64,000 nucleotides of DNA from Methanoregula sp. (lineage in GTDB: Archaea; Halobacteriota; Methanomicrobia; Methanomicrobiales; Methanospirillaceae), in contig JAJRCF010000014.1 of NCBI GenBank assembly GCA_028679075.1, forward strand, positions 1 to 64,000, given 5' to 3'. The notes below the pieces were generated by a model, which was given only the letters and a program-made list of their open reading frames with translations, made no database searches and was not told where the DNA came from. This document shows positions 1-64,000 of this stretch, piece after piece. How positions within the stretch are numbered: position 1 is the stretch's first letter; each line of letters begins with the position of its first letter. The position numbers and the translations under genes were made by a program.

Positions 1-1374
1 AACATACGTAGAATACACCAGACTTGATCCATCAGGGTTTATTTTCGTAACAAATGCATCAGAGTTTGTTCCTGTACTTTTTCGGGTGGTCTGGAAGGCC
101 CCGGTTGTTGTCGGGAAATTGGTAGATGCGGTATACCCTGTGATGTATACATTACTGGAACTGTCTATTGCAATGGCAATATTTTGGTCGGCGCTACTTC
201 CCCCGAGATATGTTGAATAGATGATGCCAGTCCCATCTGAATTCAGTTTGGTAACGAATCCATCGTATGTTCCAGTTCCATAGGTAGTTTGGTAGGCCCC
301 GGTTGTTGTCGGGAAATTGGTAGATGCGGTATAACCTGTGATATATACATTGTCGGAACTATCTAGAACGATGTCATATCCATAGTCAGCGCCACTCCCT
401 CCAAGATACGTTGAATACACAAGACCGGAACCATCTGTATTTAGTTTGGAGACAAATACATCATACCCGCTGCTCAAACTCGTTTGATAGGCCCCGGTCG
501 TTGTCGGGAAATTGGTAGAGGTAGTATATCCCGTAACATAGGCATTGTTGGAGCTATCTACGGCGATGCCTCGGCCATAATCAGTGCCACTCCCTCCAAG
601 ATACGTCGAATACTCCAAGCTCGGGTCGATAACCAGCGCTTTGCTCTTATCATATTCTCCCACTGAAAATCCATACGTGTCCTTATCCAACACCCGGTAC
701 GCAACCGTAATACTTTGGGAATTCTGGAACGCCTTCGGAGCGGCCATGGACACGTTTCCTTCGACAGTGGCGATGGAAAGACGGCCATCATCCTCAACGT
801 TTATACTTTTAGCGCCCTGCACATCCACAAGAATTTTTTCAGGAGCGGTACCAGGAGCCACCGTGAAGATCTTTTCAACATTGTTGCCATGTGCCTTCGC
901 ACATACCATAATGCCGGGCCAGAGTTCTCCGAGCGAGACGCTGTTGTATGTCGGGATGCCCGTCTGCCATTTGGTGGAATCGTTCCCGATGAAGTATGAT
1001 ACCTTTGTCTCCGCCAGATCTTTCCCTTGCGGAATGAGGGGGATTACGGTGCCGTCAGCGGTGACAAACTGCTCTTTCAACGCAACACCATAGGTTTCGT
1101 TGTCCTTCATGACTGCGACCGTATGGGTAATGTCGCTGTCAGTGATGTATGCCGTACCGTAGAATGTATCGGCATAGTACTTCACAGCGTCCAGCTGCTG
1201 GCCATGGTTTTCGATAAACGGAACTTGGATATCCATCAATTGCGCCGAGACCGTGGTGGTATTGTCCGCAGCCGCCGTGGGCAGCACGATCAGGATCGTG
1301 CATAGGAGACCTATGAGTGTGTGAGACAGAGTGCAAGACGAGACCTGTGTTCGATGAGGAGATTTTCGGATCAT
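1..1374 (-). CDS. SBBP-repeat beta-propeller surface protein (partial, runs off left edge)
   Basis: The reading frame is open from the ATG at 1374 to base 1, giving at least 458 residues with the C-terminus outside the window. The first 38 or so residues hold a signal peptide with the hydrophobic stretch LIGLLCTILIVLP followed by TAAADN, so the protein is probably exported. Next comes a domain with the motif FIENHGQQ, typical of the region preceding SBBP repeats. From about residue 238 onward the repeats begin, each carrying YSTYLGGS, an Asp/Ser turn, and a block such as YITGYTASTNFPTTTGA; at least three units are visible. SBBP repeats form beta-propellers in cell-surface proteins of methanogens. 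Binding partner unknown. The repeats are nearly identical at DNA level, so unit number may vary by recombination. Confidence 0.85.
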   Translation of the reverse strand, partial: MIRKSPHRTQVSSCTLSHTLIGLLCTILIVLPTAAADNTTTVSAQLMDIQVPFIENHGQQLDAVKYYADTFYGTAYITDSDITHTVAVMKDNETYGVALKEQFVTADGTVIPLIPQGKDLAETKVSYFIGNDSTKWQTGIPTYNSVSLGELWPGIMVCAKAHGNNVEKIFTVAPGTAPEKILVDVQGAKSINVEDDGRLSIATVEGNVSMAAPKAFQNSQSITVAYRVLDKDTYGFSVGEYDKSKALVIDPSLEYSTYLGGSGTDYGRGIAVDSSNNAYVTGYTTSTNFPTTTGAYQTSLSSGYDVFVSKLNTDGSGLVYSTYLGGSGADYGYDIVLDSSDNVYITGYTASTNFPTTTGAYQTTYGTGTYDGFVTKLNSDGTGIIYSTYLGGSSADQNIAIAIDSSSNVYITGYTASTNFPTTTGAFQTTRKSTGTNSDAFVTKINPDGSSLVYSTYV

Positions 1375-1845
1375 TCTTTGGGCAACTCCCGGGACTGGGA
1401 TCTCAGGCATATCTGCACTTAACAACTGAGTACACCTGCGAACAAGTCATGAACATGTTCGTGCAAGACAGCACGACGGATGTAATGATTGGCGCTGGGA
1501 CAGGGCAGGTGTTCCCTCTTAAAACGAGGCTTGTGATTGTTTACGATCATCTCACTCTGCCTATCTTGTATAAGTGAAATAACCGAATTATTAATACATA
1601 TTTAATTTTATTGCTAATTAGTGTTATTAACTAAATTAAAAGTATGAACTATTTTGTGAATTGCCGGCAGGCCGTTTAATTTTTTCTATAGAGGGAATGT
1701 TGAAAACCTATTCAACAATATATGTCAGTAGAGAATAATTGTGGGTTCTGGAACAGGATTCGTTTTATGGATGGGTACTAGACATGGCATTGGTGATTGA
1801 TAAGAACCTGACGACCTTGATAAAAAAGAGTAAAATTTGTTGGAT
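1375..1845. other. AT-rich intergenic region, no gene supported
   Basis: This stretch separates two minus-strand surface-protein genes. It is AT-rich from about 1570 to 1860 and presumably holds the promoter of the SBBP gene (reading leftward, for example around AAATTAAATATG near 1600) and the terminator of the DUF3344 gene. An 86-codon plus-strand frame at 1317-1577 overlaps the SBBP signal peptide in antisense and has no recognisable domain, so I do not call it. Confidence 0.5.
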
Positions 1846-3426
1846 TTATGGATCAACGATGACCAACTTGTCGTAATCGTTGTAAATGTAGGAACGATAG
1901 GTTATTTCCTCCGGATCCGTAACACGGTACTGCGCACTCTTCTGGATTATGAGCACTTTTACGTGGCCCGTGCTGTCAACATAATCGCTGACTGGGTCCA
2001 AGGCAATAGAGGGGGTAACGTAGTCATCACTTGTTGTGCTGTATTTTGAATTCCATGCATTAGTTCTCTGGTTCCAGACCCATACATCAAAGCCCTGTGT
2101 TGAACTCGGATCATCGTGAGTACCCTTCACTCTTAAGGTCAGGGTTGCACTCCCGATGCTGCTCACGGATTCAGATATTATGTAGTCAAGATACTTCGCT
2201 GCATAATATTCATCAGTGCTTGATGTAATTGTCGTTACGCTTCCATCATTAAGGTACTTGATACCATTCTCATTAGTGATGGATGTTGATGGAAGTGTCG
2301 TACCACTCGTTGGTGTATTTGTGCTGATCTGGTTCCCGTACGCCCACTCATTCGTCCCCGGCGTCCCGGCATAGTTCCCCGAGAAGTCGTAGATGTTCCC
2401 GGTGTTCTTGACCGTCAGGACCGCTAACGGGATCTTGTACCAGTCATTGGTCTTGTAGTACGTGAGGACATTGTTGCCGCTGGCGAGCCCGGGACCGCTG
2501 CTGAGATCGTTCCAGGTCCAGGTGTTGATTCCTGCGTAATATCCGGATGTGATCGTGGGCGGATATGATGATCCCTTTGCGATGTTAACGCCGTTCCACG
2601 TGTAGGTGCCGTTCCCCAGCTTTGTTGCCGAGTAATCAACATACAGCGTTGCGGTGTAGTTGGTTGCATGGGACACACCGCCGAACGTTGTTGAGTTCGC
2701 AGTATACGGGTTGGCAAGGTTCTTGGTCACCGGATCGTGGCCTTCATTGATCCAGTACTCGGTGCAGCCGGTTGAACCGGAATCCACATCCCAGCCGTAG
2801 ACGAGTTTTGCTTCCTTGACACGGCCGTCGAACCTTGAGGATGATCCGTAGGTCGTATTGATATACACCGTCATTTCCGATGCGGTGATGTTGTCTTTTA
2901 CATCGAAGACCGAGATGTAATCACTTGTTACACGGTTCAGCTCAAGGAAATTGCCGCCAGGAGTTGTACGATTAGTCCCAGTTTCCCTGGCGTACTCGAG
3001 CGCCAGCGGCTGCGCGTTTGCAAGGACTACGGGTGTGCCCCCGCTCGGGACCAGGGTGATGGTCTCCGTTCCGGTCCAGTTCTCCGTCATGTTCCCGGTA
3101 TATACCATAACGTACAGCCGTGCGAACTTGATGTTCGAAGTTGTGAGACCGGTAAATGTCGCGGTTGTGTTGTCGTTATTAGCCGGGTTGTCGGTCTTCC
3201 ATGTATCGGCAAACTTGACATCAACACCGCCATTCACCGTACCGTGCGGTCCTGTTACCGGCGGTGTGCCCAGCCAGTAGTTATCCGCCGAAACCACGCC
3301 GGCAAGCGACAACATCCCCACAAGCACCAGCGCCATCATGAGCGCGAATGACCTGCGCGGCTTTGCCCCGCCCTTGAGCAGGTATGCGAACCTGCCGAGT
3401 CTGCTTTCTGTTCTTTTCGTTTCCAT
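1846..3426 (-). CDS. DUF3344 domain surface protein
   Basis: A 526-residue secreted protein. The N-terminus METKRTESRLGRF leads to a hydrophobic signal segment (ALMMALVLVGMLSLAGVV) and a likely cleavage after VVSA. The rest matches the DUF3344 type of methanogen surface protein: repeated beta-rich segments, ARLYVMVYTGN, DGRVKEAKLVYGWDV, and YWINEGHDP, motifs also seen in the other DUF3344 proteins of this window. No C-terminal membrane anchor is visible; it ends in DYDKLVIVDP. Function is unknown; the family is confined largely to methanogens and presumed extracellular. The 5' end and leader are duplicated at 4674-4890 as a truncated copy. Two degenerate NikR-like inverted repeats lie 98-153 bp upstream. 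Confidence 0.85.
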   Translation of the reverse strand: METKRTESRLGRFAYLLKGGAKPRRSFALMMALVLVGMLSLAGVVSADNYWLGTPPVTGPHGTVNGGVDVKFADTWKTDNPANNDNTTATFTGLTTSNIKFARLYVMVYTGNMTENWTGTETITLVPSGGTPVVLANAQPLALEYARETGTNRTTPGGNFLELNRVTSDYISVFDVKDNITASEMTVYINTTYGSSSRFDGRVKEAKLVYGWDVDSGSTGCTEYWINEGHDPVTKNLANPYTANSTTFGGVSHATNYTATLYVDYSATKLGNGTYTWNGVNIAKGSSYPPTITSGYYAGINTWTWNDLSSGPGLASGNNVLTYYKTNDWYKIPLAVLTVKNTGNIYDFSGNYAGTPGTNEWAYGNQISTNTPTSGTTLPSTSITNENGIKYLNDGSVTTITSSTDEYYAAKYLDYIISESVSSIGSATLTLRVKGTHDDPSSTQGFDVWVWNQRTNAWNSKYSTTSDDYVTPSIALDPVSDYVDSTGHVKVLIIQKSAQYRVTDPEEITYRSYIYNDYDKLVIVDP

Positions 3427-3523
3427 TTGTTTTACCTCATGTCCGCGGGACCGGTCATGGGTTGGATTGCGTAATCACCAGCTGAACCGGATGCGAACAG
3501 GTAACCCTCTGCGCACCAGCTAT

Positions 3524-3579
3524 TAATACGTTTTTACATATTTGTAGCACTTAATTTTACGATTTTTTTTTTAGTAATA
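3524..3579 (-). promoter_or_regulatory. Degenerate NikR-like inverted repeats upstream of the DUF3344 gene
   Basis: Two imperfect sites of the type found upstream of nickel genes in this window: TAATAC-N14-GTAGCA at 3524-3549 and TTTTAC-N13-GTAATA at 3555-3579. Each has one mismatch from the TAWTAC/GTAWYA half-sites, and the second has 13 rather than 14 spacer bases. The region is AT-rich, so chance matches are possible. If real they would link this surface protein to nickel availability. Confidence 0.3.
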
Positions 3580-3828
3580 CTGAGCCGGTGAGGGTACGAT
3601 ATAATGTACAATATGAAGATTGGACTATGCAATACGTAAATTTGTATACAAACTATGGTATCTTCCGGATGGGATTTTTCCTGGGGGTGCGGGAAGCGGG
3701 GCGCATCCGGTGGGGGCCTGTATCCCGGTTACGGCCCGGTGAAGCGAAGGACCGGGAATGGTGAACAACCGGATTATCGCAGGGAGCCGGTCCTGCCTGC
3801 ATGAGCTGACAGACAGACATAAGACCCG

Positions 3829-3848
3829 TGAATGATAATTATCATTCA
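3829..3848. promoter_or_regulatory. Perfect 20-bp palindrome upstream of the MNT/HEPN pair
   Basis: The sequence TGAATGATAATTATCATTCA reads identically on both strands. It lies about 30-85 bp upstream of the possible starts of the nucleotidyltransferase gene. Toxin-antitoxin operons are commonly autoregulated through such palindromes, so an operator role is a reasonable inference. The core TGATAATTATCA also resembles bacterial Fur boxes but is three bases shorter than the usual 7-1-7 unit. Confidence 0.5.
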
Positions 3849-3931
3849 GCAATTCCGGCACGTACCAAAGGGGGGACATTACCATTCCGATAACTGCGCG
3901 ACAGAAAATTCAGACCCCAATCCAGAAGATT

Positions 3932-4228
3932 GTGGAGATCGTTACACGGACTGTCGATCCTGATCGAATCATCCTTTTTGGCTCCCGGGCCCGGCGGAAC
4001 AATAAAAAACAGAGCGATTATGACATATGCGTAATCAAACGGGGGATTACACGGAGGCGGGATCTTGCAATGCAGATCTATCGCAATCTCTATGGAGTCG
4101 GAGTTGCGGTGGATGTCATCGTAGAGACGCCGGATACGTTTGATGAGCTCAAAGACAATCCATTCCTCATCTACCATGATATTGCCCTCCATGGAAAAGT
4201 GATCTATGAGAAACCGGTTGCTTGCTGA
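3932..4228 (+). CDS. MNT-type minimal nucleotidyltransferase (antitoxin-like)
   Basis: A small protein of the MNT nucleotidyltransferase fold with the catalytic GSx10DxD motif (FGSRAR, then SDYD; G17, S18, D29 and D31 counted from the GTG at 3932). Such proteins pair with HEPN proteins; in characterised pairs the MNT protein adds AMP to the HEPN toxin. The frame stays open upstream to 3839 with family-like sequence (ARQKIQTPIQKI) but no ATG, GTG or TTG, so either translation starts at GTG 3932, giving a short N-terminus, or at a rare codon such as ATT near 3878, just after GGGGGAC. Its stop overlaps the HEPN start by 23 bases. Confidence 0.8.
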   Translation: MEIVTRTVDPDRIILFGSRARRNNKKQSDYDICVIKRGITRRRDLAMQIYRNLYGVGVAVDVIVETPDTFDELKDNPFLIYHDIALHGKVIYEKPVAC

Positions 4229-4589
4229 GCAGTGGCTGGGCCGGGCAAGGAGTAACCTGAGTCGGGCCGCAATGGGAAAAACCAGTCCTGATGTTGTCTA
4301 CGAAGACCTTTGTTTTGATTGCCAGCAGGCTGCAGAAAAATCTCTCAAGGCGTTCATGGTTCTTAACAATCTTGTTCCTTCGGCCACGCATTCCCTCTCC
4401 CTGCTTACGGAAACCCTTGAGAAAAATGGCATAGATATCCCTGGAGATGTAAAGGGAGCAGTCGGACTTTCTTACTATGCCGTGACAACCCGGTATCCCG
4501 GTCATTATGAACCAATTGAAGAACCGGAATTCCTTCAGGCGCTATCTATGGCGAAGCAGGTTGTTGCATGGGTTGAGAGCCGGTTCTGA
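4206..4589 (+). CDS. HEPN domain protein (toxin-like partner of MNT)
   Basis: A 127-residue all-helical protein of the HEPN family: an N-terminal helix with ARSNLSRA, the central CFDCQQAAEKSLKAFMV motif typical of HEPN proteins linked to nucleotidyltransferases, and the C-terminal RYPGHYEP motif. HEPN partners of MNT proteins act as RNases or AMPylation targets in known systems. The R96-x3-H100 arrangement is not the RX4HXY motif of HepT, so nuclease activity cannot be assumed. Translationally coupled to the upstream MNT gene by a 23-base overlap. Sits alone among surface genes, consistent with a mobile stability module. Confidence 0.8.
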   Translation: MRNRLLAEQWLGRARSNLSRAAMGKTSPDVVYEDLCFDCQQAAEKSLKAFMVLNNLVPSATHSLSLLTETLEKNGIDIPGDVKGAVGLSYYAVTTRYPGHYEPIEEPEFLQALSMAKQVVAWVESRF

Positions 4590-4673
4590 TGGATAGGATC
4601 CCCACGTAAACCCTGTTGTTATACGGCAGGTGAATTTGTAAGGACACCGTACAACAATACAAATAAGAAAACA

Positions 4674-4826
4674 TCAACAATTATCCGCCGACACCACGCC
4701 GGCGAACGACATCACCGCAACGATCACCTGCGCCATCATGAGCGCAAGTGACCTGCGCGGCCGGGCCCTGCCCTTCAGCAGGTACGAGAACCTGCCGAGC
4801 CTGTTCTCTGTTCGTTTCGTTTCCAT
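4674..4826 (-). pseudogene. Truncated copy of the DUF3344 gene 5' end
   Basis: Reading leftward from the ATG at 4826-4824, this frame encodes METKRTENRLGRFSYLLKG and then a signal peptide ending AGVVSADN, closely matching the start of the DUF3344 protein at 3426. Two codons after ADN it meets TGA at 4676-4674, and similarity ends there. The similarity continues upstream to about 4890, covering the leader (TTTTACCTCATGTCCGCGGG on the plus strand). So a promoter-proximal segment with the signal peptide was copied, or the rest of a tandem paralogue was deleted. It could make a 50-residue secreted peptide, but a remnant is more likely. Confidence 0.85.
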
Positions 4827-5225
4827 TTGTTTTACCTCATGTCCGCGGGGCCGGCCCTGGGTGGGATGGTGTAATCATCAGCAGACCGGTTGATCCTCGC
4901 AGGATCGGGGCGGTCTTGCCCACCCAACGGGGGCCATAAAGGACGATGTCCTGCGCCGCGATCCGTACTATGGATATTCCCGGCCCGTTGCTGACGACAC
5001 TACCTGATTGATTCCTGTCCGGGCCGGATTTTTTTCCTTCAGGTAGTAGTATGTACAATACTGTTATGTACGTTACACATTACCTGGTAGTGGTAACCGG
5101 TAATTCTATTATCAGGTATTGTTACAGGTACGGGACATTAGTACCACATTATCTAAGATCATACTATTGTTATGACTTCCATACCGGGAACGTAAGAAAA
5201 ACAGGGAGGGAAAACACCCGCCCGT
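4827..5225. other. Intergenic region, leader of the decayed copy and spacer
   Basis: Up to about 4890 this matches the upstream leader of the intact DUF3344 gene. From 4890 to 5225 there is no supported gene; several short repeats of the type GTTAC/GTAAC occur between 5050 and 5160 (for example CGTTACACATTACCTGG and GTGGTAACCGGTAAT) without a clear common spacing. On the other side of the remnant, an 11-bp imperfect inverted repeat (4616-4626 and 4647-4657) follows the HEPN gene and may be its terminator. Confidence 0.4.
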
Positions 5226-5346
5226 GTGCCCGGGAAAATCTCCCGGCACGGTCGTGCGGGCAACATTGTCCCGTCGCGGGAAACCAATGCCCGACGACAC
5301 GGCTCCCGCAAGACAGGCCGGCACATGCCCGGAAGCTATCCGGCCT
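5226..5346. other. Run of three strong stem-loops upstream of the transposase-like gene
   Basis: Three consecutive inverted repeats are visible: GTGCC-CGGGA / TCCCGGCAC at 5226-5249 (one bulge), CATTG-CCCG / CGGG-CAATG at 5264-5289, and AGGCCGG / CCGGCCT at 5315-5346. The segment is much richer in G and C than its AT-rich flanks and has no coding potential that I recognise. It may be a structured RNA, a leader element, or the edge of an old mobile element. Confidence 0.45.
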
Positions 5347-5366
5347 GGGTCATGCCAGTCCGTTTA

Positions 5367-5415
5367 GTAATACTTTCCCATCCATTTCGTAACACTTTTT
5401 TAAGAAAAGTATTAC
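5367..5415 (+). promoter_or_regulatory. Triple GTAAYACTTTT element upstream of the 5485 gene
   Basis: An 11-base unit occurs three times in 49 bp: GTAATACTTTC at 5367 (plus), GTAACACTTTT at 5389 (plus), and GTAATACTTTT at 5415-5405 (minus). The outer two form a 10-bp inverted repeat. The element sits 70-118 bp before the start codon, where archaeal regulators and basal promoter elements bind. The half-sites resemble the nickel operators described elsewhere here, but the first pair has a 15-base spacer, so I do not call it a NikR site. Confidence 0.4.
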
Positions 5416-5484
5416 AAAGTAGTAAAAATAAGAAAATATTTATCATAAATGAATTAAAACCACATTGATACAGGAGATCAGGAC

Positions 5485-6285
5485 ATGAAGACATCACTTG
5501 GAAAAATGACCCGGAACGAGGCCGGGGCAAAAGATTTTCTCCTGAAGACCGGCATACTCCACGGGCTCCAGCCCTGCATGCTCTGCGGCAGCACGCGCGT
5601 GACCCCGGTCGGGAGGGGACGGACACGGTGCAGCGACTGCGGTTTCACCTGGGGCCTGAGGAGGGGGAGCATCATCGAGAACACGCGCCTCACCTATCTC
5701 CAGTTTATCCGTATCGCCCGCCTCTTTGCCGACGAGATCCCGCCGGATGAGGCCGCGGAGCGGCTCCATATCGGCATCTCCCCCGTGGAACACCTGTACC
5801 ACCGGATCCGCCTCTTCTTTGCCGATGGCGTGGCAGTGCCTGGTACCCTGAAAGACCCGGTTAATCCAAAGGCCCGTCCCGGCCCGGTAATCTTCGGTAT
5901 CCACTACAGTCCCGAGACCATCCGGATCGAACCGCTCGCCCCGGGGACCAGCGATCTTATCGTTGACTTGGATATCCCGTGGTCCCTCCGGGGAAACATC
6001 CTCTTCATCGATACCTGCGAGAAGAGCTTCCACGGCCTGATCGCGTATTACCCGGACCGGGAGAACCAGGAAGTCGTCCTTTTCCAGCCGAAGAACCGGA
6101 CTCACTGGCCCCCGCTCACGGTCTTCTGGAAGTATGCCCAGACCAGCTGGTCGCGGCACCGGTACCTGAAGCGGGACGCTGTCCCGGCCTATATCCAGGA
6201 ACTCGCGTTCCGGTACAATCACCGGCACAAGGACATGTTCCATGCAATCCTGGAACATCTGTCAGGCTATGAACAGCCCGCATGA
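5485..6285 (+). CDS. Zinc-ribbon protein related to IS1595/ISXO2-type transposases, probably domesticated
   Basis: A 266-residue protein. Residues about 31-54 hold a CMLC...CSDC zinc ribbon of the type preceding IS1595-like transposases. A helix-turn-helix-like segment follows (PPDEAAERLHIGISP). The C-terminus (TVFWKYAQTSW...YIQELAFRYNHRHKDMFHAIL) matches the end of ISXO2-like catalytic domains, where FRYNHR is typical. The middle (DLDIPWSLRGNILFIDTCEKSFHGLI) aligns loosely with the transposase core, but I cannot place the full DDE/N triad. No terminal inverted repeats bracket the gene. It may be an immobilised or regulatory derivative. Followed by the DUF3344 gene 130 bp downstream in the same direction. 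Confidence 0.6.
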   Translation: MKTSLGKMTRNEAGAKDFLLKTGILHGLQPCMLCGSTRVTPVGRGRTRCSDCGFTWGLRRGSIIENTRLTYLQFIRIARLFADEIPPDEAAERLHIGISPVEHLYHRIRLFFADGVAVPGTLKDPVNPKARPGPVIFGIHYSPETIRIEPLAPGTSDLIVDLDIPWSLRGNILFIDTCEKSFHGLIAYYPDRENQEVVLFQPKNRTHWPPLTVFWKYAQTSWSRHRYLKRDAVPAYIQELAFRYNHRHKDMFHAILEHLSGYEQPA

Positions 6286-6414
6286 TCCCCCCCCTGTCCG
6301 GTTGCCCGGTCCCGACGGACCGGATCGCACCGGGTTTTCCCTGCAATAAAATCATCAGATTTATCTGAAATTGTAACATGGAATGACTGATACGTAACAA
6401 TACCGGTAATTATC

Positions 6415-8214
6415 ATGAGAAACACCTGCCATGCAATCATTATCCTCATCGTTCTTGCATCGGCGCTTCTCGCATATCCCGCAGGGGCGCTCTACGATTT
6501 CGAGGGGCTCCCCCTCTCCGTTTCCTCACAGGGAACCGTCGAAGGCAACGTCATCGCCTTCGGGCAGTACGGCCTGAAGAACCCCCCGTACGAACTCAAA
6601 TTTGCGCTCCCCTCGGCTCCCCGCTTCGCCCGGGTCTATACCGGGGTCTGGGGCGGAACTGAGAAGTACACCGGCTGGGCTGACATCACCATCAACAACA
6701 AGAAGAAAATACGGTACCTCCTCAACGGCGACCGGGACGTGAGCCGGGAGCTCTACGAGTCCGGCCACGGTATCTACTGGATCGCGTACGACCCTACCGA
6801 TCTCCTCACGAAAGGGGACAATCTCATAACCGTGACAACAAGCAAAGGTGAGTCCGGCAACAAGCTGGACGGTCGGGTCTATGCGATTGTTGTTGTTGCA
6901 GCTGTCGACGACCCTGCGGCCGGGGAGACCCAGTACTGGATCGCGGAGGGCAACGAGAACCTCCATGGCGAGGGATGGGCCGGGACCAATCCCACGAAGC
7001 ACGAGGACGCAAACGTCACCTTCGCCAGTGCAGGACTGGCCGGCATGACCCGGGCCAACCTTTCGGTCCTCCTCCTTGCCGGAGGAAAGGGCCAGCCGGA
7101 TTACGTGCAGTTCAACGGGCAGTACCTCGGGATACCGGTACGGAACGCCTCCGGCCAGAATGTCACGGACACCGGCAACGAGGTCTCGTTCGATGCGGAG
7201 GGGGGTGCAGGTACCCCTTCGCGGTATACAGACATGGAGGTGTTCAATGTCACAGCGCTCGTAACGGAGACGAACACAGTACGGTTTATCCGGGGCCTCG
7301 ACCTGGACGGGGACGGGACCATTGCCACGACCGGCGATGCACCGGAGGGCGAGGACTACATCCACCCGGTCCTCGCAATCCTCACCGTAACCAAGCCTGG
7401 CACCGGCACGGGGACCGACTTTGCAGTGGAAGGCCTCCGGGCCGGGAACGCCTTTGCAGGGGAGAACGCGGTCCTGGAAGCGACTATCAGGAGTTACGGC
7501 CTTCCCCCGGCCGGGCCTGTCCCCGTCACGTTTGCCGTTGACGGGAAGACCATCAACACCACGCAGGTCACGGTCCCCCGCAGCGGGATTACCGTGGTGC
7601 AGGTCCCCTGGGTGGCAGTGGCGGGGAGCCATACCATTACCGCGGGCATTGCAGCGCCCTCCGATACCCGGCCCGGCAACAACGAGGCATCGCTGGCCCT
7701 GGCCGCCGGCACCCCCCCCGATCTCTCTGTCCGCATCGGATCGCCCTTTGTGAAGGGGAGCGCTCCTGCCGCCGTAACGAAGTCCCCGCTCCCGGCCTGC
7801 GGGGCATGCGCTGCCGTAGGGCTCCTTCTGGTATGGTATGGCAGGCGGAGACGCCCGTCACCCGTGCAGGCCGGATCGCTCCTCCTCACCCTCATGCTGG
7901 TCATCCCCGCCATTGCCGTCCCGGTTTCGGCGGAGACAGGCGCACAGGAATATACCCTTCCCCTGCAGGTGACGAACAGCGGGGGAAGCGATGCCCCCAC
8001 GTTCACGGTGACCGTATATCTCGATGGCGAGAAGATCGCTGATAAGCGGATCGATGCCGGGCTTGCTGCCGGGGCAACAACGGATATCCCGGTCCCGGTC
8101 TATGTCGCCCCGGGGTCCCACGAGGTGAAGGTCGTTGTTGATGAAGAAGGGGCCATAGTGGACAGCAGCCGGGGCAATAACCTTGCGCAGGGCCGGTATG
8201 ACTTCCCGGGTTAG
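6415..8214 (+). CDS. DUF3344-CARDB surface protein with an internal anchor and second secretion-like segment
   Basis: A 599-residue protein. Residues 1-23 are a signal peptide (IILIVLASALLAYPAGA). A DUF3344 domain follows (YTGVWGG, YWIAEGNENL, DLDGDGTIATTGDAPEG), then a CARDB-like domain (FAVEGLRAGNAF... ATIRSYG... PGNNEASL). Around residues 460-480 there is a hydrophobic segment followed by basic residues (AAVGLLLVWYGRRRRPS), resembling an anchor or stop-transfer end, then a second hydrophobic segment (LLLTLMLVIPAIAVPVSA) and another CARDB-like domain with LPLQVTNSGG. This looks like a fusion of two secreted proteins, leaving both domains outside the membrane. The next gene starts inside its last codons. 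Confidence 0.8.
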   Translation: MRNTCHAIIILIVLASALLAYPAGALYDFEGLPLSVSSQGTVEGNVIAFGQYGLKNPPYELKFALPSAPRFARVYTGVWGGTEKYTGWADITINNKKKIRYLLNGDRDVSRELYESGHGIYWIAYDPTDLLTKGDNLITVTTSKGESGNKLDGRVYAIVVVAAVDDPAAGETQYWIAEGNENLHGEGWAGTNPTKHEDANVTFASAGLAGMTRANLSVLLLAGGKGQPDYVQFNGQYLGIPVRNASGQNVTDTGNEVSFDAEGGAGTPSRYTDMEVFNVTALVTETNTVRFIRGLDLDGDGTIATTGDAPEGEDYIHPVLAILTVTKPGTGTGTDFAVEGLRAGNAFAGENAVLEATIRSYGLPPAGPVPVTFAVDGKTINTTQVTVPRSGITVVQVPWVAVAGSHTITAGIAAPSDTRPGNNEASLALAAGTPPDLSVRIGSPFVKGSAPAAVTKSPLPACGACAAVGLLLVWYGRRRRPSPVQAGSLLLTLMLVIPAIAVPVSAETGAQEYTLPLQVTNSGGSDAPTFTVTVYLDGEKIADKRIDAGLAAGATTDIPVPVYVAPGSHEVKVVVDEEGAIVDSSRGNNLAQGRYDFPG

Positions 8215-9172
8215 GGTGGCGATGGCCCTGGCCTGCGCTGCCCTCCTTGCCGTGCCGGTCCTCGCGACCTATGCCGGCGACAAGCCGCTTGTTGATGCCT
8301 TCACCTGCGAAGGGAAGTGCGGGTACAGCTTCTCGGCCGGCAACAGCACGTACAGCGGGACGATCTATCCCGGCGACCGGTATGCCGTCTCGTTTACTCC
8401 CGGCCTGCCGGGGGACGCGGCTGTGAAGTATCAGCGGTACTATGTCTACTGGGCCTGGAGCCGGAAGGACCAGCAGTCGGTCTACCCGGAGATCGCCGTT
8501 GTGCCGGGCCCCGGTGCGGGAACCGCTCCAGTCCGCGAGGCACGGTATACCGACAACAAGGGGTTCAGCAGCCCAAGCGACTTCTATTCGGGCGTGGACA
8601 CGTTCTCCGGCGGGTTGCCTGTGCCCGGTACCGGTACGGTTACCTTTGCGGTGGAGAACAGCGGGGAAGAAAACAGCACTTTCGTGATCCAGGGCATCGG
8701 GCTCCTCACGGTGTACGAGAGTGCCTCGTCCCCGGAAGGTCTCGTCATTGTGAAGGAAGGGTGTGACATGCTGTACAACAGCTACGGCATCACTCCGGAG
8801 ATGGCCACGAGCAGCATGGACTTCAACCGGGATATCGATATGGGGCGGCTGGAATCGGCCACGCTCCACCTCGTCGCCCCCTCCGGGGGGTACACGCGCT
8901 CGGACGTTATCCGGAAGAACGCCCTGCAGTTCAACTACCGGCAGGGATCGGCGCTGCCGGAACTCTTCTCGGTGATAATCGGCCTTGTCTTCCCCAATGC
9001 GAACGGGAAGGAATGGGTCGACGTCTTCGACTCCGATTCTCAGCAGCAGATCGGGACTGAGGTCCGGGACGTTACCGCGTTTCTTTCCCCCCGGGCGAAC
9101 ACCGCGGCCGTGCAGGACCGGGGGGACTACCTGCTGCTGACCAATGCCATCCTGCACGTCAGGTACCGGTGA
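8198..9172 (+). CDS. DUF3344 domain secreted protein
   Basis: I take the ATG at 8198 (MTSRVRVAMALAC), which overlaps the previous stop by 17 bases; an upstream in-frame ATG at 8183 is also possible. A signal peptide (MALACAALLAVPVLATYA) precedes a compact DUF3344-like domain of about 300 residues with YYVYWAWSRKD, VENSGEENSTFVIQGIGLL and the terminal YLLLTNAILHVRY, which parallel segments of the larger DUF3344 proteins nearby. No membrane anchor or lipobox. Coupled translation and the tight gap to the ABC ATPase gene (9 bp) indicate one operon 6415-11061 or beyond, so this protein may be released or assembled with the help of the LolD/FtsX-type transporter. Confidence 0.75.
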   Translation: MTSRVRVAMALACAALLAVPVLATYAGDKPLVDAFTCEGKCGYSFSAGNSTYSGTIYPGDRYAVSFTPGLPGDAAVKYQRYYVYWAWSRKDQQSVYPEIAVVPGPGAGTAPVREARYTDNKGFSSPSDFYSGVDTFSGGLPVPGTGTVTFAVENSGEENSTFVIQGIGLLTVYESASSPEGLVIVKEGCDMLYNSYGITPEMATSSMDFNRDIDMGRLESATLHLVAPSGGYTRSDVIRKNALQFNYRQGSALPELFSVIIGLVFPNANGKEWVDVFDSDSQQQIGTEVRDVTAFLSPRANTAAVQDRGDYLLLTNAILHVRYR

Positions 9173-9181
9173 GGGAGATCC

Positions 9182-9846
<665 letters not shown>

Positions 9847-9850
<4 letters not shown>

Positions 9851-11061
9851 CGAAACTGCTCGACTTTGCCCGTCTCTCCGCACGCCAGGTCCGGAAGAAA
9901 CGGATGCGGGTGCTCCTGACCGCATTCGGGATCGCGATCGGCATCGCCGCCGTTGTCGCGATGGTATCGTTCGGCGAGGGGATCCGGTACCAGGCGATCG
10001 AGACGATCCGGCAGCAGTCGGACCTCACGCTTATCGAAGTGACCGGGTCCGTGAAGGACGGGACGGTCATCCCGATCACGGAGTCCAAGGCCGAACTTGT
10101 GCGGAAGATCCCGCATGTCGAAGCGGCCGGGCCGGTGTACAGGGTATCCTTCTCGACCCTGCGCCAGACCTATATCGACGTGCTGGGGATCCGTGCGGAA
10201 GACCTACGGGCACTGTTCCGGCCTGCCCTTGCCTCGGGAGAACTCTACCCTGCATCGTCCAGCCAGGTGCTTCTCGGTCACGAGCTGGCTGAGAAGCTGA
10301 AGAAGTACGAGGGGATACGCGAAGGCGACCTCTTCACGGTCGTCATCCGCGACTACAACGAGTACGGCGCCCCGTCGGACCGCAAGCTTGCAATAAAAAC
10401 GGGGGGCACGCTTCGCGCACGGGAGGACGCGCTCGACACCCTGCTCATCATGGACCGGGACGCCGTCAGCGCCCTTTCCAACGAGTCCATGCCGTACAAT
10501 GCGGTATACGTGCGGGTGGACGACCCGGAGAACGTTATGGCCGTGGCACGGGACGTCCAGTCGCTCGGCCTGACGGCAAACGGGGCATTCCGGCAGATCG
10601 AGTCGGTCAACCGGTTCATGGACCTCGTCATCCTCTTCCTCTCGATCTTTGCGGCCATCTCGCTCGTTGTCGGCGCCCTCATGATCGTCAACACCATGGT
10701 CATGTCGGTATACGAACGGACCCGCGAGATCGGCGTCTCCATGGCGCTCGGGGCCTCGCAGGGGGACGTAGTGACCCTGATCCTTACCGAGTGCCTGTAT
10801 ATCGGCATGATCGGTGGGATCGTGGGGGACCTCCTCGGGATATTCTTCTCCTGGGTGATCAACACAGCGGGAAAGGCGTACCTGATCTCGCAGACCGGGG
10901 ACCTCTTTTCCGCGTTCGCCCGCTACGACCTGGCACTGGTCACCCCCGGGATTCTTATAGCGGGGTTCCTGGTCGCGGTTATCCTCTCGCTGGTCTCCGG
11001 CATCTACCCGGCCCTCCAGGCAGCCCGCATGAACCCGGTCGAGGCGATACGGCATACGTGA
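9847..11061 (+). CDS. FtsX/MacB-type ABC permease
   Basis: A 404-residue membrane protein with the MacB/FtsX layout: a first transmembrane helix near residues 18-42 ([20 protein letters not shown]), a large extracytoplasmic domain of about 225 residues, then three C-terminal helices ([61 protein letters not shown]) and the typical ending [18 protein letters not shown]. The segment [15 protein letters not shown] before the third helix is a family hallmark that couples to the ATPase. Partner of the ATPase encoded immediately upstream. Likely acts on lipoproteins or surface proteins. Confidence 0.9.
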
Positions 11062-11096
11062 TTTTCGCATATACAGGAAAAGGAGAAAAAACAGCC

Positions 11097-12206
11097 ATGA
11101 CAGAAAAAACCAAGAGGAAAAAATTCCCCCGGTATTCCGGTATCGCAGCCACGCTGATCCTTGCGCTCCTGGTACTTGCCGCGTGCGCAGGGTCGGGGTG
11201 CGTGTCGCATCAGGACACAACGTCAGCGCCGGCAACGGCAGCACCCCCGGCCATCTCTCCGGATATCGCAACGGCATCGTCGGCCATTCCCACCGGTACC
11301 GGACAAGTTTCCGGCACTACCCTCCGGCGCATCATCGTCACCAATGCCGATGCAGCAGAACTCCTTCTCGCTATCGGCGCGGGGGACCGGGTCGTCGGCA
11401 TATCGGATACCGTGAAAAACCATCCCGTGCTCGGCTCGCGGTTTGCCGGGAAAGCAAGCATCGGCTCCTGGCAGGCACCCGATATCGAGACGATCCTCTC
11501 CCTCCATCCCGATGCAGTGATCAGCTATTCGAGCTACACGCCGAAGAATGCCGACCGGATAACCTCGGCAGGCATCCCCCTCCTCCTCATCGACTGCTAC
11601 AAGATCGACACCCTTGCCTCCGATGCGAGGCGGCTCGGGAACCTGACCGGCAGGGATGCAGAAGCAGAAGAGTACGTCGCGTTCCTCGAACAGTACGAGG
11701 CCCAGGTCCAGTCCCGGACCGCCGCTCACCCGCCCGCCCGACCCCCCCGGGTCTATATCGAGTCGTACTCCGATTATTCCGCCCTGACCGGGGGAAGCGG
11801 TGGCGACCTGCTGGTGACGATGGCCGGTGGCGAGAATATCGCAGGGCTGCTCCCGGTCTCCTCGCCGAAGGTCAACGCCGAATGGGTAACGGCCCAGGAC
11901 CCGGACGTGATCATCAAGACCGCTGCATCGGGAAAGAACGAGACCGAGCTTCGCGAGATCCATGCAAAGCTTGTCGGCAGGACCGGCATCGCGAACACCA
12001 GCGCGGTCAGGACCGGCAGGGTATACGTAATTTCGGGGAGCGTCACCTATGGCCCCCGTTCGGTGATCGGGCTCGCCTGGGTTGCAGGAATCCTCAATCC
12101 CGACACATCAGCCGCTATCCGACCCCGGGAGATCCAGGACGAGTATGCCGGCCGTTTTGTAGCCGCGACAAACACGACTGCCGCAATCTACCCGCAGCCC
12201 GGGTAA
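11097..12206 (+). CDS. BtuF/FecB-like ABC substrate-binding lipoprotein
   Basis: I choose the ATG at 11097 (MTEKTKRKKF), preceded by AGGAAAAGGAG; the frame is open further upstream but overlaps the permease. A signal segment (ILALLVLAACAGSGC) ends in a lipobox-like Cys, then a Ser/Thr/Pro/Ala linker. The body has the two-lobed class III binding fold of cobalamin and iron-siderophore binding proteins: RRIIVTNADAAELLLAIGAGDRVVG, PDIETILSLHPDAVISY, and TYGPRSVIGLAWVAGILN. No permease is encoded next to it on this strand; the nearest FecCD permease and ATPase are on the minus strand at 16.2-18.1 kb. It lacks the paired Cys motif of the three binding proteins at 52-56 kb. Confidence 0.85.
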   Translation: MTEKTKRKKFPRYSGIAATLILALLVLAACAGSGCVSHQDTTSAPATAAPPAISPDIATASSAIPTGTGQVSGTTLRRIIVTNADAAELLLAIGAGDRVVGISDTVKNHPVLGSRFAGKASIGSWQAPDIETILSLHPDAVISYSSYTPKNADRITSAGIPLLLIDCYKIDTLASDARRLGNLTGRDAEAEEYVAFLEQYEAQVQSRTAAHPPARPPRVYIESYSDYSALTGGSGGDLLVTMAGGENIAGLLPVSSPKVNAEWVTAQDPDVIIKTAASGKNETELREIHAKLVGRTGIANTSAVRTGRVYVISGSVTYGPRSVIGLAWVAGILNPDTSAAIRPREIQDEYAGRFVAATNTTAAIYPQPG

Positions 12207-12356
12207 GGCAGCCCGGGGTCCGCCCCTCGCCCCGGGTATTTCCGGGAAGATATTGATCCGGGATACTGACTATACTACTATTTTTCACACTCTTCACACT
12301 AATTATGACGAAAATTAAATAAATTTTTAATATTGGCCGGTAAATAATCATCCAGT

Positions 12357-15300
12357 ATGATCCCGTCCCTGTCCGGCCAGTCCCGGTGCCCGCCTCCTGT
12401 CATTGCCCCGGCCCCCGCTCGCGCCGGGCGGACCCCGGGCAGGGCAGCGGACAGGCCCCTCCCGGTAAAGAGGCTTCCTTTACGGTGTATCGCCCTAATG
12501 ATCCTGGTCCTGCTTGCAGCCCTGTTCATCCTCGCCCCGGCAGCGAGGGCCAATGACTTCATGGGCGGCATCCCGTTACGGACGGTAGACTCGGGAGTTG
12601 TCTCGGGAGGGATCTGGTACGATACCTACAACGGATTCGACCACAGTTCAGCATACAAGTCCTTCAACCCCCCTGCCGCTACCGACATCCAGTGGGCCCG
12701 GCTCTATGTCGGTGTCTACTGCGGCCACATGCAGAACAATTATGCGGGAAGGGCAGAGATAAGCCTCGATACGGACAACGACGGGAAAGGTGACCAGGTT
12801 CTTGGCCGGGAGGAGATGAATGTTGAGTACACGTATCCCGGGAACGGCGGTACCGGCCCGGTTTACGTGGGTAACGGCAACCGGGTCACAAGCGATTACG
12901 TCTTCTCGTACGATGTGAAGAGCCATCTGACAGGGAAACCTATAGGCGTCGGCGTCAAGACCGAGAAAGCCACTCCCTCGTCCTCGTTCGACGACAGGAT
13001 CAAGTTCATGGCACTGGTCGTTGCCTACAATGATGGGGACGGGGACAAGGTCTATTACTGGGTCAACGAAGGCCACGACCCCATGAGCGCATTGAACGAT
13101 AATGGCTATACCGGCGAGACCTCGTTCTCCACTTCAAAGATTGTCGAGAGCGAAGACCGGGAATACTCGGCAACCCTCTCCTCGCTGTACATGGCCAGTG
13201 TTGACGGGATCTACACCCTGAATGGCGACGAACTCATGGGGAACGGGGCCCCGCAGGGAGAGTATTTCGGCACGGAGGACTGGGACGTGACCGACTCGAT
13301 CGAGCTTGGGGATGACACAACACTCCAGTACGAACGCTCGGGCGCTTACTTCAAGATCCCCCTTGCCCTCCTCACCGTTGCATTCAGGGAACGGCCGGAA
13401 GGTACGCTTGAGATAACTTCCAACCCCGCGGGTGCGCAGATCCTGCTCGATGACGAAGAGACCGGTAAGACAACCAACCAGACCTTCACTGGCATCAGTG
13501 TCGGGCAGCACACGGTGCAGGCAATCCTCGTGGACAATGATAAATACCGTGAACCCGATCCGGTAACCGTCACGGTCAGGAACAAGGAGACGACCACGGT
13601 CAACATCACTATACCCCAGATCAACGGGTCCATCGACATCACCTCCGAACCGGACGGGGCATGGGTATATCTCGACGGGAAGAATATGTCCGTCCTGTCC
13701 GACACGCTCCTTGAGGGCGTGATCGTCGGGGAACATACGGTTGACCTCTTCAAACCCGGGTACGGAAATGCCACTGCTGCCGTCTTCCTAGAGGAAGACC
13801 AGACAGAGTCCATTGAACTGGAACTTGTGGAACTGGCAGCCAATGTATCGTCAGGAGGGATGGACCCGTTCGCAGGGGTTGGGTATACCGGCCGGCCCCT
13901 CTCCCTGTACCGCCACGGCTCAGTGAAGGGAAACGTGGCGGTCCTGAAATCCGAAGGATATTCCGGCCTGCTCGGGAAGGGGATGAGCGTAACCTACCCG
14001 GTCGAGGTGAGTGTCCCGGAGTCTGCCACGGTTACGGACGCCCGCCTGTACGTGTACACCACCTGGAGTCACGATGCCGGTGTCCTCCAGGGAAGGGCAT
14101 CCTCGCCCGGAGTGGAGATGGATGGGGAATCCCTGGAGAGGGCCACAGTATATTCCGACCGGAAAGGGAACGGCACGTACGACTACCCGGTCGAGACCCA
14201 CTGCTATGCCCCGACAGGTATCCCGCCCGGGAACAGGACGATTACGTTCACGGTTACCAATACCGGCGGACCTGCGGACAAGTTCGCTGCGTACGGTGTC
14301 GTGCTCCTCCTTGTCACCGAGGATCCTGACGGAAGGGAAATCGAGTACTGGCTCGGCGAGGGATCCGATGCGGTGTACGCTAACCCCGAATTCAATGTCG
14401 ATACCGCGACTGCGGAAACAAGCATCCAGTTCCCCGGCACCCTCAACATGACCACAATCGCGGAGGGCGAGCTCTATGTTATCAGCACGGCGGCATCCGG
14501 CAGCGGCAACCGCATCCTGTTCAATGGCCAGACCTGGGCGAACGTACTGAGTGGTGGATCTTCCGGGATCAGCCTCGCGCGGATGAATGTCAGCACCGAT
14601 GTCCTGCGTTCCGGAAACACCGCGGGCATCGGGAGTGTGGGAGAGGAGATCAAGGGCGACTACATGGAGAACCGGAACCTTGTCCTTGTCGTGACAAAGG
14701 CACTCGAAGGAGGTTTTCCCGTTGCCACTGTCCCGTTGTCAGCGAGTGGGGAGGGGGACGATTCCGAAGACAACAGTGACGATCCCACCAGCACGGTCAA
14801 CCAGACGAACCCGTCCCTGTCTGCGACCGGACCAATCGAGGAAGTCCTCGATCCTTCGGAAAAAACGTATGCGGTCCGTGTCCTCTCCAACCCTCCCGGG
14901 GCGCTCGTCTCGGTGGATTACCAGTACCGCGGCAAGGCAACACCGGATACCGTCACGGGTCTTACGGCCGGGAACCATACCCTGTCCGTTGATATGCCGG
15001 GTTTTGACCCCGTAGAGGAACGGATCTTTCTTACCACAAACCAGACGATAACATTTGATCTGGCAACACGGGGAACTTCCGTGTTATCGTTGGAAAAGGT
15101 TGCAGATACCGAAAAAGAACTCCTGAACCAGGAAAACTACGGGGGCGTATACATAACGTCGAGTCCCGACCAGGCCGTTATTTATGTTGACGGGAAAAAG
15201 ACCGGCTTTACTACCCCGGGAATTATTTACGGCCTCAAGGAAGGCAAACATACCGTACAGGTAAAACTGGCAACTACAACGGGGTCCGCAAACCAGGAGA

Positions 15301-16028
15301 AGATCAAATTCCCCATCGAGAAGAAGGAAGTCTGGGTTGCTAACGGGATCATCACCCCGGTCTCAATCACCTCGTATGAGAATTCCGTTCTTGCACGACC
15401 GGTGATCAATTCGACCGCATTCAACAGTTCCGTATTTACGATAAACGGGAATTCGCACCAGTACCATATGGCAGAGAGCATCCCGGTACAGGTATCACAG
15501 AATTATGTCACGCTCCACACAAACGATTCCTATATTACCTACACGATCTTCGCGGACAATTCCAGCGAAAACGTGATAGAACCCCGGGCGTATACCCTCA
15601 ATAATGTGTGGGTAGAATCCGATCCCCCGGGCGCTGATATTTATGTTGACGGGTTTTCCACGGGCCTTACCACCCCTTATCTCGTCAGGAACCTGTCGGA
15701 CCAGGACCATCTCATCAGGGTCTCGAAGCCGGGATATTATCCCCTTGAGAGCACCGTCCGTATTGCTGGTGTGGACCTGGTCCGCCGCTTTGTCCTTGAA
15801 CCCTACATGAACGGGATGCTTTCCGTTGCGAGCAACCCGTCGGGAGGAAAGATCTACATCAATGGCAAGGATACCGGGAAGAAAACACCGTACGTATTCC
15901 AGTACATGACTGTCGGGAAATATACGATCAAGGTGGTCCAGAACCAGACCAAGGCAACCTATGAAGAATTCATGGTCGAACCCAATGTTGTCAACGAGGT
16001 CAACCTCACGCTGAAGAAAAGCAAGTGA
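12357..16028 (+). CDS. Giant DUF3344-PEGA surface protein
   Basis: A 1223-residue protein. About 40 residues rich in Pro and Arg precede a signal-type helix (CIALMILVLLAALFILAPAARA). Two DUF3344 domains follow (about 63-345 and 497-800; YVGVYCGHMQ, YYWVNEGHDP, then YVYTTWSHDA, YWLGEGSDA). Six PEGA-type segments with the NPxGAxxxxDG pattern start near residues 347, 424, 838, 931, 1083 and 1155 (for example ESDPPGADIYVDGFSTG). PEGA domains are surface beta-domains. There is no obvious C-terminal anchor. The start could be later than 12357, because the first 40 residues look unlike a signal. Probably binds or displays a ligand outside the cell; the ligand is unknown. Confidence 0.8.
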   Translation: MIPSLSGQSRCPPPVIAPAPARAGRTPGRAADRPLPVKRLPLRCIALMILVLLAALFILAPAARANDFMGGIPLRTVDSGVVSGGIWYDTYNGFDHSSAYKSFNPPAATDIQWARLYVGVYCGHMQNNYAGRAEISLDTDNDGKGDQVLGREEMNVEYTYPGNGGTGPVYVGNGNRVTSDYVFSYDVKSHLTGKPIGVGVKTEKATPSSSFDDRIKFMALVVAYNDGDGDKVYYWVNEGHDPMSALNDNGYTGETSFSTSKIVESEDREYSATLSSLYMASVDGIYTLNGDELMGNGAPQGEYFGTEDWDVTDSIELGDDTTLQYERSGAYFKIPLALLTVAFRERPEGTLEITSNPAGAQILLDDEETGKTTNQTFTGISVGQHTVQAILVDNDKYREPDPVTVTVRNKETTTVNITIPQINGSIDITSEPDGAWVYLDGKNMSVLSDTLLEGVIVGEHTVDLFKPGYGNATAAVFLEEDQTESIELELVELAANVSSGGMDPFAGVGYTGRPLSLYRHGSVKGNVAVLKSEGYSGLLGKGMSVTYPVEVSVPESATVTDARLYVYTTWSHDAGVLQGRASSPGVEMDGESLERATVYSDRKGNGTYDYPVETHCYAPTGIPPGNRTITFTVTNTGGPADKFAAYGVVLLLVTEDPDGREIEYWLGEGSDAVYANPEFNVDTATAETSIQFPGTLNMTTIAEGELYVISTAASGSGNRILFNGQTWANVLSGGSSGISLARMNVSTDVLRSGNTAGIGSVGEEIKGDYMENRNLVLVVTKALEGGFPVATVPLSASGEGDDSEDNSDDPTSTVNQTNPSLSATGPIEEVLDPSEKTYAVRVLSNPPGALVSVDYQYRGKATPDTVTGLTAGNHTLSVDMPGFDPVEERIFLTTNQTITFDLATRGTSVLSLEKVADTEKELLNQENYGGVYITSSPDQAVIYVDGKKTGFTTPGIIYGLKEGKHTVQVKLATTTGSANQEKIKFPIEKKEVWVANGIITPVSITSYENSVLARPVINSTAFNSSVFTINGNSHQYHMAESIPVQVSQNYVTLHTNDSYITYTIFADNSSENVIEPRAYTLNNVWVESDPPGADIYVDGFSTGLTTPYLVRNLSDQDHLIRVSKPGYYPLESTVRIAGVDLVRRFVLEPYMNGMLSVASNPSGGKIYINGKDTGKKTPYVFQYMTVGKYTIKVVQNQTKATYEEFMVEPNVVNEVNLTLKKSK

Positions 16029-16166
16029 CATGGCAGCGGGGAACGGGAAAATGCCCGTGCCGTGGTACCCCGTCTCTCTATTTACCCTCTTGTGTATGCC
16101 GGGGCATCGCGGGGACGATACGTTCATTTCCGGGTACCGTAATTCCAGGCACTCCTCCGGGTGCAG

Positions 16167-16952
16167 TTATGGTGCTGCTCTCGCCCGGAACGGTACCAGG
16201 AATTTTCCCTGCTCATTCTCGACAACAAAGGCATCCACGCCATAGACGTTGCTGATGCATTCGGGAGTCAGGATATCCTGAGGTTTCCCGTAGCCGGCCA
16301 TCCTTCCCCCGTGGAGAACGACCACGGTATCGGCGTAGCGGTAGGCGAGGTTGAGGTCATGGACGGCGACGATCATGCCAGCCCCGCGTTCCCACGTGAT
16401 CTCCCGCATGGTCTCCATCACCCCGATCTGGTACCGGATGTCGAGCGCACTGGTTGGCTCGTCGAAGAGGAAGAGCTTCGGGTCCTGCGCAAGGGCCCGG
16501 GCAATGAAGACCTTCTGCCGCTCCCCGCCGGAGAGCTGGTCCATGTAACTCCCCGCCATGTTCCCCATCTCCAGCGCATCGAGCGAGTGCTGGACTCTTG
16601 AGAGTTCCTCGTCCGACACCGACCACCTGATGTGCTGTCGCCTGCCGAGGAGGACAGTCTCGAATACCGTGGAGTAGAGGGTGTAGGTGAAGTGCTGGGG
16701 AACGTAACCGACACACTTGGCAAGCTCGATGGGATCGATCTTCCGGATATCAGTCCCGTCAATGCTGATGCTTCCTGAGGTCTGTCTGTGGATTCCTGCA
16801 AGGGTCTTGATGAGCGTGGACTTACCGGAACCATTGGGGCCGACAAGGGCGACAATCTCGGATTTTCCTACGGAGAACGAGATAGTATCAAGCACCCGTT
16901 TCTCCCCATATTCCTTGCAGACATCCTCGATGACAATCTCCATCCGGTCCAC
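16167..16952 (-). CDS. FecE/BtuD-type ABC importer ATPase
   Basis: A 261-residue ATPase: Walker A GPNGSGKST (38-46), Q-loop YVPQHF, signature LSGGERQKVFIARALAQ, Walker B LFLFDEPTSALD, and H-loop VAVHDLN. These features, with the CVGYVPQHFTYTLYSTVFE segment, are of the iron-complex/cobalamin importer group. It begins four bases after the stop of the FecCD permease and forms a minus-strand pair with it. The last residues (VVENEQGKFLVPF) are usual for this family. Substrate is not readable from the ATPase. Confidence 0.9.
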   Translation of the reverse strand: MDRMEIVIEDVCKEYGEKRVLDTISFSVGKSEIVALVGPNGSGKSTLIKTLAGIHRQTSGSISIDGTDIRKIDPIELAKCVGYVPQHFTYTLYSTVFETVLLGRRQHIRWSVSDEELSRVQHSLDALEMGNMAGSYMDQLSGGERQKVFIARALAQDPKLFLFDEPTSALDIRYQIGVMETMREITWERGAGMIVAVHDLNLAYRYADTVVVLHGGRMAGYGKPQDILTPECISNVYGVDAFVVENEQGKFLVPFRARAAP

Positions 16953-16955
16953 CTC

Positions 16956-18128
16956 CTAGTACAGGCCCCTGCCTTTCCCCCGCATGATCAGGAACAGGAA
17001 GAAGACGCCCCCGATCGCGTACATGATGATGCCGACCGGGATCTCCACCGGGCTCATGATGGTCCGGGCTGCCGTATCGGATACCAGCAGGATCAGAGCG
17101 CCCGTCAGGCCGGCGCACGGGATGAGGTACCGGTGGTCGCTGCCGATGATCATCCGGCAGATGTGCGGGCCCATGAGGCCGATAAACCCGATGATACCGG
17201 TGAAGGCAAGGCAGCAGGAGGCGGCAAAGGTTGAGATCATCAGGCCGGAGAGGCGCAGGCGCTCGACATCGATCCCGAGATTCTTTGCCACGTCATCCCC
17301 GGCGGAGAGGGCGTTTAAGTCCCATGCACTCCGCTCAAGAAGGATAAAGCATACGATGACCAGTGGGACGAGGAGCAGGACGGCACTCCAGCTCGCCCCC
17401 CACATGCCTCCCATCAGCCAGACCATCAGTTCCCGGAGTTTCTCGTTGTTGGTGGTGTACTTGAGCGCCATCACACCGGCCGTGAAGAGGTAGCCGATCA
17501 CGACCCCGGCAAGGATCAGGGTGGACTGCGTTGTGCCCCGCGACCGTGAGATCCAGTACACGAGGATCATGGAGAGCCAGCCGAAGAGGAAGGCGAAGAC
17601 AACGATCCACATGTCGTAGCTCAGCAGGAAGTACGAGACAAGGACGCCGGGCCCAAGGACAATCGCAAGTGCAGCGCCAAAGGACGCGGCGGATGAGAGC
17701 CCGAGGGTGAACGGGCTCACAAGCGGATTCCGTAAGAGGCCCTGCATGACCGCCCCGGCAACCGCAAGACTGATACCGGTGAGGATTGCGAGAAAGATCC
17801 GGGGCAGCCGGAACCCGACCACGATCAGTTCGGCCTGGGGATTCTCCGGTGCCGGAATGGTGAACGGGATGGCATCGTACCACGCGGCAACGGAAGGGAG
17901 GAACGCGTGCAGGAAGTTCTGGATCGAAACGGCACAGGAATGCCCGATGGCAAGGACCGTGTCCTGAGGGGTGATGGAGACGGTACCGATGCCTGCTGAC
18001 AGCACTGCGGTCACGATGACAAGGAGCGAGAGGCCGGTGATCAGGGCGATGCGCCGGGTGCTGCCCGCTCTGTAGAGCGTGTGAACCGATACGTCCGCTG
18101 CCGATACGGGTGATGCGCTGTCAGGCAT
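16956..18128 (-). CDS. FecCD/BtuC-type ABC importer permease
   Basis: A 390-residue polytopic permease of the FecCD family. The motif RLPRIFLAILTGISLAVAGAVMQGLLRNPLVSPFTLGLSSAASFGAAL is characteristic (here cited only by its core RNPLVSPFTLGLSS). About ten helices are expected; the GFIGLMGPHICRM segment near the C-terminus is the family's coupling region. It has a longer cytoplasmic N-terminus than usual (about 30 residues) and ends in RGKGRGLY. Paired with the ATPase at 16167. The binding lipoprotein at 11097 is the nearest candidate partner. Divides the surface genes from the chelatase genes and is transcribed in the same direction as the ChlI-ChlD gene upstream. Confidence 0.85.
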   Translation of the reverse strand: MPDSASPVSAADVSVHTLYRAGSTRRIALITGLSLLVIVTAVLSAGIGTVSITPQDTVLAIGHSCAVSIQNFLHAFLPSVAAWYDAIPFTIPAPENPQAELIVVGFRLPRIFLAILTGISLAVAGAVMQGLLRNPLVSPFTLGLSSAASFGAALAIVLGPGVLVSYFLLSYDMWIVVFAFLFGWLSMILVYWISRSRGTTQSTLILAGVVIGYLFTAGVMALKYTTNNEKLRELMVWLMGGMWGASWSAVLLLVPLVIVCFILLERSAWDLNALSAGDDVAKNLGIDVERLRLSGLMISTFAASCCLAFTGIIGFIGLMGPHICRMIIGSDHRYLIPCAGLTGALILLVSDTAARTIMSPVEIPVGIIMYAIGGVFFLFLIMRGKGRGLY

Positions 18129-18188
18129 GTGTTTCCGGATTTGTGCTATACCCTAGTGGAACCTGCAGGATCGCTGATGAAACTGCAT

Positions 18189-20138
18189 TCACATCCCGAT
18201 ACCTTTCACCACGCCCGCGAGCTGTTCGGCCCGGAGGTCCTCAAGTTTACAATAGGTTGCGCCCAGTTCATCCGAGAGCGTCTGTGCAAGCCCAAAGGAG
18301 ATATATCCCTTTTCTGAATCGATCACGAGCGAGGAGATCCCCGCATCGCGGATGTGGGCTGCAACCTCCTTTGCATCGTCAAGAGGGGAGCCGGAACCCC
18401 TGCTCACATTTCCCTTCCCGTCGGAAATAAGAATCATCCTCGGGATAGTGTGGTGATTGATCATCATCTCCCGCTTGAGGACATCGAAACCCTTTGAGAG
18501 CCCGTGGGCAAGGGGAGTTTTCCCGCCCACCGGCAGGGCCTGCATGTACTTGCGTGCCAGTTCTACGCTTGATGTCGGGGGAAGGAGGACTTCGGCCCCT
18601 TTCCCGCGGAAGACCACGAGTCCCACCCGGTCGCGTTTCTGGTACGCATCGATGAGGAGCGAGAGGATCGCCCCTTTGACTGCCGTCATCCGCTGCTGGG
18701 CCCCCATGCTCCCGCTTGCGTCTACTACGAACAGGACCGTGTTGCCCGTCTTCCGTTCCCTCACTTTCTCGCGGATATCCGCGGGTTCAACCTTCACGGC
18801 AAGATCTCCAACCCTTCCGAGCTGGTGCGGTGCGGCAGCCCGGATCGTGGCATCGAGCGCAATATCAGGGCTGATTACTTCCGGAATCCGGTTGCGGACA
18901 TACCTGCCGTCGCAGGATTCGGTCACGCTCCTCCGCCCGTTGCCGTCGCGGCGGAATGCATCGGGGCGTTGCGGGGGCGAGAGCGGCTTCTGGTCAAGCC
19001 TGAACGGCGAACCTTCGGCAAACTGCGTTGTCGTAGACCCGTCCGGCCCCGTGTTCTCTTTTGGCTGCTCGTGGTGGTTGTGCCCCTGCTCATGTTCTGG
19101 CTGCTGCCGCTCGTTCCGTGAATTCTGGATGGACTGCTCCATCTTCTGTTTGTCCATCTGCTGTTCGGAAAATGGCCGGCGGCGCATCCTATGGGAAAGC
19201 ACAAGGGTGGCAGCCTCGCGGATGTCATCCTCGTTTACCTCATCACGGTTGTTGTATGCCGCGATGGTCGAAGCAGTCTTCATCATCGTGATATCGGCAC
19301 GGTGGCCGTCAACTGCCATGTCAATGCAGATCTGTGCGATCATCTTCAGCATATCGTCGGGGACCTTCACTTCCGGCAGGAGCGCCTGTGCCCGGACAAT
19401 ACGCTCCCGCATCTCCTGTTCCGAGGAGGCCCAACCTATGATGAACTCACCGGGCGCGTTATCGTACTTCTGCCTCCTCCGGATCACTTCGACTCTCGTA
19501 TCCACATCATGGATCCCCTCGATATCCACGCAGAGGCCGAACCGGTCGAGGAGCTGGGGGCGTAGTTCGCCCTCCTCCGGGTTCATCGTCCCGATCAGGA
19601 TGAATACAGACGGGTGGACATAGGAGACGCCTTCCCGCTCGATAAAGTTCATGCCCATCGCGGCGGCATCCAGGAGGACATCGACGATATGATCGTTGAG
19701 CAGGTTGACTTCATCCACGTACAGGATATTCCGGTGGGCCTGCGCAAGGATGCCGGGTTCGAATTTCTTCTCTCCCTTCTTGAGGGCATGTTCGATATCC
19801 AGGCTGCCGACCACTTTGTCTTCGGTAGCGCTGATCGGGAGTTCGATGACCCGCATCCGTGCGGTTATCGTAACAAGATCCGGGTATTTCTTCTGGCAGT
19901 CAGGACAGAGGCCGTTTTTATCTGCAGGATCGCAGCCAAATATGCATCCTTCCACAACCTGCCGGTCCGGGAGGAGGTGGGCAAGGGCACGGGCTGCCGT
20001 TGACTTCGCCGTGCCTTTTTCCCCCTTGATCAGGACCCCGCCGATCCGGGGGTTGATTGCGTTCAGGACCAGGGCCCTCTTCATCTGCTCCTGGCCCACG
20101 ATGGCGGTGAACGGGTAGATGTCATGGAAATAGTTCAT
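18189..20138 (-). CDS. Fused ChlI-ChlD magnesium/cobalt chelatase motor subunit
   Basis: A 649-residue AAA+ and integrin-I fusion. Residues 1-320 are the ChlI/BchI-like AAA+ ATPase, with Walker [10 protein letters not shown] (39-47), a four-Cys cluster (C65, C69, C78, C81) inserted before Walker B, and NILYVDEVN (137-145). A linker rich in Gln, His, Glu and Pro (about 325-400) leads to a von Willebrand A-type domain with an intact MIDAS (DASGSMG at 473-479). Such proteins energise metal insertion by a CobN/ChlH large subunit. The cobN gene is divergent, 255 bp away. The four-Cys cluster may bind zinc or an Fe-S cluster. Which metal and tetrapyrrole are used cannot be read from the sequence. 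Confidence 0.92.
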
Positions 20139-20393
20139 ACGGGGACTTCCCGGCGGGTAATGGTCCGGAACAATTCCGGCTCGTGATCCTTCCTGTCCGG
20201 ACGCCCGCCCGTGTTCGTGTTGGTAATATCTACAATGAGAGATATCTTAACATTTAGTATTACCTGTTTCATTTTCGTACACTTATGATAATACAATTAA
20301 CAAAATTATTAACAATAGAAGTGTCAGAATTCACGATACGCGTTATCCGGGACAACCGTTATCCCCGCCCCGGGTGCCCGCCATGGACGGCCA
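20139..20393. promoter_or_regulatory. Divergent promoter region between chlID and cobN
   Basis: AT-rich spacer between divergently transcribed chelatase genes. It contains TAATAC-N14-TTAACA at 20289-20314, one base off the nickel-operator pattern seen elsewhere in this window, and an inverted pair GGTAATA (20222) / TATTACC (20258). A shared regulator of both chelatase genes is plausible. I see no cobalamin riboswitch hallmarks. Confidence 0.4.
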
Positions 20394-23300
20394 ATGAAGA
20401 TCACTTCTGTTATGTGGGGGTCCTATGCCCCTGTCATGAAACGTGCAGCGGAAACCTGTGGTATCCGGTGTTCCGTATATCCCACCCGCATTCTTGAAGA
20501 ATCACCGGAAAAAAGGGAAGAAGCAATTGCCTCAATGAAACACTCCGATGTAATCCTCCTCTACCATACCTCGGACCTGTTCTGGGAAGAGATAGACCGG
20601 GAAATCGAAGTGATCAAAAAAACAGTCCCCGTTATCTCGCTCGGGCCCGATCCCTCCTTCTGGACACAGTCGACCGTGGGAGCAGAGATTGTCACTACCT
20701 GTCACCGGTACATCACCAACAACGGGGATGAAAATTTTAAGAACCTTCTCCGGTATATCGACCGGGAACTCTTTGGTGCCGACTGCCTGGCAGCACCGCC
20801 TGTGGATGTTCCCTGGGAGGGGCTGTACCATCCTGCTGCACCGCAGGTATTCGCCAGCGTTGATGAATACCTTGCCTGGTACGGGGATCGGGCAGACGGG
20901 AAATACCGGGCTGCCCTGATCTTCTCCCGTACGTCGTGGGCGGCAGGCAACGTTGCCCTCGAAGATCAGCTGATCGCAAGCCTCGAAGCCGAAGGCCTCG
21001 CCGTCATACCCATATTTACCTATGCGATCCGGGATGAATCTCTCGGAGCCCGGGGCATGGCGGAAGTGGTGTCCGATTATCTCCTCCGTGACGGTGTACC
21101 CCGGGTCGATGCACTGGTCAAGCTCATCCCGTTCCTTTTCGGCTCGGTGAAGGGTACTGCCCAGTCACGGACCAGCACCTCGGACGGGATCGACCTGCTC
21201 AGGTCTTTTGATGTCCCTGTATTCTCCCCCGTCGTGTCCATGTACATGACCCTCGAGCAGTGGAAGGCATCGGAAGGGCTCTCCATGGACGTCGGGTGGT
21301 CGGTGGCCCTGCCGGAGTTCGAGGGGGTGGTAGAACCGGTCTTTGTCGGGACCAGCAGGAGCGAACCTGACGGCGGCAAGACCCGGGAAGCCATCCCGGA
21401 CCGGTGCGCGAAAATTGCGGGCAGGGTCCGGCGATGGATTGCCCTTTGCAAAAAATCCGCCGGTGAGCGGAAGGTCGGGTTCATCTTAAACAACAACCCG
21501 TGCGCCGGGACCGAGGCAAATATCGGGGGCGGTTCCAACCTCGACACGCTGGAGAGCGTTGCACGGATCCTGTACCGGATGGCGGATGCGGGGTATGCCG
21601 TTACCCCGCCGGCATCCGGAAAGGAACTCGTGGAAACCATCCAGAAGAAAAAGGCCATATCGGAGTTCCGGTGGACAACGGCCCGGGACATCGTGGCATG
21701 CGGGGGTGCCCTTGCGCAGATGGACCTGGACACGTACCTGCCGTATTTCCGGTCGCTTCCCGAGAGAGTACAGCAGCAGGTGAACGCCACCTGGGGAGAG
21801 CCCCCCGGACAGGGAATGGTGCTCGACAACAGGATGCTGATCACCGGCATCCGGTGTGGCAATGCCACCATCCACGTCCAGCCCAAGCGCGGGTGTTACG
21901 GCTCGCGGTGTGACGGCACGGTCTGCAAGATCCTCCACGATCCCAAGTGCCCGCCGCCTCACCAGTACCTGGCCACGTACTACTGGCTTGATCGGGTCCA
22001 GGAGGCCGATGTCCTCATCCACGTCGGCACGCATGGCAGCCTTGAGTTCCTGCCGGGCAAGGGGACCGGCCTCTCGCAGGAATGTTTCCCGGACATTGCT
22101 GCCGGGACGCTGCCGTTCCTGTACATCTACAACTCCGATAACCCGGCAGAAGGCACGATTGCCAAGCGGCGCGGCTATGCGGTACTGGTCGATCACATGC
22201 AGACTGTCATGACCGGGAGCGGACTGTACGAAGGCCTTGAGGAGATCGACAGTATCCTCACCGAGTACGAGACCACCCGGCACGACCCGGCCCGCGCCCA
22301 TGCCCTCCAGCACCAGCTCACCGAGGCCCTGATCCGGGCGAACCTGGACAAGGACATGCACCTGGTTCATGGGATGCCCCTCGACGTCATGGCGGCAAAG
22401 GCCCACGAAGCGCTCTCGAAGATCCGCAACACCCGGATCCAGTCCGGCATGCACGTCTTTGGCACCGTCCCCGCGGGAGATCAACGGGTGGAGTTCATCA
22501 GTTCCATCATCCGGTTCGATTCCGGCGAGACCTCGCCCCGCCGGCTCATTGCCAGGGTCCTCGGGTTTGACCTGACCGATCTCCTTGCCGGGCAGGGCCG
22601 GTATTCCGATCAGCACGGGATGTCCTATGGTGCACTCCTCGAACAGGTCGACCTGGAGCTGGGACGCTTCATCGCTACCGTGCTGGAAGACCCGGCTCAT
22701 CCCGTAGCCCTGATCTTCGGCAGGAGGATCCCCGATGAACAGATCCAGGACCTCAATCTCGTGAGGGAACGGGTGATCGACATCAGCCGGCGCATCGACG
22801 GATCCCGGGAGATCGACGCCCTCCTGCATGGCATGGACGGCCGCTACGTCCCCGCAGGCCCCTCCGGCCAGATCACGCGGGGGCACGAAGACGTGCTGCC
22901 TACCGGCCGGAACTTCTACTCGCTGGACCCGCACCGCGTCCCGACCCGGGCCGCATGGAGGGTGGGACAGCGCCTGGCCGATGCGCTCATTGAGAAATAT
23001 TCCCGCGAGGAAGGCACGGTCCCCGAGAACATCGCGTTCTACTGGATGGCGGGCGACATCATGGCCTCGGACGGCGAGATGTTTGCCGAGATGCTCTGGC
23101 TGATCGGGGCACGCCCGGTATGGCAGAAGAACGGGCAGGTGAAGTCCTTTGAGGTGATCCCGCTCCACAAGCTCGGCCACCCTAGGATCGACATTACGGT
23201 CCGCACCACCGGCATCCTGCGGGACAATTTTGCGAACTGCTACGAGCTGCTCGACGATGCCATACAGGCCGTTGCCGCACTTAACGAACCACCGGACCGG

Positions 23301-24200
23301 AACTTCGTACGCCGGCACACACAGAAGAGTATTGTCGAGAACGGTGCCGGTTTCCGCGATGCAACATTGCGGATCTTTTCCTCCAAGCCGGGCTCGTATG
23401 CAAGCGGTGTCAACCTTGCCGTGCTTTCAAGCGCGTGGAAGACCCAGGCAGACCTTGCAGATATCTTCGTTGCGTATAACGGGTACGCATACGGGAGGGA
23501 CGTACAGGGAAAGGATGCCCACGAGCACCTTGCAGCCAGCCTCTCGACAGTATCGGTCACGTTCAACAAGATCCAGTCCGATGAGCAGGACCTCCTTGGC
23601 TGCTGCTGCTATTTCGGTACGCAGGGAGGATTCACCGCAGCAGCCCGGCACTATTCCGGCAACAACGTGAAGCCCTATTACGGGGATACCCGCGAGCCAG
23701 AGAACGTCGAGGTGCGCGATCTCGCCGATGAGATCCGCCGTGTCGTCCGGACAAAGCTCCTCAATCCGAAATGGATCTACGGCATGAAAGACCACGGGTA
23801 CAAGGGGGCTTCCGATATTATGAAACGGGTGACCCGTGTCTATGGCTGGTCAGCTTCCACGCAGGAAGTGGACGACTGGATCTTCAACGACATTGCCGAT
23901 ACGTTTGTCAACAATGAGGAGATGCGGGACTTCTTCGAGCAGAACAACCCCTATGCCCTCGAAGAGATTGCACGGCGGCTCCTTGAAGCACATACACGCA
24001 GCCTCTGGGATGCCGATCCCCGGGTGCTCGATGACCTGAAAAAGAACTACCTTGAGATCGAGTCCTGGATGGAAGACCAGTCCGGCCAGGGCGATTACCA
24101 GGGGGGCAACGTCGACATCGTCACCATGGAAGACAATCCCTTTTGGGGCGATGGGCTGAAAGATATCCTCGGAAAAGTACATGCGAAACACCAGCGCTGA
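20394..24200 (+). CDS. cobN: CobN-type large chelatase subunit
   Basis: A 1268-residue protein of the CobN/ChlH/BchH family. The N-terminus (MKITSVMWGSYAPVMKRAAE) is followed by the ChlH-type sensing region. The catalytic body contains QPKRGCYGSRCDG and the conserved HVGTHGSLEFLPGKGTGLS, then NNVKPYYGD and KDHGYKGASD near the C-terminus, all usual for cobaltochelatase CobN. Length matches the family. The large subunit binds the tetrapyrrole and inserts the metal, driven by ChlI/D. Methanogens are known to insert cobalt early with small CbiX-type chelatases and nickel for F430 with CfbA, so a CobN here has no assigned role. Thirty bases before the ABC-2 ATPase, likely co-transcribed. Confidence 0.92.
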   Translation: MKITSVMWGSYAPVMKRAAETCGIRCSVYPTRILEESPEKREEAIASMKHSDVILLYHTSDLFWEEIDREIEVIKKTVPVISLGPDPSFWTQSTVGAEIVTTCHRYITNNGDENFKNLLRYIDRELFGADCLAAPPVDVPWEGLYHPAAPQVFASVDEYLAWYGDRADGKYRAALIFSRTSWAAGNVALEDQLIASLEAEGLAVIPIFTYAIRDESLGARGMAEVVSDYLLRDGVPRVDALVKLIPFLFGSVKGTAQSRTSTSDGIDLLRSFDVPVFSPVVSMYMTLEQWKASEGLSMDVGWSVALPEFEGVVEPVFVGTSRSEPDGGKTREAIPDRCAKIAGRVRRWIALCKKSAGERKVGFILNNNPCAGTEANIGGGSNLDTLESVARILYRMADAGYAVTPPASGKELVETIQKKKAISEFRWTTARDIVACGGALAQMDLDTYLPYFRSLPERVQQQVNATWGEPPGQGMVLDNRMLITGIRCGNATIHVQPKRGCYGSRCDGTVCKILHDPKCPPPHQYLATYYWLDRVQEADVLIHVGTHGSLEFLPGKGTGLSQECFPDIAAGTLPFLYIYNSDNPAEGTIAKRRGYAVLVDHMQTVMTGSGLYEGLEEIDSILTEYETTRHDPARAHALQHQLTEALIRANLDKDMHLVHGMPLDVMAAKAHEALSKIRNTRIQSGMHVFGTVPAGDQRVEFISSIIRFDSGETSPRRLIARVLGFDLTDLLAGQGRYSDQHGMSYGALLEQVDLELGRFIATVLEDPAHPVALIFGRRIPDEQIQDLNLVRERVIDISRRIDGSREIDALLHGMDGRYVPAGPSGQITRGHEDVLPTGRNFYSLDPHRVPTRAAWRVGQRLADALIEKYSREEGTVPENIAFYWMAGDIMASDGEMFAEMLWLIGARPVWQKNGQVKSFEVIPLHKLGHPRIDITVRTTGILRDNFANCYELLDDAIQAVAALNEPPDRNFVRRHTQKSIVENGAGFRDATLRIFSSKPGSYASGVNLAVLSSAWKTQADLADIFVAYNGYAYGRDVQGKDAHEHLAASLSTVSVTFNKIQSDEQDLLGCCCYFGTQGGFTAAARHYSGNNVKPYYGDTREPENVEVRDLADEIRRVVRTKLLNPKWIYGMKDHGYKGASDIMKRVTRVYGWSASTQEVDDWIFNDIADTFVNNEEMRDFFEQNNPYALEEIARRLLEAHTRSLWDADPRVLDDLKKNYLEIESWMEDQSGQGDYQGGNVDIVTMEDNPFWGDGLKDILGKVHAKHQR

Positions 24201-24230
24201 ATTCCGGGACCTTCAGGAGGGTATGATGCG

Positions 24231-25187
24231 ATGAATGCGATCGAGACAACGGACCTGACCAGGTATTATGGCGCCCTTTGTGCCGTGGACCATCTCACCC
24301 TCTCGGTAAACAATGAGATCTTTGCCCTGCTTGGCCCCAACGGGTCCGGCAAGACAACTACGGTACTGATGCTGACAACCCTGCTCACCCCGACCGAAGG
24401 CAGCGCCAGCGTCTGCGGGCATGATGTCATGCGGGAGGGCGAGCTGGTGAGGAAATCCCTGAGTTATGTGCCGCAGGACATGGCCGTAGACATCAAGCTG
24501 ACCGGCCGGGAGAATGTCCGGTTTTTCGCAGACCTGTACGGAGTACCCCATGCCGCGGACCGGGTCGATGAGGCACTGGCCGTGATGGAACTGACCGACC
24601 GGGCCGACGACCTCATCCGGACCTATTCCGGGGGGATGCGGCGACGGCTCGAACTCGCCCAGGCCCTGGTCCATGAACCCTCCGTGCTCTTCCTTGACGA
24701 GCCGACGATCGGGCTCGATGTCGCAGCCCGGAAACGGATCTGGGAACACATCCGCGCCCTCCGTAAGAAAGGCATGACGGTCTTTGTGACTACCCATTAC
24801 ATGGACGAGGCCGACCAGTTCTGCGACCGGGTCGGGATCATCAGCAGGGGCCGAATCGCTGCGCTCGGCACGCCGGCAGAACTCAAGGCGCGACTGATGA
24901 AAGACGTGATAACGGTGAAGGTTGAGGGATCGTTTGCCCCACTGGAGGTGGACGGGATTGCGTTTGTCGGTCGGAACGGCGACGAGGTCTCGTTTACTGC
25001 CGAGAACGGCAGGGAAGCGCTCCCGCTGCTTGCCGATGCGCTCGGGAAATCGGGATGCGTGGTCCGGTCCATGTCGCTTCGTGAACCAACCCTCGACGAC
25101 GTATTCCTGCAGGCTGTGGGCCAACAGGAGGAGCCGCAGGGGTTTGAATATAACAAATTCAGGATCATGCTGCGGAGGCGGAAATGA
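24231..25187 (+). CDS. ABC-2 type transporter ATPase
   Basis: A 318-residue ATPase of the DrrA/CcmA-like multidrug and export group: Walker A GPNGSGKTT (35-43), signature YSGGMRRRLELAQALVHEP, Walker B VLFLDEPTIGLD, H-loop VTTHYMDEA. The C-terminal 90 residues form the accessory domain seen in this family and end in EPTLDDVFLQ. Its last four bases overlap the start of the membrane partner (ATGA at 25184). Placed directly after cobN, it may export or re-partition the chelatase product, or simply belong to the same transcription unit. Confidence 0.9.
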   Translation: MNAIETTDLTRYYGALCAVDHLTLSVNNEIFALLGPNGSGKTTTVLMLTTLLTPTEGSASVCGHDVMREGELVRKSLSYVPQDMAVDIKLTGRENVRFFADLYGVPHAADRVDEALAVMELTDRADDLIRTYSGGMRRRLELAQALVHEPSVLFLDEPTIGLDVAARKRIWEHIRALRKKGMTVFVTTHYMDEADQFCDRVGIISRGRIAALGTPAELKARLMKDVITVKVEGSFAPLEVDGIAFVGRNGDEVSFTAENGREALPLLADALGKSGCVVRSMSLREPTLDDVFLQAVGQQEEPQGFEYNKFRIMLRRRK

Positions 25188-25909
25188 ACGGCGTGGTCTC
25201 CTACATGAAAAGGGATTTCACCAAATGGTTCCGTGGGCGGGTTGCGGTAATCTCTGCCCTGATCATGCCGGCAGCCTGGCTGATTTTTGTCGGGCTTGCC
25301 CTGCCGGTTCAGTTCACCGGTAACTATCTCGATTTCATCACGCCGGGCATCCTTGTCATGACCATGCTCTCGGCCGGTCTCTCCGGCGGGGCGCTCCTGA
25401 TGTTCGACAAGATCCTCGGTTTCCTCAACAGGTTCCTTGCCCTCCCGACTCCAAGGAGCAGCATTCTTGTCGGAAAGATCCTCTTCATCACCGGGCGCGG
25501 CCTGATCCAGACCACCATCATCCTTGTTATTGCGCTCTTAATTGGTGCCACCCTGCTCAGTCCCGTGCAGTACGGCCTCACTTATTTCATCCTCTTTCTC
25601 TTCGGTGTCCTGATATCGGCATTCGCCACTACGATTGCACTGTACCTTGAAGATCATGACTCGTATGCCGCGTTCAACACCATGATCTCGATGCCGCTCT
25701 TCTTTACTTCGAGCGCCCTGATGCCCTACAGTGTCATGCCCTCGTGGCTTGCAACCATTGCGCATCTCAACCCGCTCAGTTATGCGATCGATGCTGTGCG
25801 GGACGTGACGGCAGGCGGGTTCCCGGCAGGTCCCGTCCTTGTCCTGCTCATACTGACCGGTGCAGTCCTTGCGATCTGTATGCATGTCTTCCGGAAGGTG
25901 ACCGTATAA
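25184..25909 (+). CDS. ABC-2 type transporter permease
   Basis: A 241-residue membrane protein with six predicted helices and the ABC-2 signature region near the end (AHLNPLSYAIDAVRDV). Segment LGFLNRFLALPTPRSSILVGKIL is the usual cytoplasmic coupling loop. Partner of the preceding ATPase by start/stop overlap. The following 220 bases contain no gene on this strand, and the next gene (nikR) is convergent. Confidence 0.9.
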   Translation: MNGVVSYMKRDFTKWFRGRVAVISALIMPAAWLIFVGLALPVQFTGNYLDFITPGILVMTMLSAGLSGGALLMFDKILGFLNRFLALPTPRSSILVGKILFITGRGLIQTTIILVIALLIGATLLSPVQYGLTYFILFLFGVLISAFATTIALYLEDHDSYAAFNTMISMPLFFTSSALMPYSVMPSWLATIAHLNPLSYAIDAVRDVTAGGFPAGPVLVLLILTGAVLAICMHVFRKVTV

Positions 25910-26130
25910 TCCGGATCCAAAACCCGCACGTTTACCCTCATTATGTATATCCTGTGATAGAAGCGGGACGTGACGGTACCGTCAGGGGGATAAAGGCGTT
26001 GTTTTCAAACCGGGGCGATACGGATGCCGTTGGGGTTACCCCGTGTTATGAATTCCCGGAAATCTCCAAAAAATAACTATGGAATCTCTATCCCCGCTGC
26101 GAACGGGGATATCTGACAACAATGAAAAAG

Positions 26131-26553
26131 CTAATCTTCAATTGCAATTGTCGTGAGTTTCACGGATTCGACACCCTTGTGGGCCATCAGTTTCTCGGCA
26201 AGGGCTTTGAGTTTGCTGCCGTCGCCATGGACGAGAATTACCTCAAGGCACCGCTCCTTGGTCACGTGCGAGTGGAGCGAGGCCTTGATGATCTCGTGGT
26301 ATTCGTGCTCGACCTCCACGATCGAGGAGAGGAGATTGCGCTGCTCGTGGTCGTACACCATCGTGATGACCCCCTCCCTCTCTCCCTTGACGTCCGACAT
26401 CCACTTGTAATACGTGATATACGTACGGATTGCATCGCGTATGCCTTCGGAGCGCGATGAGTAGCCACGATAGTTCAGGATTTCATCGAACCGGTCGAGC
26501 AGGTTTTTCGGAAGCGATATGCCAATCCGTGAGAGATCGTCGTCCATGGTCAT
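26131..26553 (-). CDS. nikR: NikR nickel-responsive regulator, copy 1
   Basis: A 140-residue NikR with the ribbon-helix-helix DNA-binding domain (RIGISLPKNLLDRFDEIL, RSEGIRDAIRTY) and the ACT-like nickel domain. The high-affinity nickel ligands are present: H83, H94, H96 and C102, matching E. coli H76, H87, H89 and C95 in spacing. With nickel bound, NikR represses nickel uptake genes. Differs from copy 3 (35959) at about nine positions, so these are recent duplicates. Convergent with the ABC-2 permease. Candidate targets are the TAWTAC-N14-GTAWYA sites listed below. Confidence 0.95.
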   Translation of the reverse strand: MTMDDDLSRIGISLPKNLLDRFDEILNYRGYSSRSEGIRDAIRTYITYYKWMSDVKGEREGVITMVYDHEQRNLLSSIVEVEHEYHEIIKASLHSHVTKERCLEVILVHGDGSKLKALAEKLMAHKGVESVKLTTIAIED

Positions 26554-27240
26554 GTAGTATCAGTGATGAGAATATCGCTATTGTCAGATTTTAAAGTTTT
26601 TGAAGAAAACAGGTGCCGGGTTGTACTTGGTAATACCGGGTCGGGATCGTGTGGGTGCTGCCAGGTGCGACCTGCCTCGTTATGTGAGAACGGGATGATC
26701 TCGGGAAGGCAGCGGTATACCGGAGTTGTGGGGGGGTCTCCAGCTGACCCCCCAGTTTGCTTTTCAAATCAATCATACCCTCCAACCGGGACCAAGGGGG
26801 GTACCCACCCCTCCCATTCCCTTTGCCCGGACCCGGCGCCAGGGACCCCCCCACCACTGAGGGGAGGGGTAGCTACCCCCCTGAGTACGGGAGGGGTGGG
26901 TCCCCCCCTCTGCCCGTTTTCCCGGAAGGGCCGGAAAATCCCTGCTCCGTCGGAAGTTCTACGCGAACTGTCACGAATGATCATGCAGGCAAGGGGGGGT
27001 GGGTACCCCTCCGGGCCATGGAGGGGTGGGTAGGGGGACCCCCTCTCCGGATTTTAACGTGGGGTGGTGGGGGGTGCCTCCTGCTGAGGGAGGGGTGACT
27101 ACCCCCCTCCGGTTTTGGTGTTCAGGATTGCGGTGTCCGACGTGAGGGGGTGCGGGATTGGGTGGTTGTGGCTGGCTTGTTGGGGGAGGGGGTGGGGGGT
27201 ACCCCCCTGCCGATATTATTTCCGGAGGGGTATGTACAAC
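26554..27240. repeat. Gene-free region packed with G and C runs and short hairpins
   Basis: Between about 26728 and 27220 there are more than twenty runs of four to nine G or C, on both strands, many arranged as inverted pairs (for example GGGGGGTC / GACCCCCC near 26730-26760 and GGGGTAGCTACCCC near 26865). The units share a loose GGGAGGGGTGGGT / ACCCCCCT wording but not a fixed length. No frame here has a recognisable protein. Such tracts could fold as G-quadruplexes on either strand or be a family of short interspersed repeats. Confidence 0.55.
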
Positions 27241-27254
27241 CTGTTCGTGATAAT

Positions 27255-27271
27255 ACAGCAGGTCCTGCTGT
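27255..27271. repeat. 17-bp palindrome
   Basis: ACAGCAGG-T-CCTGCTGT, a perfect inverted repeat around a single T. It follows the G/C-run region and lies downstream of the small hypothetical gene on the minus strand, where it could serve as a terminator hairpin, although no T-run follows directly. Confidence 0.35.
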
Positions 27272-27355
27272 CATATTTCAGTGCGGGAACCAGGAATAAT
27301 CTCACCGGTTCGAAGTCCGGTAAGAAAAGGAAGAGAGGGGGACGTGCAAAAAATG

Positions 27356-27691
27356 TCAGAACTCTTCTGCAATGCCGTATCCCCAGTTGTAAAGCGTCGC
27401 GATGGGATCGCTTTTCGGGAACAGGTTGCAGATAAGTCCTTTTCCCCGCAGAAACCGTTCTGCGGTTGCCGGTGAGACCGGGATAACCTTGTCACTAATG
27501 GTCTTTGCTGTTGACCACAGGTGGAGGTAGTAGGTGATCCTCGCTTCCTTGTCCTTGTGGATGTAGAGATCCTTTCCCTGCCGCTGGAATCCTGGTGAAT
27601 ATATCCTCGGCCTTTGTGCTGCATAGAGGCATTCGTCAGTCCGGGTATCAACCTGGATCTTCCTGCCGCCATCATACAGTTGGGTTTTCAT
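27356..27691 (-). CDS. Hypothetical protein
   Basis: A 111-residue basic protein starting MKTQLYDGGRKIQVDTRTDE. I do not recognise a family. It has no signal peptide or membrane segment; it alternates basic and aromatic residues (KDKEARITYYLHLWS) and has a conserved-looking C-terminus (NWGYGIAEEF). Codon use with G/C at third positions resembles nearby real genes, and the ATG at 27691 is followed by a full frame with no competing frame, so I think it is a gene. Minus-strand, isolated between the G/C-run region and the HxlR regulator. Confidence 0.55.
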   Translation of the reverse strand: MKTQLYDGGRKIQVDTRTDECLYAAQRPRIYSPGFQRQGKDLYIHKDKEARITYYLHLWSTAKTISDKVIPVSPATAERFLRGKGLICNLFPKSDPIATLYNWGYGIAEEF

Positions 27692-27937
27692 TCAAACAGC
27701 TCCTGTTGTATACGGGATCGGTTTCCCCGCCAATCCCATTATAATGTAAATTTTCATGCATTCCTTGTCGAAAGTGGGGGTCTTGCTGGCTGGCCAGAAA
27801 TACCCTGTATCCTCTATGCGTCACGGGTGCTCTTATACTTTTTTATTTTTGTATGAAAAAATGTGTAAATTATTAACATTTGTAGCAATAATGGGATTGG
27901 GCAGATCTTTCATGGAATCAGGTTTCCCGGTGGATAC

Positions 27938-28309
27938 CTAGGGATCCGGCGCATGCGCAAGTTCCGGTTTCCGGTAGCTCATATAGAGCTGGTTATGCCG
28001 CTTCGCCCACCTTAACAGGGGGACAATTGACTCCCGGAGATCTCTGCCATGTTCGGTAAGTGAATACTCGACACGCGGTGGGATCTCCCCGTAGGAGGTC
28101 CGCTTGATGAGCCCGGTGTCCTGGAGGTCCCTTAAGACATCGGCAAGTGATTTGGGACTTATCTTGCCACAGTCTTTCATGATCTCGGAAAACCTCATGG
28201 ATGGCCGCCGGCCCAGCTCCGAGATGATGCAGATCGCCCACTTCTTCGAGATGGTGGGCATAATCCCCCGGAGACAGCAGAGGCAGAGATGGTCGCTTTC
28301 ATCTTCCAT
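27938..28309 (-). CDS. HxlR-family winged-helix regulator
   Basis: A 123-residue HxlR-type regulator: LRGIMPTISKKWAICIISEL is the usual first helix region, followed by the wHTH segment RFSEIMKDCGKISPKSLADVLRDLQDTGLI and the wing (EIPPRVEYSLTEHGRDL). The family's frequent N-terminal Cys is present, here as CLCCL (residues 9-13), which may sense redox state or a metal. It is divergent from mcrB with 183 bp between starts, so it may control the methyl-coenzyme M reductase operon or itself. The short gap from its ATG to the TATAAA-type sequence implies a nearly leaderless transcript. Confidence 0.85.
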   Translation of the reverse strand: MEDESDHLCLCCLRGIMPTISKKWAICIISELGRRPSMRFSEIMKDCGKISPKSLADVLRDLQDTGLIKRTSYGEIPPRVEYSLTEHGRDLRESIVPLLRWAKRHNQLYMSYRKPELAHAPDP

Positions 28310-28492
28310 AGTTACTGCATTACTATAAAGTTTATACTATTAATAATTCAGGCACATTTGTATTATGAAATCATATTAATTTTAAAAATGGTGTTATTAT
28401 GTTTGACCGTTACTCAACCACGCATCCGCCGGGACCCGTATGTCATCCCGGTTTTATGGCGATTCCAGAAAACCACGCCGGAGCTGATACCC
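28310..28492. promoter_or_regulatory. Divergent promoter region hxlR-like / mcrB
   Basis: AT-rich from 28320 to 28400, holding the 13-bp palindrome TATAAAGTTTATA at 28324-28336, which gives a TATA-like box on both strands, and further TATA-like stretches (ATTTTAAAAATGG near 28380). The mcrB start at 28493 has GGAG eight bases upstream. The frame of mcrB is open for 68 codons above this ATG, but that part is AT-rich and has no McrB similarity, so I treat it as leader. Confidence 0.5.
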
Positions 28493-29797
28493 ATGGCACA
28501 TTACACTGAAACCATTGACCTCTATTCTGATGATGGGAAACTGCTGAAAAGCAGCGTGCAGCTGCACCGCATCAGCCCCCTTCTGAACCCGGCTGCAAAG
28601 ACGATTGTAGACTTAACCAAGCGGACGATCAATGTCAACCTTGCCGGTATCGAGGAGGCCTTAAAGACCGCAAAACTCGGTAAGGGCCGTATCCCCGGAC
28701 GGGAACTCGACCTCCCGATTATGGAAAGAAAAGATGCCCTGATTGAGAAGATCAAATCGATGGTACAGGTTGAAGATGGCGATGACACGGACATCCAGCA
28801 GTTCAATGGCGGCAATCTCCTGCTCGTCAGAGCCCCCACGATCAGGCTCTCCGGGGCATCCACGTACGATGCAGCCATTACTGCGGTGGCTTCCGCGGTA
28901 ACTTACGCGATTGTGGATGAATTCAATATCGACGCGTTCAATGCCTCGACCGTCAAGGCGGCCGCGTGGGGCAGTTACCCGCACACGCAGGACATGGAAG
29001 GCGCTCTTGTCACCTCGATCCTCACGATTCCCCAGAACAATGAGGGGATCGGGTATGCACTGCGCAACATCAGCGTCAACCACTTCGTGATGATGACGAA
29101 CCGCAACGCCCTCCAGGGCGCTGCACTCGCGTCAACGTACGAAATGGCCGGCGTCTTTGAGATGGGCGGAGCTATCGGCCCATTCGAGCGCAACCAGCTG
29201 CTCTGTTACGCGTACCAGGGACTCAATGCCAACAACATGGTGTACGATATTGTCAGGGAGAACGGGCAGACCGGAACGGTCGGCTCCGTTGTCCAGTCCC
29301 TTGTTGACCGGGCAGTCGAGGATAGGGTCATCACGCCCGGGAAGAAAGGCGGGTATTTCCAGTTCTATGATACGAAAGATCCGATGCTATGGAATGCCTA
29401 TGTCTCGGCCGGCACGCTTGCGGCAAGTATCGTAAACTGCGGGGCCGGCAGGTTCGTGCAGGCGGTCTCGTCCACGCTCCTCTACTTCAATGACCTGATC
29501 GAGCACGAGACCGGCCTCCCCGGTGCGGACTTTGGCCGCGTGATGGGTACGGCGGTCGGGTTCTCGTTCTTCAGCCACTCGATCTATGGTGGCGGCGGCC
29601 CGGGCATCTTCAACGGTAACCACGTGGTCACCCGCCACGCGTATGGCATGGCGATCCCCTGTGTCGTTGCCGCAGCGGCCATGGATGGCGGCACCCAGAT
29701 GTTCGCACCGGAAGGGACATCCAAGATCATGGGCGAGACCTATGGGAAGATGGACGTCTTTTCTAAACCGATCCACCAGATTGCGGAGGTGGTGTGA
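28493..29797 (+). CDS. mcrB: Methyl-coenzyme M reductase beta subunit
   Basis: A 434-residue McrB, matching the family length when started at the ATG 28493 ([18 protein letters not shown]). MCR catalyses the last step of methanogenesis, methyl-CoM plus CoB to methane and heterodisulfide, as an alpha2-beta2-gamma2 cytoplasmic enzyme with nickel cofactor F430. McrB-specific stretches include [32 protein letters not shown] and [16 protein letters not shown] near the active-site channel. First gene of a B-D-G-A operon; the intergenic gap to mcrD is three bases. Confidence 0.97.
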
Positions 29798-29800
29798 GCC

Positions 29801-30301
29801 ATGAACACGATTACCACCTATCCCCAGTGCCGTATCGTGCCGATGCGCCTCCTTGGCCCGGACACGACACAGCGGCTGCTCGACCGGATTGTTAAAGTGC
29901 CAGGCATCCGCCGGATGCTCCTCAACGGCCAGAACATCCCTGCGGTCGTGCCCTATGGTCCGGCACGCGGTGCGAAGAACGAGACCCGCCTGCGGAAAAC
30001 AATCGAGATCGCCGGCAATTCTGTTGACCTCCACGTGCAGGTAGGTACCATCACGCTCGAGATCGAAGACAAGACCGTGATTGAACAGATCCGTGCGATC
30101 TGCGATGAATTTTTTGTGGATTTCCCGTGTTCTGTCCAGGAGGGGCGGTTCATGAAGTCGCAGCCGAGCCTTGTCGATTATGCAAAGTACGGCCCGGAGG
30201 CAGACCCGTCCGTGATCGGTCTTGTCGACCCGAAGCGGAAGGAGAAACCCTCCCTCATCCATCCCCTGGGCGATCGTGTCTGCGGGGGGTGCGAACTATG
30301 A
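29801..30301 (+). CDS. mcrD: Methyl-coenzyme M reductase operon protein D
   Basis: A 166-residue McrD. McrD is not a subunit of mature MCR; it binds assembly intermediates and is thought to help maturation. Recognisable by CRIVPMRLLGPDTTQRLLD at the start, MLLNGQNIPAVVPYGPARG in the middle, and the [11 protein letters not shown] ending with a Cys pair. Sits between mcrB and mcrG; its stop overlaps the mcrG start (ATGA at 30298). No mcrC follows. Confidence 0.93.
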   Translation: MNTITTYPQCRIVPMRLLGPDTTQRLLDRIVKVPGIRRMLLNGQNIPAVVPYGPARGAKNETRLRKTIEIAGNSVDLHVQVGTITLEIEDKTVIEQIRAICDEFFVDFPCSVQEGRFMKSQPSLVDYAKYGPEADPSVIGLVDPKRKEKPSLIHPLGDRVCGGCEL

Positions 30302-31065
30302 CGGCACGTTCACCCCAGTACGGGCCGGGGACTTCGGTAGTCGCGATCAACCGGCGAAAACAGATGGACCCGACGCACAAACTGACGACAATGCGGAATA
30401 TCACCGATGAAGACATCGTCCTCCTCCTCGGCCACCGGGCTCCCGGGGCGAGCTTCAAGACTATGCATCCCCCGATAACGGAACAGCAGGAACCCTCCTG
30501 CCCGATGCGGCATCTGGTGAAACCCACGGAAGGGGCAAAGCACGGCGACCGGGTCCGGTATGTCCAGTTCGCCGACTCCATGTTCAACGCCCCCTGCCAA
30601 CCTTACCAGCGGACCTATACAGAGATGTACCGCTTCCGAGGGATCGATCCCGGCACCCTGTCGGGACGGCAGATCGTTGAATGCCGCGAGAGGGACCTCG
30701 AACAGTACTGCCGGCTCCTGATCGAGACCGAGATGTTCGATCCTGCTCTTGTGAGCCTGCGGGGAGCCACCGTTCATGGCCACTCACTCCGCCTGTCAGA
30801 AGACGGTATGCAGTTCGATGCCCTCCAGCGGTGTATGCTTGGCAAGGACGGGATGGTCCGGTATGTCAAGGACCAGATCGGCCTACCCCTCAACCGGATG
30901 GTGGAGGTAGGAAAACCGCTCGACCAGAAATGGCTCAAGGAACATTCCACGATCTTCCACTGCCTTGTGGGTACGGCCCTGCGCGATGATGCCGAGTATG
31001 TCGAATACCTTCAGCGGATCCACACGCTGCGGACACGCTATGGCTTCATGCCAAGGGAGGCCTGA
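30298..31065 (+). CDS. mcrG: Methyl-coenzyme M reductase gamma subunit
   Basis: A 255-residue McrG when started at the ATG 30298, which overlaps the mcrD stop. Family motifs include [49 protein letters not shown] and [19 protein letters not shown]. The gamma subunit contributes to the coenzyme M and F430 pockets of the hexamer. The frame is open further upstream (to 30127) but that part overlaps mcrD in another frame. Followed by mcrA after five bases. Confidence 0.96.
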
Positions 31066-31070
31066 ATAAA

Positions 31071-32777
31071 ATGGCATCCGTAGAGCATTCCCAGAAACAG
31101 TTCTTAAAGGCACTCAGAGAGAAGTTCAAAGGACAGGATGTAGAATCGCAGAAGACCGAGTTCTATAAGTTCGGCGGCGTCCGCCAGTCCCCGCGGAAGC
31201 GGGAGTTCATGGAGGCAACAAAGAAAATCGAGGCGGATCGCGGGATCTCGATGTACGACCCCGAACACTGCCACCTGAACGGTATCCCGATGGGCCAGCG
31301 GCAGCTGATGACCTACGAGGTCTCGGGCACCGGCACGTTTGTCGAGGGCGACGATCTTCACTTTGTTAATAACTCTGCCATGCAGCAGATGTCTGACGAG
31401 ATCAAGCGGACGATCATCGTGGGTATGGACATTGCACACAACACCCTCCAGAAACGGCTCGGGAAGGAAGTCACCCCCCAGACCATCAACGAGTATCTCC
31501 ACATCATCAACCATGCGATGCCCGGCGGCGCTGTCGTCCAGGAGCACATGGTCGAGACCAATCCCGGTCTTGTTGACGACTGTTTTGTCAAGGTATTCAC
31601 CGGCAACGATGAAGTAGCCGATGACATCGAGCCGCAGTACCTCCTGAACATCGAGAAGCTCTTCCCAAAGAAACAGGCAGAGGCACTCAAGGCCGAGATT
31701 GGGAAGTCGATGTACCAGGCAATCCATGTCCCGACTATCGTTGTCAGGACCTGCGATGGCGGCACTACGAGCCGATGGTCTGCGATGCAGATCGGGATGT
31801 CATTCATTGCTGCGTACCGCACCTGTGCAGGAGAAGCAGCGGTTGCTGACCTCTCGTTTGCTGCAAAACATGCCGGTGTCATACAGATGGGGTCCCACCT
31901 GCCAGCCCGCAGGGCACGCGGTCCCAACGAGCCGGGAGGGATCAAGTTCGGGATGTTCTCCGATATGATCCAGGCCGACCGGAATTACCCGGACGACCCG
32001 GCCCATGCGGCCCTTGAAGTCGTGGCAGCGGGCGCAGTCCTGTTCGACCAGATCTGGCTGGGTTCCTATATGTCGGGCGGTGTCGGGTTCACCCAGTACG
32101 CAACGGCTGCGTACACGGACAATATTCTCGACGATTTCACGTACTATGGTATGGATTATATCAAGGACAAGTACTGGTACAATTATCACGAGCCGGGAGC
32201 AGACAAGGTGATTAGACCTACGCAGGATATTGTCAACGATATTGCGACCGAAGTAACACTCTACAGCATGGAGCAGTACGAGAAGTTCCCGACCTTAATG
32301 GAGGACTACTTCGGCGGCTCCCAGCGGGCCGCCGTAATGGCAGCGGCAGCGGGCCTGACCACTTCGATTGCCACGGGCAACTCGAATGCCGGCCTGAACG
32401 CGTGGTACCTTTCGATGATTGTCCACAAGGACGGCTGGTCACGCCTCGGGTTCTTTGGCTATGACCTGCAGGACCAGTGTGGATCCGCGAATTCGCTGTC
32501 GATGGAACCGGACCGTGGCGCAATGGGCGAACTGAGGGGTCCGAACTACCCGAACTATGCGATGAACGTGGGCCACCAGGGAGAGTACGCGGCAATTGTT
32601 GCCAGTGCCCACCTTGGACGGGCCGATGCGTTCTGTTACGATCCTCGGGTGAAGATCACCTTTGCCGATCCCTCGCTGAAGTTCGACTTCTCGCAGCCCC
32701 GTAAGGAGTTTGCAAAAGGCGCGATCCGGGAGTTCGAAGCCGCGGGCGAACGGTCGCTGATCATGCCGGCACGGTAA
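31071..32777 (+). CDS. mcrA: Methyl-coenzyme M reductase alpha subunit
   Basis: A 568-residue McrA. The standard diagnostic segment [20 protein letters not shown] is present, with active-site Y343 (M. marburgensis Tyr333). [11 protein letters not shown] holds Gly463, Asp468 and Cys470, equivalent to the thioglycine (445), didehydroaspartate (450) and S-methylcysteine (452) positions. [11 protein letters not shown] contains the arginine region that is C-methylated in known enzymes. No modification enzymes are encoded nearby. The B-D-G-A order without mcrC matches the isoenzyme called MRT (mrtBDGA) in other methanogens, so this may be an MCR II-type copy; I cannot decide from this window alone. 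Confidence 0.97.
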
Positions 32778-32814
32778 TCTTGCCAAATAAAGTTCTTGCA
32801 CGTTTCCTATAGTT

Positions 32815-32843
32815 CCGGTGATTGACCGGCGCCCCCGTTTTTT
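32815..32843 (+). terminator. Probable terminator of the mcr operon
   Basis: CCGG-N7-CCGG hairpin at 32815-32829, then a C-rich spacer and a run of six T at 32838-32843, 60 bp after the mcrA stop. T-runs terminate archaeal transcription. Confidence 0.5.
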
Positions 32844-33177
32844 ACGAAATACTCATATTGTGGCTTAATGTATGTTTTTGCAGGCCGCCCTGATCTACCT
32901 CCTCGGTTTCTTTTTCATGTATACTGATCCCGAATTCAAGTGGACGTGAGAAAGCCTTTCCCCCACCTCACGTCCCCCATGAGTGTGGCGATTATTCACG
33001 TCTGACATTGTCATATTGCTCTTCACGGGCCGAACTATACAGGATTATAAGTATCGTCCAGTCTGACTCATTGTGATCCATCCACGGGTATAATGCCTAT
33101 ATAAAGACGATCCGCGTCCGCCGTCTCCCTCTTTACACTTAATCGCTAGGCAACAATCCGCGGGAAACCCGACGAAT
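32844..33177 (+). promoter_or_regulatory. Gene-free region with a strong TATA box at 33098-33105
   Basis: No gene is supported between mcrA and 33187. A near-consensus archaeal TATA element (TATATAAA, 33098-33105) with preceding purines would start plus-strand transcripts near 33130. The only plus-strand coding trace downstream is the decayed gene from 33366, so this may be its old promoter or drive a small RNA. Confidence 0.4.
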
Positions 33178-33184
33178 AAAAAAA
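33178..33184 (-). terminator. T-run terminator (minus strand)
   Basis: Seven T on the minus strand directly after the stop codon of the short gene at 33187-33405, supporting that gene's transcription. Confidence 0.45.
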
Positions 33185-33186
33185 TC

Positions 33187-33405
33187 TTAGTATGCTCCGA
33201 TAGAACTCTTGGTTGTTTTCCAGATCAGGGGCAGGTCCTCTTTCTTCACCCAGTTCCCGCCCTTATGCCAGAGAATGACGTTCTGTCCGTCATTTGTCAT
33301 CAGCAGAGTAACACTTGGATCGCGTTCATCTGGCAGAAAATTGAACAGGGCCGCAGAGAAGACTGAGAGCAGGATGGTGTCCTGTTTATCAATGACCCGG
33401 ACCAT
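33187..33405 (-). pseudogene. Short pilin-like C-terminal fragment
   Basis: A 72-codon frame ending KKEDLPLIWKTTKSSIGAY. The segment LLMTNDGQNVILWHKGGNW resembles the C-terminal half of archaeal type IV pilin-like proteins (a THKGG-type turn followed by DL), but the N-terminal pilin helix is missing, so I read it as a truncated remnant. A T-run terminator follows. It overlaps, in antisense, the start of the other remnant at 33366. The similarity call is from memory of the family and is tentative. Confidence 0.4.
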
Positions 33406-33642
33406 ATCGAAGGCTCCCCGCTCCAGGACTACGGTGCATCAGGATATAAGAGCTGGTTCGGAAATACATCAGCGGTGCTGATGGGCGGGGATACCTTCTT
33501 TATTGAAAGTGTTGACCGGGAGAAGGACCAGCAGTAAATAAAATTCGGCAGCGTCATCCTGAGAAATAATACAAAAATTACTTGGCTTATCGTGGACAAG
33601 GAGACGAGCAAGACCATATCGAGGGGTTCGTTCTATCTCTGA
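33366..33642 (+). pseudogene. Decayed small surface-protein gene, copy A
   Basis: In one plus-strand frame the sequence reads INDPDHIEGSPLQDYGASG, then GGDTFFIESVDREKDQQ, a TAA stop at 33535, and continues in the same frame as IKFGSVILRNNTKITWLIV and ETSKTISRGSFYL to TGA at 33640. The distal 100 bases are closely repeated at 35744-35843. The upstream frame is closed at 33364 by TGA, so the N-terminal part is lost. A nonsense mutation plus truncation indicates a pseudogene. Family unknown; possibly a pilin-like or other secreted protein. Confidence 0.6.
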
Positions 33643-33730
33643 ATAACATGAAGGCTATCAGGGAAGATATAGGAAGATCCTTCTGGCAAATCCCGCGTCC
33701 TGATAATGTACAGTGAAAAGAGAAAATGGC

Positions 33731-33736
33731 AAAAAA
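33731..33736 (-). terminator. T-run terminator after the cbiM-PDGLE pair
   Basis: Six T on the minus strand, 17 bases after the PDGLE stop, within a pyrimidine-rich stretch. Confidence 0.45.
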
Positions 33737-33752
33737 GGAAAGTTAATTTGTA

Positions 33753-34097
33753 TCACGGTGCCGGTTTCCCGGCCAGCTTAATGCCATAGGCAAGCCCGAG
33801 TACAACAAGGAATGCAAGGATTGTACCGACAATGATCGCAATGAGGCCCCCCAGGGGTCCCAGGGAATCGCCAAGTGAATAATCCGGCATGGGAGACGAA
33901 TACGAGAAACGTCCGGCCGTCTCCTCATGGATTTCAGCATCGGCAGGTGTATCGCCGGTAATGGTCTTCTGCCCCTGAACAACAAGAGCAGTGCTTTCCA
34001 GGCCATCAGGATCTCCGGATGCAAGGAATACTGCCAGAGCACCAATGAGCAGGGCAACGATGATCCCCGCAATAATGAATGTCTTATTGTCCATCAT
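33753..34097 (-). CDS. PDGLE-domain (CbiN/NikN-like) nickel/cobalt transporter component
   Basis: A 114-residue membrane protein with two helices (TFIIAGIIVALLIGALAVFLA and GGLIAIIVGTILAFLVVLGLAYG) and the eponymous motif ASGDPDGLEST after helix 1, followed by an extracytoplasmic loop of about 45 residues. PDGLE proteins take the place of CbiN next to CbiM in energy-coupling-factor transporters of nickel or cobalt. It starts five bases after cbiM ends. No CbiQ or CbiO gene follows, so the energising module must come from elsewhere or be absent. Confidence 0.88.
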   Translation of the reverse strand: MMDNKTFIIAGIIVALLIGALAVFLASGDPDGLESTALVVQGQKTITGDTPADAEIHEETAGRFSYSSPMPDYSLGDSLGPLGGLIAIIVGTILAFLVVLGLAYGIKLAGKPAP

Positions 34098-34102
34098 GAT
34101 GA

Positions 34103-34753
34103 TCAGGCTCCGGCCCCCACTGAAGTCTTAACCCCTGTATCCATCAGATCAGGACGGACCTCCATGATCAGTCTGATTGCCGCGACCGTAACGATCGCTT
34201 CAATCACGCCAATGACTGCGTGATACAGGCCCATTGCAATGAGACCGACATTGAGCGGGAAAGTCCCGGCTAAATACATCTCAACTGCACAGGCAAGTGC
34301 CGGTATAAGACAGGCGAGCCAGGCTGCAATGAATGCAGAGATTGGCATGCTCTTTGTTACTTTCATGAGTCCTTTGAAGGAATAGAACCCGACAAAACCC
34401 CCGATCACGCCCATGTTGATGATGTTTGCACCCATGGTCGTGATGCCGCCATCCCCGAACATGATCCCCTGAACTACGAGGACCAAAGTCAGGATGAAGA
34501 TCGCGGCGAACGGCGATCCGAGAACGATCGCGGCAAGCGCTCCCCCGACAAGGTGCCCGCTGGTACCCATGGCAACCGGGAGATTGAAGGACTGGAGGGC
34601 AAAGATGCCCGCGGCAAGGACCGCAACAAGCGGAAACTTATCTTCGCCCAGTTCGTTCCTGGCCCACCGGAGGGCCAACGCTACAAAAATGAGGGCGATG
34701 ATCCAGTAGATCAGGCCCTGGTCAATGGGTATAAATGCGTCAGGGATATGCAT
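34103..34753 (-). CDS. cbiM: CbiM/NikM-type nickel/cobalt S-component
   Basis: I start at the ATG 34753 (MHIPDAFIPID), preceded by GGGAGGAAG, because the free N-terminus with His2 forms the metal site in NikM/CbiM; the longer frame from 34798 would destroy it. The 216-residue protein has seven hydrophobic segments and the typical MHIPD start, SFNLPVAMGTSGHLVGGALAA and YHAVIGVIEA. It binds Ni or Co extracellularly and moves it in with ATPase and T-component help. Nickel is the more likely metal given the adjacent NikR genes and operator. A NikR-like site lies 19-44 bp upstream of the start. Confidence 0.93.
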   Translation of the reverse strand: MHIPDAFIPIDQGLIYWIIALIFVALALRWARNELGEDKFPLVAVLAAGIFALQSFNLPVAMGTSGHLVGGALAAIVLGSPFAAIFILTLVLVVQGIMFGDGGITTMGANIINMGVIGGFVGFYSFKGLMKVTKSMPISAFIAAWLACLIPALACAVEMYLAGTFPLNVGLIAMGLYHAVIGVIEAIVTVAAIRLIMEVRPDLMDTGVKTSVGAGA

Positions 34754-34771
34754 GAACTTCCTCCCAGGAAT

Positions 34772-34797
34772 TATTACAACTCTGACAATTTGTAACA
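34772..34797 (-). promoter_or_regulatory. NikR-type operator of cbiM
   Basis: TATTAC-N14-GTAACA; extended it reads TTATTAC to GTAACAC, close to the GTGTTAC-N13/14-GTAACAC operator reported for Geobacter NikR. On the minus strand it lies just downstream of a TATA-like ACTATATGA stretch (about 34800-34808), so bound protein would cover the likely transcription start. Confidence 0.7.
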
Positions 34798-34912
34798 CTC
34801 ATATAGTTAAAAAGATTGTTTTTTGATTACCAAAAGTAATTGATATTTTTCAATGGTGATAAAAAATTGTAAATTATTTAAAAAAATCACGAAGAAAAAT
34901 GGTTAAGTTATG

Positions 34913-35374
34913 TTACTGATGTGACGGCTGTACGCGCTTGAGAAGGGGATCGCCTATCGGTATTGTAGTGATCTTCACCGTCTCAATTCCATTCAGAGAC
35001 GTCAACATTTTTACAAGAGCCTTGATTTGTACAGTACTACCCTGAATAACAAAAAGATCAAGTTGTCGGTCCTGACTGATATTTTTCCGAAGTGAAATCC
35101 TGATGATATCCTGGTATTCGTACCGGATTTCATAAATGGAGGTCAGGAGATTCTCCTTCTTGCAATCATAAAGAATGGTAATGACACCCATTTTGTCGTT
35201 GGTCCTGTTGTCAAACCACTGATTATTGATATTGAAGAACTGAATAGCATCGTGGATCCCTTTGGACCGGGAAGTATATCCCCGATGTATGAGAATTTCA
35301 TCGAGTTGTTCGATCATGGATGCAGGAAGAGTGACTCCAAACCTGGAGGTGTGATTATCCGGATCTGATGTCAT
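34913..35374 (-). CDS. NikR paralogue lacking all four nickel ligands
   Basis: A 153-residue protein with the NikR layout: ribbon-helix-helix domain (SRFGVTLPASMIEQLDEIL, RSKGIHDAI) and ACT-like domain (MGVITILYD, KALVKMLTSLNGIETVKITTIPIGD). At the ligand positions of copies 1 and 3 (His, His, His, Cys) it has Y85, R96, N98 and Q104, so the high-affinity square-planar nickel site is gone. It also carries a 10-residue C-terminal tail. It lies directly upstream of cbiM in the same direction, 160 bp apart. Either a nickel-independent or differently liganded regulator, or a protein that modulates true NikR by forming mixed oligomers. The DNA-contacting beta strand also differs. Confidence 0.88.
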   Translation of the reverse strand: MTSDPDNHTSRFGVTLPASMIEQLDEILIHRGYTSRSKGIHDAIQFFNINNQWFDNRTNDKMGVITILYDCKKENLLTSIYEIRYEYQDIIRISLRKNISQDRQLDLFVIQGSTVQIKALVKMLTSLNGIETVKITTIPIGDPLLKRVQPSHQ

Positions 35375-35450
35375 GAATAAACATCATTCTTATCGTTTTT
35401 TAATTTTATGATATATTTTGAATTTCGTAGCACCAAGTTATAACCTCTTA

Positions 35451-35473
35451 ATATGATATAATTAAATCATATG
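35451..35473 (-). promoter_or_regulatory. Inverted repeat upstream of the divergent nikR paralogue
   Basis: ATATGAT-N8-ATCATAT, a perfect 7-bp inverted repeat within an AT-rich stretch about 80 bp upstream of the start at 35374. It differs from the TAWTAC-N14-GTAWYA sites and could be an operator for this paralogue itself. Coordinates accurate to a few bases. Confidence 0.35.
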
Positions 35474-35542
35474 GATCCTATAGATCCCGTATCTACCTGA
35501 ATCACGATCATGCCGGCCCAGTATTATGATGGCACATCCTAG

Positions 35543-35843
35543 GAAAATCTCGCTCTGGATACGATCCTCAATCTTGGCGAAAAAGCTTCAGACCATGGAT
35601 ACAAAGCCGGTGACATTATCACGGTAAAGATCGTCCATATCCCGAGCGGGCAGGTCATCTTTGACAAAGATGTTGTGGCTGTTTGAGGAAGGGGATACTT
35701 TTCACGTCGATGGCGTGGATCCGGACGATCCGAACTGTATGAAATTCGGCACCGGTATCCTGAGAAATAATACAAAAATTACATGACTTATCATAAACAA
35801 GGAGACGAACAAGACCATATCGATGGGTTCATTCTGTCTCTGA
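35543..35843 (+). pseudogene. Decayed small surface-protein gene, copy B
   Basis: A frame reading LDTILNLGEKASDHGYKAGD and VKIVHIPSGQVIFDKDVVAV ends at TGA 35684; the sequence continues one base over as EEGDTFHVDGVDPDDPN and FGTGILRNNTKIT to TGA at 35784 (where copy A has Trp), then LIINKETNKTISMGSFCL to 35843. So there is one frameshift and one nonsense change. The SGQVIFDKDV wording resembles the C-terminus of archaeal type IV pilin-like proteins. The last 100 bases match copy A at 33543-33642, making direct repeats around the cbiM/nikR-paralogue block. Confidence 0.6.
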
Positions 35844-35958
35844 AATGGAGGGAGGGCAGAACGGTGCTCCAATCCAGTACAACCAAGTATAATTAAGTCC
35901 GTAATATTCCAAAAACATTAAAGACTCCCGACAATGATATTTCATAACGGATATTACC

Positions 35959-36381
35959 ATGACCATGGATGACGACCTATCCCGGATCGGCATATCGCTG
36001 CCGAAAAACCTGCTCGACCGGTTCGACGAAATCCTCAACTACCGCGGCTACTCCTCGCGGTCGGAAGGTATACGCGATGCGATCCGGACATACATTACTT
36101 ATTACAAGTGGATGTCTGACGTCAAGGGGGCGCGGGAAGGTGTCATTACGATGGTGTACGACCATGAGCAGCGCAACCTTCTCTCTTCCATCACAGAGAT
36201 TGAACACGATTATCATGAGGTTATCAAGGCCTCGCTCCACTCCCATGTCACCCATGAGCGGTGCCTGGAAGTAATTCTTGTTCACGGGGACGGCTCCCAG
36301 CTCAAGGCTCTTGCCGAGAAATTGATGTCCCACAAGGGTGTCGAGTCAGTCAAACTTACAACAATCGCCATCGAAGAATAA
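35959..36381 (+). CDS. nikR: NikR nickel-responsive regulator, copy 3
   Basis: A 140-residue NikR about 94% identical to copy 1, with all nickel ligands (H83, H94, H96, C102). The first 57 residues, which contact DNA, are identical to copy 1, so both should recognise the same operators. Differences lie in the nickel domain (for example A58, T79, H99, S123). A pair of GTAATATTCC / GGATATTAC segments flanks the region just upstream of the ATG. With copy 1 it brackets the mcr and cbiM genes on opposite strands. Confidence 0.95.
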   Translation: MTMDDDLSRIGISLPKNLLDRFDEILNYRGYSSRSEGIRDAIRTYITYYKWMSDVKGAREGVITMVYDHEQRNLLSSITEIEHDYHEVIKASLHSHVTHERCLEVILVHGDGSQLKALAEKLMSHKGVESVKLTTIAIEE

Positions 36382-37045
36382 CAATCGAACTACGTCACAT
36401 CACATACCTGCGGATAGTACAGGAACCAAAAACCTGTTTTGCAATTGTTCTTTTTGATTCGTTTATGTCATTCCCCCGATATGCATTCCGCCCTCCCAAC
36501 TGACAATCCTTCTCAATGGGTGGGTGGTGATCATCTGCCAATGGTGTTTTTTCAATCGAATCGTCTCCTTATCCTTGCATATTAAAAAAGGAGATAGGTA
36601 TTATTCCATAATGCAATATAACTAAAGGTAGATCACACGGATTCAGGGTGGTTGTAATAATTATGTTCCATTCAGTTTTATGATTTTTTAATACAATAGA
36701 GAAATTTTGTATACTTTCGCATCTTGTGGGTTTCGGTGATGTATGTTGGGAAACCTTTCATGAGACATACAGTCTCATCATGATACATACGCGATTGCAT
36801 GTTCCCCATAACTCACTTTTCTTAAGTTTTCAATACAAAGGGCACTCAAAAGAAACTCTTATGGAATCATACGAAATAAAAAATATTTATTACTATGTGG
36901 GGCATACAGATATTACGGGGAGATGATGCCCACTGAACTCATCTGTTCGTCCACCCGATACCCTGACGAAGGATGTATCATTCCTTTGGCACTCATCTCC
37001 TTATTATTCCATGACCCTATTTCCAGATTGGAGTTGAACATCAGA
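36382..37045. other. AT-rich intergenic region, no gene supported
   Basis: After nikR copy 3 there are about 660 bases with no frame that looks like a protein. Base composition is AT-rich throughout. A TATA-like run (AAATATTTATTA, about 36885-36896) lies 26-38 bases before an in-frame ATG at 36923, so the transcript of the following small gene probably starts near 36920. Confidence 0.4.
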
Positions 37046-37177
37046 ATGGTTGTAACTAAGAAAAAAACAGAGACTAAAAAACCAAAGACCATAAAGGCAG
37101 AACCGAAGAAGACAGAAGCGAAAAAAACCGTTGCCGGTAAGACGGTAGCAAAACCAGCGGCAAAAACCAAAAAATAA
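37046..37177 (+). CDS. Small Lys/Ala/Thr-rich basic protein
   Basis: A 43-residue protein (MVVTKKKTETKKPKTIKAEP and further TKK/AKK repeats) composed mainly of Lys, Thr, Ala and Pro. It resembles the tails of H1-like or other nucleic-acid-binding proteins but has no fold of its own. The same frame is open from ATG 36923 for 41 more residues, of unconvincing composition; which start is used is unclear. Followed by 309 gene-free, T-rich bases up to the methyltransferase gene. Confidence 0.45.
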   Translation: MVVTKKKTETKKPKTIKAEPKKTEAKKTVAGKTVAKPAAKTKK

Positions 37178-37486
37178 TTTTTCACCTCCTGTGAAATACC
37201 TGTTTTTCTCAATTAACTAAATTTTCCCCGGGTTTTTTATCAATTCGGGGCGCTGCCCAGGTCCATTATAGCGGTTCGTAAAAGTGTTGAGAGATCTTTA
37301 AAAATGATACTTCCTTGACTCATAATGGGGGATGTCCCTCCCTCCGACCCCCGAATAACCATACCTCTGTTTCTATGTGGATCATTTTTTTTAATCCGAT
37401 AAGTTTTTTTTTAAATATTTATTAATTAATCATATTTAGTATGAAAAAAGATCAGAATCTTTTTACCGTTTATCTTCCTACTTGAT

Positions 37487-38251
37487 GTGATGATAATGAA
37501 TGACTCCGAGATTAAGGATGCTGTCCGTAAGAGCTGGGACGCCTCTTCTTCGACGTATGATACGCGACCCGGCCATAAGATCAGCACCGAAGCAGAAAAA
37601 GAGGCATGGAAACAGGAACTGAAGCGAAACCTGCCGCCGGCACCCCTTGATATCCTGGATGTTGGATGCGGGACCGGTGCCATGGGTTTGCTCTTTGCGG
37701 AGATGGGGCACCGGGTCACCGGTGTTGACCTGTCGGAAGCGATGATGGCCAGGGCCCGGGAGAAAGCGAAAGCCCAGAACATGGCGATCGCGCTGAAGAC
37801 GGGTGATGCCGAGCACCTGCCGTTCGAAGCAGGCACCTTCGACGTCATCGTCAACCGTCACCTGCTCTGGACCCTTCCCCACCCGGAGGTTGCCCTGAAG
37901 GAATGGCACCGGGTCTTAAAGACCGGGGGAACCCTCAGTATCATTGACGGCGTCTGGAAAGACCGCAGTGTTTCCCTGCGGGCAAAACGGCTGCTCAGCG
38001 ATGGTCTGGCGCGTGTTTTCGACCCGAGCAGCCACAGTCATTACAGCAAGGAACTCCGGAACCAGCTCCCGCATGATGGGGGAATTCCGAAGGAGACCAT
38101 GACCTCTTTCCTGGAACGTGCAGGATTCTCTGGTATCGGTTTCCGGGACCTGATGTACATCCGCGAGATGCAGAAGGCCCAGCAGCCCTGGTACCGGAGA
38201 TTCGTCCCCCAGAAGACGTACTATATCCTGACTGCAAAAAAACAGGCCTGA
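37487..38251 (+). CDS. Class I SAM-dependent methyltransferase, first gene before nickel/peptide ABC system 1
   Basis: A 254-residue methyltransferase with motif I LDVGCGTGAMGLLFAEMG, the acidic end of strand 2 (VTGVDLSEAMM), GDAEHLPFEAGTFDVIVNRH (motif II/III region) and LKTGGTLSIIDGVW. It resembles the ubiquinone/menaquinone-type UbiE and arsenite-like group in the core. Substrate unknown. It ends 45 bp before the binding-protein gene of an ABC transporter in the same direction, the first of three places in this window where a methyltransferase is linked with a metal/complex transporter. The start may be ATG 37487 or 37496. Confidence 0.85.
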   Translation: MMIMNDSEIKDAVRKSWDASSSTYDTRPGHKISTEAEKEAWKQELKRNLPPAPLDILDVGCGTGAMGLLFAEMGHRVTGVDLSEAMMARAREKAKAQNMAIALKTGDAEHLPFEAGTFDVIVNRHLLWTLPHPEVALKEWHRVLKTGGTLSIIDGVWKDRSVSLRAKRLLSDGLARVFDPSSHSHYSKELRNQLPHDGGIPKETMTSFLERAGFSGIGFRDLMYIREMQKAQQPWYRRFVPQKTYYILTAKKQA

Positions 38252-38296
38252 TTCCCAAATCCTGTCCGATTGAAGTAATTTGTTATCGTGATTATT

Positions 38297-39919
38297 ATGA
38301 AAACGAAGGCGTTTATTGTATGCTTACTCGTATTCCTGCTCGTTGCAGGGACTCTGATTGCCGGATGTACGACCAACAGTGCAAAGCCTGCCGCGGGATC
38401 GAGTACGCCCGCAGTCACGCAGGCCTCAGCTGCGTCTGCCACTCAGGCATCAACAAGTCCCAAAATCCTGAGGATGGCGGACTTGTCGGCAATTACCAGT
38501 ATCGACCCGGCTTCATCCGGTGTATTTGTGACGGAGAAGGCAATGGTTACAGAACCACTTGTAGGTGCAACCCAGGATTTCGTCCTGACCACCAAGCTTG
38601 CCACCTCATGGAAACAGACCAGCCCGACTACATGGGAGTTCAAGCTCCGTGACGATGTGAAGTTCCATAATGGTCAGCCGATGACCGCCAATGAGGTAAA
38701 ATTTACCCTTGACCGTACGTGTAACCTCAACGCAGCATCAAGAGAGATGGCGGATTACAAGAGCAGCAGGGTAATTGACGACCATACGATCGAGGTCACA
38801 ACCAACACGAATATCCCCATCCTGCCAGCCATCCTGCATTATTCCAACTTTGGCATCATCCACCCGGATTCCCTGAATGCGCAGGGGAACTTCTCGATAC
38901 CGGTGGGTACCGGACCCATGATGTATGATTCATTTGATCAACAGACCCGTGTGTTTACGGTTAAGAAGAATCCGGATTACTGGGCCGGAACAGTAAAACT
39001 CGATGGTGTTGTTTTCTCATCAGTACCCGATCATAACAGCCGTACCCTCGCCATTGAGAAAGGGGATATTGATTTTACCGTTGATCTACCGTATAACGAA
39101 GCCGAACGTATCGATGCACTTCCAGGGATCAATGTTGAAAAATACCTGACTCCCAGGGTTTACGTATTATATGTTAACTTTGATCGTGCACCCCTTCAGG
39201 ATCTCCGCTTACGCCAGGCACTATCCCTTGCCATCAACCGGACAGATATCGTCAATCATGTTCTGTATGGTATCGGACAACCTGCCAAGGGATTCTTCCT
39301 GCCCTCCATGTCATTCGGGAACAAGAATCTGGAGCAGCTCCCGTACGACCCCGTGAAGGCGAAAGCGCTTCTTGCAGAGATGGGGTACAAGGATACGAAT
39401 GGAGATGGGATTGTCGAGAAAGACGGACAGCCGCTCACAATTAACCTCATAACGGCAACGAACCGCCCAGCACTTTCCCCTATGGCAGAAACAATCGGAT
39501 CCGATCTTAAAGCGATTGGTATCCAGTCCAAGGTTGAGGTTATGGCCAGTGCTGCCGGTAACGACAGAGTCTCCGCAGGGACATATGATCTGAACCTTGT
39601 CGCGAATAATATTGCCATGGTCCCCGATCCGGGATATATCCTCCCCAAGTGGTTCAAATCGACTGGAGATACCAATAAGGGCCATTACAAGAATGCCACC
39701 CTGGATGCCCAGATCGACGATGCTATGCACACGGTCGATGACAAGGAGAGACTTGCCAAGTGGAACAAGGTTGAATCTGACGCGTATGATCTTTTACCAA
39801 TCATCCCGGTTGCAGATTACGGTGTATTGATTGTGAAAAAGGATACGGTCCAAGGCTACAAGTTTGATCCGACCGCTCACGATTACGCGCTGGATTACGA
39901 GATCACCATCACGGAATAA
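38297..39919 (+). CDS. Nickel/peptide ABC transporter substrate-binding lipoprotein, system 1
   Basis: A 540-residue family 5 (NikA/DppA/OppA) binding protein. I choose ATG 38297 over the GTG at 38288. Signal peptide with lipobox (LLVAGTLIAGC) and a Ser/Ala/Thr linker anchor it outside the cell. Family motifs: WEFKLRDDVKFHNGQPMTA, NPDYWAG, RLRQALSLAINRTDIV. Methanogen members next to NikR are often annotated as nickel-specific, but peptide or other substrates cannot be excluded. No NikR-like operator precedes it. Confidence 0.9.
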   Translation: MKTKAFIVCLLVFLLVAGTLIAGCTTNSAKPAAGSSTPAVTQASAASATQASTSPKILRMADLSAITSIDPASSGVFVTEKAMVTEPLVGATQDFVLTTKLATSWKQTSPTTWEFKLRDDVKFHNGQPMTANEVKFTLDRTCNLNAASREMADYKSSRVIDDHTIEVTTNTNIPILPAILHYSNFGIIHPDSLNAQGNFSIPVGTGPMMYDSFDQQTRVFTVKKNPDYWAGTVKLDGVVFSSVPDHNSRTLAIEKGDIDFTVDLPYNEAERIDALPGINVEKYLTPRVYVLYVNFDRAPLQDLRLRQALSLAINRTDIVNHVLYGIGQPAKGFFLPSMSFGNKNLEQLPYDPVKAKALLAEMGYKDTNGDGIVEKDGQPLTINLITATNRPALSPMAETIGSDLKAIGIQSKVEVMASAAGNDRVSAGTYDLNLVANNIAMVPDPGYILPKWFKSTGDTNKGHYKNATLDAQIDDAMHTVDDKERLAKWNKVESDAYDLLPIIPVADYGVLIVKKDTVQGYKFDPTAHDYALDYEITITE

Positions 39920-39964
39920 GGAGAGTGTGAGGCCCAAGTCCAATCATCTTTTTTTGGAGAAACC

Positions 39965-40912
39965 ATGCACTACTACCTTATCAAGAGGTTTGGATTCCTG
40001 GTACTGACCATCATCGCAGCATCAGCGCTCGCGTACTTCATGCTGCACGCGGTACCCGGGGAGACCGCTGAGAACGTTGCACGCCATACCATTGTCGGAA
40101 TTGAAGATGATGTATCCGAACTGGTGAAAGCCGAGATCTCCTCCAAGTATAACCTTAACGATCCTATCTGGGTTCAATATACAAACTGGTTATCCGGATT
40201 GATATTTCACGGGGACCTGGGATCCTCATATGTTTACAAGGATACCAGCGTTATGACATTAATCTCTCTCGCACTCGGTCCCACCATCATCCTTGCAATT
40301 GCAAGCATGCTGATTGTTATTGTCGTGGGGATTCCTCTGGGTATGTATTGTGCAGTGCATGAGAACCGCCCCAGCGACCTTATTGTCCGGGGTGCGACAA
40401 TCCTCAGCATCAGTTTCCCGTCATTCTGGCTTGCACTCATGCTGATCCTTGTCTTCTCCCTGACACTGGACTTGCTTCCTGTTGCAGGTTATGGGACACC
40501 AGCCAACATCGTACTACCGGCTGTTGCCCTTGCCCTCCATCCGACAGCGGTTGTCATTCGTATCGTCAGGACAAGTATGCTTGAGACCCTCGGGCAGCAG
40601 TATATCACCTTTGCAATTGCAAAGGGACTCTCGTTTGGTCATATCCTCTGGAACCATGCAATAAAAAATGCCCTCATCCCGGTCCTTACTCTCCTCGGTG
40701 TATATTTTGGTAACCTGCTGGCAGGTACTGTCATTATCGAGAATATTTTTGCATGGCCAGGAATCGGCAACCTGCTGATAAGCAGTGTCGATGCGCGTGA
40801 TATCCCTGTGGTGACTTCATGTATCGTCGTGATCGTGGCGATGTTTTTGATTGTGAATTTCGTTGTTGACCTTTCATATCATTTCATAGATCCGAGGATC
40901 CGTTATGAGTGA
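39965..40912 (+). CDS. Nickel/peptide ABC transporter permease (NikB/DppB type), system 1
   Basis: A 315-residue permease with the DppB layout: a first helix at the N-terminus (FLVLTIIAASALAYFML), an extracytoplasmic stretch ending LSGLIFHGDLGSSYVYKD, then five helices and the EAA-type loop (QYITFAIAKGLSFGHILWNHAIKNALIPVL). GGAG precedes the ATG by six bases. Overlaps the next permease gene by eight bases. Confidence 0.92.
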   Translation: MHYYLIKRFGFLVLTIIAASALAYFMLHAVPGETAENVARHTIVGIEDDVSELVKAEISSKYNLNDPIWVQYTNWLSGLIFHGDLGSSYVYKDTSVMTLISLALGPTIILAIASMLIVIVVGIPLGMYCAVHENRPSDLIVRGATILSISFPSFWLALMLILVFSLTLDLLPVAGYGTPANIVLPAVALALHPTAVVIRIVRTSMLETLGQQYITFAIAKGLSFGHILWNHAIKNALIPVLTLLGVYFGNLLAGTVIIENIFAWPGIGNLLISSVDARDIPVVTSCIVVIVAMFLIVNFVVDLSYHFIDPRIRYE

Positions 40913-41816
40913 AGATGTAATTATCCGTCCCAAAACCCGGTGGATGTTACCAGCAAAAACTGCCGATATTTCCAAAAACCGGTTGTACCGGGAAATTGCG
41001 AAACGACCTGGTTTTCAGGTTTGCCTGTTACTTCTGGGGATTCTTGTCGTTGCTGCAATCTTTGCACCGTATATTTCACCCTATGATCCTGAGGCGATTT
41101 CCGTCAAGGATAAGAATCAGGGAATCTCATCTGCCCATCTCTTCGGCACCGATTTCCTGGGAAGGGATCTCTTCAGTCTTACCTTGTGGGGTGCCCGGAC
41201 CTCCCTGCTGATTGCTTCTATCTCGGTAGCAATTGCCCTTATCTTCGGAAGTGCAGTTGGCTGTGTCGCGGGATATTACGGGGGGGTAGTCGATGAAGTC
41301 CTCTCCCGCTTTGTTGATCTTCTCCTGGCGTTTCCCGGGATTATCTTTGCCCTTGCCCTGCTGGCATTTATGGGCGCCGGAATACTGAATTTGATCATCG
41401 CGATCACGCTCTCCCAATGGGCCATTTACGCCCGTCTGATGCGCGGACAGGTAATTTCGATAAAAAACCTGGAGTATGTCCAGAGCGCCTATACTGCCGG
41501 CTTGCCGGACTCCCGTATCATGACCCGTCACCTTTTCCCGAATGCAGTAATGCCGGTGTTGATCCTTTCAACAATTGATATCGGTCATGTCATCCTCTCT
41601 GTTGCCGGCCTGAGTTTTCTCGGTCTCGGCATCCCTCCGGGCATACCGGAGTGGGGGTCCATGATCGGTGCTGGTAAGGAATTCCTGCGTACCGCGCCAC
41701 TGAATGTGATTGTCCCGGGTCTTGCTATCACGTTCGTTGTCCTGATCTTCAATTACCTTGGCGAAGGTCTGCGGGACATCCTCGATGTCCATAAGGATCA
41801 GGTGAATATCGAATGA
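40905..41816 (+). CDS. Nickel/peptide ABC transporter permease (NikC/DppC type), system 1
   Basis: A 303-residue permease of the DppC type: a cytoplasmic N-terminus, a first helix (VCLLLLGILVVAAIFAPYISPYDP), the HLFGTDFLGRDLFS motif, the EAA loop (YVQSAYTAGLPDSRIMTRHLFPNA), and GLSFLGLGIPPGIPEWG. Forms the channel with the NikB/DppB-type subunit. Its stop overlaps the ATPase start (ATGA at 41813). Confidence 0.92.
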   Translation: MSEDVIIRPKTRWMLPAKTADISKNRLYREIAKRPGFQVCLLLLGILVVAAIFAPYISPYDPEAISVKDKNQGISSAHLFGTDFLGRDLFSLTLWGARTSLLIASISVAIALIFGSAVGCVAGYYGGVVDEVLSRFVDLLLAFPGIIFALALLAFMGAGILNLIIAITLSQWAIYARLMRGQVISIKNLEYVQSAYTAGLPDSRIMTRHLFPNAVMPVLILSTIDIGHVILSVAGLSFLGLGIPPGIPEWGSMIGAGKEFLRTAPLNVIVPGLAITFVVLIFNYLGEGLRDILDVHKDQVNIE

Positions 41817-42757
41817 CGCTCCTCTCGGTCAAGGATCTTAATGTCTGCTTTCCGACCGGGGAAGGTATCGTTCATGCATCTCGTGATGTGTCGTTCTCCA
41901 TGGAGTCCGGTGAGGTATTAGGTCTTGTCGGGGAGACCGGTTCGGGAAAATCCGTGATCGGACAGGCGATCATACGGTTGCTTCCCACCAATGCCAACAT
42001 CACCGGGACGATCGCTTTTAACGGGCAGGAACTCACAACGCTCAAGGATGATGCCATGCATGCGCTCCGGGGACGAGTGATCTCCCTTGTCCCACAAAAT
42101 CCATCAGGTTCCCTTGACCCGCTGGTCCGGAACGGTATGCAGATTGGCGAGATCTTCATCGAACGGGGCATGACGAAAAATACGGCATGGGATAAAGCCT
42201 GCGACCTGCTTGTCGCTGTAGGGCTTATCCCATCCGACCGGATTGCAAAGGAGTACCCCCACGAACTGTCCGGCGGGATGCGACAGAGGCTAACGACCAG
42301 CATTGCGATCGCAGAAAAATCATGCCTGATTATTGCCGATGAACCCACTAAGGGGCTGGACTACCATGCACGCGAAACCACGGCCCGGGTATTGTCAGAT
42401 ATAAAAACCCGGGATAACGTGTCCCTTCTCCTTATCACGCATGACCTTTACCTTGCCGAACATCTCTGCGACTGGATCGCAGTCCTTTACGCAGGGGAGA
42501 TCGTCGAGATCGGGCCTGCCGGGCAGATCTTCAATACACCCCGCCATCCCTATACGCAGGCACTGATCAGGGCAATGCCGAAGAACGGGCTCGTCCCGCT
42601 TGACGGCCAGAGTCCCAGCCTCATGGCAATTCCCAAGGGGTGTTGCTTTGCGGACCGGTGTTCCTGCCATTCCGAGATATGCAGTAAGGAACATCCGGAT
42701 CTTATACAGGAATCCCTGAATGGAGGTGTACGGTGTCACCACCCGTCCTGCAACTGA
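41813..42757 (+). CDS. Nickel/peptide ABC transporter ATPase (DppD/NikD type), system 1
   Basis: A 314-residue ATPase with Walker A GETGSGKS, signature LSGGMRQRLTTSIAIA, Walker B LIIADEPTKGLD, H-loop LITHDL. The C-terminus carries the Cys-rich FADRCSCHSEICSKEHP motif of the oligopeptide/nickel ATPase group, known to hold an iron-sulfur cluster in some members. Overlaps the next ATPase by 25 bases. Confidence 0.92.
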   Translation: MTLLSVKDLNVCFPTGEGIVHASRDVSFSMESGEVLGLVGETGSGKSVIGQAIIRLLPTNANITGTIAFNGQELTTLKDDAMHALRGRVISLVPQNPSGSLDPLVRNGMQIGEIFIERGMTKNTAWDKACDLLVAVGLIPSDRIAKEYPHELSGGMRQRLTTSIAIAEKSCLIIADEPTKGLDYHARETTARVLSDIKTRDNVSLLLITHDLYLAEHLCDWIAVLYAGEIVEIGPAGQIFNTPRHPYTQALIRAMPKNGLVPLDGQSPSLMAIPKGCCFADRCSCHSEICSKEHPDLIQESLNGGVRCHHPSCN

Positions 42758-43470
42758 CCGGGCTCTCCAAGTCATACGGCCATGGTGACATTTTCTCGGG
42801 GATCTCGTTTGAAGTCGGCAGCGGGAAGACCGTTGGACTCTTCGGCCAGAGCGGGTCAGGAAAGACTACGCTGGGGCGCTGTATCATGCGCATAGAGAAT
42901 CCCAGCTCCGGCCAAATCATGATGCAGGGCATGGATCTCGCACGCATAAGACGGGGTAAATTGCGGGATCTCCGCCCGTCATTCCAGATGATCTTCCAGC
43001 ACCCGGAAGTCTCCCTGAACCCCCGTATGACTCTCGGCGAAAGTGTAGCAGAGCCCCTCATGGTTCACAAGAGAATCGGTATGGATGACGCGCTCAGGGA
43101 GATCGGACCACTCATCAGGAGGGTCGGGCTGAGGGATGAACACCTTGCACGGTATCCCCACCAGCTCTCGGGTGGCGAAGTCCAGAGGGCGGTCCTCTCC
43201 CGGATCTTCTCGCTCAAGCCTAAACTCGTGGTAGCGGATGAGCCGACCTCAATGCTGGACGTATCTGTCCAGGCTCAGGTTCTCCGGCTGATGCAGGACC
43301 TCCAGAAGGAGACCGGGGTGTCCTATGTCTTCATCTCCCACGATCCGGATGTAATGAGTGTTATGTGTGATGATGTGCTCTGGATTAACCATGGAAAAGG
43401 TGTGATGTACGACCGGTCTGCATTCATTGACCGGGTCAAAACGAGATATATCTTAGACGTGCCGGCGTAA
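42733..43470 (+). CDS. Nickel/peptide ABC transporter ATPase (DppF/NikE type), system 1
   Basis: A 245-residue ATPase starting at GTG 42733. Walker A GQSGSGKTT, Q-loop MIFQHPEVSLNP, signature LSGGEVQRAVLSRI, Walker B LVVADEPTSMLD, H-loop ISHDPDV. It lacks the C-terminal extension of DppF, as NikE proteins do, and completes the five-gene transporter begun at 38297. Confidence 0.92.
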   Translation: MSPPVLQLTGLSKSYGHGDIFSGISFEVGSGKTVGLFGQSGSGKTTLGRCIMRIENPSSGQIMMQGMDLARIRRGKLRDLRPSFQMIFQHPEVSLNPRMTLGESVAEPLMVHKRIGMDDALREIGPLIRRVGLRDEHLARYPHQLSGGEVQRAVLSRIFSLKPKLVVADEPTSMLDVSVQAQVLRLMQDLQKETGVSYVFISHDPDVMSVMCDDVLWINHGKGVMYDRSAFIDRVKTRYILDVPA

Positions 43471-43617
43471 TATTCTGGGAACCGGAATGGCAGGTTGAGC
43501 CGCCGTTCCTTGTAGTTCCCGGATGTTCATTAACGGGGTGAGAGGATGGAATACACTAACCCTTCTCCGGCTGTTGTTTGTTTCTTATCAACGGGGTCAG
43601 AGTGAGAGTCGGGAATC

Positions 43618-44535
43618 ATGGATGTCATTGAAACACGCAATCTCTACAAGTCTTTTGGGCCGGTCCCTGCAGTTGCCGATGTCAGTATCACGGTGAAGAA
43701 AGGGGAAATTTTCGGTTTTCTGGGGCAGAACGGAGCCGGGAAGACCACAACAATCCGGATGCTCACCGGCGTCCTGATCCCGGATTCCGGAACAGCACGT
43801 ATCTGTGGTATCGATATCCAGCAGGACCCCCTCGAGGCCAAGAGACATATGGGAGTCATTCCGGAGAATGGGACGGTCTATGCCGATCTCACTGCAGAAA
43901 AAAACATTCTCTGGACAGCAAAATGTTACGGGATGGACCGGGCCTCCCGGGAAGAAAAGGCCCGTGAAATATTGATCCGTCTGGGACTGGAATCGCGGAA
44001 AGACGACCTTGTCAGGACCTTTTCCAAGGGTATGCGACAACGTATCAGCATTGCCTGCGCCATTGTGCATTCCCCCCCTGTCCTCTTCCTGGATGAACCA
44101 ACGACCGGCCTTGATGTGATCAGCAGGAGACTGGTGATCGACACTGTGCGGCGGATGAACCGGGAAGGCAGCACGGTCCTCATTACGACCCATAATATCG
44201 AAGAGGCAAATGCCCTCTGTTCTGCCATCAGCATCATTCACAAAGGGAGAATTATTGCATCCGATAGTCCGGAACGAATCAGGACACAGTATGATACATC
44301 AGGCTTCATTGAGATCTCCTTTGAGCAGAAAATCCAGGGCAGGACTCTTATGGCCGGGGGGATATCGCGTGTTGAACCGATAGGCGACAAGTGGCGGGTC
44401 TACACGGATGATGCGGATCGCACCGTCAAGGACCTTGCGAAGATCGCTGAACAGAACCACCTGAAGATCGTCTCGGTTGCAACATCGACACCTTCCCTTG
44501 AGCAGGCATTCATCGAAATGACGGAGGCGACCTGA
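43618..44535 (+). CDS. ABC-2 type exporter ATPase
   Basis: A 305-residue ATPase with Walker A GQNGAGKTT (36-44), signature FSKGMRQRISIACAIVHSP (Lys in place of the usual second Gly, a variation common in this family), Walker B VLFLDEPTTGLD, H-loop ITTHNIEEA and an accessory C-terminal domain ending STPSLEQAFIEMT. Pairs with the following permease; the two genes overlap by one base. Placed 148 bp after nickel/peptide system 1, so it may belong to the same unit. Substrate unknown. Confidence 0.9.
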   Translation: MDVIETRNLYKSFGPVPAVADVSITVKKGEIFGFLGQNGAGKTTTIRMLTGVLIPDSGTARICGIDIQQDPLEAKRHMGVIPENGTVYADLTAEKNILWTAKCYGMDRASREEKAREILIRLGLESRKDDLVRTFSKGMRQRISIACAIVHSPPVLFLDEPTTGLDVISRRLVIDTVRRMNREGSTVLITTHNIEEANALCSAISIIHKGRIIASDSPERIRTQYDTSGFIEISFEQKIQGRTLMAGGISRVEPIGDKWRVYTDDADRTVKDLAKIAEQNHLKIVSVATSTPSLEQAFIEMTEAT

Positions 44536-45278
44536 TGGATCCCCGGTGTTTTATCTGGAGTGTCCTGATGGTCACCGAGAAGAATATGCGGATCTATTAC
44601 TACAAGGGGTCAGTCGTGATCTTCGGCCTCCTCTTCCCGTTCATCATGTTCCTCACCTTTTTTATCGGCCGGAACCTTGACCTGGTCCTGTTTTTCCCTG
44701 GTTTTCTTGGTATGATGCTCTTTTTCTCCGCATCGTCAACCGGTCCCCTCATCACCCCGTGGGAAAAGCGGGAGAAGACCTATGAGCGGCTCGTTTCCCT
44801 GCCGGTTGTTATTGAGAGTATCATCCTTGGTGATATCCTCTCGGGAGCCGTGTTCGGCTTTGTCATCACCTCCCTTGTCTGGCTGGCAGGCTCGTTTATC
44901 CTGCACCTGCCCCTAGAAAACCCAGTGGTGCTCATCGCAGCATTCTTTCTCGGATCGCTCGCGTTTGCCTCACTTGGTACCCTGCTCTCTTCCCCGGCTA
45001 CCAATACTCCTTCGAATATCATGATGTTCTCCAACCTGGTCCGGCTCCCGTTGATATTTGTGAGCGGCATCTTCATTCCTCTCAGTCAGCTGGGAGAATG
45101 GGCATGGACCAACATGCTTTCCCCGCTCACCTATCTCGTCGACCTGTTCCATACAGCAATCACCGGCGACGGAGTTTATTCACCGATCCTGGATTCAGCG
45201 GTCCTTATTATCGTGATTCTAATCTTTGCAACGGGTGCCAAGGTCATCCAGCAGCACAACCTGCACAGCGGACGGTGA
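44535..45278 (+). CDS. ABC-2 type exporter permease
   Basis: A 247-residue membrane protein with six helices, including VVIFGLLFPFIMFLTFFIG and FSNLVRLPLIFVSGIFIPL, and the ABC-2 terminal segment WTNMLSPLTYLVDLFHTAI. Partner of the ATPase at 43618. Followed by the frameshifted MFS remnant. Confidence 0.9.
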   Translation: MDPRCFIWSVLMVTEKNMRIYYYKGSVVIFGLLFPFIMFLTFFIGRNLDLVLFFPGFLGMMLFFSASSTGPLITPWEKREKTYERLVSLPVVIESIILGDILSGAVFGFVITSLVWLAGSFILHLPLENPVVLIAAFFLGSLAFASLGTLLSSPATNTPSNIMMFSNLVRLPLIFVSGIFIPLSQLGEWAWTNMLSPLTYLVDLFHTAITGDGVYSPILDSAVLIIVILIFATGAKVIQQHNLHSGR

Positions 45279-45309
45279 TCGGCTATTGCTATAGGGAGAA
45301 GATTATGTA

Positions 45310-45618
45310 ATGACTGCAATGATACAGTCTCCAAGTGAGTGGCTCACGGTCCCGGCAGACCGCAGGATGATCTATTTCCTCTGCCTCATCGGTTTTTTTG
45401 CAATCTTCTCGACAACCTTGTCGAAAAATCCGGTACCGCCTCTCCTCTCCCATGCGCTCGGAGCAGACGGTGCGATGATCGGTCTTATCTCGGCAGTCTC
45501 CCTTCTTGCCGTGATACTCTTTTCCTTCCCAGCAGGTGTCCTTGCTGATCATCTTCGGGAGAAAACGCCTGCTTGTTGCTCTGGTGTGATCTTTCTTTCC
45601 GCCCCGCTGTACTCCTGA
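45310..45618 (+). pseudogene. Frameshifted, truncated MFS transporter N-terminus
   Basis: The frame encodes a start typical of an MFS transporter: helix 1 (MIYFLCLIGFFAIFSTTLS), KNPVPPLLSHALGADGAMIGLI, helix 2 and the motif A region FPAGVLADHL. There the frame reads REKTPACC, but one base over it reads GRKRLLVAL, the expected motif A and helix 3; the first frame then resumes with GVIFLSAP and stops. About 100 of 400 residues remain and no further MFS coding follows. So this is a decayed gene with two compensating frameshifts and a 3' deletion. Confidence 0.7.
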
Positions 45619-45729
45619 ATAACGGTGTATCATTTTTCATCAGTATTTCATCAGTATTATATCAAATCCGGGGTTCTTGAGGTTTTATGAATATAAGGGG
45701 CTTCTGAATAAACTGTTTAAATTACTGCG

Positions 45730-45755
45730 TATTACGAAAATTAAAATATGTAATA
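45730..45755 (+). promoter_or_regulatory. NikR-type operator of nickel/peptide system 2
   Basis: TATTAC-N14-GTAATA, a perfect six-base inverted repeat with a 14-base AT-only-plus-G spacer, 28 bp before the permease start at 45784. A TATA-like TTTAAA lies about 12 bp upstream. Confidence 0.7.
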
Positions 45756-45783
45756 TTTATAACGCTCAACATCACACTATCGT

Positions 45784-46827
45784 ATGTCTAATGGTGCCGA
45801 TATACTCCAAAACAAGAGATGGTCAATGATATTCAGACAACACCCCCTTCTGGAAAAAATCCTCAACAATCTCCTGATTCTTGTTGGATCGATTTTTGTG
45901 CTCTCCATCATTGTCTTTGTTTTTGCACGGCTTTCCCCGGGAGATCCGTTACTGGCATTTTATGGCGATGCATTAGAGTTCATGGGTCCGGCGGAATTGG
46001 ATGCCGCCCGGGCGCGACTTGGTCTGGACGGTCCGATATATATTCAGTATATCCACTGGCTTGCCAATGCCGCGACCGGAAATTTTGGTCTTTCCCTGCA
46101 ATACAAAATCCCGGCAATGGATGTCATTTCACCCTTAATTGTGAACACGCTGATTCTTGGGATTACCGGGTACATTCTGGTTTTTACATTGGCCATCCTC
46201 GTCGCAATTGGCTGTGCCCTGCATGAAGACGGACTCTTTGACCGGATTGCCTGCCAGCTCGGTACTATGATCTATTTCATTCCCGCGTTCTGGCTGGGTC
46301 TCTGTCTTGTGCTGATATTCAGCATCAACCTCAACTGGCTGCCCAGCAGCGGTGCATACGACTTTGGCATGAGTGGGAATCTGGTAAACCGTATCGAGCA
46401 TCTCATCCTGCCATTAACCATCATGATTGGATCGCATATCTGGTATTATGCTTACATGATCCGGAACAAACTGCTTGACGAAAATCGTAAGGATTACGTC
46501 CTTTTGGCCAAGGCAAAAGGCTTAAGCAAATCGGAAATCATCTGGAAACATTCTCTCAGAAATGTCGCCCCGACCATCATTAACCTCATGGCAATCTCTA
46601 TTCCCCATGTCTTAAGTGGGACTGCTATAGCAGAAGCTGTGTTCAACTATCCCGGAATCGGAAACATGGCTGTTATTGCAGCAAAATACCATGATTATAA
46701 CCTTCTCATGCTGCTCGTACTAATTTCCGGATCGATTGTTATTATCGCCAGTATTGTTGCATACTCGATCAATGAAGTGGTAGATCCGCGGATGAAAGAT
46801 ACGGGGGTGACCGTATGGGAGAAATAG
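45784..46827 (+). CDS. Nickel/peptide ABC transporter permease (NikB/DppB type), system 2
   Basis: A 347-residue DppB-type permease with an N-terminal helix (ILVGSIFVLSIIVFVFARL), the LSPGDPLLAFYG segment, IHWLANAATGNFGLSLQYK, and the EAA loop (DYVLLAKAKGLSKSEIIWKHSLRNVAPTI). It leads system 2, in which the permeases come first and the binding protein third, unlike system 1. The operator at 45730 lies immediately upstream. Overlaps the next gene by 13 bases. Confidence 0.92.
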   Translation: MSNGADILQNKRWSMIFRQHPLLEKILNNLLILVGSIFVLSIIVFVFARLSPGDPLLAFYGDALEFMGPAELDAARARLGLDGPIYIQYIHWLANAATGNFGLSLQYKIPAMDVISPLIVNTLILGITGYILVFTLAILVAIGCALHEDGLFDRIACQLGTMIYFIPAFWLGLCLVLIFSINLNWLPSSGAYDFGMSGNLVNRIEHLILPLTIMIGSHIWYYAYMIRNKLLDENRKDYVLLAKAKGLSKSEIIWKHSLRNVAPTIINLMAISIPHVLSGTAIAEAVFNYPGIGNMAVIAAKYHDYNLLMLLVLISGSIVIIASIVAYSINEVVDPRMKDTGVTVWEK

Positions 46828-47720
46828 ATCTATCTTCGTTTGAGATTGTGGGCACGGGATATAAGACACAGGACGAAATTGTCCTTAAAAAAAGCCTTCT
46901 TCCCGCCCTTAAGAAACTACCGTGGCTGTCCATCATCGTTCTTTCAATAATCGTATCTGGTTGTGTCTTTGCAGACCACATCAGCAATCATGACCCTACG
47001 ATGTATTATCTCGACCATATCAACGAACCCCCAAGTCATGAGTTTTACTTTGGAACGGATTCAATGGGCCGGGATCTGTACTCCATCATCTGGTATGGGG
47101 GAAGGACATCTCTTATGGTGGGCATGCTTGGGATGGTTTTGGTCACCCTCATTGGTATAACATATGGCAGCATCAACGGAATGGTCAACACCCGGGGAGA
47201 TCTCCTCCTGCAGCGGATTGTGGAAGTATTCCACTGTATTCCGACACTTCTCCTTGCCTTGCTCCTGCTCGGAACCCTGGGGAAGCAAAGCGTTCTCTCA
47301 CTCACAGTAGTCATTGCAATCGTGAGCTGGTTTGCCCTTGCAAGAATTGTCCGCAGCGAAGTCCGGCAGATTCGCAACAATGAGTATGTCCTTGCTGCGA
47401 AAACAATGGGTTCAGAATTCCCTCATCTGGTCCGGGTTCACCTGATTCCCAATATTATCCCGGCAATAATGTTTGTTGTGATATCGAGTATAAGTGCCTG
47501 CATCACGATGGAAGCAACGTTGAGCTTCCTCGGCATTGGCCTTCCGCTGGATATTCTCTCGTGGGGCAGTATTCTCTCCCTTGCCAATCGTGCCCTCCTT
47601 ACCAATACCTGGTGGGTAATTATCTTCCCGGGAATTTTCCTTATTGCCACCCTTACCTGCATTTCCTCAATTGCAAATACGTTCCGTAAAGATACGAATA
47701 AAAAACCGAACAGGCTCTGA
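46815..47720 (+). CDS. Nickel/peptide ABC transporter permease (NikC/DppC type), system 2
   Basis: A 301-residue DppC-type permease: first helix LSIIVLSIIVSGCVFADHI, the EFYFGTDSMGRDLYSIIWYGGRTSL motif (core FGTDSMGRDL), EAA loop (YVLAAKTMGSEFPHLVRVHLIPNI) and LSFLGIGLPLDILSWG. Channel partner of the preceding permease. A 258-bp AT-rich gap with its own operator separates it from the binding-protein gene. Confidence 0.92.
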   Translation: MGEIDLSSFEIVGTGYKTQDEIVLKKSLLPALKKLPWLSIIVLSIIVSGCVFADHISNHDPTMYYLDHINEPPSHEFYFGTDSMGRDLYSIIWYGGRTSLMVGMLGMVLVTLIGITYGSINGMVNTRGDLLLQRIVEVFHCIPTLLLALLLLGTLGKQSVLSLTVVIAIVSWFALARIVRSEVRQIRNNEYVLAAKTMGSEFPHLVRVHLIPNIIPAIMFVVISSISACITMEATLSFLGIGLPLDILSWGSILSLANRALLTNTWWVIIFPGIFLIATLTCISSIANTFRKDTNKKPNRL

Positions 47721-47845
47721 ATTTTCGGATGTCTGATGGTATTACAATTTTATAAAATTATTTTGGAAAATGTATACTAAATGCATACGTTTTTAGGTTA
47801 TTTTCATAACATCTATAAACTTATAAATGAATTACGAGTACTGAG

Positions 47846-47871
47846 TAATACGTAGAGAAAAAAACGTATTA
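47846..47871 (+). promoter_or_regulatory. NikR-type operator before the system 2 binding protein
   Basis: TAATAC-N14-GTATTA; the inverted repeat extends inward to TAATACGT / ACGTATTA. It lies 108 bp before the start of the binding-protein gene in an AT-rich gap, suggesting a second nickel-controlled promoter within system 2. Confidence 0.65.
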
Positions 47872-47978
47872 ATCCTGATTGATGTATTTCGGTTATCGAA
47901 TGAATCGAAAGGATCTATTCGAGATGCAGCGACACTCAATCCTTTCAGTCTGAATCGGGAGTAAAATCCAAAGGTGAT

Positions 47979-49583
47979 ATGATGAAACAACAAACCACAA
48001 TTCTTGCATTATGTCTTATTGTTGTCCTCTGCCTGGTTGCTGCCGGATGTTCAAGTACCGGCAACACCGGGACCAGTGCTCCTGCCGTAACCGGTACTTC
48101 CGGAGCCAGTGCAACGGGGATGAGCAATACCCTCATGTACGCGGGAGAGAGTGCGGCTACTATTAACCCTGTCCTTAAAACCGGATCTGAACTTACTGAC
48201 ATAATCTTCTCGGGCCTGATGAAGCTTGATGCCAATAGGAATCCTGTTGTTGATCTGGCGGAGAGCTATACTTATGACAAAGACAAAAAAGTCTACACCT
48301 TCACGCTTCGTAAAGGAGTGACCTGGCATGATGGACAACCCTTCACGTCTGCCGATGTGGTCTATACGTATGACACGTTGATACACGACACCAACCTCAC
48401 TACCACAATCCGCAGTAACTACCAAGATATCCAATCGGTCAGCGCACCTGATGATTACACGGTTGTCATTACCATGGCCAGGGACAATGCTGCCATGCCC
48501 GGCTACTTCGCAATGGGTATTCTCCCTAAGCACATCTGGCAGGGCCAGGATCTCATGACATCTCCCTGGAACCAGAAACCCGTCGGCACCGGCAGGTACA
48601 AGTTCGTCAGCTGGGATACCGCAGGCAAAATGATCACGGTGGAGCGCAATACGAACTACTATGGTCATGTCCCGAACATCGAACGGGTTATTTACAAGAC
48701 TGTGGCGGTGGAGGGAGTCAAGGCAACCATGCTCCGGACCGGTGAGGCAGACCTTGCATGGCTGAATGCAAAATATGCAAAGACGTTCCGTGATAATCCC
48801 AATTACAAGAACATTGACTTTAAAACCTCGGATTTCCGGGCAATAAACATGAACTTCAAGTCTTCATTCTGGCAGAAAAATGGCGACTCCATCGGTGTGT
48901 TAAACTATGCCATTGACAAAGATGCCATTGTCAGGAGTGTGCTCGACGGGCGCGGTTTCCCTGCCTATAGTACCATCCAGATCGACGCATATGGCGGAAA
49001 TACTGCAGCAGATATCTACTCCTATGATCTGAAGAAATTTGCTGCCGAGATGGAGAACCTTGGCTGGAAGAAAGGAAGCGACGGGATCTATGAACGCAAT
49101 GGCCAGAAGTTCCACTTCAACATCCAGGTCACCGCATCTGAAGAAGAACGTATTGATATTGCCAATCTCTGTTCCCGGATGTTGAAAGAGGCCGGAGTTG
49201 AGATGGAGGTTATTCCCATGTCAAAAACGGACTATAACAAAGACAACGGCTTCCTTGTAGGGAACGCGGTAACGTTCGATCCCGACATGGTTTATTCAAG
49301 CTATGTTACTAATGCAAGCGGCAATTCCATGAAATACTCTAACCCGGATGTTGATGCTCTCCTCGATCAGGCCAGACATGAGCTTGATCCAACCAAACGC
49401 AAGCAGATTTACCAGGAGTTTGAAGTAGCGTATGCAAAACAGCCGGGGATGGTCCTGGTTGCCTACCTTGACGGAAACTATGTCAGTATCAAAGGACTGA
49501 GTGGTCTGGATACCTCAAGGACTCTTGGTCACCACGCTGTGGGCGTCATGTGGAATATCGAAGAATGGACCCTGTCTAAATAA
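47979..49583 (+). CDS. Nickel/peptide ABC transporter substrate-binding lipoprotein, system 2
   Basis: A 534-residue family 5 binding protein with signal peptide and lipobox (LCLVVLCLVAAGC after the frame's ILALCLIVV start), a Thr/Ser/Gly linker, then YTFTLRKGVTWHDGQPFTSAD, the family signature, and NTNYYGHVPNIERVIYKT. C-terminal lobe ends WNIEEWTLSK. Extracytoplasmic receptor for the permeases encoded upstream and ATPases encoded downstream. Nickel, as a chelate, is suggested by the operator; no metal ligands can be assigned by eye. Confidence 0.88.
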   Translation: MMKQQTTILALCLIVVLCLVAAGCSSTGNTGTSAPAVTGTSGASATGMSNTLMYAGESAATINPVLKTGSELTDIIFSGLMKLDANRNPVVDLAESYTYDKDKKVYTFTLRKGVTWHDGQPFTSADVVYTYDTLIHDTNLTTTIRSNYQDIQSVSAPDDYTVVITMARDNAAMPGYFAMGILPKHIWQGQDLMTSPWNQKPVGTGRYKFVSWDTAGKMITVERNTNYYGHVPNIERVIYKTVAVEGVKATMLRTGEADLAWLNAKYAKTFRDNPNYKNIDFKTSDFRAINMNFKSSFWQKNGDSIGVLNYAIDKDAIVRSVLDGRGFPAYSTIQIDAYGGNTAADIYSYDLKKFAAEMENLGWKKGSDGIYERNGQKFHFNIQVTASEEERIDIANLCSRMLKEAGVEMEVIPMSKTDYNKDNGFLVGNAVTFDPDMVYSSYVTNASGNSMKYSNPDVDALLDQARHELDPTKRKQIYQEFEVAYAKQPGMVLVAYLDGNYVSIKGLSGLDTSRTLGHHAVGVMWNIEEWTLSK

Positions 49584-49667
49584 TTTTTTGGAACGTATCT
49601 GACAGTAATCCATCGCTGATGGAATCCTATGACAGTGATACATGAATCTAGGAGGAATGAATCTGAA

Positions 49668-50687
49668 ATGGACGTTCTTTTACATCTGGAAAATCTATCA
49701 TTGAGCTTTGATACACCGGAGGGGGAGGTCCAGGCAGTACGCGGTGTGGATCTTACCGTGAAAAAAGGCGAAATTCTCGCAATTGTCGGGGAATCCGGCT
49801 GCGGAAAAACCGTCATGTGCCAATCTGTAATGAAGCTCCTCCCCGGGAATGCCCGCATCGCCTCCGGGAAGATTATCGTTGACGGGACCGATATCACAAA
49901 TTATTCCGAAAAAGAGATGCGCAGCCTTCGCGGGACTACCTTTTCCATGATCTTTCAGGACCCGATGGCAACCCTGAACCCGACGATGCCAATCGGTAAG
50001 CAGATTACCGAAGCAATTCATCAGCATCGTAACGTCAGTAATGACGAGGCAAAATCACGTGCCCTGGAACTTCTGGAGCTTATCGGTATCGAAGACCCGG
50101 TCCATCGCTATGACCTTCAGCCGCACTTCTTCTCGGGAGGAATGCGCCAGCGATGCGTACTTGCCATTGCTCTTGCATCGAACCCTAAGATAATCTTTGC
50201 CGATGAACCGACAACAGCCCTTGATGTCACGGTCCAGGCAAAAATGCTGAATCTGCTTCTTGAAATACGAGACAAGACCGGGGTTGCGATCGTCTTCGTT
50301 TCTCACGACCTCGGTGTTGTTGCACGTATCGCTGACCGTGTTGCAGTCATGTATGCCGGAAAAATTGTTGAGATTGGAACGGTAGAAGAAATATTCTATG
50401 ATCCCCGTCATCCCTACACATGGGGGTTGATGCAGGCCCTCCCCTCTCTTGCCAAAGATGGGCAGCCATTGAAATCAATCCCGGGAATGCCGCCGGTCCT
50501 GCTCAAACCGCCAAAAGGAGATGCATTTGCTGAACGAAACGAGTATGCAATGAAGATTGACTATGAACTGATGCCGCCAATGTTTCAAATCACTCCAACC
50601 CACAACGCAGCAACCTGGTTGCTTGATGAGCGTGCACCAAAAATCCAGTCACCGTTCTGCCTGAACCAGGAGAATAAAAACCAATGA
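49668..50687 (+). CDS. Nickel/peptide ABC transporter ATPase (DppD/NikD type), system 2
   Basis: I prefer the ATG at 49668 (MDVLLHLENLSLSFDTPEG), which has AGGAGG 18 bases before it and begins at the family's usual N-terminus; ATG 49629 would add 13 residues. Walker A GESGCGKT, Q-loop MIFQDPMATLNP, signature FSGGMRQRCVLAIALA, Walker B IIFADEPTTALD, H-loop VSHDLGVV. The usual C-terminal Cys cluster of the peptide ATPases is absent; the tail instead reads KGDAFAERNEYAMKIDYELM. Confidence 0.9.
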   Translation: MDVLLHLENLSLSFDTPEGEVQAVRGVDLTVKKGEILAIVGESGCGKTVMCQSVMKLLPGNARIASGKIIVDGTDITNYSEKEMRSLRGTTFSMIFQDPMATLNPTMPIGKQITEAIHQHRNVSNDEAKSRALELLELIGIEDPVHRYDLQPHFFSGGMRQRCVLAIALASNPKIIFADEPTTALDVTVQAKMLNLLLEIRDKTGVAIVFVSHDLGVVARIADRVAVMYAGKIVEIGTVEEIFYDPRHPYTWGLMQALPSLAKDGQPLKSIPGMPPVLLKPPKGDAFAERNEYAMKIDYELMPPMFQITPTHNAATWLLDERAPKIQSPFCLNQENKNQ

Positions 50688-51571
50688 CAGAGACACCGAT
50701 TCTTGAAGTTCGCAATTTGGTACAGGACTTCCATATCAACAGAAAGTTTACCGTCAAGGCTGTATCCGGCATCACGTTCACTGTCGGAAAGGGAGAAGTT
50801 TTTGGACTGGTCGGTGAGACCGGTTCGGGAAAATCGACGGTTGCAAGATCAGTTATCGGTGTTAATCGCCTCACTTCAGGAAAAATATTCTTTAAAGGAA
50901 GCGAAATTTCTGATAAGGCGGTTTATCGCCAGCAAAAAGCGGACCTGCAAAAGAATATGCAGATTATTTTTCAGGATTCTGCTGCAGCGCTGAACCCTCA
51001 GATGACGGTTGCACAGATCATTGGTGAACCCCTGGAGATCAATCGCCTCTGTAAAACCAAAGAAGAACTTGACAGAATCATCTATGAAAACCTGCAACAG
51101 GTTGGTCTTTCTGAGATTTATCGCGATAAATACCCGGGTGAACTTTCCGGGGGACAGCGGCAGCGGGTTGCGATTGCCAGGAGTATTGCAATTCATCCGG
51201 ATCTTATTATTGCCGATGAACCAATCGGGTCACTTGACATCTCTATCCAGGCACAGATTGTTACCCTCTTCCAGGAACTTCAGAAGAAACACAGGTTCTC
51301 CTTTATCTTTATTGCCCACGATCTTTCGATTATACGATTTATCAGTGACCGTATCGCAGTCATGCTCAAGGGAAAGATCGTGGAAATGGCCGATACACAG
51401 GAACTCTTCGAAAATCCGCTGCACCCGTATACAAAATCATTAATCTCTTCTGTGCCGGTGCCTGATCCACGGTACGAACGGGTAAAAAAGATCATCGAGT
51501 ATGACACCTCGGTATTTACCGGGGAAGGGGATTTTAAGGAAGTCTCCCAAGGACATTATCTCCTGAATTAG
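50684..51571 (+). CDS. Nickel/peptide ABC transporter ATPase (DppF/NikE type), system 2
   Basis: A 295-residue ATPase overlapping the previous stop (ATGA at 50684). Walker A GETGSGKS, Q-loop IIFQDSAAALNPQ, signature LSGGQRQRVAIARSIAI, Walker B LIIADEPIGSLD, H-loop IAHDLSII. Completes the second five-gene transporter. The C-terminal EVSQGHYLLN is typical of DppF/OppF. Confidence 0.92.
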   Translation: MTETPILEVRNLVQDFHINRKFTVKAVSGITFTVGKGEVFGLVGETGSGKSTVARSVIGVNRLTSGKIFFKGSEISDKAVYRQQKADLQKNMQIIFQDSAAALNPQMTVAQIIGEPLEINRLCKTKEELDRIIYENLQQVGLSEIYRDKYPGELSGGQRQRVAIARSIAIHPDLIIADEPIGSLDISIQAQIVTLFQELQKKHRFSFIFIAHDLSIIRFISDRIAVMLKGKIVEMADTQELFENPLHPYTKSLISSVPVPDPRYERVKKIIEYDTSVFTGEGDFKEVSQGHYLLN

Positions 51572-51930
51572 ATGATCATGGATACCATCAGACCTGCGTC
51601 AGAAATTGTAAAAAGTCAGGGCAATCCCGTAAACATTATTTTTCACCGGTGTATTTTAAAAACTGAAATTATGATATACTGACTCTGTAGAAATCCTCGA
51701 TGAGAAAAAGAAACAAGTAAGCTGAGATCATTTTTGAGAGGGTATATAGGATTATTTTGGTTTTGATCTTCTTGATATGGAGCTGGTATTGCTGAGTGTT
51801 AAGGGATTCTCCCGAATCTTCTCCTTGAAACAGAGAATACGTTTCTTTATTTAGGTTTTGCAGTTTTTTCAGATTTCTCATTACCCTTTCAGGATCGGAA
51901 AAATACCGGCTGATATGCCTGGCATTCCCT
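51572..51930. other. Convergent intergenic region
   Basis: Between the convergent system 2 ATPase and the FmdE-domain gene. It is AT-rich. A minus-strand frame of 107 codons (51669-51992) overlaps the FmdE gene by 62 bases; its product is basic with one hydrophobic stretch (IILYTLSKMISAYLFLFLIE) but has no family I recognise, so I do not call it as a gene. Confidence 0.4.
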
Positions 51931-52362
51931 TCATGATATACGGAAAAGACACTCAGCCGGCGCCTTGTACCACATAAGTGCGATCTCCTCAATCGCTTTC
52001 CAGTACAGCGGCGATTCTGCCGAGGGAAAAGTTATCTCGTTCGGGCAGAGGCAGAGCGTTTTTCCATCACAGGTAAATATGCAAAAAATATCCTTTGAGG
52101 GAATAAGGGATATCTTCCTTCGCCCGAACGAACACCCGCTTCCCATCTGGATACCGTCAGCGATACAGGACTTGGGCGGTGTATCCGGGCAATGGACAAC
52201 AGCATCCATCTCGGGGGAATTGCTGAAATATTCTCTTGCAAACCGCCCCATGCGGTAACCGAGGACAATATACGGGCCCAGGTGCCCGTGGAATTTGATG
52301 AGATCAGGTACCGAATATTCAGTATCTTCAAGTCGGGTGATCCTGTGTGAGGTGGATACCAT
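51931..52362 (-). CDS. FmdE-domain protein
   Basis: A 143-residue protein with the FmdE signature: LIKFHGHLGPYIVLGYRMG, then a GIQMGSGCSFGRR segment with the conserved Cys and aromatic residues (DGIQMGSGCSFG), and a Cys-rich C-terminal part (IFCIFTCDGKTLCLC). FmdE was named from formylmethanofuran dehydrogenase operons, but stand-alone FmdE proteins occur next to iron-complex/corrinoid transporters and their role is unknown. The Cys residues could bind a metal. It is the last gene of the minus-strand Fec-type operon, 21 bp after the third binding-protein gene. Confidence 0.85.
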   Translation of the reverse strand: MVSTSHRITRLEDTEYSVPDLIKFHGHLGPYIVLGYRMGRFAREYFSNSPEMDAVVHCPDTPPKSCIADGIQMGSGCSFGRRKISLIPSKDIFCIFTCDGKTLCLCPNEITFPSAESPLYWKAIEEIALMWYKAPAECLFRIS

Positions 52363-52383
52363 AGTGTTTGCCTGCCGGAAAAA

Positions 52384-53643
52384 TTATTTTACCGGTACCT
52401 TCAATGAATCATTCTCCGTCCAGTCAAACCACTGGACGCCACGAAGTACTTTTGCTTTGGTATCATCGACACCATACAGGCTCTTATAGAATTCAAGGCT
52501 CCACTGGCCGAGGTCGATATCGCTGAACCGGTCCGGGTATGCTGCGCTGGCAATAACCATCACATCGAGCGGGTACTCGAGCCGGCGGTCGCAGTTGCAG
52601 GGTGTGTATGGCATGGAATAGACACGCCTCTCCTTGATTGCCTTGAGTTCTCTCAGGTTCTGGTAATAGGGAGCATTGTACAGTTCTTCTGCAGGATGGT
52701 ACCCATATGCCGTTGAGAGGATAATGACATCCGGGTTGAGTGCCAGGATCTGCTCTGCACTGATGGTCTTGAAATATGCATCTTCCTGGTACGCATTTTT
52801 TGCATTCGCTATATCCTCGATGAAATACGATTCGATGGTGTCGGTGCCGTACACGACACCGGCACCACCAGCCTGCCGGGCTGTAGGCGATAACCCGAGG
52901 ATCAATACCTTCGGTTTATCCCCCTCTGGAATGTCCTGCGTCCGGTTTTTAATCAGATTGACCTGTTCTTCAAGGAACTGCGCAGTTATTCCTGCCTGTT
53001 TTTCTTTGCCGAAGACCGATCCGATAATTTTTATCTCATCGGATAATCCGCTCATGTTGGGGCTGTCATAGAAGTGAGGGCTCTTTACGACAACAAGAGG
53101 AATCCCAAGGGAACTGAGTGTCTCGATACTTTTAGGGATTGTCTCATCGTTCGGATATCGGAGGGTGCAGTCCCCGAGTCGCATAATGATCACGTCAGGT
53201 TTGAGGCTTGCGACTGACTCATAATTGATTGCCTGGCCGGACTGGCCGACCAGCGTCAGGTTGGCAAGCCGCGGATTAAGGTATCTGACAGTATTCATGC
53301 CGTTAGAATACGTGAGATTGGGACCGTCTGTCTGGGGATAGCTGAATTTATAGGAAAGCTGGACACAGGTCGAACCGACTCCGACCTGTTTGTCCGATTC
53401 GTCGAGAATCGCCATCATCCCTTCGACAAGCCCGTCGCTGATGGCAAGCACCCTCTGCGGTGATGCAGGAACCTGAACGGCAACACCCCGGCTGTCAACC
53501 ACGGTCTTGTATCCTGCTGCAGGGGTCTCCTGCTTTATGGTTGATTTTTCTGATTGCGCTACCTGCTGGGTGCATCCAGCGCAAAGGATTGCTCCGATGA
53601 TGACAATAAATGCAAATGGCCATAGTTTATTCATAATCGACAT
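52384..53643 (-). CDS. FecB-like substrate-binding lipoprotein 3 of the tandem set
   Basis: A 419-residue class III binding protein with lipobox (IIGAILCAGC, Cys24) and a DSRGVAVQVPASPQRVLAISD start to the first lobe. It shares with its two neighbours four conserved cysteines beyond the lipobox: C93 (GSTCV), C159 (GDCTL), C349 and C351 (PCNCDRRLEYP). The connecting helix and ETLSSLGIPLVVV are typical of FecB/BtuF proteins. It should deliver a metal complex to the FecCD permease encoded upstream in the operon. The start may also be the ATG at 53634. Confidence 0.88.
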   Translation of the reverse strand: MSIMNKLWPFAFIVIIGAILCAGCTQQVAQSEKSTIKQETPAAGYKTVVDSRGVAVQVPASPQRVLAISDGLVEGMMAILDESDKQVGVGSTCVQLSYKFSYPQTDGPNLTYSNGMNTVRYLNPRLANLTLVGQSGQAINYESVASLKPDVIIMRLGDCTLRYPNDETIPKSIETLSSLGIPLVVVKSPHFYDSPNMSGLSDEIKIIGSVFGKEKQAGITAQFLEEQVNLIKNRTQDIPEGDKPKVLILGLSPTARQAGGAGVVYGTDTIESYFIEDIANAKNAYQEDAYFKTISAEQILALNPDVIILSTAYGYHPAEELYNAPYYQNLRELKAIKERRVYSMPYTPCNCDRRLEYPLDVMVIASAAYPDRFSDIDLGQWSLEFYKSLYGVDDTKAKVLRGVQWFDWTENDSLKVPVK

Positions 53644-53718
53644 TCCGTTTCTCTCTCATTCTCGCTGGTCTTTTCCCGATTCTCATAAAAAAGGATATTT
53701 CTCCCACTCATCCGGGTT

Positions 53719-54957
53719 TCAGGACTTCACCGTCCAGTCCATCCACTGAACGGAACGGAGATCTTTTGCCGTAGTCTCGTTCACGCCATACAGGTTCTCA
53801 TAGAACTGGAGGAGCCATTCCGAGAGCTCGACATCGGCGAACTTATCCGGGTATGCGGTCTTTGCGATCACCATGACGTCAATCGGGTACTCCAGCCTTT
53901 TGCCGCAGTTGCAGGGAGTCCACGGGAGTGCCGAGACCTGCCTGTTTTTTACCGCAGACAGTTCCTGCAGGTTCTGGTAGTAGGGGGCTTCGTAGAGTTC
54001 CATCGGCGGGTGGTACCCGTTTGCGGTGCAAAGGACAATCCTGTCAGGGTTGTTGGCAAGTATCTGCTCGGCGCTCAGGGTCTTGAACGTCGCAGCCTCC
54101 TCATTGTAGGAGTTCTTTGCATTCACCAGGTCCTCTATGAAGAAGGATTCGATGGTGCCCCGGCCGAATACCTGCCCTGCCCCGCCCTGGCTCCGCGCCG
54201 TGGGGGAGAGGCCGAGGACCAGCACGCTTGGTTTCTGCGCATCGGGAATCTCCCGTGTCCTCTGCTTTATCATATTAACCTGCCCTTCAAGGTAGTCACT
54301 CATCTTCTTGGCCTCTGTCTCCTTGCCAAACACCTCTCCAAGGATACGTATCTCGTCAGTTATCCCGGATACGGTCGCGGTCTTGTACGCGTTCGGTCCG
54401 TATGTCACAACGAGGGGGATGTTCAGGGACTCGATGGTCGAGATGGTCTTCTTCACGTTCTCGTCATCGGGATACCGCAATGTGCAGTCGCCGAGACGGA
54501 GGATCACGACATCGGGTTTGAGCCCGGCGAGAGTCTCATAATTGATGGCAACGCTCGATTCGCCTATGCGGGGGAGTGTCCCAATCTTCGGGTACAGGTA
54601 GAGCACCGGGTTCATCCCACGCACATAGGTGACATTCTTACCTTTGACCGAGGGGAAATCGTACGAGAAGTTCCTCTGGATACAACTTGAACCAACCCCG
54701 ACAAGCGTGTCCTGTACTCCGAAGCGTATCATAGTGCCTTCCACAAGCCCGTCGCTGATGGTAACGACCCTTTTGATATCGGCCGGGACTTTCACCGCAA
54801 CGCCCCTGCTGTCGATAACTGTCTTATACTCTGGCGTTGACGCATCCCCTTTTGCCACACCCGTTTTTTCTCCCTGCGCTACCTGCTGGGGGCATCCTAC
54901 ACAGAGGATTGCACCGATGAGAATAATCGTAAACACGAACAGCCACTTTTTTTGCAT
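53719..54957 (-). CDS. FecB-like substrate-binding lipoprotein 2 of the tandem set
   Basis: A 412-residue protein when started at ATG 54957 (MQKKWLFVFTIILIGAILCV); seven further codons upstream are possible. Lipobox Cys22. It is clearly paralogous to the flanking binding proteins throughout, with C92 (GSSCI), C158 (GDCTL) and the Cys pair in WTPCNCGKRLEYP. Also conserved are ARSQGGAGQVFG and NPDRIVLCTANGYHPP. Three paralogous receptors for one transporter suggest a range of related ligands or different affinities. Confidence 0.9.
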   Translation of the reverse strand: MQKKWLFVFTIILIGAILCVGCPQQVAQGEKTGVAKGDASTPEYKTVIDSRGVAVKVPADIKRVVTISDGLVEGTMIRFGVQDTLVGVGSSCIQRNFSYDFPSVKGKNVTYVRGMNPVLYLYPKIGTLPRIGESSVAINYETLAGLKPDVVILRLGDCTLRYPDDENVKKTISTIESLNIPLVVTYGPNAYKTATVSGITDEIRILGEVFGKETEAKKMSDYLEGQVNMIKQRTREIPDAQKPSVLVLGLSPTARSQGGAGQVFGRGTIESFFIEDLVNAKNSYNEEAATFKTLSAEQILANNPDRIVLCTANGYHPPMELYEAPYYQNLQELSAVKNRQVSALPWTPCNCGKRLEYPIDVMVIAKTAYPDKFADVELSEWLLQFYENLYGVNETTAKDLRSVQWMDWTVKS

Positions 54958-55025
54958 AACACACCACTTTCCACACATTCCTCGTTCATTTCCTGAAATG
55001 AAATCCTCTTTCTCTCCCTGTGGAC

Positions 55026-56243
55026 TTAACCCTCAACCGTCCAGTCCATCCACTGGGCGGTTCGCAACTCTTTTGCCTTCTCGTCATTTACCCCATAGAC
55101 ATTTTTATAGAATTCAAGGAGCCACTCCTCCAGTTTAACATCTGAAAACCGGTCCGGGTACGTTGTCTTTGCAATCACCATTACGTCAATCGGGTACTCA
55201 AGGCGCATGGCACAGTTGCATGGTGACCAGGGAAGGGCAGATACTCTCTTGTTTTTAACGGCATTGAGGTCCCGCAGCGGTTTGTAATAGGTGGCATCGT
55301 ATAATTCTCCCGGGGGGTGATAGCCATTCGACGTGCACAGGACTATTGCGTCGGGGTTCATCACCAGTAACTGTTCTGTATTGACAAGCAGCCTTCCCTC
55401 GGTCCGGTAGGCGTTCTTCGCATTGACGATATTCTCGATGATGTATGATTCGGTCGTTTTCAGGCCATGTACATTTCCTGCGCCTCCCTGGGCACGGATT
55501 TGCGGCGACAACCCGAGGCTTATGACCGACTGTTTCTGGGATTCGGGGATGTCCTTTGTCCTGTTCTGGACAAATGCCAGCTGTGATTCAAGATACTGGG
55601 CAATACGTTCTGCTTTTTCTTCTTTTTCAAAAAGCCGCCCGAGAATTCGTATCTCATCGGAGATCTGTTTTGGATTTGGCTGGTCATAACAGTTCGGGCT
55701 GTACAGGACAACAACCGGAATTCCCAGGGACTCAATTCTCTTAATTGTCTGGGGAGTCTTTTCATCATCCTTTTTCTGAAGGGCACAGTCGCCGATCCTA
55801 AGTATGACAACATCCGGTTTGAGTCCCGCCAGACTCTCATAATTCATGGCAGTACCTGATTTGATTACCGCAGGCATGCCGGCCACATTGGGCGAGAGGA
55901 CTTTGGCAATGTCCCGGCCACCGGACCCATTGGTAAACCCTCCATTATCCAGAGGATAGGAGTACGTGAAGTCCTGCGGAATGCACGATGAACCAATCCC
56001 GATAATTTTGTCATCAACGCCAAGTGCAGCCATGGTCCCTTCGATCATCGCATCCGAGACGGTCACGACCCGGGTGATATTCTTCGGGACCGTGACCTGG
56101 ACTCCCCGTGAATCGGTAATGGTCCGGGTAGTCTCCTGTACGGACGGCACCGTTCCGGTTTTTTCCTGAGTGCTCATGCACCCTGCCCCGAACACTGATA
56201 TTACCAGTAAAATAATGAGAAAACAAAGAAAAATGCGCTTCAT
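55026..56243 (-). CDS. FecB-like substrate-binding lipoprotein 1 of the tandem set
   Basis: A 405-residue receptor with lipobox (VISVFGAGC, Cys22), starting directly after the methyltransferase stop with no gap. Conserved cysteines: C87 (GSSCI), C153 (GDCAL) and the WSPCNCAMRLEYP pair. RAQGGAGNVHG and NPDAIVLCTSNGYHPP match the other two. Divergence among the three is substantial outside these motifs, so the duplication is not recent. Confidence 0.9.
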   Translation of the reverse strand: MKRIFLCFLIILLVISVFGAGCMSTQEKTGTVPSVQETTRTITDSRGVQVTVPKNITRVVTVSDAMIEGTMAALGVDDKIIGIGSSCIPQDFTYSYPLDNGGFTNGSGGRDIAKVLSPNVAGMPAVIKSGTAMNYESLAGLKPDVVILRIGDCALQKKDDEKTPQTIKRIESLGIPVVVLYSPNCYDQPNPKQISDEIRILGRLFEKEEKAERIAQYLESQLAFVQNRTKDIPESQKQSVISLGLSPQIRAQGGAGNVHGLKTTESYIIENIVNAKNAYRTEGRLLVNTEQLLVMNPDAIVLCTSNGYHPPGELYDATYYKPLRDLNAVKNKRVSALPWSPCNCAMRLEYPIDVMVIAKTTYPDRFSDVKLEEWLLEFYKNVYGVNDEKAKELRTAQWMDWTVEG

Positions 56244-57077
56244 TTAAACCTCCCACCAGAACTGGACCCCGGTTGTTTTTCCAGGCAGGGTGAGCTGCCC
56301 GTTTTTCGGGATCATTACCTCTTCAAGATAGTGCCGAAGTACTGCATCCTGCTTAGGTGTCGATATGGCGAACTGCTCCCTGAGATCACCAATCGCAGAG
56401 GTGACATCAGGGTAAAGCTTGGCATGATCAAGTTCTCCCGAGCTCATATTCGGGGTAATCCCCATGGACCAGAGGACATTGAAGAGGATATCGGCTTTTG
56501 GGCCGGGGGTATACACTTTCCCATGCAGTTCCGGCCAGAGGTCCACCATCGGTCTCTCCCAGGATGTGACCCCTCCAAACCAGAATAAAAAGATCTGTCT
56601 GGATGCCACGGCTGTCATCTTTTCTATGGCTTTCCGAATGTCGGGCATCCCCAGCGAGTGGGAGGCAAAGACGATATCATAGGGTCCATCGAGATCGGTT
56701 GCCGGGTCGATATCCTCCCATCGCTTCTGGATCACTGTTAGGTTTGAGATCCCTTGCCTGGCGGCATATTCTTTCATCACTTCAGCCATACCAGTGGCGG
56801 GTTCAACGGCTGTTACCTGTCCGGCAAGACCTGCGATAGGTACTGCAAGGGTTCCCGGGCCGGCACCGATATCCAAGACTTTACTCATGGGACCCGGCCG
56901 TAACCGTTCAATCACCCTGTTGATTCGATCAGGGTTTTTATCAGACTGGGCCAGAAATTCTTCTGCCTTCTTTTTTGATTCCCATACCGTGGAACATTCG
57001 CCTCTTCCTCGCGTTTCAACGTTCTTCTCATAGAGGCCCTTCCAGACCTCGTTCCAGTCAATTGATTGGTAATCCAT
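56244..57077 (-). CDS. Class I SAM-dependent methyltransferase within the Fec-type operon
   Basis: A 277-residue methyltransferase with motif I VLDIGAGPGTLAVPIAG, acidic strand-2 end VTAVEPATGM, and motif II/III YDIVFASHSLGM. An N-terminal helical segment (DWNEVWKGLYEKN) and a C-terminal Trp-rich part (FWWEV end, LFWFGGVTSWERP) suggest a small-molecule substrate. Between the ATPase gene (32 bp) and binding-protein gene 1 (0 bp), so co-expression is certain. It could methylate the imported ligand, or make a chelator. Confidence 0.85.
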   Translation of the reverse strand: MDYQSIDWNEVWKGLYEKNVETRGRGECSTVWESKKKAEEFLAQSDKNPDRINRVIERLRPGPMSKVLDIGAGPGTLAVPIAGLAGQVTAVEPATGMAEVMKEYAARQGISNLTVIQKRWEDIDPATDLDGPYDIVFASHSLGMPDIRKAIEKMTAVASRQIFLFWFGGVTSWERPMVDLWPELHGKVYTPGPKADILFNVLWSMGITPNMSSGELDHAKLYPDVTSAIGDLREQFAISTPKQDAVLRHYLEEVMIPKNGQLTLPGKTTGVQFWWEV

Positions 57078-57109
57078 CGTCTTTCATCTCATCAGATCTT
57101 GGTATCTGT

Positions 57110-57937
57110 TCATTTGCGGGAGTGATCCGGGTGTTCGGCCACAATGCCTGAATTGCACTGTTCCTTTTTTTCAATAATACACCGGGGCATCACCATCCTC
57201 ACGCCATCGGTGGACCGTACCGAGCAGGTATCTTTGTAAATCAGGTCCAGGATCTCATTGTTGATCACATCACGGGGATGGCCGTTTGCGACAACACCCG
57301 AATTTGATATGACGATCACCCGGTCGCAGAACCATGCCACATGGTTGGGATCATGACTGCAGGCAAGGATGGTCTTTCCCTCTTCCGTGATGCTTTGCAT
57401 GATCTCCCAGATCTTCATCTGGTTGTGAAAATCGAGGGTTGACGTGGGTTCATCGAGGAACATGATCGGCGTGTCCTGCGCAATCGCACGGGCGATCAGG
57501 ACCATCTGGCGCTGTCCTCCCGAGAGCTGGTTGTAGGGACGGTCAGCAAGATCGGAAATCTCCAGCCGGTCCAGGGCGTTGAGCGCAATCTCCTTGTCCT
57601 TTCGCCGTACCCCAAAGAATCCCCCCAGGTGCGGTGTTCTCCCCATCAGGACAACTTCCCGTACAAGGTAGGGGAACGGGGGTTTATGCTCCTGCGGTAC
57701 ATATGAGACGATCTTTGCGAGGTCTTCCACCTTCTTCTTCGATACATCTTCTCCATTGATATGGACCGTTCCCTTGTGGGCAGCAAGGAAACGGAGGCAG
57801 CACTTAAAGAGGGTGGTCTTCCCACAACCGTTTGGCCCGAAAAGGCCGCACAGTTCTCCCTGTTCCACTGAGAATGAGACCCCGGAAAGGACCGGAAAAT
57901 TCTGATAGGTATAATGGATATCGTTCACGGAAAGCAT
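57110..57937 (-). CDS. FecE/BtuD-type ABC importer ATPase
   Basis: A 275-residue ATPase: Walker A GPNGCGKTT (34-42), Q-loop YVPQEHKPPFPYLV, signature LSGGQRQMVLIARAIAQ, Walker B IMFLDEPTSTLD, H-loop CSHDPNH. The final 25 residues carry His and Cys residues (MVMPRCIIEKKEQCNSGIVAEHPDHS region), more than usual for the family. It follows the permease by four bases. Confidence 0.92.
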   Translation of the reverse strand: MLSVNDIHYTYQNFPVLSGVSFSVEQGELCGLFGPNGCGKTTLFKCCLRFLAAHKGTVHINGEDVSKKKVEDLAKIVSYVPQEHKPPFPYLVREVVLMGRTPHLGGFFGVRRKDKEIALNALDRLEISDLADRPYNQLSGGQRQMVLIARAIAQDTPIMFLDEPTSTLDFHNQMKIWEIMQSITEEGKTILACSHDPNHVAWFCDRVIVISNSGVVANGHPRDVINNEILDLIYKDTCSVRSTDGVRMVMPRCIIEKKEQCNSGIVAEHPDHSRK

Positions 57938-57941
57938 AGTA

Positions 57942-59021
57942 TCACCCGAAAATGATCCGTCCCTTGTTTCTCAGGAGGTAACAGAGATATGGGGCACCAA
58001 GGATTGAAGCGATGATGCCCACGGGAATTTCTGCATTCGTGAGTGTCCGTGCCATGGTGTCGCAGATTATCAGATAAATTCCGCCCATCATGAAGGATGC
58101 CGGGATCACGTACCGGTTGTCCGGCCCGAGAAGAATTCTTGAGGCATGGGGCATCATCAGGCCGACCCAGGCAATGATGCCCACAAGGGAAACGGCAAAT
58201 GCCGTGACGGCAGTTGCAATACTGATGACAATGAACTTGTATCGCTCCGGGTTCACACCCAGTGTCCGTGCCTCATCATCACCCATGGAAAGAATATTGA
58301 GCTTCCATCCCAGCGCCCAGAGAATGATGAAGCCGACAATTACAACCGGGGCAATGACCCGGACATCATTCCATGTGGCATAGTAAAATCCCCCCATCAT
58401 CCAGAAAACAATCTCTCGTAAGGCCGCATCGGTGGAGAGGTATTTCAGGAGTGAGACCAGTGCTGCAAATATTGATCCGACAATAACCCCGGCGAGAATC
58501 AGGGTGACAACCGGGGTCTCTCCCCGCACCCGGGCAAGGAGGTATGCGACCGCGACAGCAATGGACCCGAATGCAAACGCGGATAACTGGAGCGAGAAGA
58601 AAATTGCAGGAAATACGATGCCGAGTGCTGCTCCGAATGCGGCCCCGGAAGAAACGCCGAGGATATATGGTTCTACGAGCGGGTTCCTGAAGACCCCCTG
58701 AAAAACCGCCCCGGCTATTGCAAGAGCTCCCCCAACAAACAGGGTGAGCAATATCCGTGGTGCTCGTATGTCCCAGATGATTGTGTTGTTGAGTTTTTCG
58801 ATTGCCGATACGTCACCGAACGTGACGTGGGTAAACACCGTCTGGTAGACATCCAGGACCGTGAACCCGTATTTGCCCATAACAACCGCTGTCAGGGCCG
58901 AGATAAACATGATTACCGCAATAATAAGAAGGATCAGTATCTTCTTGTATTCTGAAAATCCTCCGACATCGTCATAGCCCATCCTTTCCAGCAGTCGTTT
59001 TAACCGTGTTGTCTCTGTCAT
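57942..59021 (-). CDS. FecCD/BtuC-type ABC importer permease
   Basis: A 359-residue permease of the FecCD family with about ten helices: DIRAPRILLTLFVGGALAIAG, the RNPLVEPYILGVSSGAAFGA core, GIIAWVGLMMPHASRILLG and the terminal GAPYLCYLLRNKGRIIFG. Its start overlaps the methyltransferase stop by four bases. With the ATPase and three receptors it forms a complete class II importer for a metal complex. Confidence 0.92.
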   Translation of the reverse strand: MTETTRLKRLLERMGYDDVGGFSEYKKILILLIIAVIMFISALTAVVMGKYGFTVLDVYQTVFTHVTFGDVSAIEKLNNTIIWDIRAPRILLTLFVGGALAIAGAVFQGVFRNPLVEPYILGVSSGAAFGAALGIVFPAIFFSLQLSAFAFGSIAVAVAYLLARVRGETPVVTLILAGVIVGSIFAALVSLLKYLSTDAALREIVFWMMGGFYYATWNDVRVIAPVVIVGFIILWALGWKLNILSMGDDEARTLGVNPERYKFIVISIATAVTAFAVSLVGIIAWVGLMMPHASRILLGPDNRYVIPASFMMGGIYLIICDTMARTLTNAEIPVGIIASILGAPYLCYLLRNKGRIIFG

Positions 59022-60064
59022 CTTGCTACTTTCCTTGAAACAATAATCCGCGACGGGTGGAACGGCGTATTTAAATCGTGCACTTTTTCGATCTCAAAAC
59101 CATTGGATTCCAGGGTCCTGGAAAATTCTGCAGAAGAATAGACGCGATCGGTGTCTTCTGCAAGGGAGAACATGAGATCGAAATATACCGCTGTCGCATC
59201 CCGGACAATATCGTCGATATGCCAGTGTTTTGAGATGAATATCCCGTCATTATTGAGGCTGGAATGTACTCTGCCGAGGATGGCATCCATCTGCGTTTTT
59301 TCCCGGTATAGTACATCGGATGCAAAGACCATGTCATACCCTGGACCAAGATTGTCCTTGGTAAAGTCTCCGGGAATGGCGGTGACCCGGTCCGCATGAT
59401 ACGTTGATATCATTGGTGAGGTTACCTGTTTGACTACCGAGGGGAGATCCAGGACTGTTGAAAAAAGACCCGGGTTCATCTGGGTAAAGGCAATCGAATA
59501 AAGACCATGGCCTCCACCAAGGTCAAGCATGGTTTTTACGTTCCGGAATCCCGGATAGTTTTTCATGAACTCGATTGTCTTTTGCAGACTTCCCCGTACC
59601 GCACCTTCGGCCATTGCGTGGACAAACCCTGCATCAAAGACTCCATGAAGGCCATCTTCGTACCCCTCAGGACCGTTGCGGATGATCTCGGACAGGTGGC
59701 TCCACCGGTCATTCCGTGTGGTGTTCCAGAGGTTGATGAGATTTCCCTGGTAAAAGGGGGATTTTTTCCGGAAAAAAGCTCTCGAACTGTCTGTTGGTGC
59801 AAAATGTCCGTCAATCTGTTGCATGAAGCCGGAGGCTACAAGTGCATTGCAGAATTTGCCCGTGATCTTTTTTTGCAGACCCAGACGATCAGCAAGTTCA
59901 TCTGACGTTTTCGGCTCATCGAGCGCGTCAAAAACTCCCAGTTCCACTGCTGTTGCAACAATCCGATATGTTTCAACAGCGTGTGCAAGCTCCTGAAGCT
60001 TTCCGATATCTTCGGGTGGTAATAATTCAAGATTGGGGTTGAATGTTATTATTGGATCATCCAT
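59018..60064 (-). CDS. O-methyltransferase-like SAM-dependent methyltransferase with winged-helix dimerisation domain
   Basis: A 348-residue protein of the acetylserotonin O-methyltransferase-like family: an N-terminal winged-helix dimerisation domain (ELGVFDALDEPKTSDELADR, FCNALVASGFMQQ) and a C-terminal SAM domain with MLDLGGGHGLYSIAFTQMNP, GDFTKDNLGPGYDMVFASDV and a C-terminal IIVSRKV. It is the first gene of the operon and lies 12 bp from a NikR-like site, suggesting nickel-dependent expression. Relatives in other organisms methylate small molecules, including tetrapyrrole precursors (BchU-type C-20 methyltransferase), which would fit a tetrapyrrole ligand; this is inference. Confidence 0.88.
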   Translation of the reverse strand: MDDPIITFNPNLELLPPEDIGKLQELAHAVETYRIVATAVELGVFDALDEPKTSDELADRLGLQKKITGKFCNALVASGFMQQIDGHFAPTDSSRAFFRKKSPFYQGNLINLWNTTRNDRWSHLSEIIRNGPEGYEDGLHGVFDAGFVHAMAEGAVRGSLQKTIEFMKNYPGFRNVKTMLDLGGGHGLYSIAFTQMNPGLFSTVLDLPSVVKQVTSPMISTYHADRVTAIPGDFTKDNLGPGYDMVFASDVLYREKTQMDAILGRVHSSLNNDGIFISKHWHIDDIVRDATAVYFDLMFSLAEDTDRVYSSAEFSRTLESNGFEIEKVHDLNTPFHPSRIIVSRKVAR

Positions 60065-60075
60065 GGATTAGTTGT

Positions 60076-60101
60076 TATTACATAATAAAATAAAAGTATT
60101 A
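60076..60101 (-). promoter_or_regulatory. NikR-type operator of the Fec/methyltransferase operon
   Basis: TATTAC-N14-GTATTA, 11 bp upstream of the ATG of the first gene (60064). Same half-sites and exactly the same spacing as at cbiM and nickel/peptide system 2. Its position near the start codon implies a nearly leaderless transcript with the site over the promoter. Confidence 0.65.
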
Positions 60102-60194
60102 CTAAATGATATCTAATCGGGTTGTTTAGCTCCTGTCATTCCCTATACCGCATAGCATGTGAGGAATATTGTATGTGAGGTGTTTTTCTGGACC

Positions 60195-61175
60195 TTACGC
60201 CCCTCCCACGAAAATAAGGAGTATGACCATAATTACCGTTGCGCCCTGTAACATGCAAAAATCAATAGCGGAGACCTTGAAACCAAGGGTCTTTCCGAAT
60301 AATGCGACATTTGTCGGGAATCCCGACTTGATCTGGCCAATGCCAAGGTGAATCGCCCGGGAGATAACATAGATCAGGAGACACTGTAATACTGTCAGAT
60401 CCTCCGCAACAGCGATCGTCCCTATTGCAGCGATGGCTGCAACCTGGCTCATAAATGCCGCGGCATAGACGATAATGGATGAAGCCGGCAGGTTAAGGGA
60501 CGAAAGGAGCGGATTCAGGAACGAAGCCAGCATGTCCCGGACCCCGATGTTGAATAACAGGATTATAACCGCGCCTGTCGGGATTAGGACGATGGCGATC
60601 TCATAAAAACCCTTTACACTATCGATAAAACAGTGTTTCAGGGTTCCTATCCATGTCATGTTTTCCCGTGGCGGCGAAGGTGCAGGATCGGGATTCAGTG
60701 AAGGGTTTTTTTCAGTTCCTGTATCGGGGTCAAAGAGGATCCGCCCGGCAATAATTCCTACAATGGCGATCCCAAAACAGATCAGGAATTCAACCGCGAG
60801 AATGCTTCCCCCGATCCATATACCAAAGACTGAAAGAGCCACGGGTGCAAGGAAGAAAGTGACGCTGTTGATACTTTTCGGGAAATAAGCGACTAACACC
60901 GTTATGATAATTTCCTTATCCTTAAGTTTTTTTTCCTTATAGTTTTCCGACATCATGCCCAGCGCTGAATAGGAATTCAGGAGATAAAAGGAAAAAATCG
61001 CGGAGCATTTTTTTGGCAGGTGGGCAACCCGGGCGATGTATGACATCGGTAACCCGATCAGGTCAAGATACGGCGATGCCTTGATCAGGTTTGCAATAAA
61101 GAAGCCTAAGAAGATATACGGCAGCGTAAGCCAGAAAAAATTCAGTATCTGCTGGAGAACATTCAGGAGATCCAT
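60195..61175 (-). CDS. Gate-domain (nucleoside-recognition type) membrane protein
   Basis: A 326-residue membrane protein, started at ATG 61175 (MDLLNVLQQILNFFWLTL); the longer frame to 61292 adds a non-hydrophobic tail that looks non-coding. It has eight or so helices and two Gate-type repeats: YFPKSINSVTFFLAPVALSVFG in the first half and VTIIGTIAVAEDLTVLQC-like segments in the second (AAIAAIGTIAVAEDLTVLQ). Gate-domain proteins include permeases for nucleosides and parts of FeoB. Substrate unknown. Divergent from the DUF4198-CooC-CooT cassette and downstream of none. Confidence 0.75.
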   Translation of the reverse strand: MDLLNVLQQILNFFWLTLPYIFLGFFIANLIKASPYLDLIGLPMSYIARVAHLPKKCSAIFSFYLLNSYSALGMMSENYKEKKLKDKEIIITVLVAYFPKSINSVTFFLAPVALSVFGIWIGGSILAVEFLICFGIAIVGIIAGRILFDPDTGTEKNPSLNPDPAPSPPRENMTWIGTLKHCFIDSVKGFYEIAIVLIPTGAVIILLFNIGVRDMLASFLNPLLSSLNLPASSIIVYAAAFMSQVAAIAAIGTIAVAEDLTVLQCLLIYVISRAIHLGIGQIKSGFPTNVALFGKTLGFKVSAIDFCMLQGATVIMVILLIFVGGA

Positions 61176-61263
61176 GAAGGCATCATCATTTGTTTGAGCT
61201 GGTGTTCCTGCTCTTTTGGAATCTGGCAATCGTGATATTGATGATCTGAAGCAGCAGGACAAA

Positions 61264-61361
61264 CTATCCTGACTGCGGATATATCCCTGCACCGCAGGAT
61301 AGTATTTGCCAACCGGGGCCGTTCAACAACATCTGCATCGGTGTCAGGATACTCCCTGACA
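61264..61361. other. Structured segment in the divergent gap before the DUF4198 gene
   Basis: Two inverted repeats: CTATCCTG / CAGGATAG (61264-61271 and 61295-61302), enclosing the palindrome GGATATATCC, and TGTCAGG-ATACTC-CCTGACA (61342-61361). They sit between the Gate-domain gene and the DUF4198 gene with no coding frame. They may be RNA hairpins in a leader of the Gate-domain gene or a small RNA. No known riboswitch class recognised. The remaining gap (61370-61545) is AT-rich promoter sequence with a TATA-like ATATTATTA. Confidence 0.4.
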
Positions 61362-61545
61362 GGCACGTTCCTTATCGGTAATCCTTTGACAAGAATTTTC
61401 CAATCAGAAATTTTTTCCTTGGGATATGCAATTTGTATGTAAATCAATAAAAAGATTCTTGAATTGTTGCTATCAATTAAAAAAATATTATTACTATTAA
61501 TGCGCACAATTTACTGGTTACAAATAACCCCGAGATGGTTAAAAC

Positions 61546-62256
61546 ATGGATAAAATGGTACTGATGGTATTCGGCCACGAGATATGGCTCGAGGGCCAGA
61601 ATGGAAAGGGAACAAAAGCTGACATCAAACTGATGTACGGCCATAACATGAAGACCGACGGGCACGTTGACGCAAAAAGAATCTCCTCGGTTGTGTATGG
61701 TCCCGGCAGGAAAAAGATTGTTCCCGAGATCAAATCGAAGACGGATCATCATATCGTAACATTTACCGGAGAAAAACCGGGATATTATATTCCGGTTGTT
61801 GACCTGTCACCCTTGGTGATATCGAAAACAAAGAAGGATGAGTACAAACAGGGCCCGCGGAAGATGTATAAGGATATTGTCTATGCGGGTGCATTCCACC
61901 AGATGGCAAAAAAGATCATCCCGATCGGTGATGTTGGTGCTTACAAGGCCCGGCACGTCCATGGCATCCTCGATATCCTGCCGGAAAGCCCGCAGCTTGC
62001 CAAGGGTAAGGACATCAGCATGACTCTTCTCTATGAAGGGAAGCCCGTTCGCGGGGTAACCGTGAAGGCGATCTCAAAAGAAGAAGGAAAAGACCTGGCA
62101 ACCGGTGTAACTGACGCGAAAGGCATCGTCAAATTCCCCATCACGCGCAAGGGCACGTGGATGTTTATTGCACGGCACAATGATCCATCAAAAGCGGTAA
62201 AAGACGAATACGATGAGACCGTGTTCGTGTCCACGCTGGTGATGGAGACTACCTGA
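61546..62256 (+). CDS. DUF4198 (NikK-like) protein without a signal peptide
   Basis: A 236-residue protein of the DUF4198 family, which in bacteria is associated with nickel/cobalt uptake as secreted or membrane-tethered NikK-type proteins. The metal-associated start motif GHEIWLEG is at residues 10-17, and HNMKTDGHVDAKR, YKARHVHGILDIL and the C-terminal beta domain (LYEGKPVRGVTVKAIS) fit the family. Unlike typical members it has no signal peptide: the domain begins within ten residues of the only ATG. Thus it may be cytoplasmic and serve as a metal carrier for CooC and CooT, encoded just downstream (2 bp to CooC). Confidence 0.75.
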   Translation: MDKMVLMVFGHEIWLEGQNGKGTKADIKLMYGHNMKTDGHVDAKRISSVVYGPGRKKIVPEIKSKTDHHIVTFTGEKPGYYIPVVDLSPLVISKTKKDEYKQGPRKMYKDIVYAGAFHQMAKKIIPIGDVGAYKARHVHGILDILPESPQLAKGKDISMTLLYEGKPVRGVTVKAISKEEGKDLATGVTDAKGIVKFPITRKGTWMFIARHNDPSKAVKDEYDETVFVSTLVMETT

Positions 62257-62258
62257 AC

Positions 62259-63056
62259 ATGATTAAAATTATTGCAACGGGGAAAGGGGGCGCGGGAAAG
62301 ACAACTGTGATAGCTACCCTGTCCCGTCTCCTTTCCCGGAGGGGGTACCGGGTCCTTGCCATCGATACCGATCCCAGCATGAACCTTGCAATGTCCCTTG
62401 GTATCCCTTTTACGACGATCCGGACCCTTGCTGAGGACAAGATTGGTATACGTGAACAGCTCTTCGGGAATGATTCAGACGATGATCATCCTCATTATCA
62501 TCCCCCAAACGTCGATATTGAAGAAATCCTGAGGCAGTACGAAGTATATGGGTATGATGACGTGCGGGTCGTTGTTATGGGAACCATACCCTATGGTGGT
62601 GCCGGGTGTATCTGTTCCTCAATATCACTCGTAAAACTCCTGATCGAACACATCGCTTCCCAGACCGACCGGTATGATATTGTTATTGTGGATTCCCAGG
62701 CCGGTTCGGAGATCCTCGGGAGGGGTCTTGCCATTGATTACGACTACAATCTTGTCATCACCGAGGCATTCCCGAAATCAATGGAAGTTGCACGGCATGT
62801 CATGAAACTCGCCGTTGACCTCCGTATTAAAAGGCAGGTTGTTATCGTGAACAAGGTAAAAAACGGGAACGAGGTCGGAAAAGTGATACAGGAATTGTCC
62901 TTAATCGGGGATACTGCGATTCCCGTCCGTTACGATGAACAGGTTGCCGAGGCCGATCGGAACGGGCAGCTTATTCTTGATACTGCCCCGGAATCCCCTG
63001 TGGTCAGCGATATCCGGCGGATTATGGATATGGTACAGGAATCCTGTCAATCGTAA
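62259..63056 (+). CDS. cooC: CooC-type nickel-insertion ATPase
   Basis: A 265-residue MinD-type ATPase with the deviant Walker A GKGGAGKT (8-15), a His-rich segment (H77, H79, H81 within DSDDDHPHYHPP) and the CooC hallmark C-x-C (C117, C119 in GAGCICSS), which binds nickel or zinc at the dimer interface. CooC loads nickel into carbon monoxide dehydrogenase; in methanogens the target is CODH/acetyl-CoA synthase. No CODH genes are in this window. Forms an operon with DUF4198 and CooT. Confidence 0.9.
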   Translation: MIKIIATGKGGAGKTTVIATLSRLLSRRGYRVLAIDTDPSMNLAMSLGIPFTTIRTLAEDKIGIREQLFGNDSDDDHPHYHPPNVDIEEILRQYEVYGYDDVRVVVMGTIPYGGAGCICSSISLVKLLIEHIASQTDRYDIVIVDSQAGSEILGRGLAIDYDYNLVITEAFPKSMEVARHVMKLAVDLRIKRQVVIVNKVKNGNEVGKVIQELSLIGDTAIPVRYDEQVAEADRNGQLILDTAPESPVVSDIRRIMDMVQESCQS

Positions 63057-63070
63057 GGAGATGGTATACA

Positions 63071-63262
63071 ATGTGCGAGTTTACAGTAATCCTGGAAGAA
63101 AACGGAGAAAAGAAAACAATTGCAGAGAATGTTGTTAAAGCCCGGCGCAAGGAAAGAACGGTTGTCCTGACGAACGCTTCCGGTTCACTCTCTAAAGTAG
63201 GGGGGGCGACTATCGAGGTCGTCGACACCCTCATGCAGGAACTGGTCCTGAAAAAGGCGTAA
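63071..63262 (+). CDS. cooT: CooT-family small nickel-binding protein
   Basis: A 63-residue protein starting MCEFTVIL. Cys2 directly after the initiator is the nickel-binding residue of CooT. The remainder is a small beta-barrel-type sequence (KKTIAENVVKARRKERTVVL, GATIEVVDTLMQELVLKKA). CooT assists nickel delivery for CO dehydrogenase. Starts 14 bp after cooC; GGAG is found 9-12 bases before its ATG. Confidence 0.88.
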   Translation: MCEFTVILEENGEKKTIAENVVKARRKERTVVLTNASGSLSKVGGATIEVVDTLMQELVLKKA

Positions 63263-63482
63263 CCGATGGAGCAGTTTCCTGCCAAAAACAGGGATGAAGG
63301 GGAACCCGACCGTGAATATACTACGCATGAACAGAGGTATTAATCCTCCTTTGGCAGTTCTTTTTATAGAACCCGATTAAAATTACCAACCATTTTCTTC
63401 AGACATTTTTAACATTGCCGGTGAAAAAAGGGAATACGGTTCAGGACCCGTTCTCCATATCTGCCGGCCACTCAATTCTATT

Positions 63483-64000
63483 TCAGATGACAATGGTATC
63501 AGATCGGGGATCCAGGATTGTCCGGAGTTCGGAACCGATGAGATTTGTTGCCAGCACGAAAAGGACGATCATTGAACCGGCTGAGATGGCGATCATGGGT
63601 GCTTTCTCAAGCATCGTCAGTCCCTGGTTGATCATCGTCCCCCACTCCGGGGTAGGCGGCTGCACTCCAAGACCAAGGAATCCAAGCGATGTTATTGTAA
63701 TGATCTTGGAGCCAAGTCCGAGTGTCGCTATCTCGATGATCGGCCCGTAACAGTTTGGCAGGATATGCCGGAAGAGGATATGGGTATCGGATGCCCCGGC
63801 CGCCTTTGATGCCTCGACAAATCCATTGGATTTGACCGACAGGGTACTGCTCCTGATGACTCGCGCAAATTTTGCCCAGCCGGGAAGCGTTATAGCAATG
63901 ATAATCCCAAGCGGAGTCGGCCCCACTATCGCAATAATCGGGAGGGCAAGGACAATGGAGGGAAAGGCAAGGAAGATATCGGTAGTGCGCATCAGGACCG
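63483..64000 (-). CDS. Nickel/peptide ABC transporter permease (NikC/DppC type), system 3, partial
   Basis: The C-terminal 172 or so residues of a DppC-type permease; the frame is open to the right edge of the window. It contains the EAA loop (GFVEASKAAGASDTHILFRHILPN) and SLGFLGLGVQPPTPEWGTMI, both standard, and ends in LRTILDPRSDT. It indicates a third nickel/peptide-type ABC system beyond 64 kb. A T-run on the minus strand near 63425-63432 may terminate it. Confidence 0.9.
   Translation of the reverse strand, partial: VLMRTTDIFLAFPSIVLALPIIAIVGPTPLGIIIAITLPGWAKFARVIRSSTLSVKSNGFVEASKAAGASDTHILFRHILPNCYGPIIEIATLGLGSKIITITSLGFLGLGVQPPTPEWGTMINQGLTMLEKAPMIAISAGSMIVLFVLATNLIGSELRTILDPRSDTIVI

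Follow-up and report, generated by a model that had tools for sequence, protein, structure and literature searches.

The gene at 34913-35374 of the stretch of Methanoregula DNA analysed here (64,000 nucleotides, hereafter the window) belongs, as judged from sequence, to a small group of nickel-blind NikR paralogues, confined to one genus, that is maintained and is not a one-off broken gene. We call such a ligand-free protein lfNikR. What could a NikR without nickel ligands do? The best explanation is that it is a DNA-binding regulator which no longer reads nickel and which competes at NikR operators or puts a floor under NikR repression. This reading is tentative, with a probability of about 0.45. 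The genes of the window needed for the argument are as follows.

20394-24200, forward strand: CobN-like chelatase, part of the nickel island (context)
26131-26553, reverse strand: intact NikR, copy A, four ligands present by alignment
28289-32777, forward strand: mcrB to mcrA, for the nickel enzyme methyl-coenzyme M reductase (context; assigned by eye from the translations)
33753-34097, reverse strand: nikN, PDGLE/CbiN type, by family-model matches
34103-34753, reverse strand: nikM, CbiM-type S component, ATG at 34753; a longer GTG reading frame starts at 34798
34913-35374, reverse strand: lfNikR, ATG start, 153 aa, open frame
35959-36381, forward strand: intact NikR, copy B, four ligands present by family-model matches and alignment

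Thus nikN, nikM and the lf gene lie in a row on the reverse strand and are followed by an intact nikR on the forward strand, and the CobN-like gene, nikR copy A and mcr lie beyond nikN. The lf stop codon is 159 bp 5' of the nikM (cbiM) ATG, in agreement with the preliminary description, which had placed the paralogue directly upstream of cbiM. The window nikM and nikN (33753-34753) have no adjoining nikQ or nikO, and only short open reading frames separate them from mcrA. The source genome (G000, 2.50 Mb, 90% complete) carries two further nikM genes, and it has three intact NikR genes besides lfNikR.

The window protein scores 59.9 bits on PF08753 (NikR_C, cut-off 22), so this domain is present, and it passes the NCBIfam model PRK01002 (nickel responsive regulator) with a margin of about 1 bit (112.3 bits, cut-off 111). 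On PF01402, the RHH_1 model of the ribbon-helix-helix (RHH) domain, it reaches 20.0 bits, marginally lower than the cut-off of 20.5; the lfNikR of G036 reaches 26.5 bits. With the neighbouring intact copy B it shares 42% identity over 140 aa. The ligand positions were assigned from His76, His87, His89 and Cys95 of E. coli NikR (PMC7055735, section 2.1). In the alignment, Y85, R96, N98 and Q104 of the window protein occupy the positions of H83, H94, H96 and C102. HHHC is present without exception in the 117 full-length intact rows, while the window protein has YRNQ and thus, by alignment, lacks the whole set that marks the high-affinity nickel site of NikR. The earlier claims that this paralogue has lost all four ligands, and that it cannot form the standard nickel site, are therefore borne out.

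Is the fold retained? AlphaFold2 models were built for four sequences. The C-domain of the window protein is modelled with pLDDT of 81-92, and the lf C-domain superposes on HpNikR (2y3y_C) with an rmsd of 1.0 A over 79 columns in Foldseek and a Z of 15.1 in VIA-align; against ACT domains the lf model gives Z of 10-12. In the monomer model, residues 1-60 have block means of only 31-56, and both RHH helices are at low confidence. Of the proposal that the RHH and ACT-like folds are both kept, the C-terminal half is thus supported by the models, in which the C-domain fold is kept, while the RHH half is backed by sequence, the model being poor there. Compared with NikR of E. coli, H. pylori and P. 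horikoshii (PRK01002, PF08753 plus PF01402), lfNikR shares the NikR_C domain, preceded by a probable RHH, the length, the C-domain fold, the residues of the DNA-reading strand and the location beside nickel genes. It differs in that those proteins have the four high-affinity nickel ligands, and in the window copy E36, equivalent to Glu30 of the potassium site in E. coli, is Lys. The C-domain also resembles TM1266 of Thermotoga (2nzc), which has a NikR_C-like fold (VIA-align Z 14.3); however, TM1266 is stand-alone without an RHH domain, while lfNikR probably retains one. TM1266 has been linked to hydrogenase.

To what extent is this paralogue shared? NikR loci were sampled from 108 genomes of the family, 100 of which have a NikR place, and all places were read except a 52-residue fragment (G107:C150). 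The ligand columns were compared in 137 distinct reading frames, four of them from other families of the order. HHHC is present in 119 of the 137, and five full-length frames have none of the four ligands: the window (YRNQ), G061 and G035 (both NMQR), G069 (TQQR) and G036 (NQAR). A sixth lf gene, in G057, is frameshifted and split over two frames, and has decayed. All these genomes belong to Methanoregula, the genus of the window, and make up 6 of its 39 genomes with the decayed copy counted. Each also encodes intact NikR. At least two full-length non-lf NikR genes are found in 5 of the 6 lf genomes, again counting the decayed one, against 1 of the 33 other genus members (p = 6e-5, or 2e-4 if a partial gene of G059 is included; genes were counted by hand). 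The group was recognised from the ligand columns and not from a single-protein search: searched with the window protein alone, neither the 108 family genomes nor the 232 genomes of the order gave an orthologue above 45% identity, and viral contigs gave no match. A clean gap in profile score between lf and intact proteins was considered and dropped. Profile A1, built from three rows, split off four members and left G036 among the intact proteins, so no such gap is claimed. The suggested comparison of methanogen NikR paralogues thus does recover a conserved ligand-free group, with five open members in Methanoregula.

Losses of a single ligand were also seen, at L139:704-1129 (NHHC, G061) and L104:641-1069 (HHQC, G060), which are possible early stages of ligand loss. 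A separate class is formed by eight NikR_C frames in Methanoregulaceae without RHH and with most nickel ligands gone, some of them near an intact nikR.

L154:603-926: stand-alone NikR_C frame
L155:701-1231: stand-alone NikR_C frame
L072:10332-10640: stand-alone NikR_C frame
L156:571-972: stand-alone NikR_C frame
L044:2938-3381: stand-alone NikR_C frame
L157:749-1069: stand-alone NikR_C frame
L055:82-450: stand-alone NikR_C frame
L110:635-895: stand-alone NikR_C frame

All lf proteins have [NH][NH]QW after helix 2 in common. We searched this signature as a DNA pattern for D-A-I-[RQ]-x4-[NH][NH]QW. Among 157 loci all the lf ones match the pattern and none of the intact NikR genes does, and the window has one match where 0 are expected. 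Of the 232 Methanomicrobiales genomes, 5 contain it, in one of 40 genera and exactly at the five lf genes. A sample of 392 genomes from 136 genera of the phylum gave known members alone, 4 genomes of one genus, and lf proteins elsewhere without [NH][NH]QW would be missed by this search.

There is a further question of concern, whether the lf genes are maintained or are on their way to decay. We defined 57 near-invariant columns as those conserved in at least 116 of the 117 intact rows, a set that leaves out L139, L104 and the very divergent L153. Cells were counted on four distinct lf sequences; G035 was omitted because it is almost identical to G061. Nickel-ligand cells are lost in 16 of 16, while the other 53 columns lose 63 of 212 (Fisher 1.5e-8). 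Near-invariant cells are kept in 90 of 112 cases in the RHH and in 51 of 84 at the non-ligand positions of the C-domain. On the DNA-reading strand of the protein R9 and G11 are kept in five of five proteins and S13 in four, the window having T, and the S33-R34-S35 turn is kept in all five. The changes of the window DNA head are S13T, E36K, R39H and R43Q in intact numbering. The window protein is the most diverged member, keeping 30 of the 57 near-invariant residues, and its gene is AT-rich (GC 0.42, GC3 0.49; 0.52-0.54 GC in the intact paralogues).

When an intact gene was randomly mutated to 42% identity in a simulation of neutral drift, only 5 of 300 runs stayed free of stops, and none exceeded 108.6 bits on the intact-NikR profile, on which the five lf proteins score 132-172. 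Pairs of lf genes show pN of 0.32-0.40 and pS of 0.71-0.77, while pN is 0.04 for the intact pair A/B. By these scores and ratios the group has been under constraint yet evolves far faster than intact NikR. The lf genes of G035 and G061, 99.4% identical, have no synonymous and 2-3 non-synonymous differences and lend no support to selection at the short time scale, dN/dS being uninformative at this identity. Taken over their divergence, the lf proteins have been under purifying selection as a group; relaxed selection may still apply to the window copy, the most diverged member. The possibility that the gene occurs only here, with signs of decay and no purifying selection, is refuted, since other genomes carry lf genes and the group shows such selection. 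In the tree from all columns a branch supported at 97/93 sets the lf rows apart, and it keeps an SH-aLRT of 83 after the hallmark and ligand columns are removed (L153 was dropped from this second tree). The branch to the window lfNikR is 7-10 changes per column long. Placed singly, the lf protein of G061 does not join the Methanoregula NikR rows, and this weakens an easy claim of single origin. With branches of such length, a single origin of the group is no more than likely.

Every lf gene adjoins nickel genes or else the hmd cluster, which belongs to the nickel-free [Fe]-hydrogenase. In G069 the order is intact nikR, lf and then the 3' end of mcrA, while in G036 lf and intact nikR stand in tandem and face nikM, which is accompanied by two genes judged by eye to be cbiO- and cbiQ-like. 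The order in G035 is CobN-like, ABC genes, intact nikR, lf, an FrhD-type protease and one further gene, after which come HmdB (TIGR03957), an Hmd-related gene (TIGR01724), Hmd (TIGR01723, 577 bits) and mcrB. G061 has the same block from lf to Hmd, with 98-100% identity to G035 gene by gene over the eight genes compared. This lf-frhD-hcg block (L069:10116-17232 and L071:9603-16722) is near-identical in two genomes assigned to different species, a pattern that points to recent transfer or recombination. A search of the 39 genus genomes with an Hmd-related protein gave matches in G035 and G061 only. The decayed lf gene of G057 is about 6.6 kb from mcrA, and an intact nikR is found within 0.2-2.8 kb of lf in four of five cases.

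Are there operators that such a protein could read? A survey of nikM upstream regions, with 30 loci taken from 37 listed places, gave the element RTRYTAC-N14-GTAAYAM 5' of nikM in all 28 Methanoregula loci with a readable start. It always begins at -40 to -46 of the nikM start codon and has 10-13 of 14 consensus bases, against mostly 8-9 in shuffled controls. It is probably the operator of intact NikR. In the predicted NikR sites of delta-proteobacteria, as given in part of PMC545781, a close element is found, GTGTTAC-N13/14-GTAACAC. The sites in the window and before hmd, and a further inverted repeat, are these.

34771-34798: NikR-type operator of nikM, between lfNikR and nikM, -18 to -45 of the nikM ATG
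45729-45756: second NikR-type operator, by matrix scan, in front of an ABC operon (-28 to -55 of the oligopeptide/nickel-type permease gene, 45784)
60075-60102: third NikR-type operator, by matrix scan, upstream of a reverse-strand gene (59018-60064) beside a BtuC-like ABC permease in a cobalamin/iron-type cluster
L164:1883-1910 and L071:19100-19127: NikR-type sites of hmd in G035 and G061, with further sites in the block
35451-35472: inverted repeat ATATGAT-N8-ATCATAT, -77 to -98 of the lfNikR ATG

The second and third sites are possible additional NikR targets, and a fourth matrix-scan match, at 3523, is the weakest. The strict form of the operator occurs at two places in the source genome, 34771-34798 and C25:15701-15728, the latter just 5' of the nikM at C25:15059-15688. 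Since the reversed control pattern gave 3 matches per strand in this genome, it is the position of these sites and not their count that is telling. Upstream of the lf genes no clear NikR operator is found (best 8.6-13.3 bits, training sites mostly 17-24), so autoregulation of lf is not indicated. The distinct inverted repeat described earlier before the paralogue is present, while its role as an operator was rejected. A perfect repeat with 7-bp arms arises in 48% of shuffles of the same 300-bp stretch, that is, no more than chance, and by eye none of this type is seen in the 250-bp upstreams of the lf genes in G061, G069 and G036; in G069 the two hexamers ATCATA and TATGAT occur in reverse order. 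No inverted repeat stood out among 104 upstreams of NikR-type genes. Before hmd, the NikR-type site of G035 and G061 scores 17.4 bits and lies 25-52 bases upstream of the earliest possible start of the gene. Four further hmd genes in the order reach 12.4, 12.4, 11.1 and 5.6 bits (shuffles, 95% 10.5 and 99% 14.2). A NikR operator before hmd as a rule for the order was therefore rejected, the site being strong only in G035 and in the same block of G061.

A regulator acting without nickel is proposed because the DNA head is kept, the sensor is lost, the frame is maintained and the nickel neighbourhood is constant. Any of the three roles raised in the preliminary description, an apo-type repressor, a sensor of another ligand or a partner of intact NikR in mixed oligomers, may apply. 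With its DNA-binding head and oligomerising C-domain kept and nickel sensing lost, lfNikR would bind NikR-type operators, or a near variant, at any nickel level. It would then compete with Ni-NikR at genes for nickel uptake and nickel sparing, or keep repression there from falling below a nickel-independent level. The conserved NikR operator next door could be read by the lf DNA head. We take R9, G11 and S13 to correspond to the DNA-reading residues R3, T5 and T7 of E. coli NikR, and because they are kept, save S13T in the window, most lf members could read the half-site of intact NikR. The window copy, with its altered head (S13T, E36K, R39H, R43Q), may recognise an operator other than the RTRYTAC half-site. 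The absence of a clear NikR operator upstream of the lf genes, the low retention of near-invariant residues in the window copy, its RHH_1 score just under the cut-off and its very long branch speak against the regulator reading.

Then why not a subunit that simply disables intact NikR? In this dominant-negative scenario lfNikR would enter mixed tetramers and lower nickel-dependent repression. Since each nickel site is built from three ligands of one chain and one of its neighbour (PMC7055735, section 2.1), lf subunits would remove nickel sites. The oligomerising C-domain in the fold models, the intact NikR of every lf genome with the excess of NikR genes (5 of 6 against 1 of 33) and the short distance to an intact nikR all fit such a role. 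However, lf and intact proteins are only about 40-55% identical, the C-domain has diverged more than the DNA head, unlike a domain kept for pairing, and a pure poison subunit would not require DNA residues. We regard this scenario as unlikely. In another reading the protein would be locked in a metal-free DNA-binding state, with the shared R82 and the Arg or Gln at the former Cys replacing the structural role of nickel. Such a permanently active NikR would keep promoters of nickel uptake or of the nickel-free hydrogenase at a fixed level and compete with the nickel-sensing copies; this reading is improbable.

It is also unlikely that the ACT-like C-domain senses another ligand at the emptied site. 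Some new residues are common to the group, R at 82 in four of four distinct lf proteins (Q or E in intact) and R or Q at 102, and the resemblance to ACT domains points to a fold that often binds small molecules; but positions 83, 94 and 96 carry different residues from member to member, which is not what a common pocket would show, and the gene context suggests no ligand. A relaxed, dispensable paralogue on its way out, caught at various stages, would explain the frameshifted gene of G057, the presence of lf in only 6 of 39 genomes, and the base composition, long branch and several changed RHH invariants of the window copy. Against this stand five open frames at saturated synonymous divergence, profile scores far above the neutral runs, and a DNA head retained more than the ligand site, and this explanation too is given little weight. 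Last, nickel or another metal might be bound through other residues, C71 of the window, which replaces H69 of intact NikR, being a possible soft ligand. The other lf proteins have F or Y there and no Cys or His, and the group is without a shared His/Cys cluster, so that such a site is very improbable.

The proposed regulator has a parallel in the predicted NikR regulon of Desulfovibrio desulfuricans, for which the relevant part of PMC545781 gives a nearly identical operator and a NikR site before a nickel-free hydrogenase. The difference is that a normal NikR and the iron-only HydAB are involved there, while Methanoregula has Hmd and an adjoining ligand-free NikR. In M. marburgensis under nickel limitation hmd goes up and frh goes down, according to portions of PMC3087415 and PMC12350162, and the CobN1 protein and a NikR1 homologue reach a high level only under this limitation (portion of PMC12350162). 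This suggests that CobN-nikR islands like that of the window belong to the nickel-limitation response. The same portions of PMC3087415 and PMC12350162 name no regulator of hmd, and among titles in the open-licence literature none concerned a ligand-free NikR, NikR in Methanoregula or NikR control of hmd. How a methanogen switches between nickel and nickel-sparing enzymes is an active question. A nickel-blind NikR located by nikMN, mcrA and hmd, with an operator before hmd in two genomes, is a testable candidate regulator for this switch, and lfNikR adds a case of a metalloregulator which has lost its sensor and kept its DNA head.

Follow-up and report, generated by a model that had tools for sequence, protein, structure and literature searches.

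Nickel import by a Fec-type ABC pump is already described in Helicobacter pylori, in which NiuB1/NiuB2-NiuDE (CeuE/FecDE) is a NikR-linked importer with more than one receptor per pump and a NikR-target promoter, and the consulted part of that source mentions no FmdE, CooC or methyltransferase partners (PMC5140060). Because of NiuBDE, nickel transport by such a pump is not new, and an earlier, sequence-only reading of the locus studied here left this system out of account when it took siderophores, heme or cobalamin as the normal cargo of Fec importers (PMC5140060). The H. pylori receptor CeuE binds Ni(II) and Ni-His (PDB 4inp, 4ls3). The nikMNQO and nikKMLQO systems (PMC545781) and the methanogen NikMNQO (PMC10617489) resemble the present locus in operator and regulator, but they are ECF-type transporters, with proteins unrelated to the importer described below. 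Haemophilus influenzae MolABC (HI1470-1472) has the same type II architecture; its permease is the closest one with a solved structure, and its receptor ranks among the top fold matches. Its cargo is molybdate, unlike the nickel proposed here, and we know of no NikR operator or FmdE associated with MolABC.

The window, that is, the whole 64,000-nucleotide stretch of Methanoregula sp. DNA analysed here, contains eight genes that all lie on the minus strand and run from 60064 to 51931. The first is MT1, an O-methyltransferase-type SAM methyltransferase with a dimerisation domain (59018-60064; Pfam Methyltransf_2 and Dimerisation), followed by a FecCD permease (57942-59021; Pfam FecCD, 308.8 bits), a FecE-type ATPase (57110-57937; Pfam ABC_tran, 118 bits) and MT2, a small-molecule class I methyltransferase (56244-57077; Pfam Methyltransf_25). 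Three receptor lipoproteins, SBP1 (55026-56243), SBP2 (53719-54978) and SBP3 (52384-53643), with Pfam Peripla_BP_2 scores of 53-82 bits, precede the last gene, which encodes an FmdE-domain protein of the short form (51931-52362; 62.3 bits against a PF02663 gathering cut-off of 22.9). All parts of a type II (FecCD/BtuCD) ABC importer are thus present, the permease, the ATPase and the receptors each scoring above the Pfam cut-off. The intergenic gaps, in order from MT1, are −4, 4, 32, 0, 47, 75 and 21 bp. Gene coordinates and Pfam assignments bear out the single-strand, eight-gene operon of the sequence-only reading and its bound of about 75 bp on the gaps (the largest measures 75 bp), whereas the 'several overlaps' that it listed reduce to one true overlap of 4 bp and one abutting pair. 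Among named relatives, the permease comes closest to that of Methanoregula sp. PtaB.Bin085 (87% identity). Upstream of the operon lie a Gate-domain permease (60195-61292, minus strand), a DUF4198 protein (61546-62256, plus strand) and a CooC-like ATPase with a CxC motif (62259-63056, plus strand), an order that is also kept in a sister Methanoregula locus (L021).

A literature search returned no described system of this exact eight-gene composition, as had been supposed from the sequence. The gene-order comparison that had been proposed recovered a FecCD-FecE-MT2-SBP core in many methanogens, often with a CooC-like ATPase, and FmdE lies within one operon with the importer core in many bacteria.

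A NikR-like operator, GTAATACTTTTATTTTATTATGTAATAA, is located at 60102-60075, ahead of MT1, with 10 nt between the site and the ATG, where the sequence-only reading had placed such a site. It is a palindrome, GTAATAC-N14-GTAATAA, that departs at 2 positions from the consensus GTRTTAC-N14-GTAAYAC used in the operator searches. This consensus matches the published delta-proteobacterial NikR signal, GTGTTAC-N13/14-GTAACAC, of which an everted form is also known (PMC545781). Sites with 2 mismatches are not enriched genome-wide (21 vs. 30 for a reversed control pattern), and therefore the Fec site by itself is weak evidence; nor were convergent palindromes over whole loci enriched compared to palindromes with shuffled arms, and the pattern GTATTA-N13-17-TAATAC had no match in the 64-kb window. 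Because these counts show no enrichment, the argument depends on where the sites lie, on their conservation and on co-occurrence with NikR.

With respect to location, this genome has its best matches at C25:15701 (0 mismatches) and, with 1 mismatch each, at C14:34771 and C14:45729. The sites C25:15701 and C14:34771 stand a short distance upstream of cbiM/nikM genes, a second kind of importer gene present here beside the Fec operon, whereas C14:45729 is upstream of a nik-type operon. A site with 2 mismatches (C6:55988) lies 15 bp before a third cbiM; for each of the three cbiM genes at which the genome has the motif, it stands 12-17 bp upstream. Given that the best matches fall at three cbiM genes, a nik-type operon and the Fec operon, and that such sites recur at a number of orthologous promoters, the Fec site is more than chance. 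Three nikR genes are present in the window, around the mcr operon (26131-26553, 34913-35374 and 35959-36381); the first scores 198 bits against a profile cut-off of 111 and is nearly identical to the third. The mcr operon itself (28388-32777) is part of a contig dense with nickel genes (three Nik-type operons, CbiM, three NikR and CfbA). Other NikR-like sites in the window are an everted one without mismatches at 5389-5415, about 70 bp before the ORF at 5485 and ahead of DUF3344 surface-protein genes, one with 2 mismatches at 3554-3580 that precedes a DUF3344 gene (1846-3426), and an everted one with 1 mismatch at 47845-47872 that precedes a NikA-like gene (47979); DUF3344 proteins may be members of the nickel regulon.

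Conservation was assessed in 24 orthologue-carrying genomes, in which a scan at no more than 1 mismatch gave 0-4 matches per genome. In the sister Methanoregula (L021/G019), where MT1 is absent from the locus, a 1-mismatch site precedes FecCD at the Fec promoter, and among the three matches in that genome another lies at cbiM. The only two matches in the 2.7 Mb of genome G119 are found about 22 bp before cbiM and 42 bp before FecCD; one of two matches in G169 lies about 43 bp before FecCD, and in G160 one match is at cbiM. No recognisable operator was found upstream of the close archaeal orthologues L003, L005, L104 and L122, and several orthologues have 3-mismatch sites near −70. Within the archaeal subclade, control by NikR thus exists but does not extend to all members. 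The orthologue itself, at E 1e-110, occurs in 25 of 232 genomes of the class and in very few Methanoregula, a patchy distribution that is consistent with horizontal transfer or repeated loss.

The window permease belongs to a supported 79-row clade (100/97) that includes homologues from Desulfovibrionaceae, Deferribacterota, Burkholderiales and others, and the NikR-controlled homologues fall in this same clade. In Mailhella, Mucispirillum and Desulfovibrio, permease and receptor share an operon, usually together with FmdE, that immediately follows a NikR operator with a perfect or nearly perfect sequence. Gene order varies, with FmdE-SBP-FecCD-FecE in Mucispirillum and SBP-FecCD-FecE-FmdE in most Mailhella. 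Among Mailhella, Mucispirillum, Desulfovibrio, Deferribacterales and Methanosarcina, the distance from operator to first gene is 6-45 bp and the operators have 0-2 mismatches. When all loci are counted, pattern matches number 24 in the 4 kb upstream of FecCD, some of these sites being counted under two patterns, vs. 3 in an equal length downstream. NikR is encoded in 15 of the 15 operator-bearing genomes compared to 2 of 10 without the operator (hypergeometric p = 4 × 10−5, a value that ignores kinship, several rows being near relatives). Two Burkholderiales genomes that encode NikR have no consensus site; a GTGGCAT-N14-GTGCTAT-like element common to both is no more than suggestive. Downstream of the Fec genes, a Bacteroidetes homologue (L072:12101-15531) has a TonB-dependent receptor and a His-rich DUF4625 protein, and NikR was not found in its genome.

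Taken together, the comparative evidence supports well the nickel control of the operon that had been proposed, and we consider it likely that the operon encodes a type II (Fec-type) ABC importer of Ni2+ or a small nickel chelate that is repressed by NikR when nickel is plentiful. Since this importer family recurs, together with its NikR switch, in further methanogens and among gut bacteria, it is probably a nickel uptake system that has so far gone unrecognised. Against this reading stand the 2 mismatches of the window site itself and the four close archaeal orthologues without a recognisable operator. Absence of the operator from some orthologues would also be expected of an importer of iron-siderophore, cobalt or corrinoid that is controlled by NikR in some lineages only, with nickel as the signal rather than the cargo, and the Fec-type family and the general likeness of the receptor fold to iron-chelate receptors fit such a cargo. 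We regard this alternative as unlikely, given that archaea and bacteria alike have the operator, that its occurrence follows that of NikR, and that nickel genes accompany the importer. Furthermore, the NCBIfam cut-offs rule out membership in the known siderophore, heme or B12 equivalogs (for example BtuC, 285 of 461 bits; FecE, 209 of 375; IsdE, 39 of 299), the FecE-type ATPase falling below every NCBIfam equivalog cut-off.

The genomes of the bacterial carriers also bear on F430 or another nickel tetrapyrrole, which the sequence-only reading had put forward as a cargo. NiFe hydrogenase is encoded in 11 of 11 operator-bearing bacterial genomes, CbiM is absent from 8 of these 11, and MCR was found in 0 of 21 bacterial carrier genomes, including all 11 with the operator. 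The family is thus not confined to F430 users, a point against F430 being the cargo that all members have in common. The large subunits of the NiFe hydrogenases of G040-G043, G045 and G046 each contain one in-frame TGA, and these are probably selenocysteine enzymes. For the window itself, scavenging of F430, Ni-sirohydrochlorin or a breakdown product, with processing by the methyltransferases, would fit the mcr, CobN-like, ChlI/D-like and CfbA genes on the same contig, the heme and cobalamin cargoes of related importers, and the weak similarity of MT2 to CbiT as well as its match by fold to ChlM, among many others. However, with NikR-controlled members in bacteria that lack MCR, the heme and B12 equivalog cut-offs missed, and nearest receptor folds that are not heme receptors, we hold a nickel tetrapyrrole to be quite improbable. 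A second Fec-type importer in the window (FecE, 16167-16952; FecCD, 16956-18128; a separate Fec receptor gene, 10791-12206) adjoins the ChlI/D-like (18189-20138) and CobN-like (20394-24200) genes.

The receptors carry four cysteines at corresponding positions (C87, C153, C342 and C344 in SBP1; C99, C165, C356 and C358 in SBP2; C93, C159, C349 and C351 in SBP3). In an alignment of 101 homologues, C99-C356 is the top non-local covarying pair in SBP2 numbering (rank 3 of 65,341 pairs) and C165-C358 is the sixth (rank 9 of 65,341), both linking the N-terminal with the C-terminal lobe. We read these positions as facing each other in the ligand cleft, where the cysteine pairs could form a nickel thiolate site; interlobe disulfides are an alternative reading. 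All window receptors have C/C/C/C at the four positions, whereas most bacterial receptors under NikR control have S/C/M/C or S/T/M/A, and W/Y/W types occur in archaeal receptors with divergent transcription from FecCD. Because the operator-rich bacterial clade has S and M in place of C at two cleft positions and is mostly without MT2, the cargo could differ between subclades.

The AF2 model of SBP2 (pLDDT 92) matches MolA (second-ranked), iron-chelate receptors and the Ni-binding CeuE of H. pylori. The many iron-chelate receptors among these matches count against nickel, as does the permease HI1471, which belongs to a molybdate importer. The receptors are only remotely related to those of the H. 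pylori system, with a profile match (E 1.8e-9) over the C-terminal part only and 16% identity by fold, and orthology to CeuE/NiuB is not supported. The window importer appears to represent a lineage separate from NiuBDE, similar in plan and set apart by its receptors, partners and taxonomic range.

FmdE takes its name from the operon of the Mo-formylmethanofuran dehydrogenase. This name, together with HI1471, the MolA match (a similarity generic for the class) and a MoeA-like FmdE fusion next to one Mailhella operon, would suit a MolABC-type molybdate or tungstate importer with FmdE as the molybdenum/tungsten partner. Such a cargo is very improbable, however, considering the NikR operators and the co-occurrence with NikR, the Nik-type and CooC-like neighbours, and a Cys-rich putative cleft that would be unusual for oxyanion binding. 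The fusion in question (L079:6113-7918; MoeA-like by eye) is divergent from an FmdE-SBP-FecCD-FecE operon with a NikR operator. Compared to the FmdE family (PF02663), the window protein keeps the HGH motif and the SC and GC cysteines but lacks the C-terminal zinc ribbon and is encoded in a metal-import operon. A short FmdE with 41% identity heads an apparent Znu/ABC-3-type metal importer operon in Methanoculleus sediminis (L027, 16470-19495), and with its presence in both Fec and Znu/ABC-3-type operons, FmdE seems to accompany metal importers in general. A literature search for FmdE with nickel transport returned nothing relevant.

CooC is the nickel-insertion ATPase of CODH. ATPases that we take to be CooC-like on the strength of a motif adjoin the Fec-type importer in methanogens; they occur in 16 archaeal loci of the importer family, nearly all with the CxC motif EGCACPMG. 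Unlike these, the window copy lies outside the operon, is divergent and is separated by other genes. NikABCDE-type genes adjoin the Fec genes in three loci (L077, L037 and L063). Just downstream of the window (L102:363-7321, equivalent to C14:64363-71321) lies a third Nik-type ABC operon with two MT2-like methyltransferases and a CfbA nickelochelatase, and therefore methyltransferases accompany Nik-type and Fec-type importers alike here. The AF2 model of MT2 (pLDDT 93) matched only generic small-molecule methyltransferases in a fold search, and the methyltransferases may act on a chelator.

Under the nickel-importer explanation, NikR would leave the operator when nickel is low, allowing the pump and the receptors to be made. 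The three membrane-anchored receptors would capture nickel outside the cell, probably in the interlobe cleft with its two facing cysteine pairs, and would hand it to a single FecCD/FecE pump, with FecCD acting as a homodimer. Inside the cell, FmdE is a candidate metal acceptor or chaperone, and the most likely task of the two methyltransferases would be to make or alter an organic chelator from which nickel is released or to which it is bound; both roles are speculative. Nickel as the cargo and nickel-dependent repression are what we infer from the comparisons above. A more specific version, in which a dedicated methanogen nickelophore, made by the cell or scavenged, delivers nickel to the four-cysteine interlobe site and the chelator is then stripped or recycled in the cell by FmdE and the two methyltransferases, seems to us rather unlikely; if true, archaea would have their first nickelophore system, and FmdE-domain proteins would gain a role in metal import. 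More broadly, a second NikR-controlled importer family common to methanogens, sulfate reducers and the gut bacteria Mucispirillum and Mailhella would mean that many 'iron-siderophore' transporters should be reannotated, and FmdE-domain proteins and importer-linked methyltransferases would gain a testable role.
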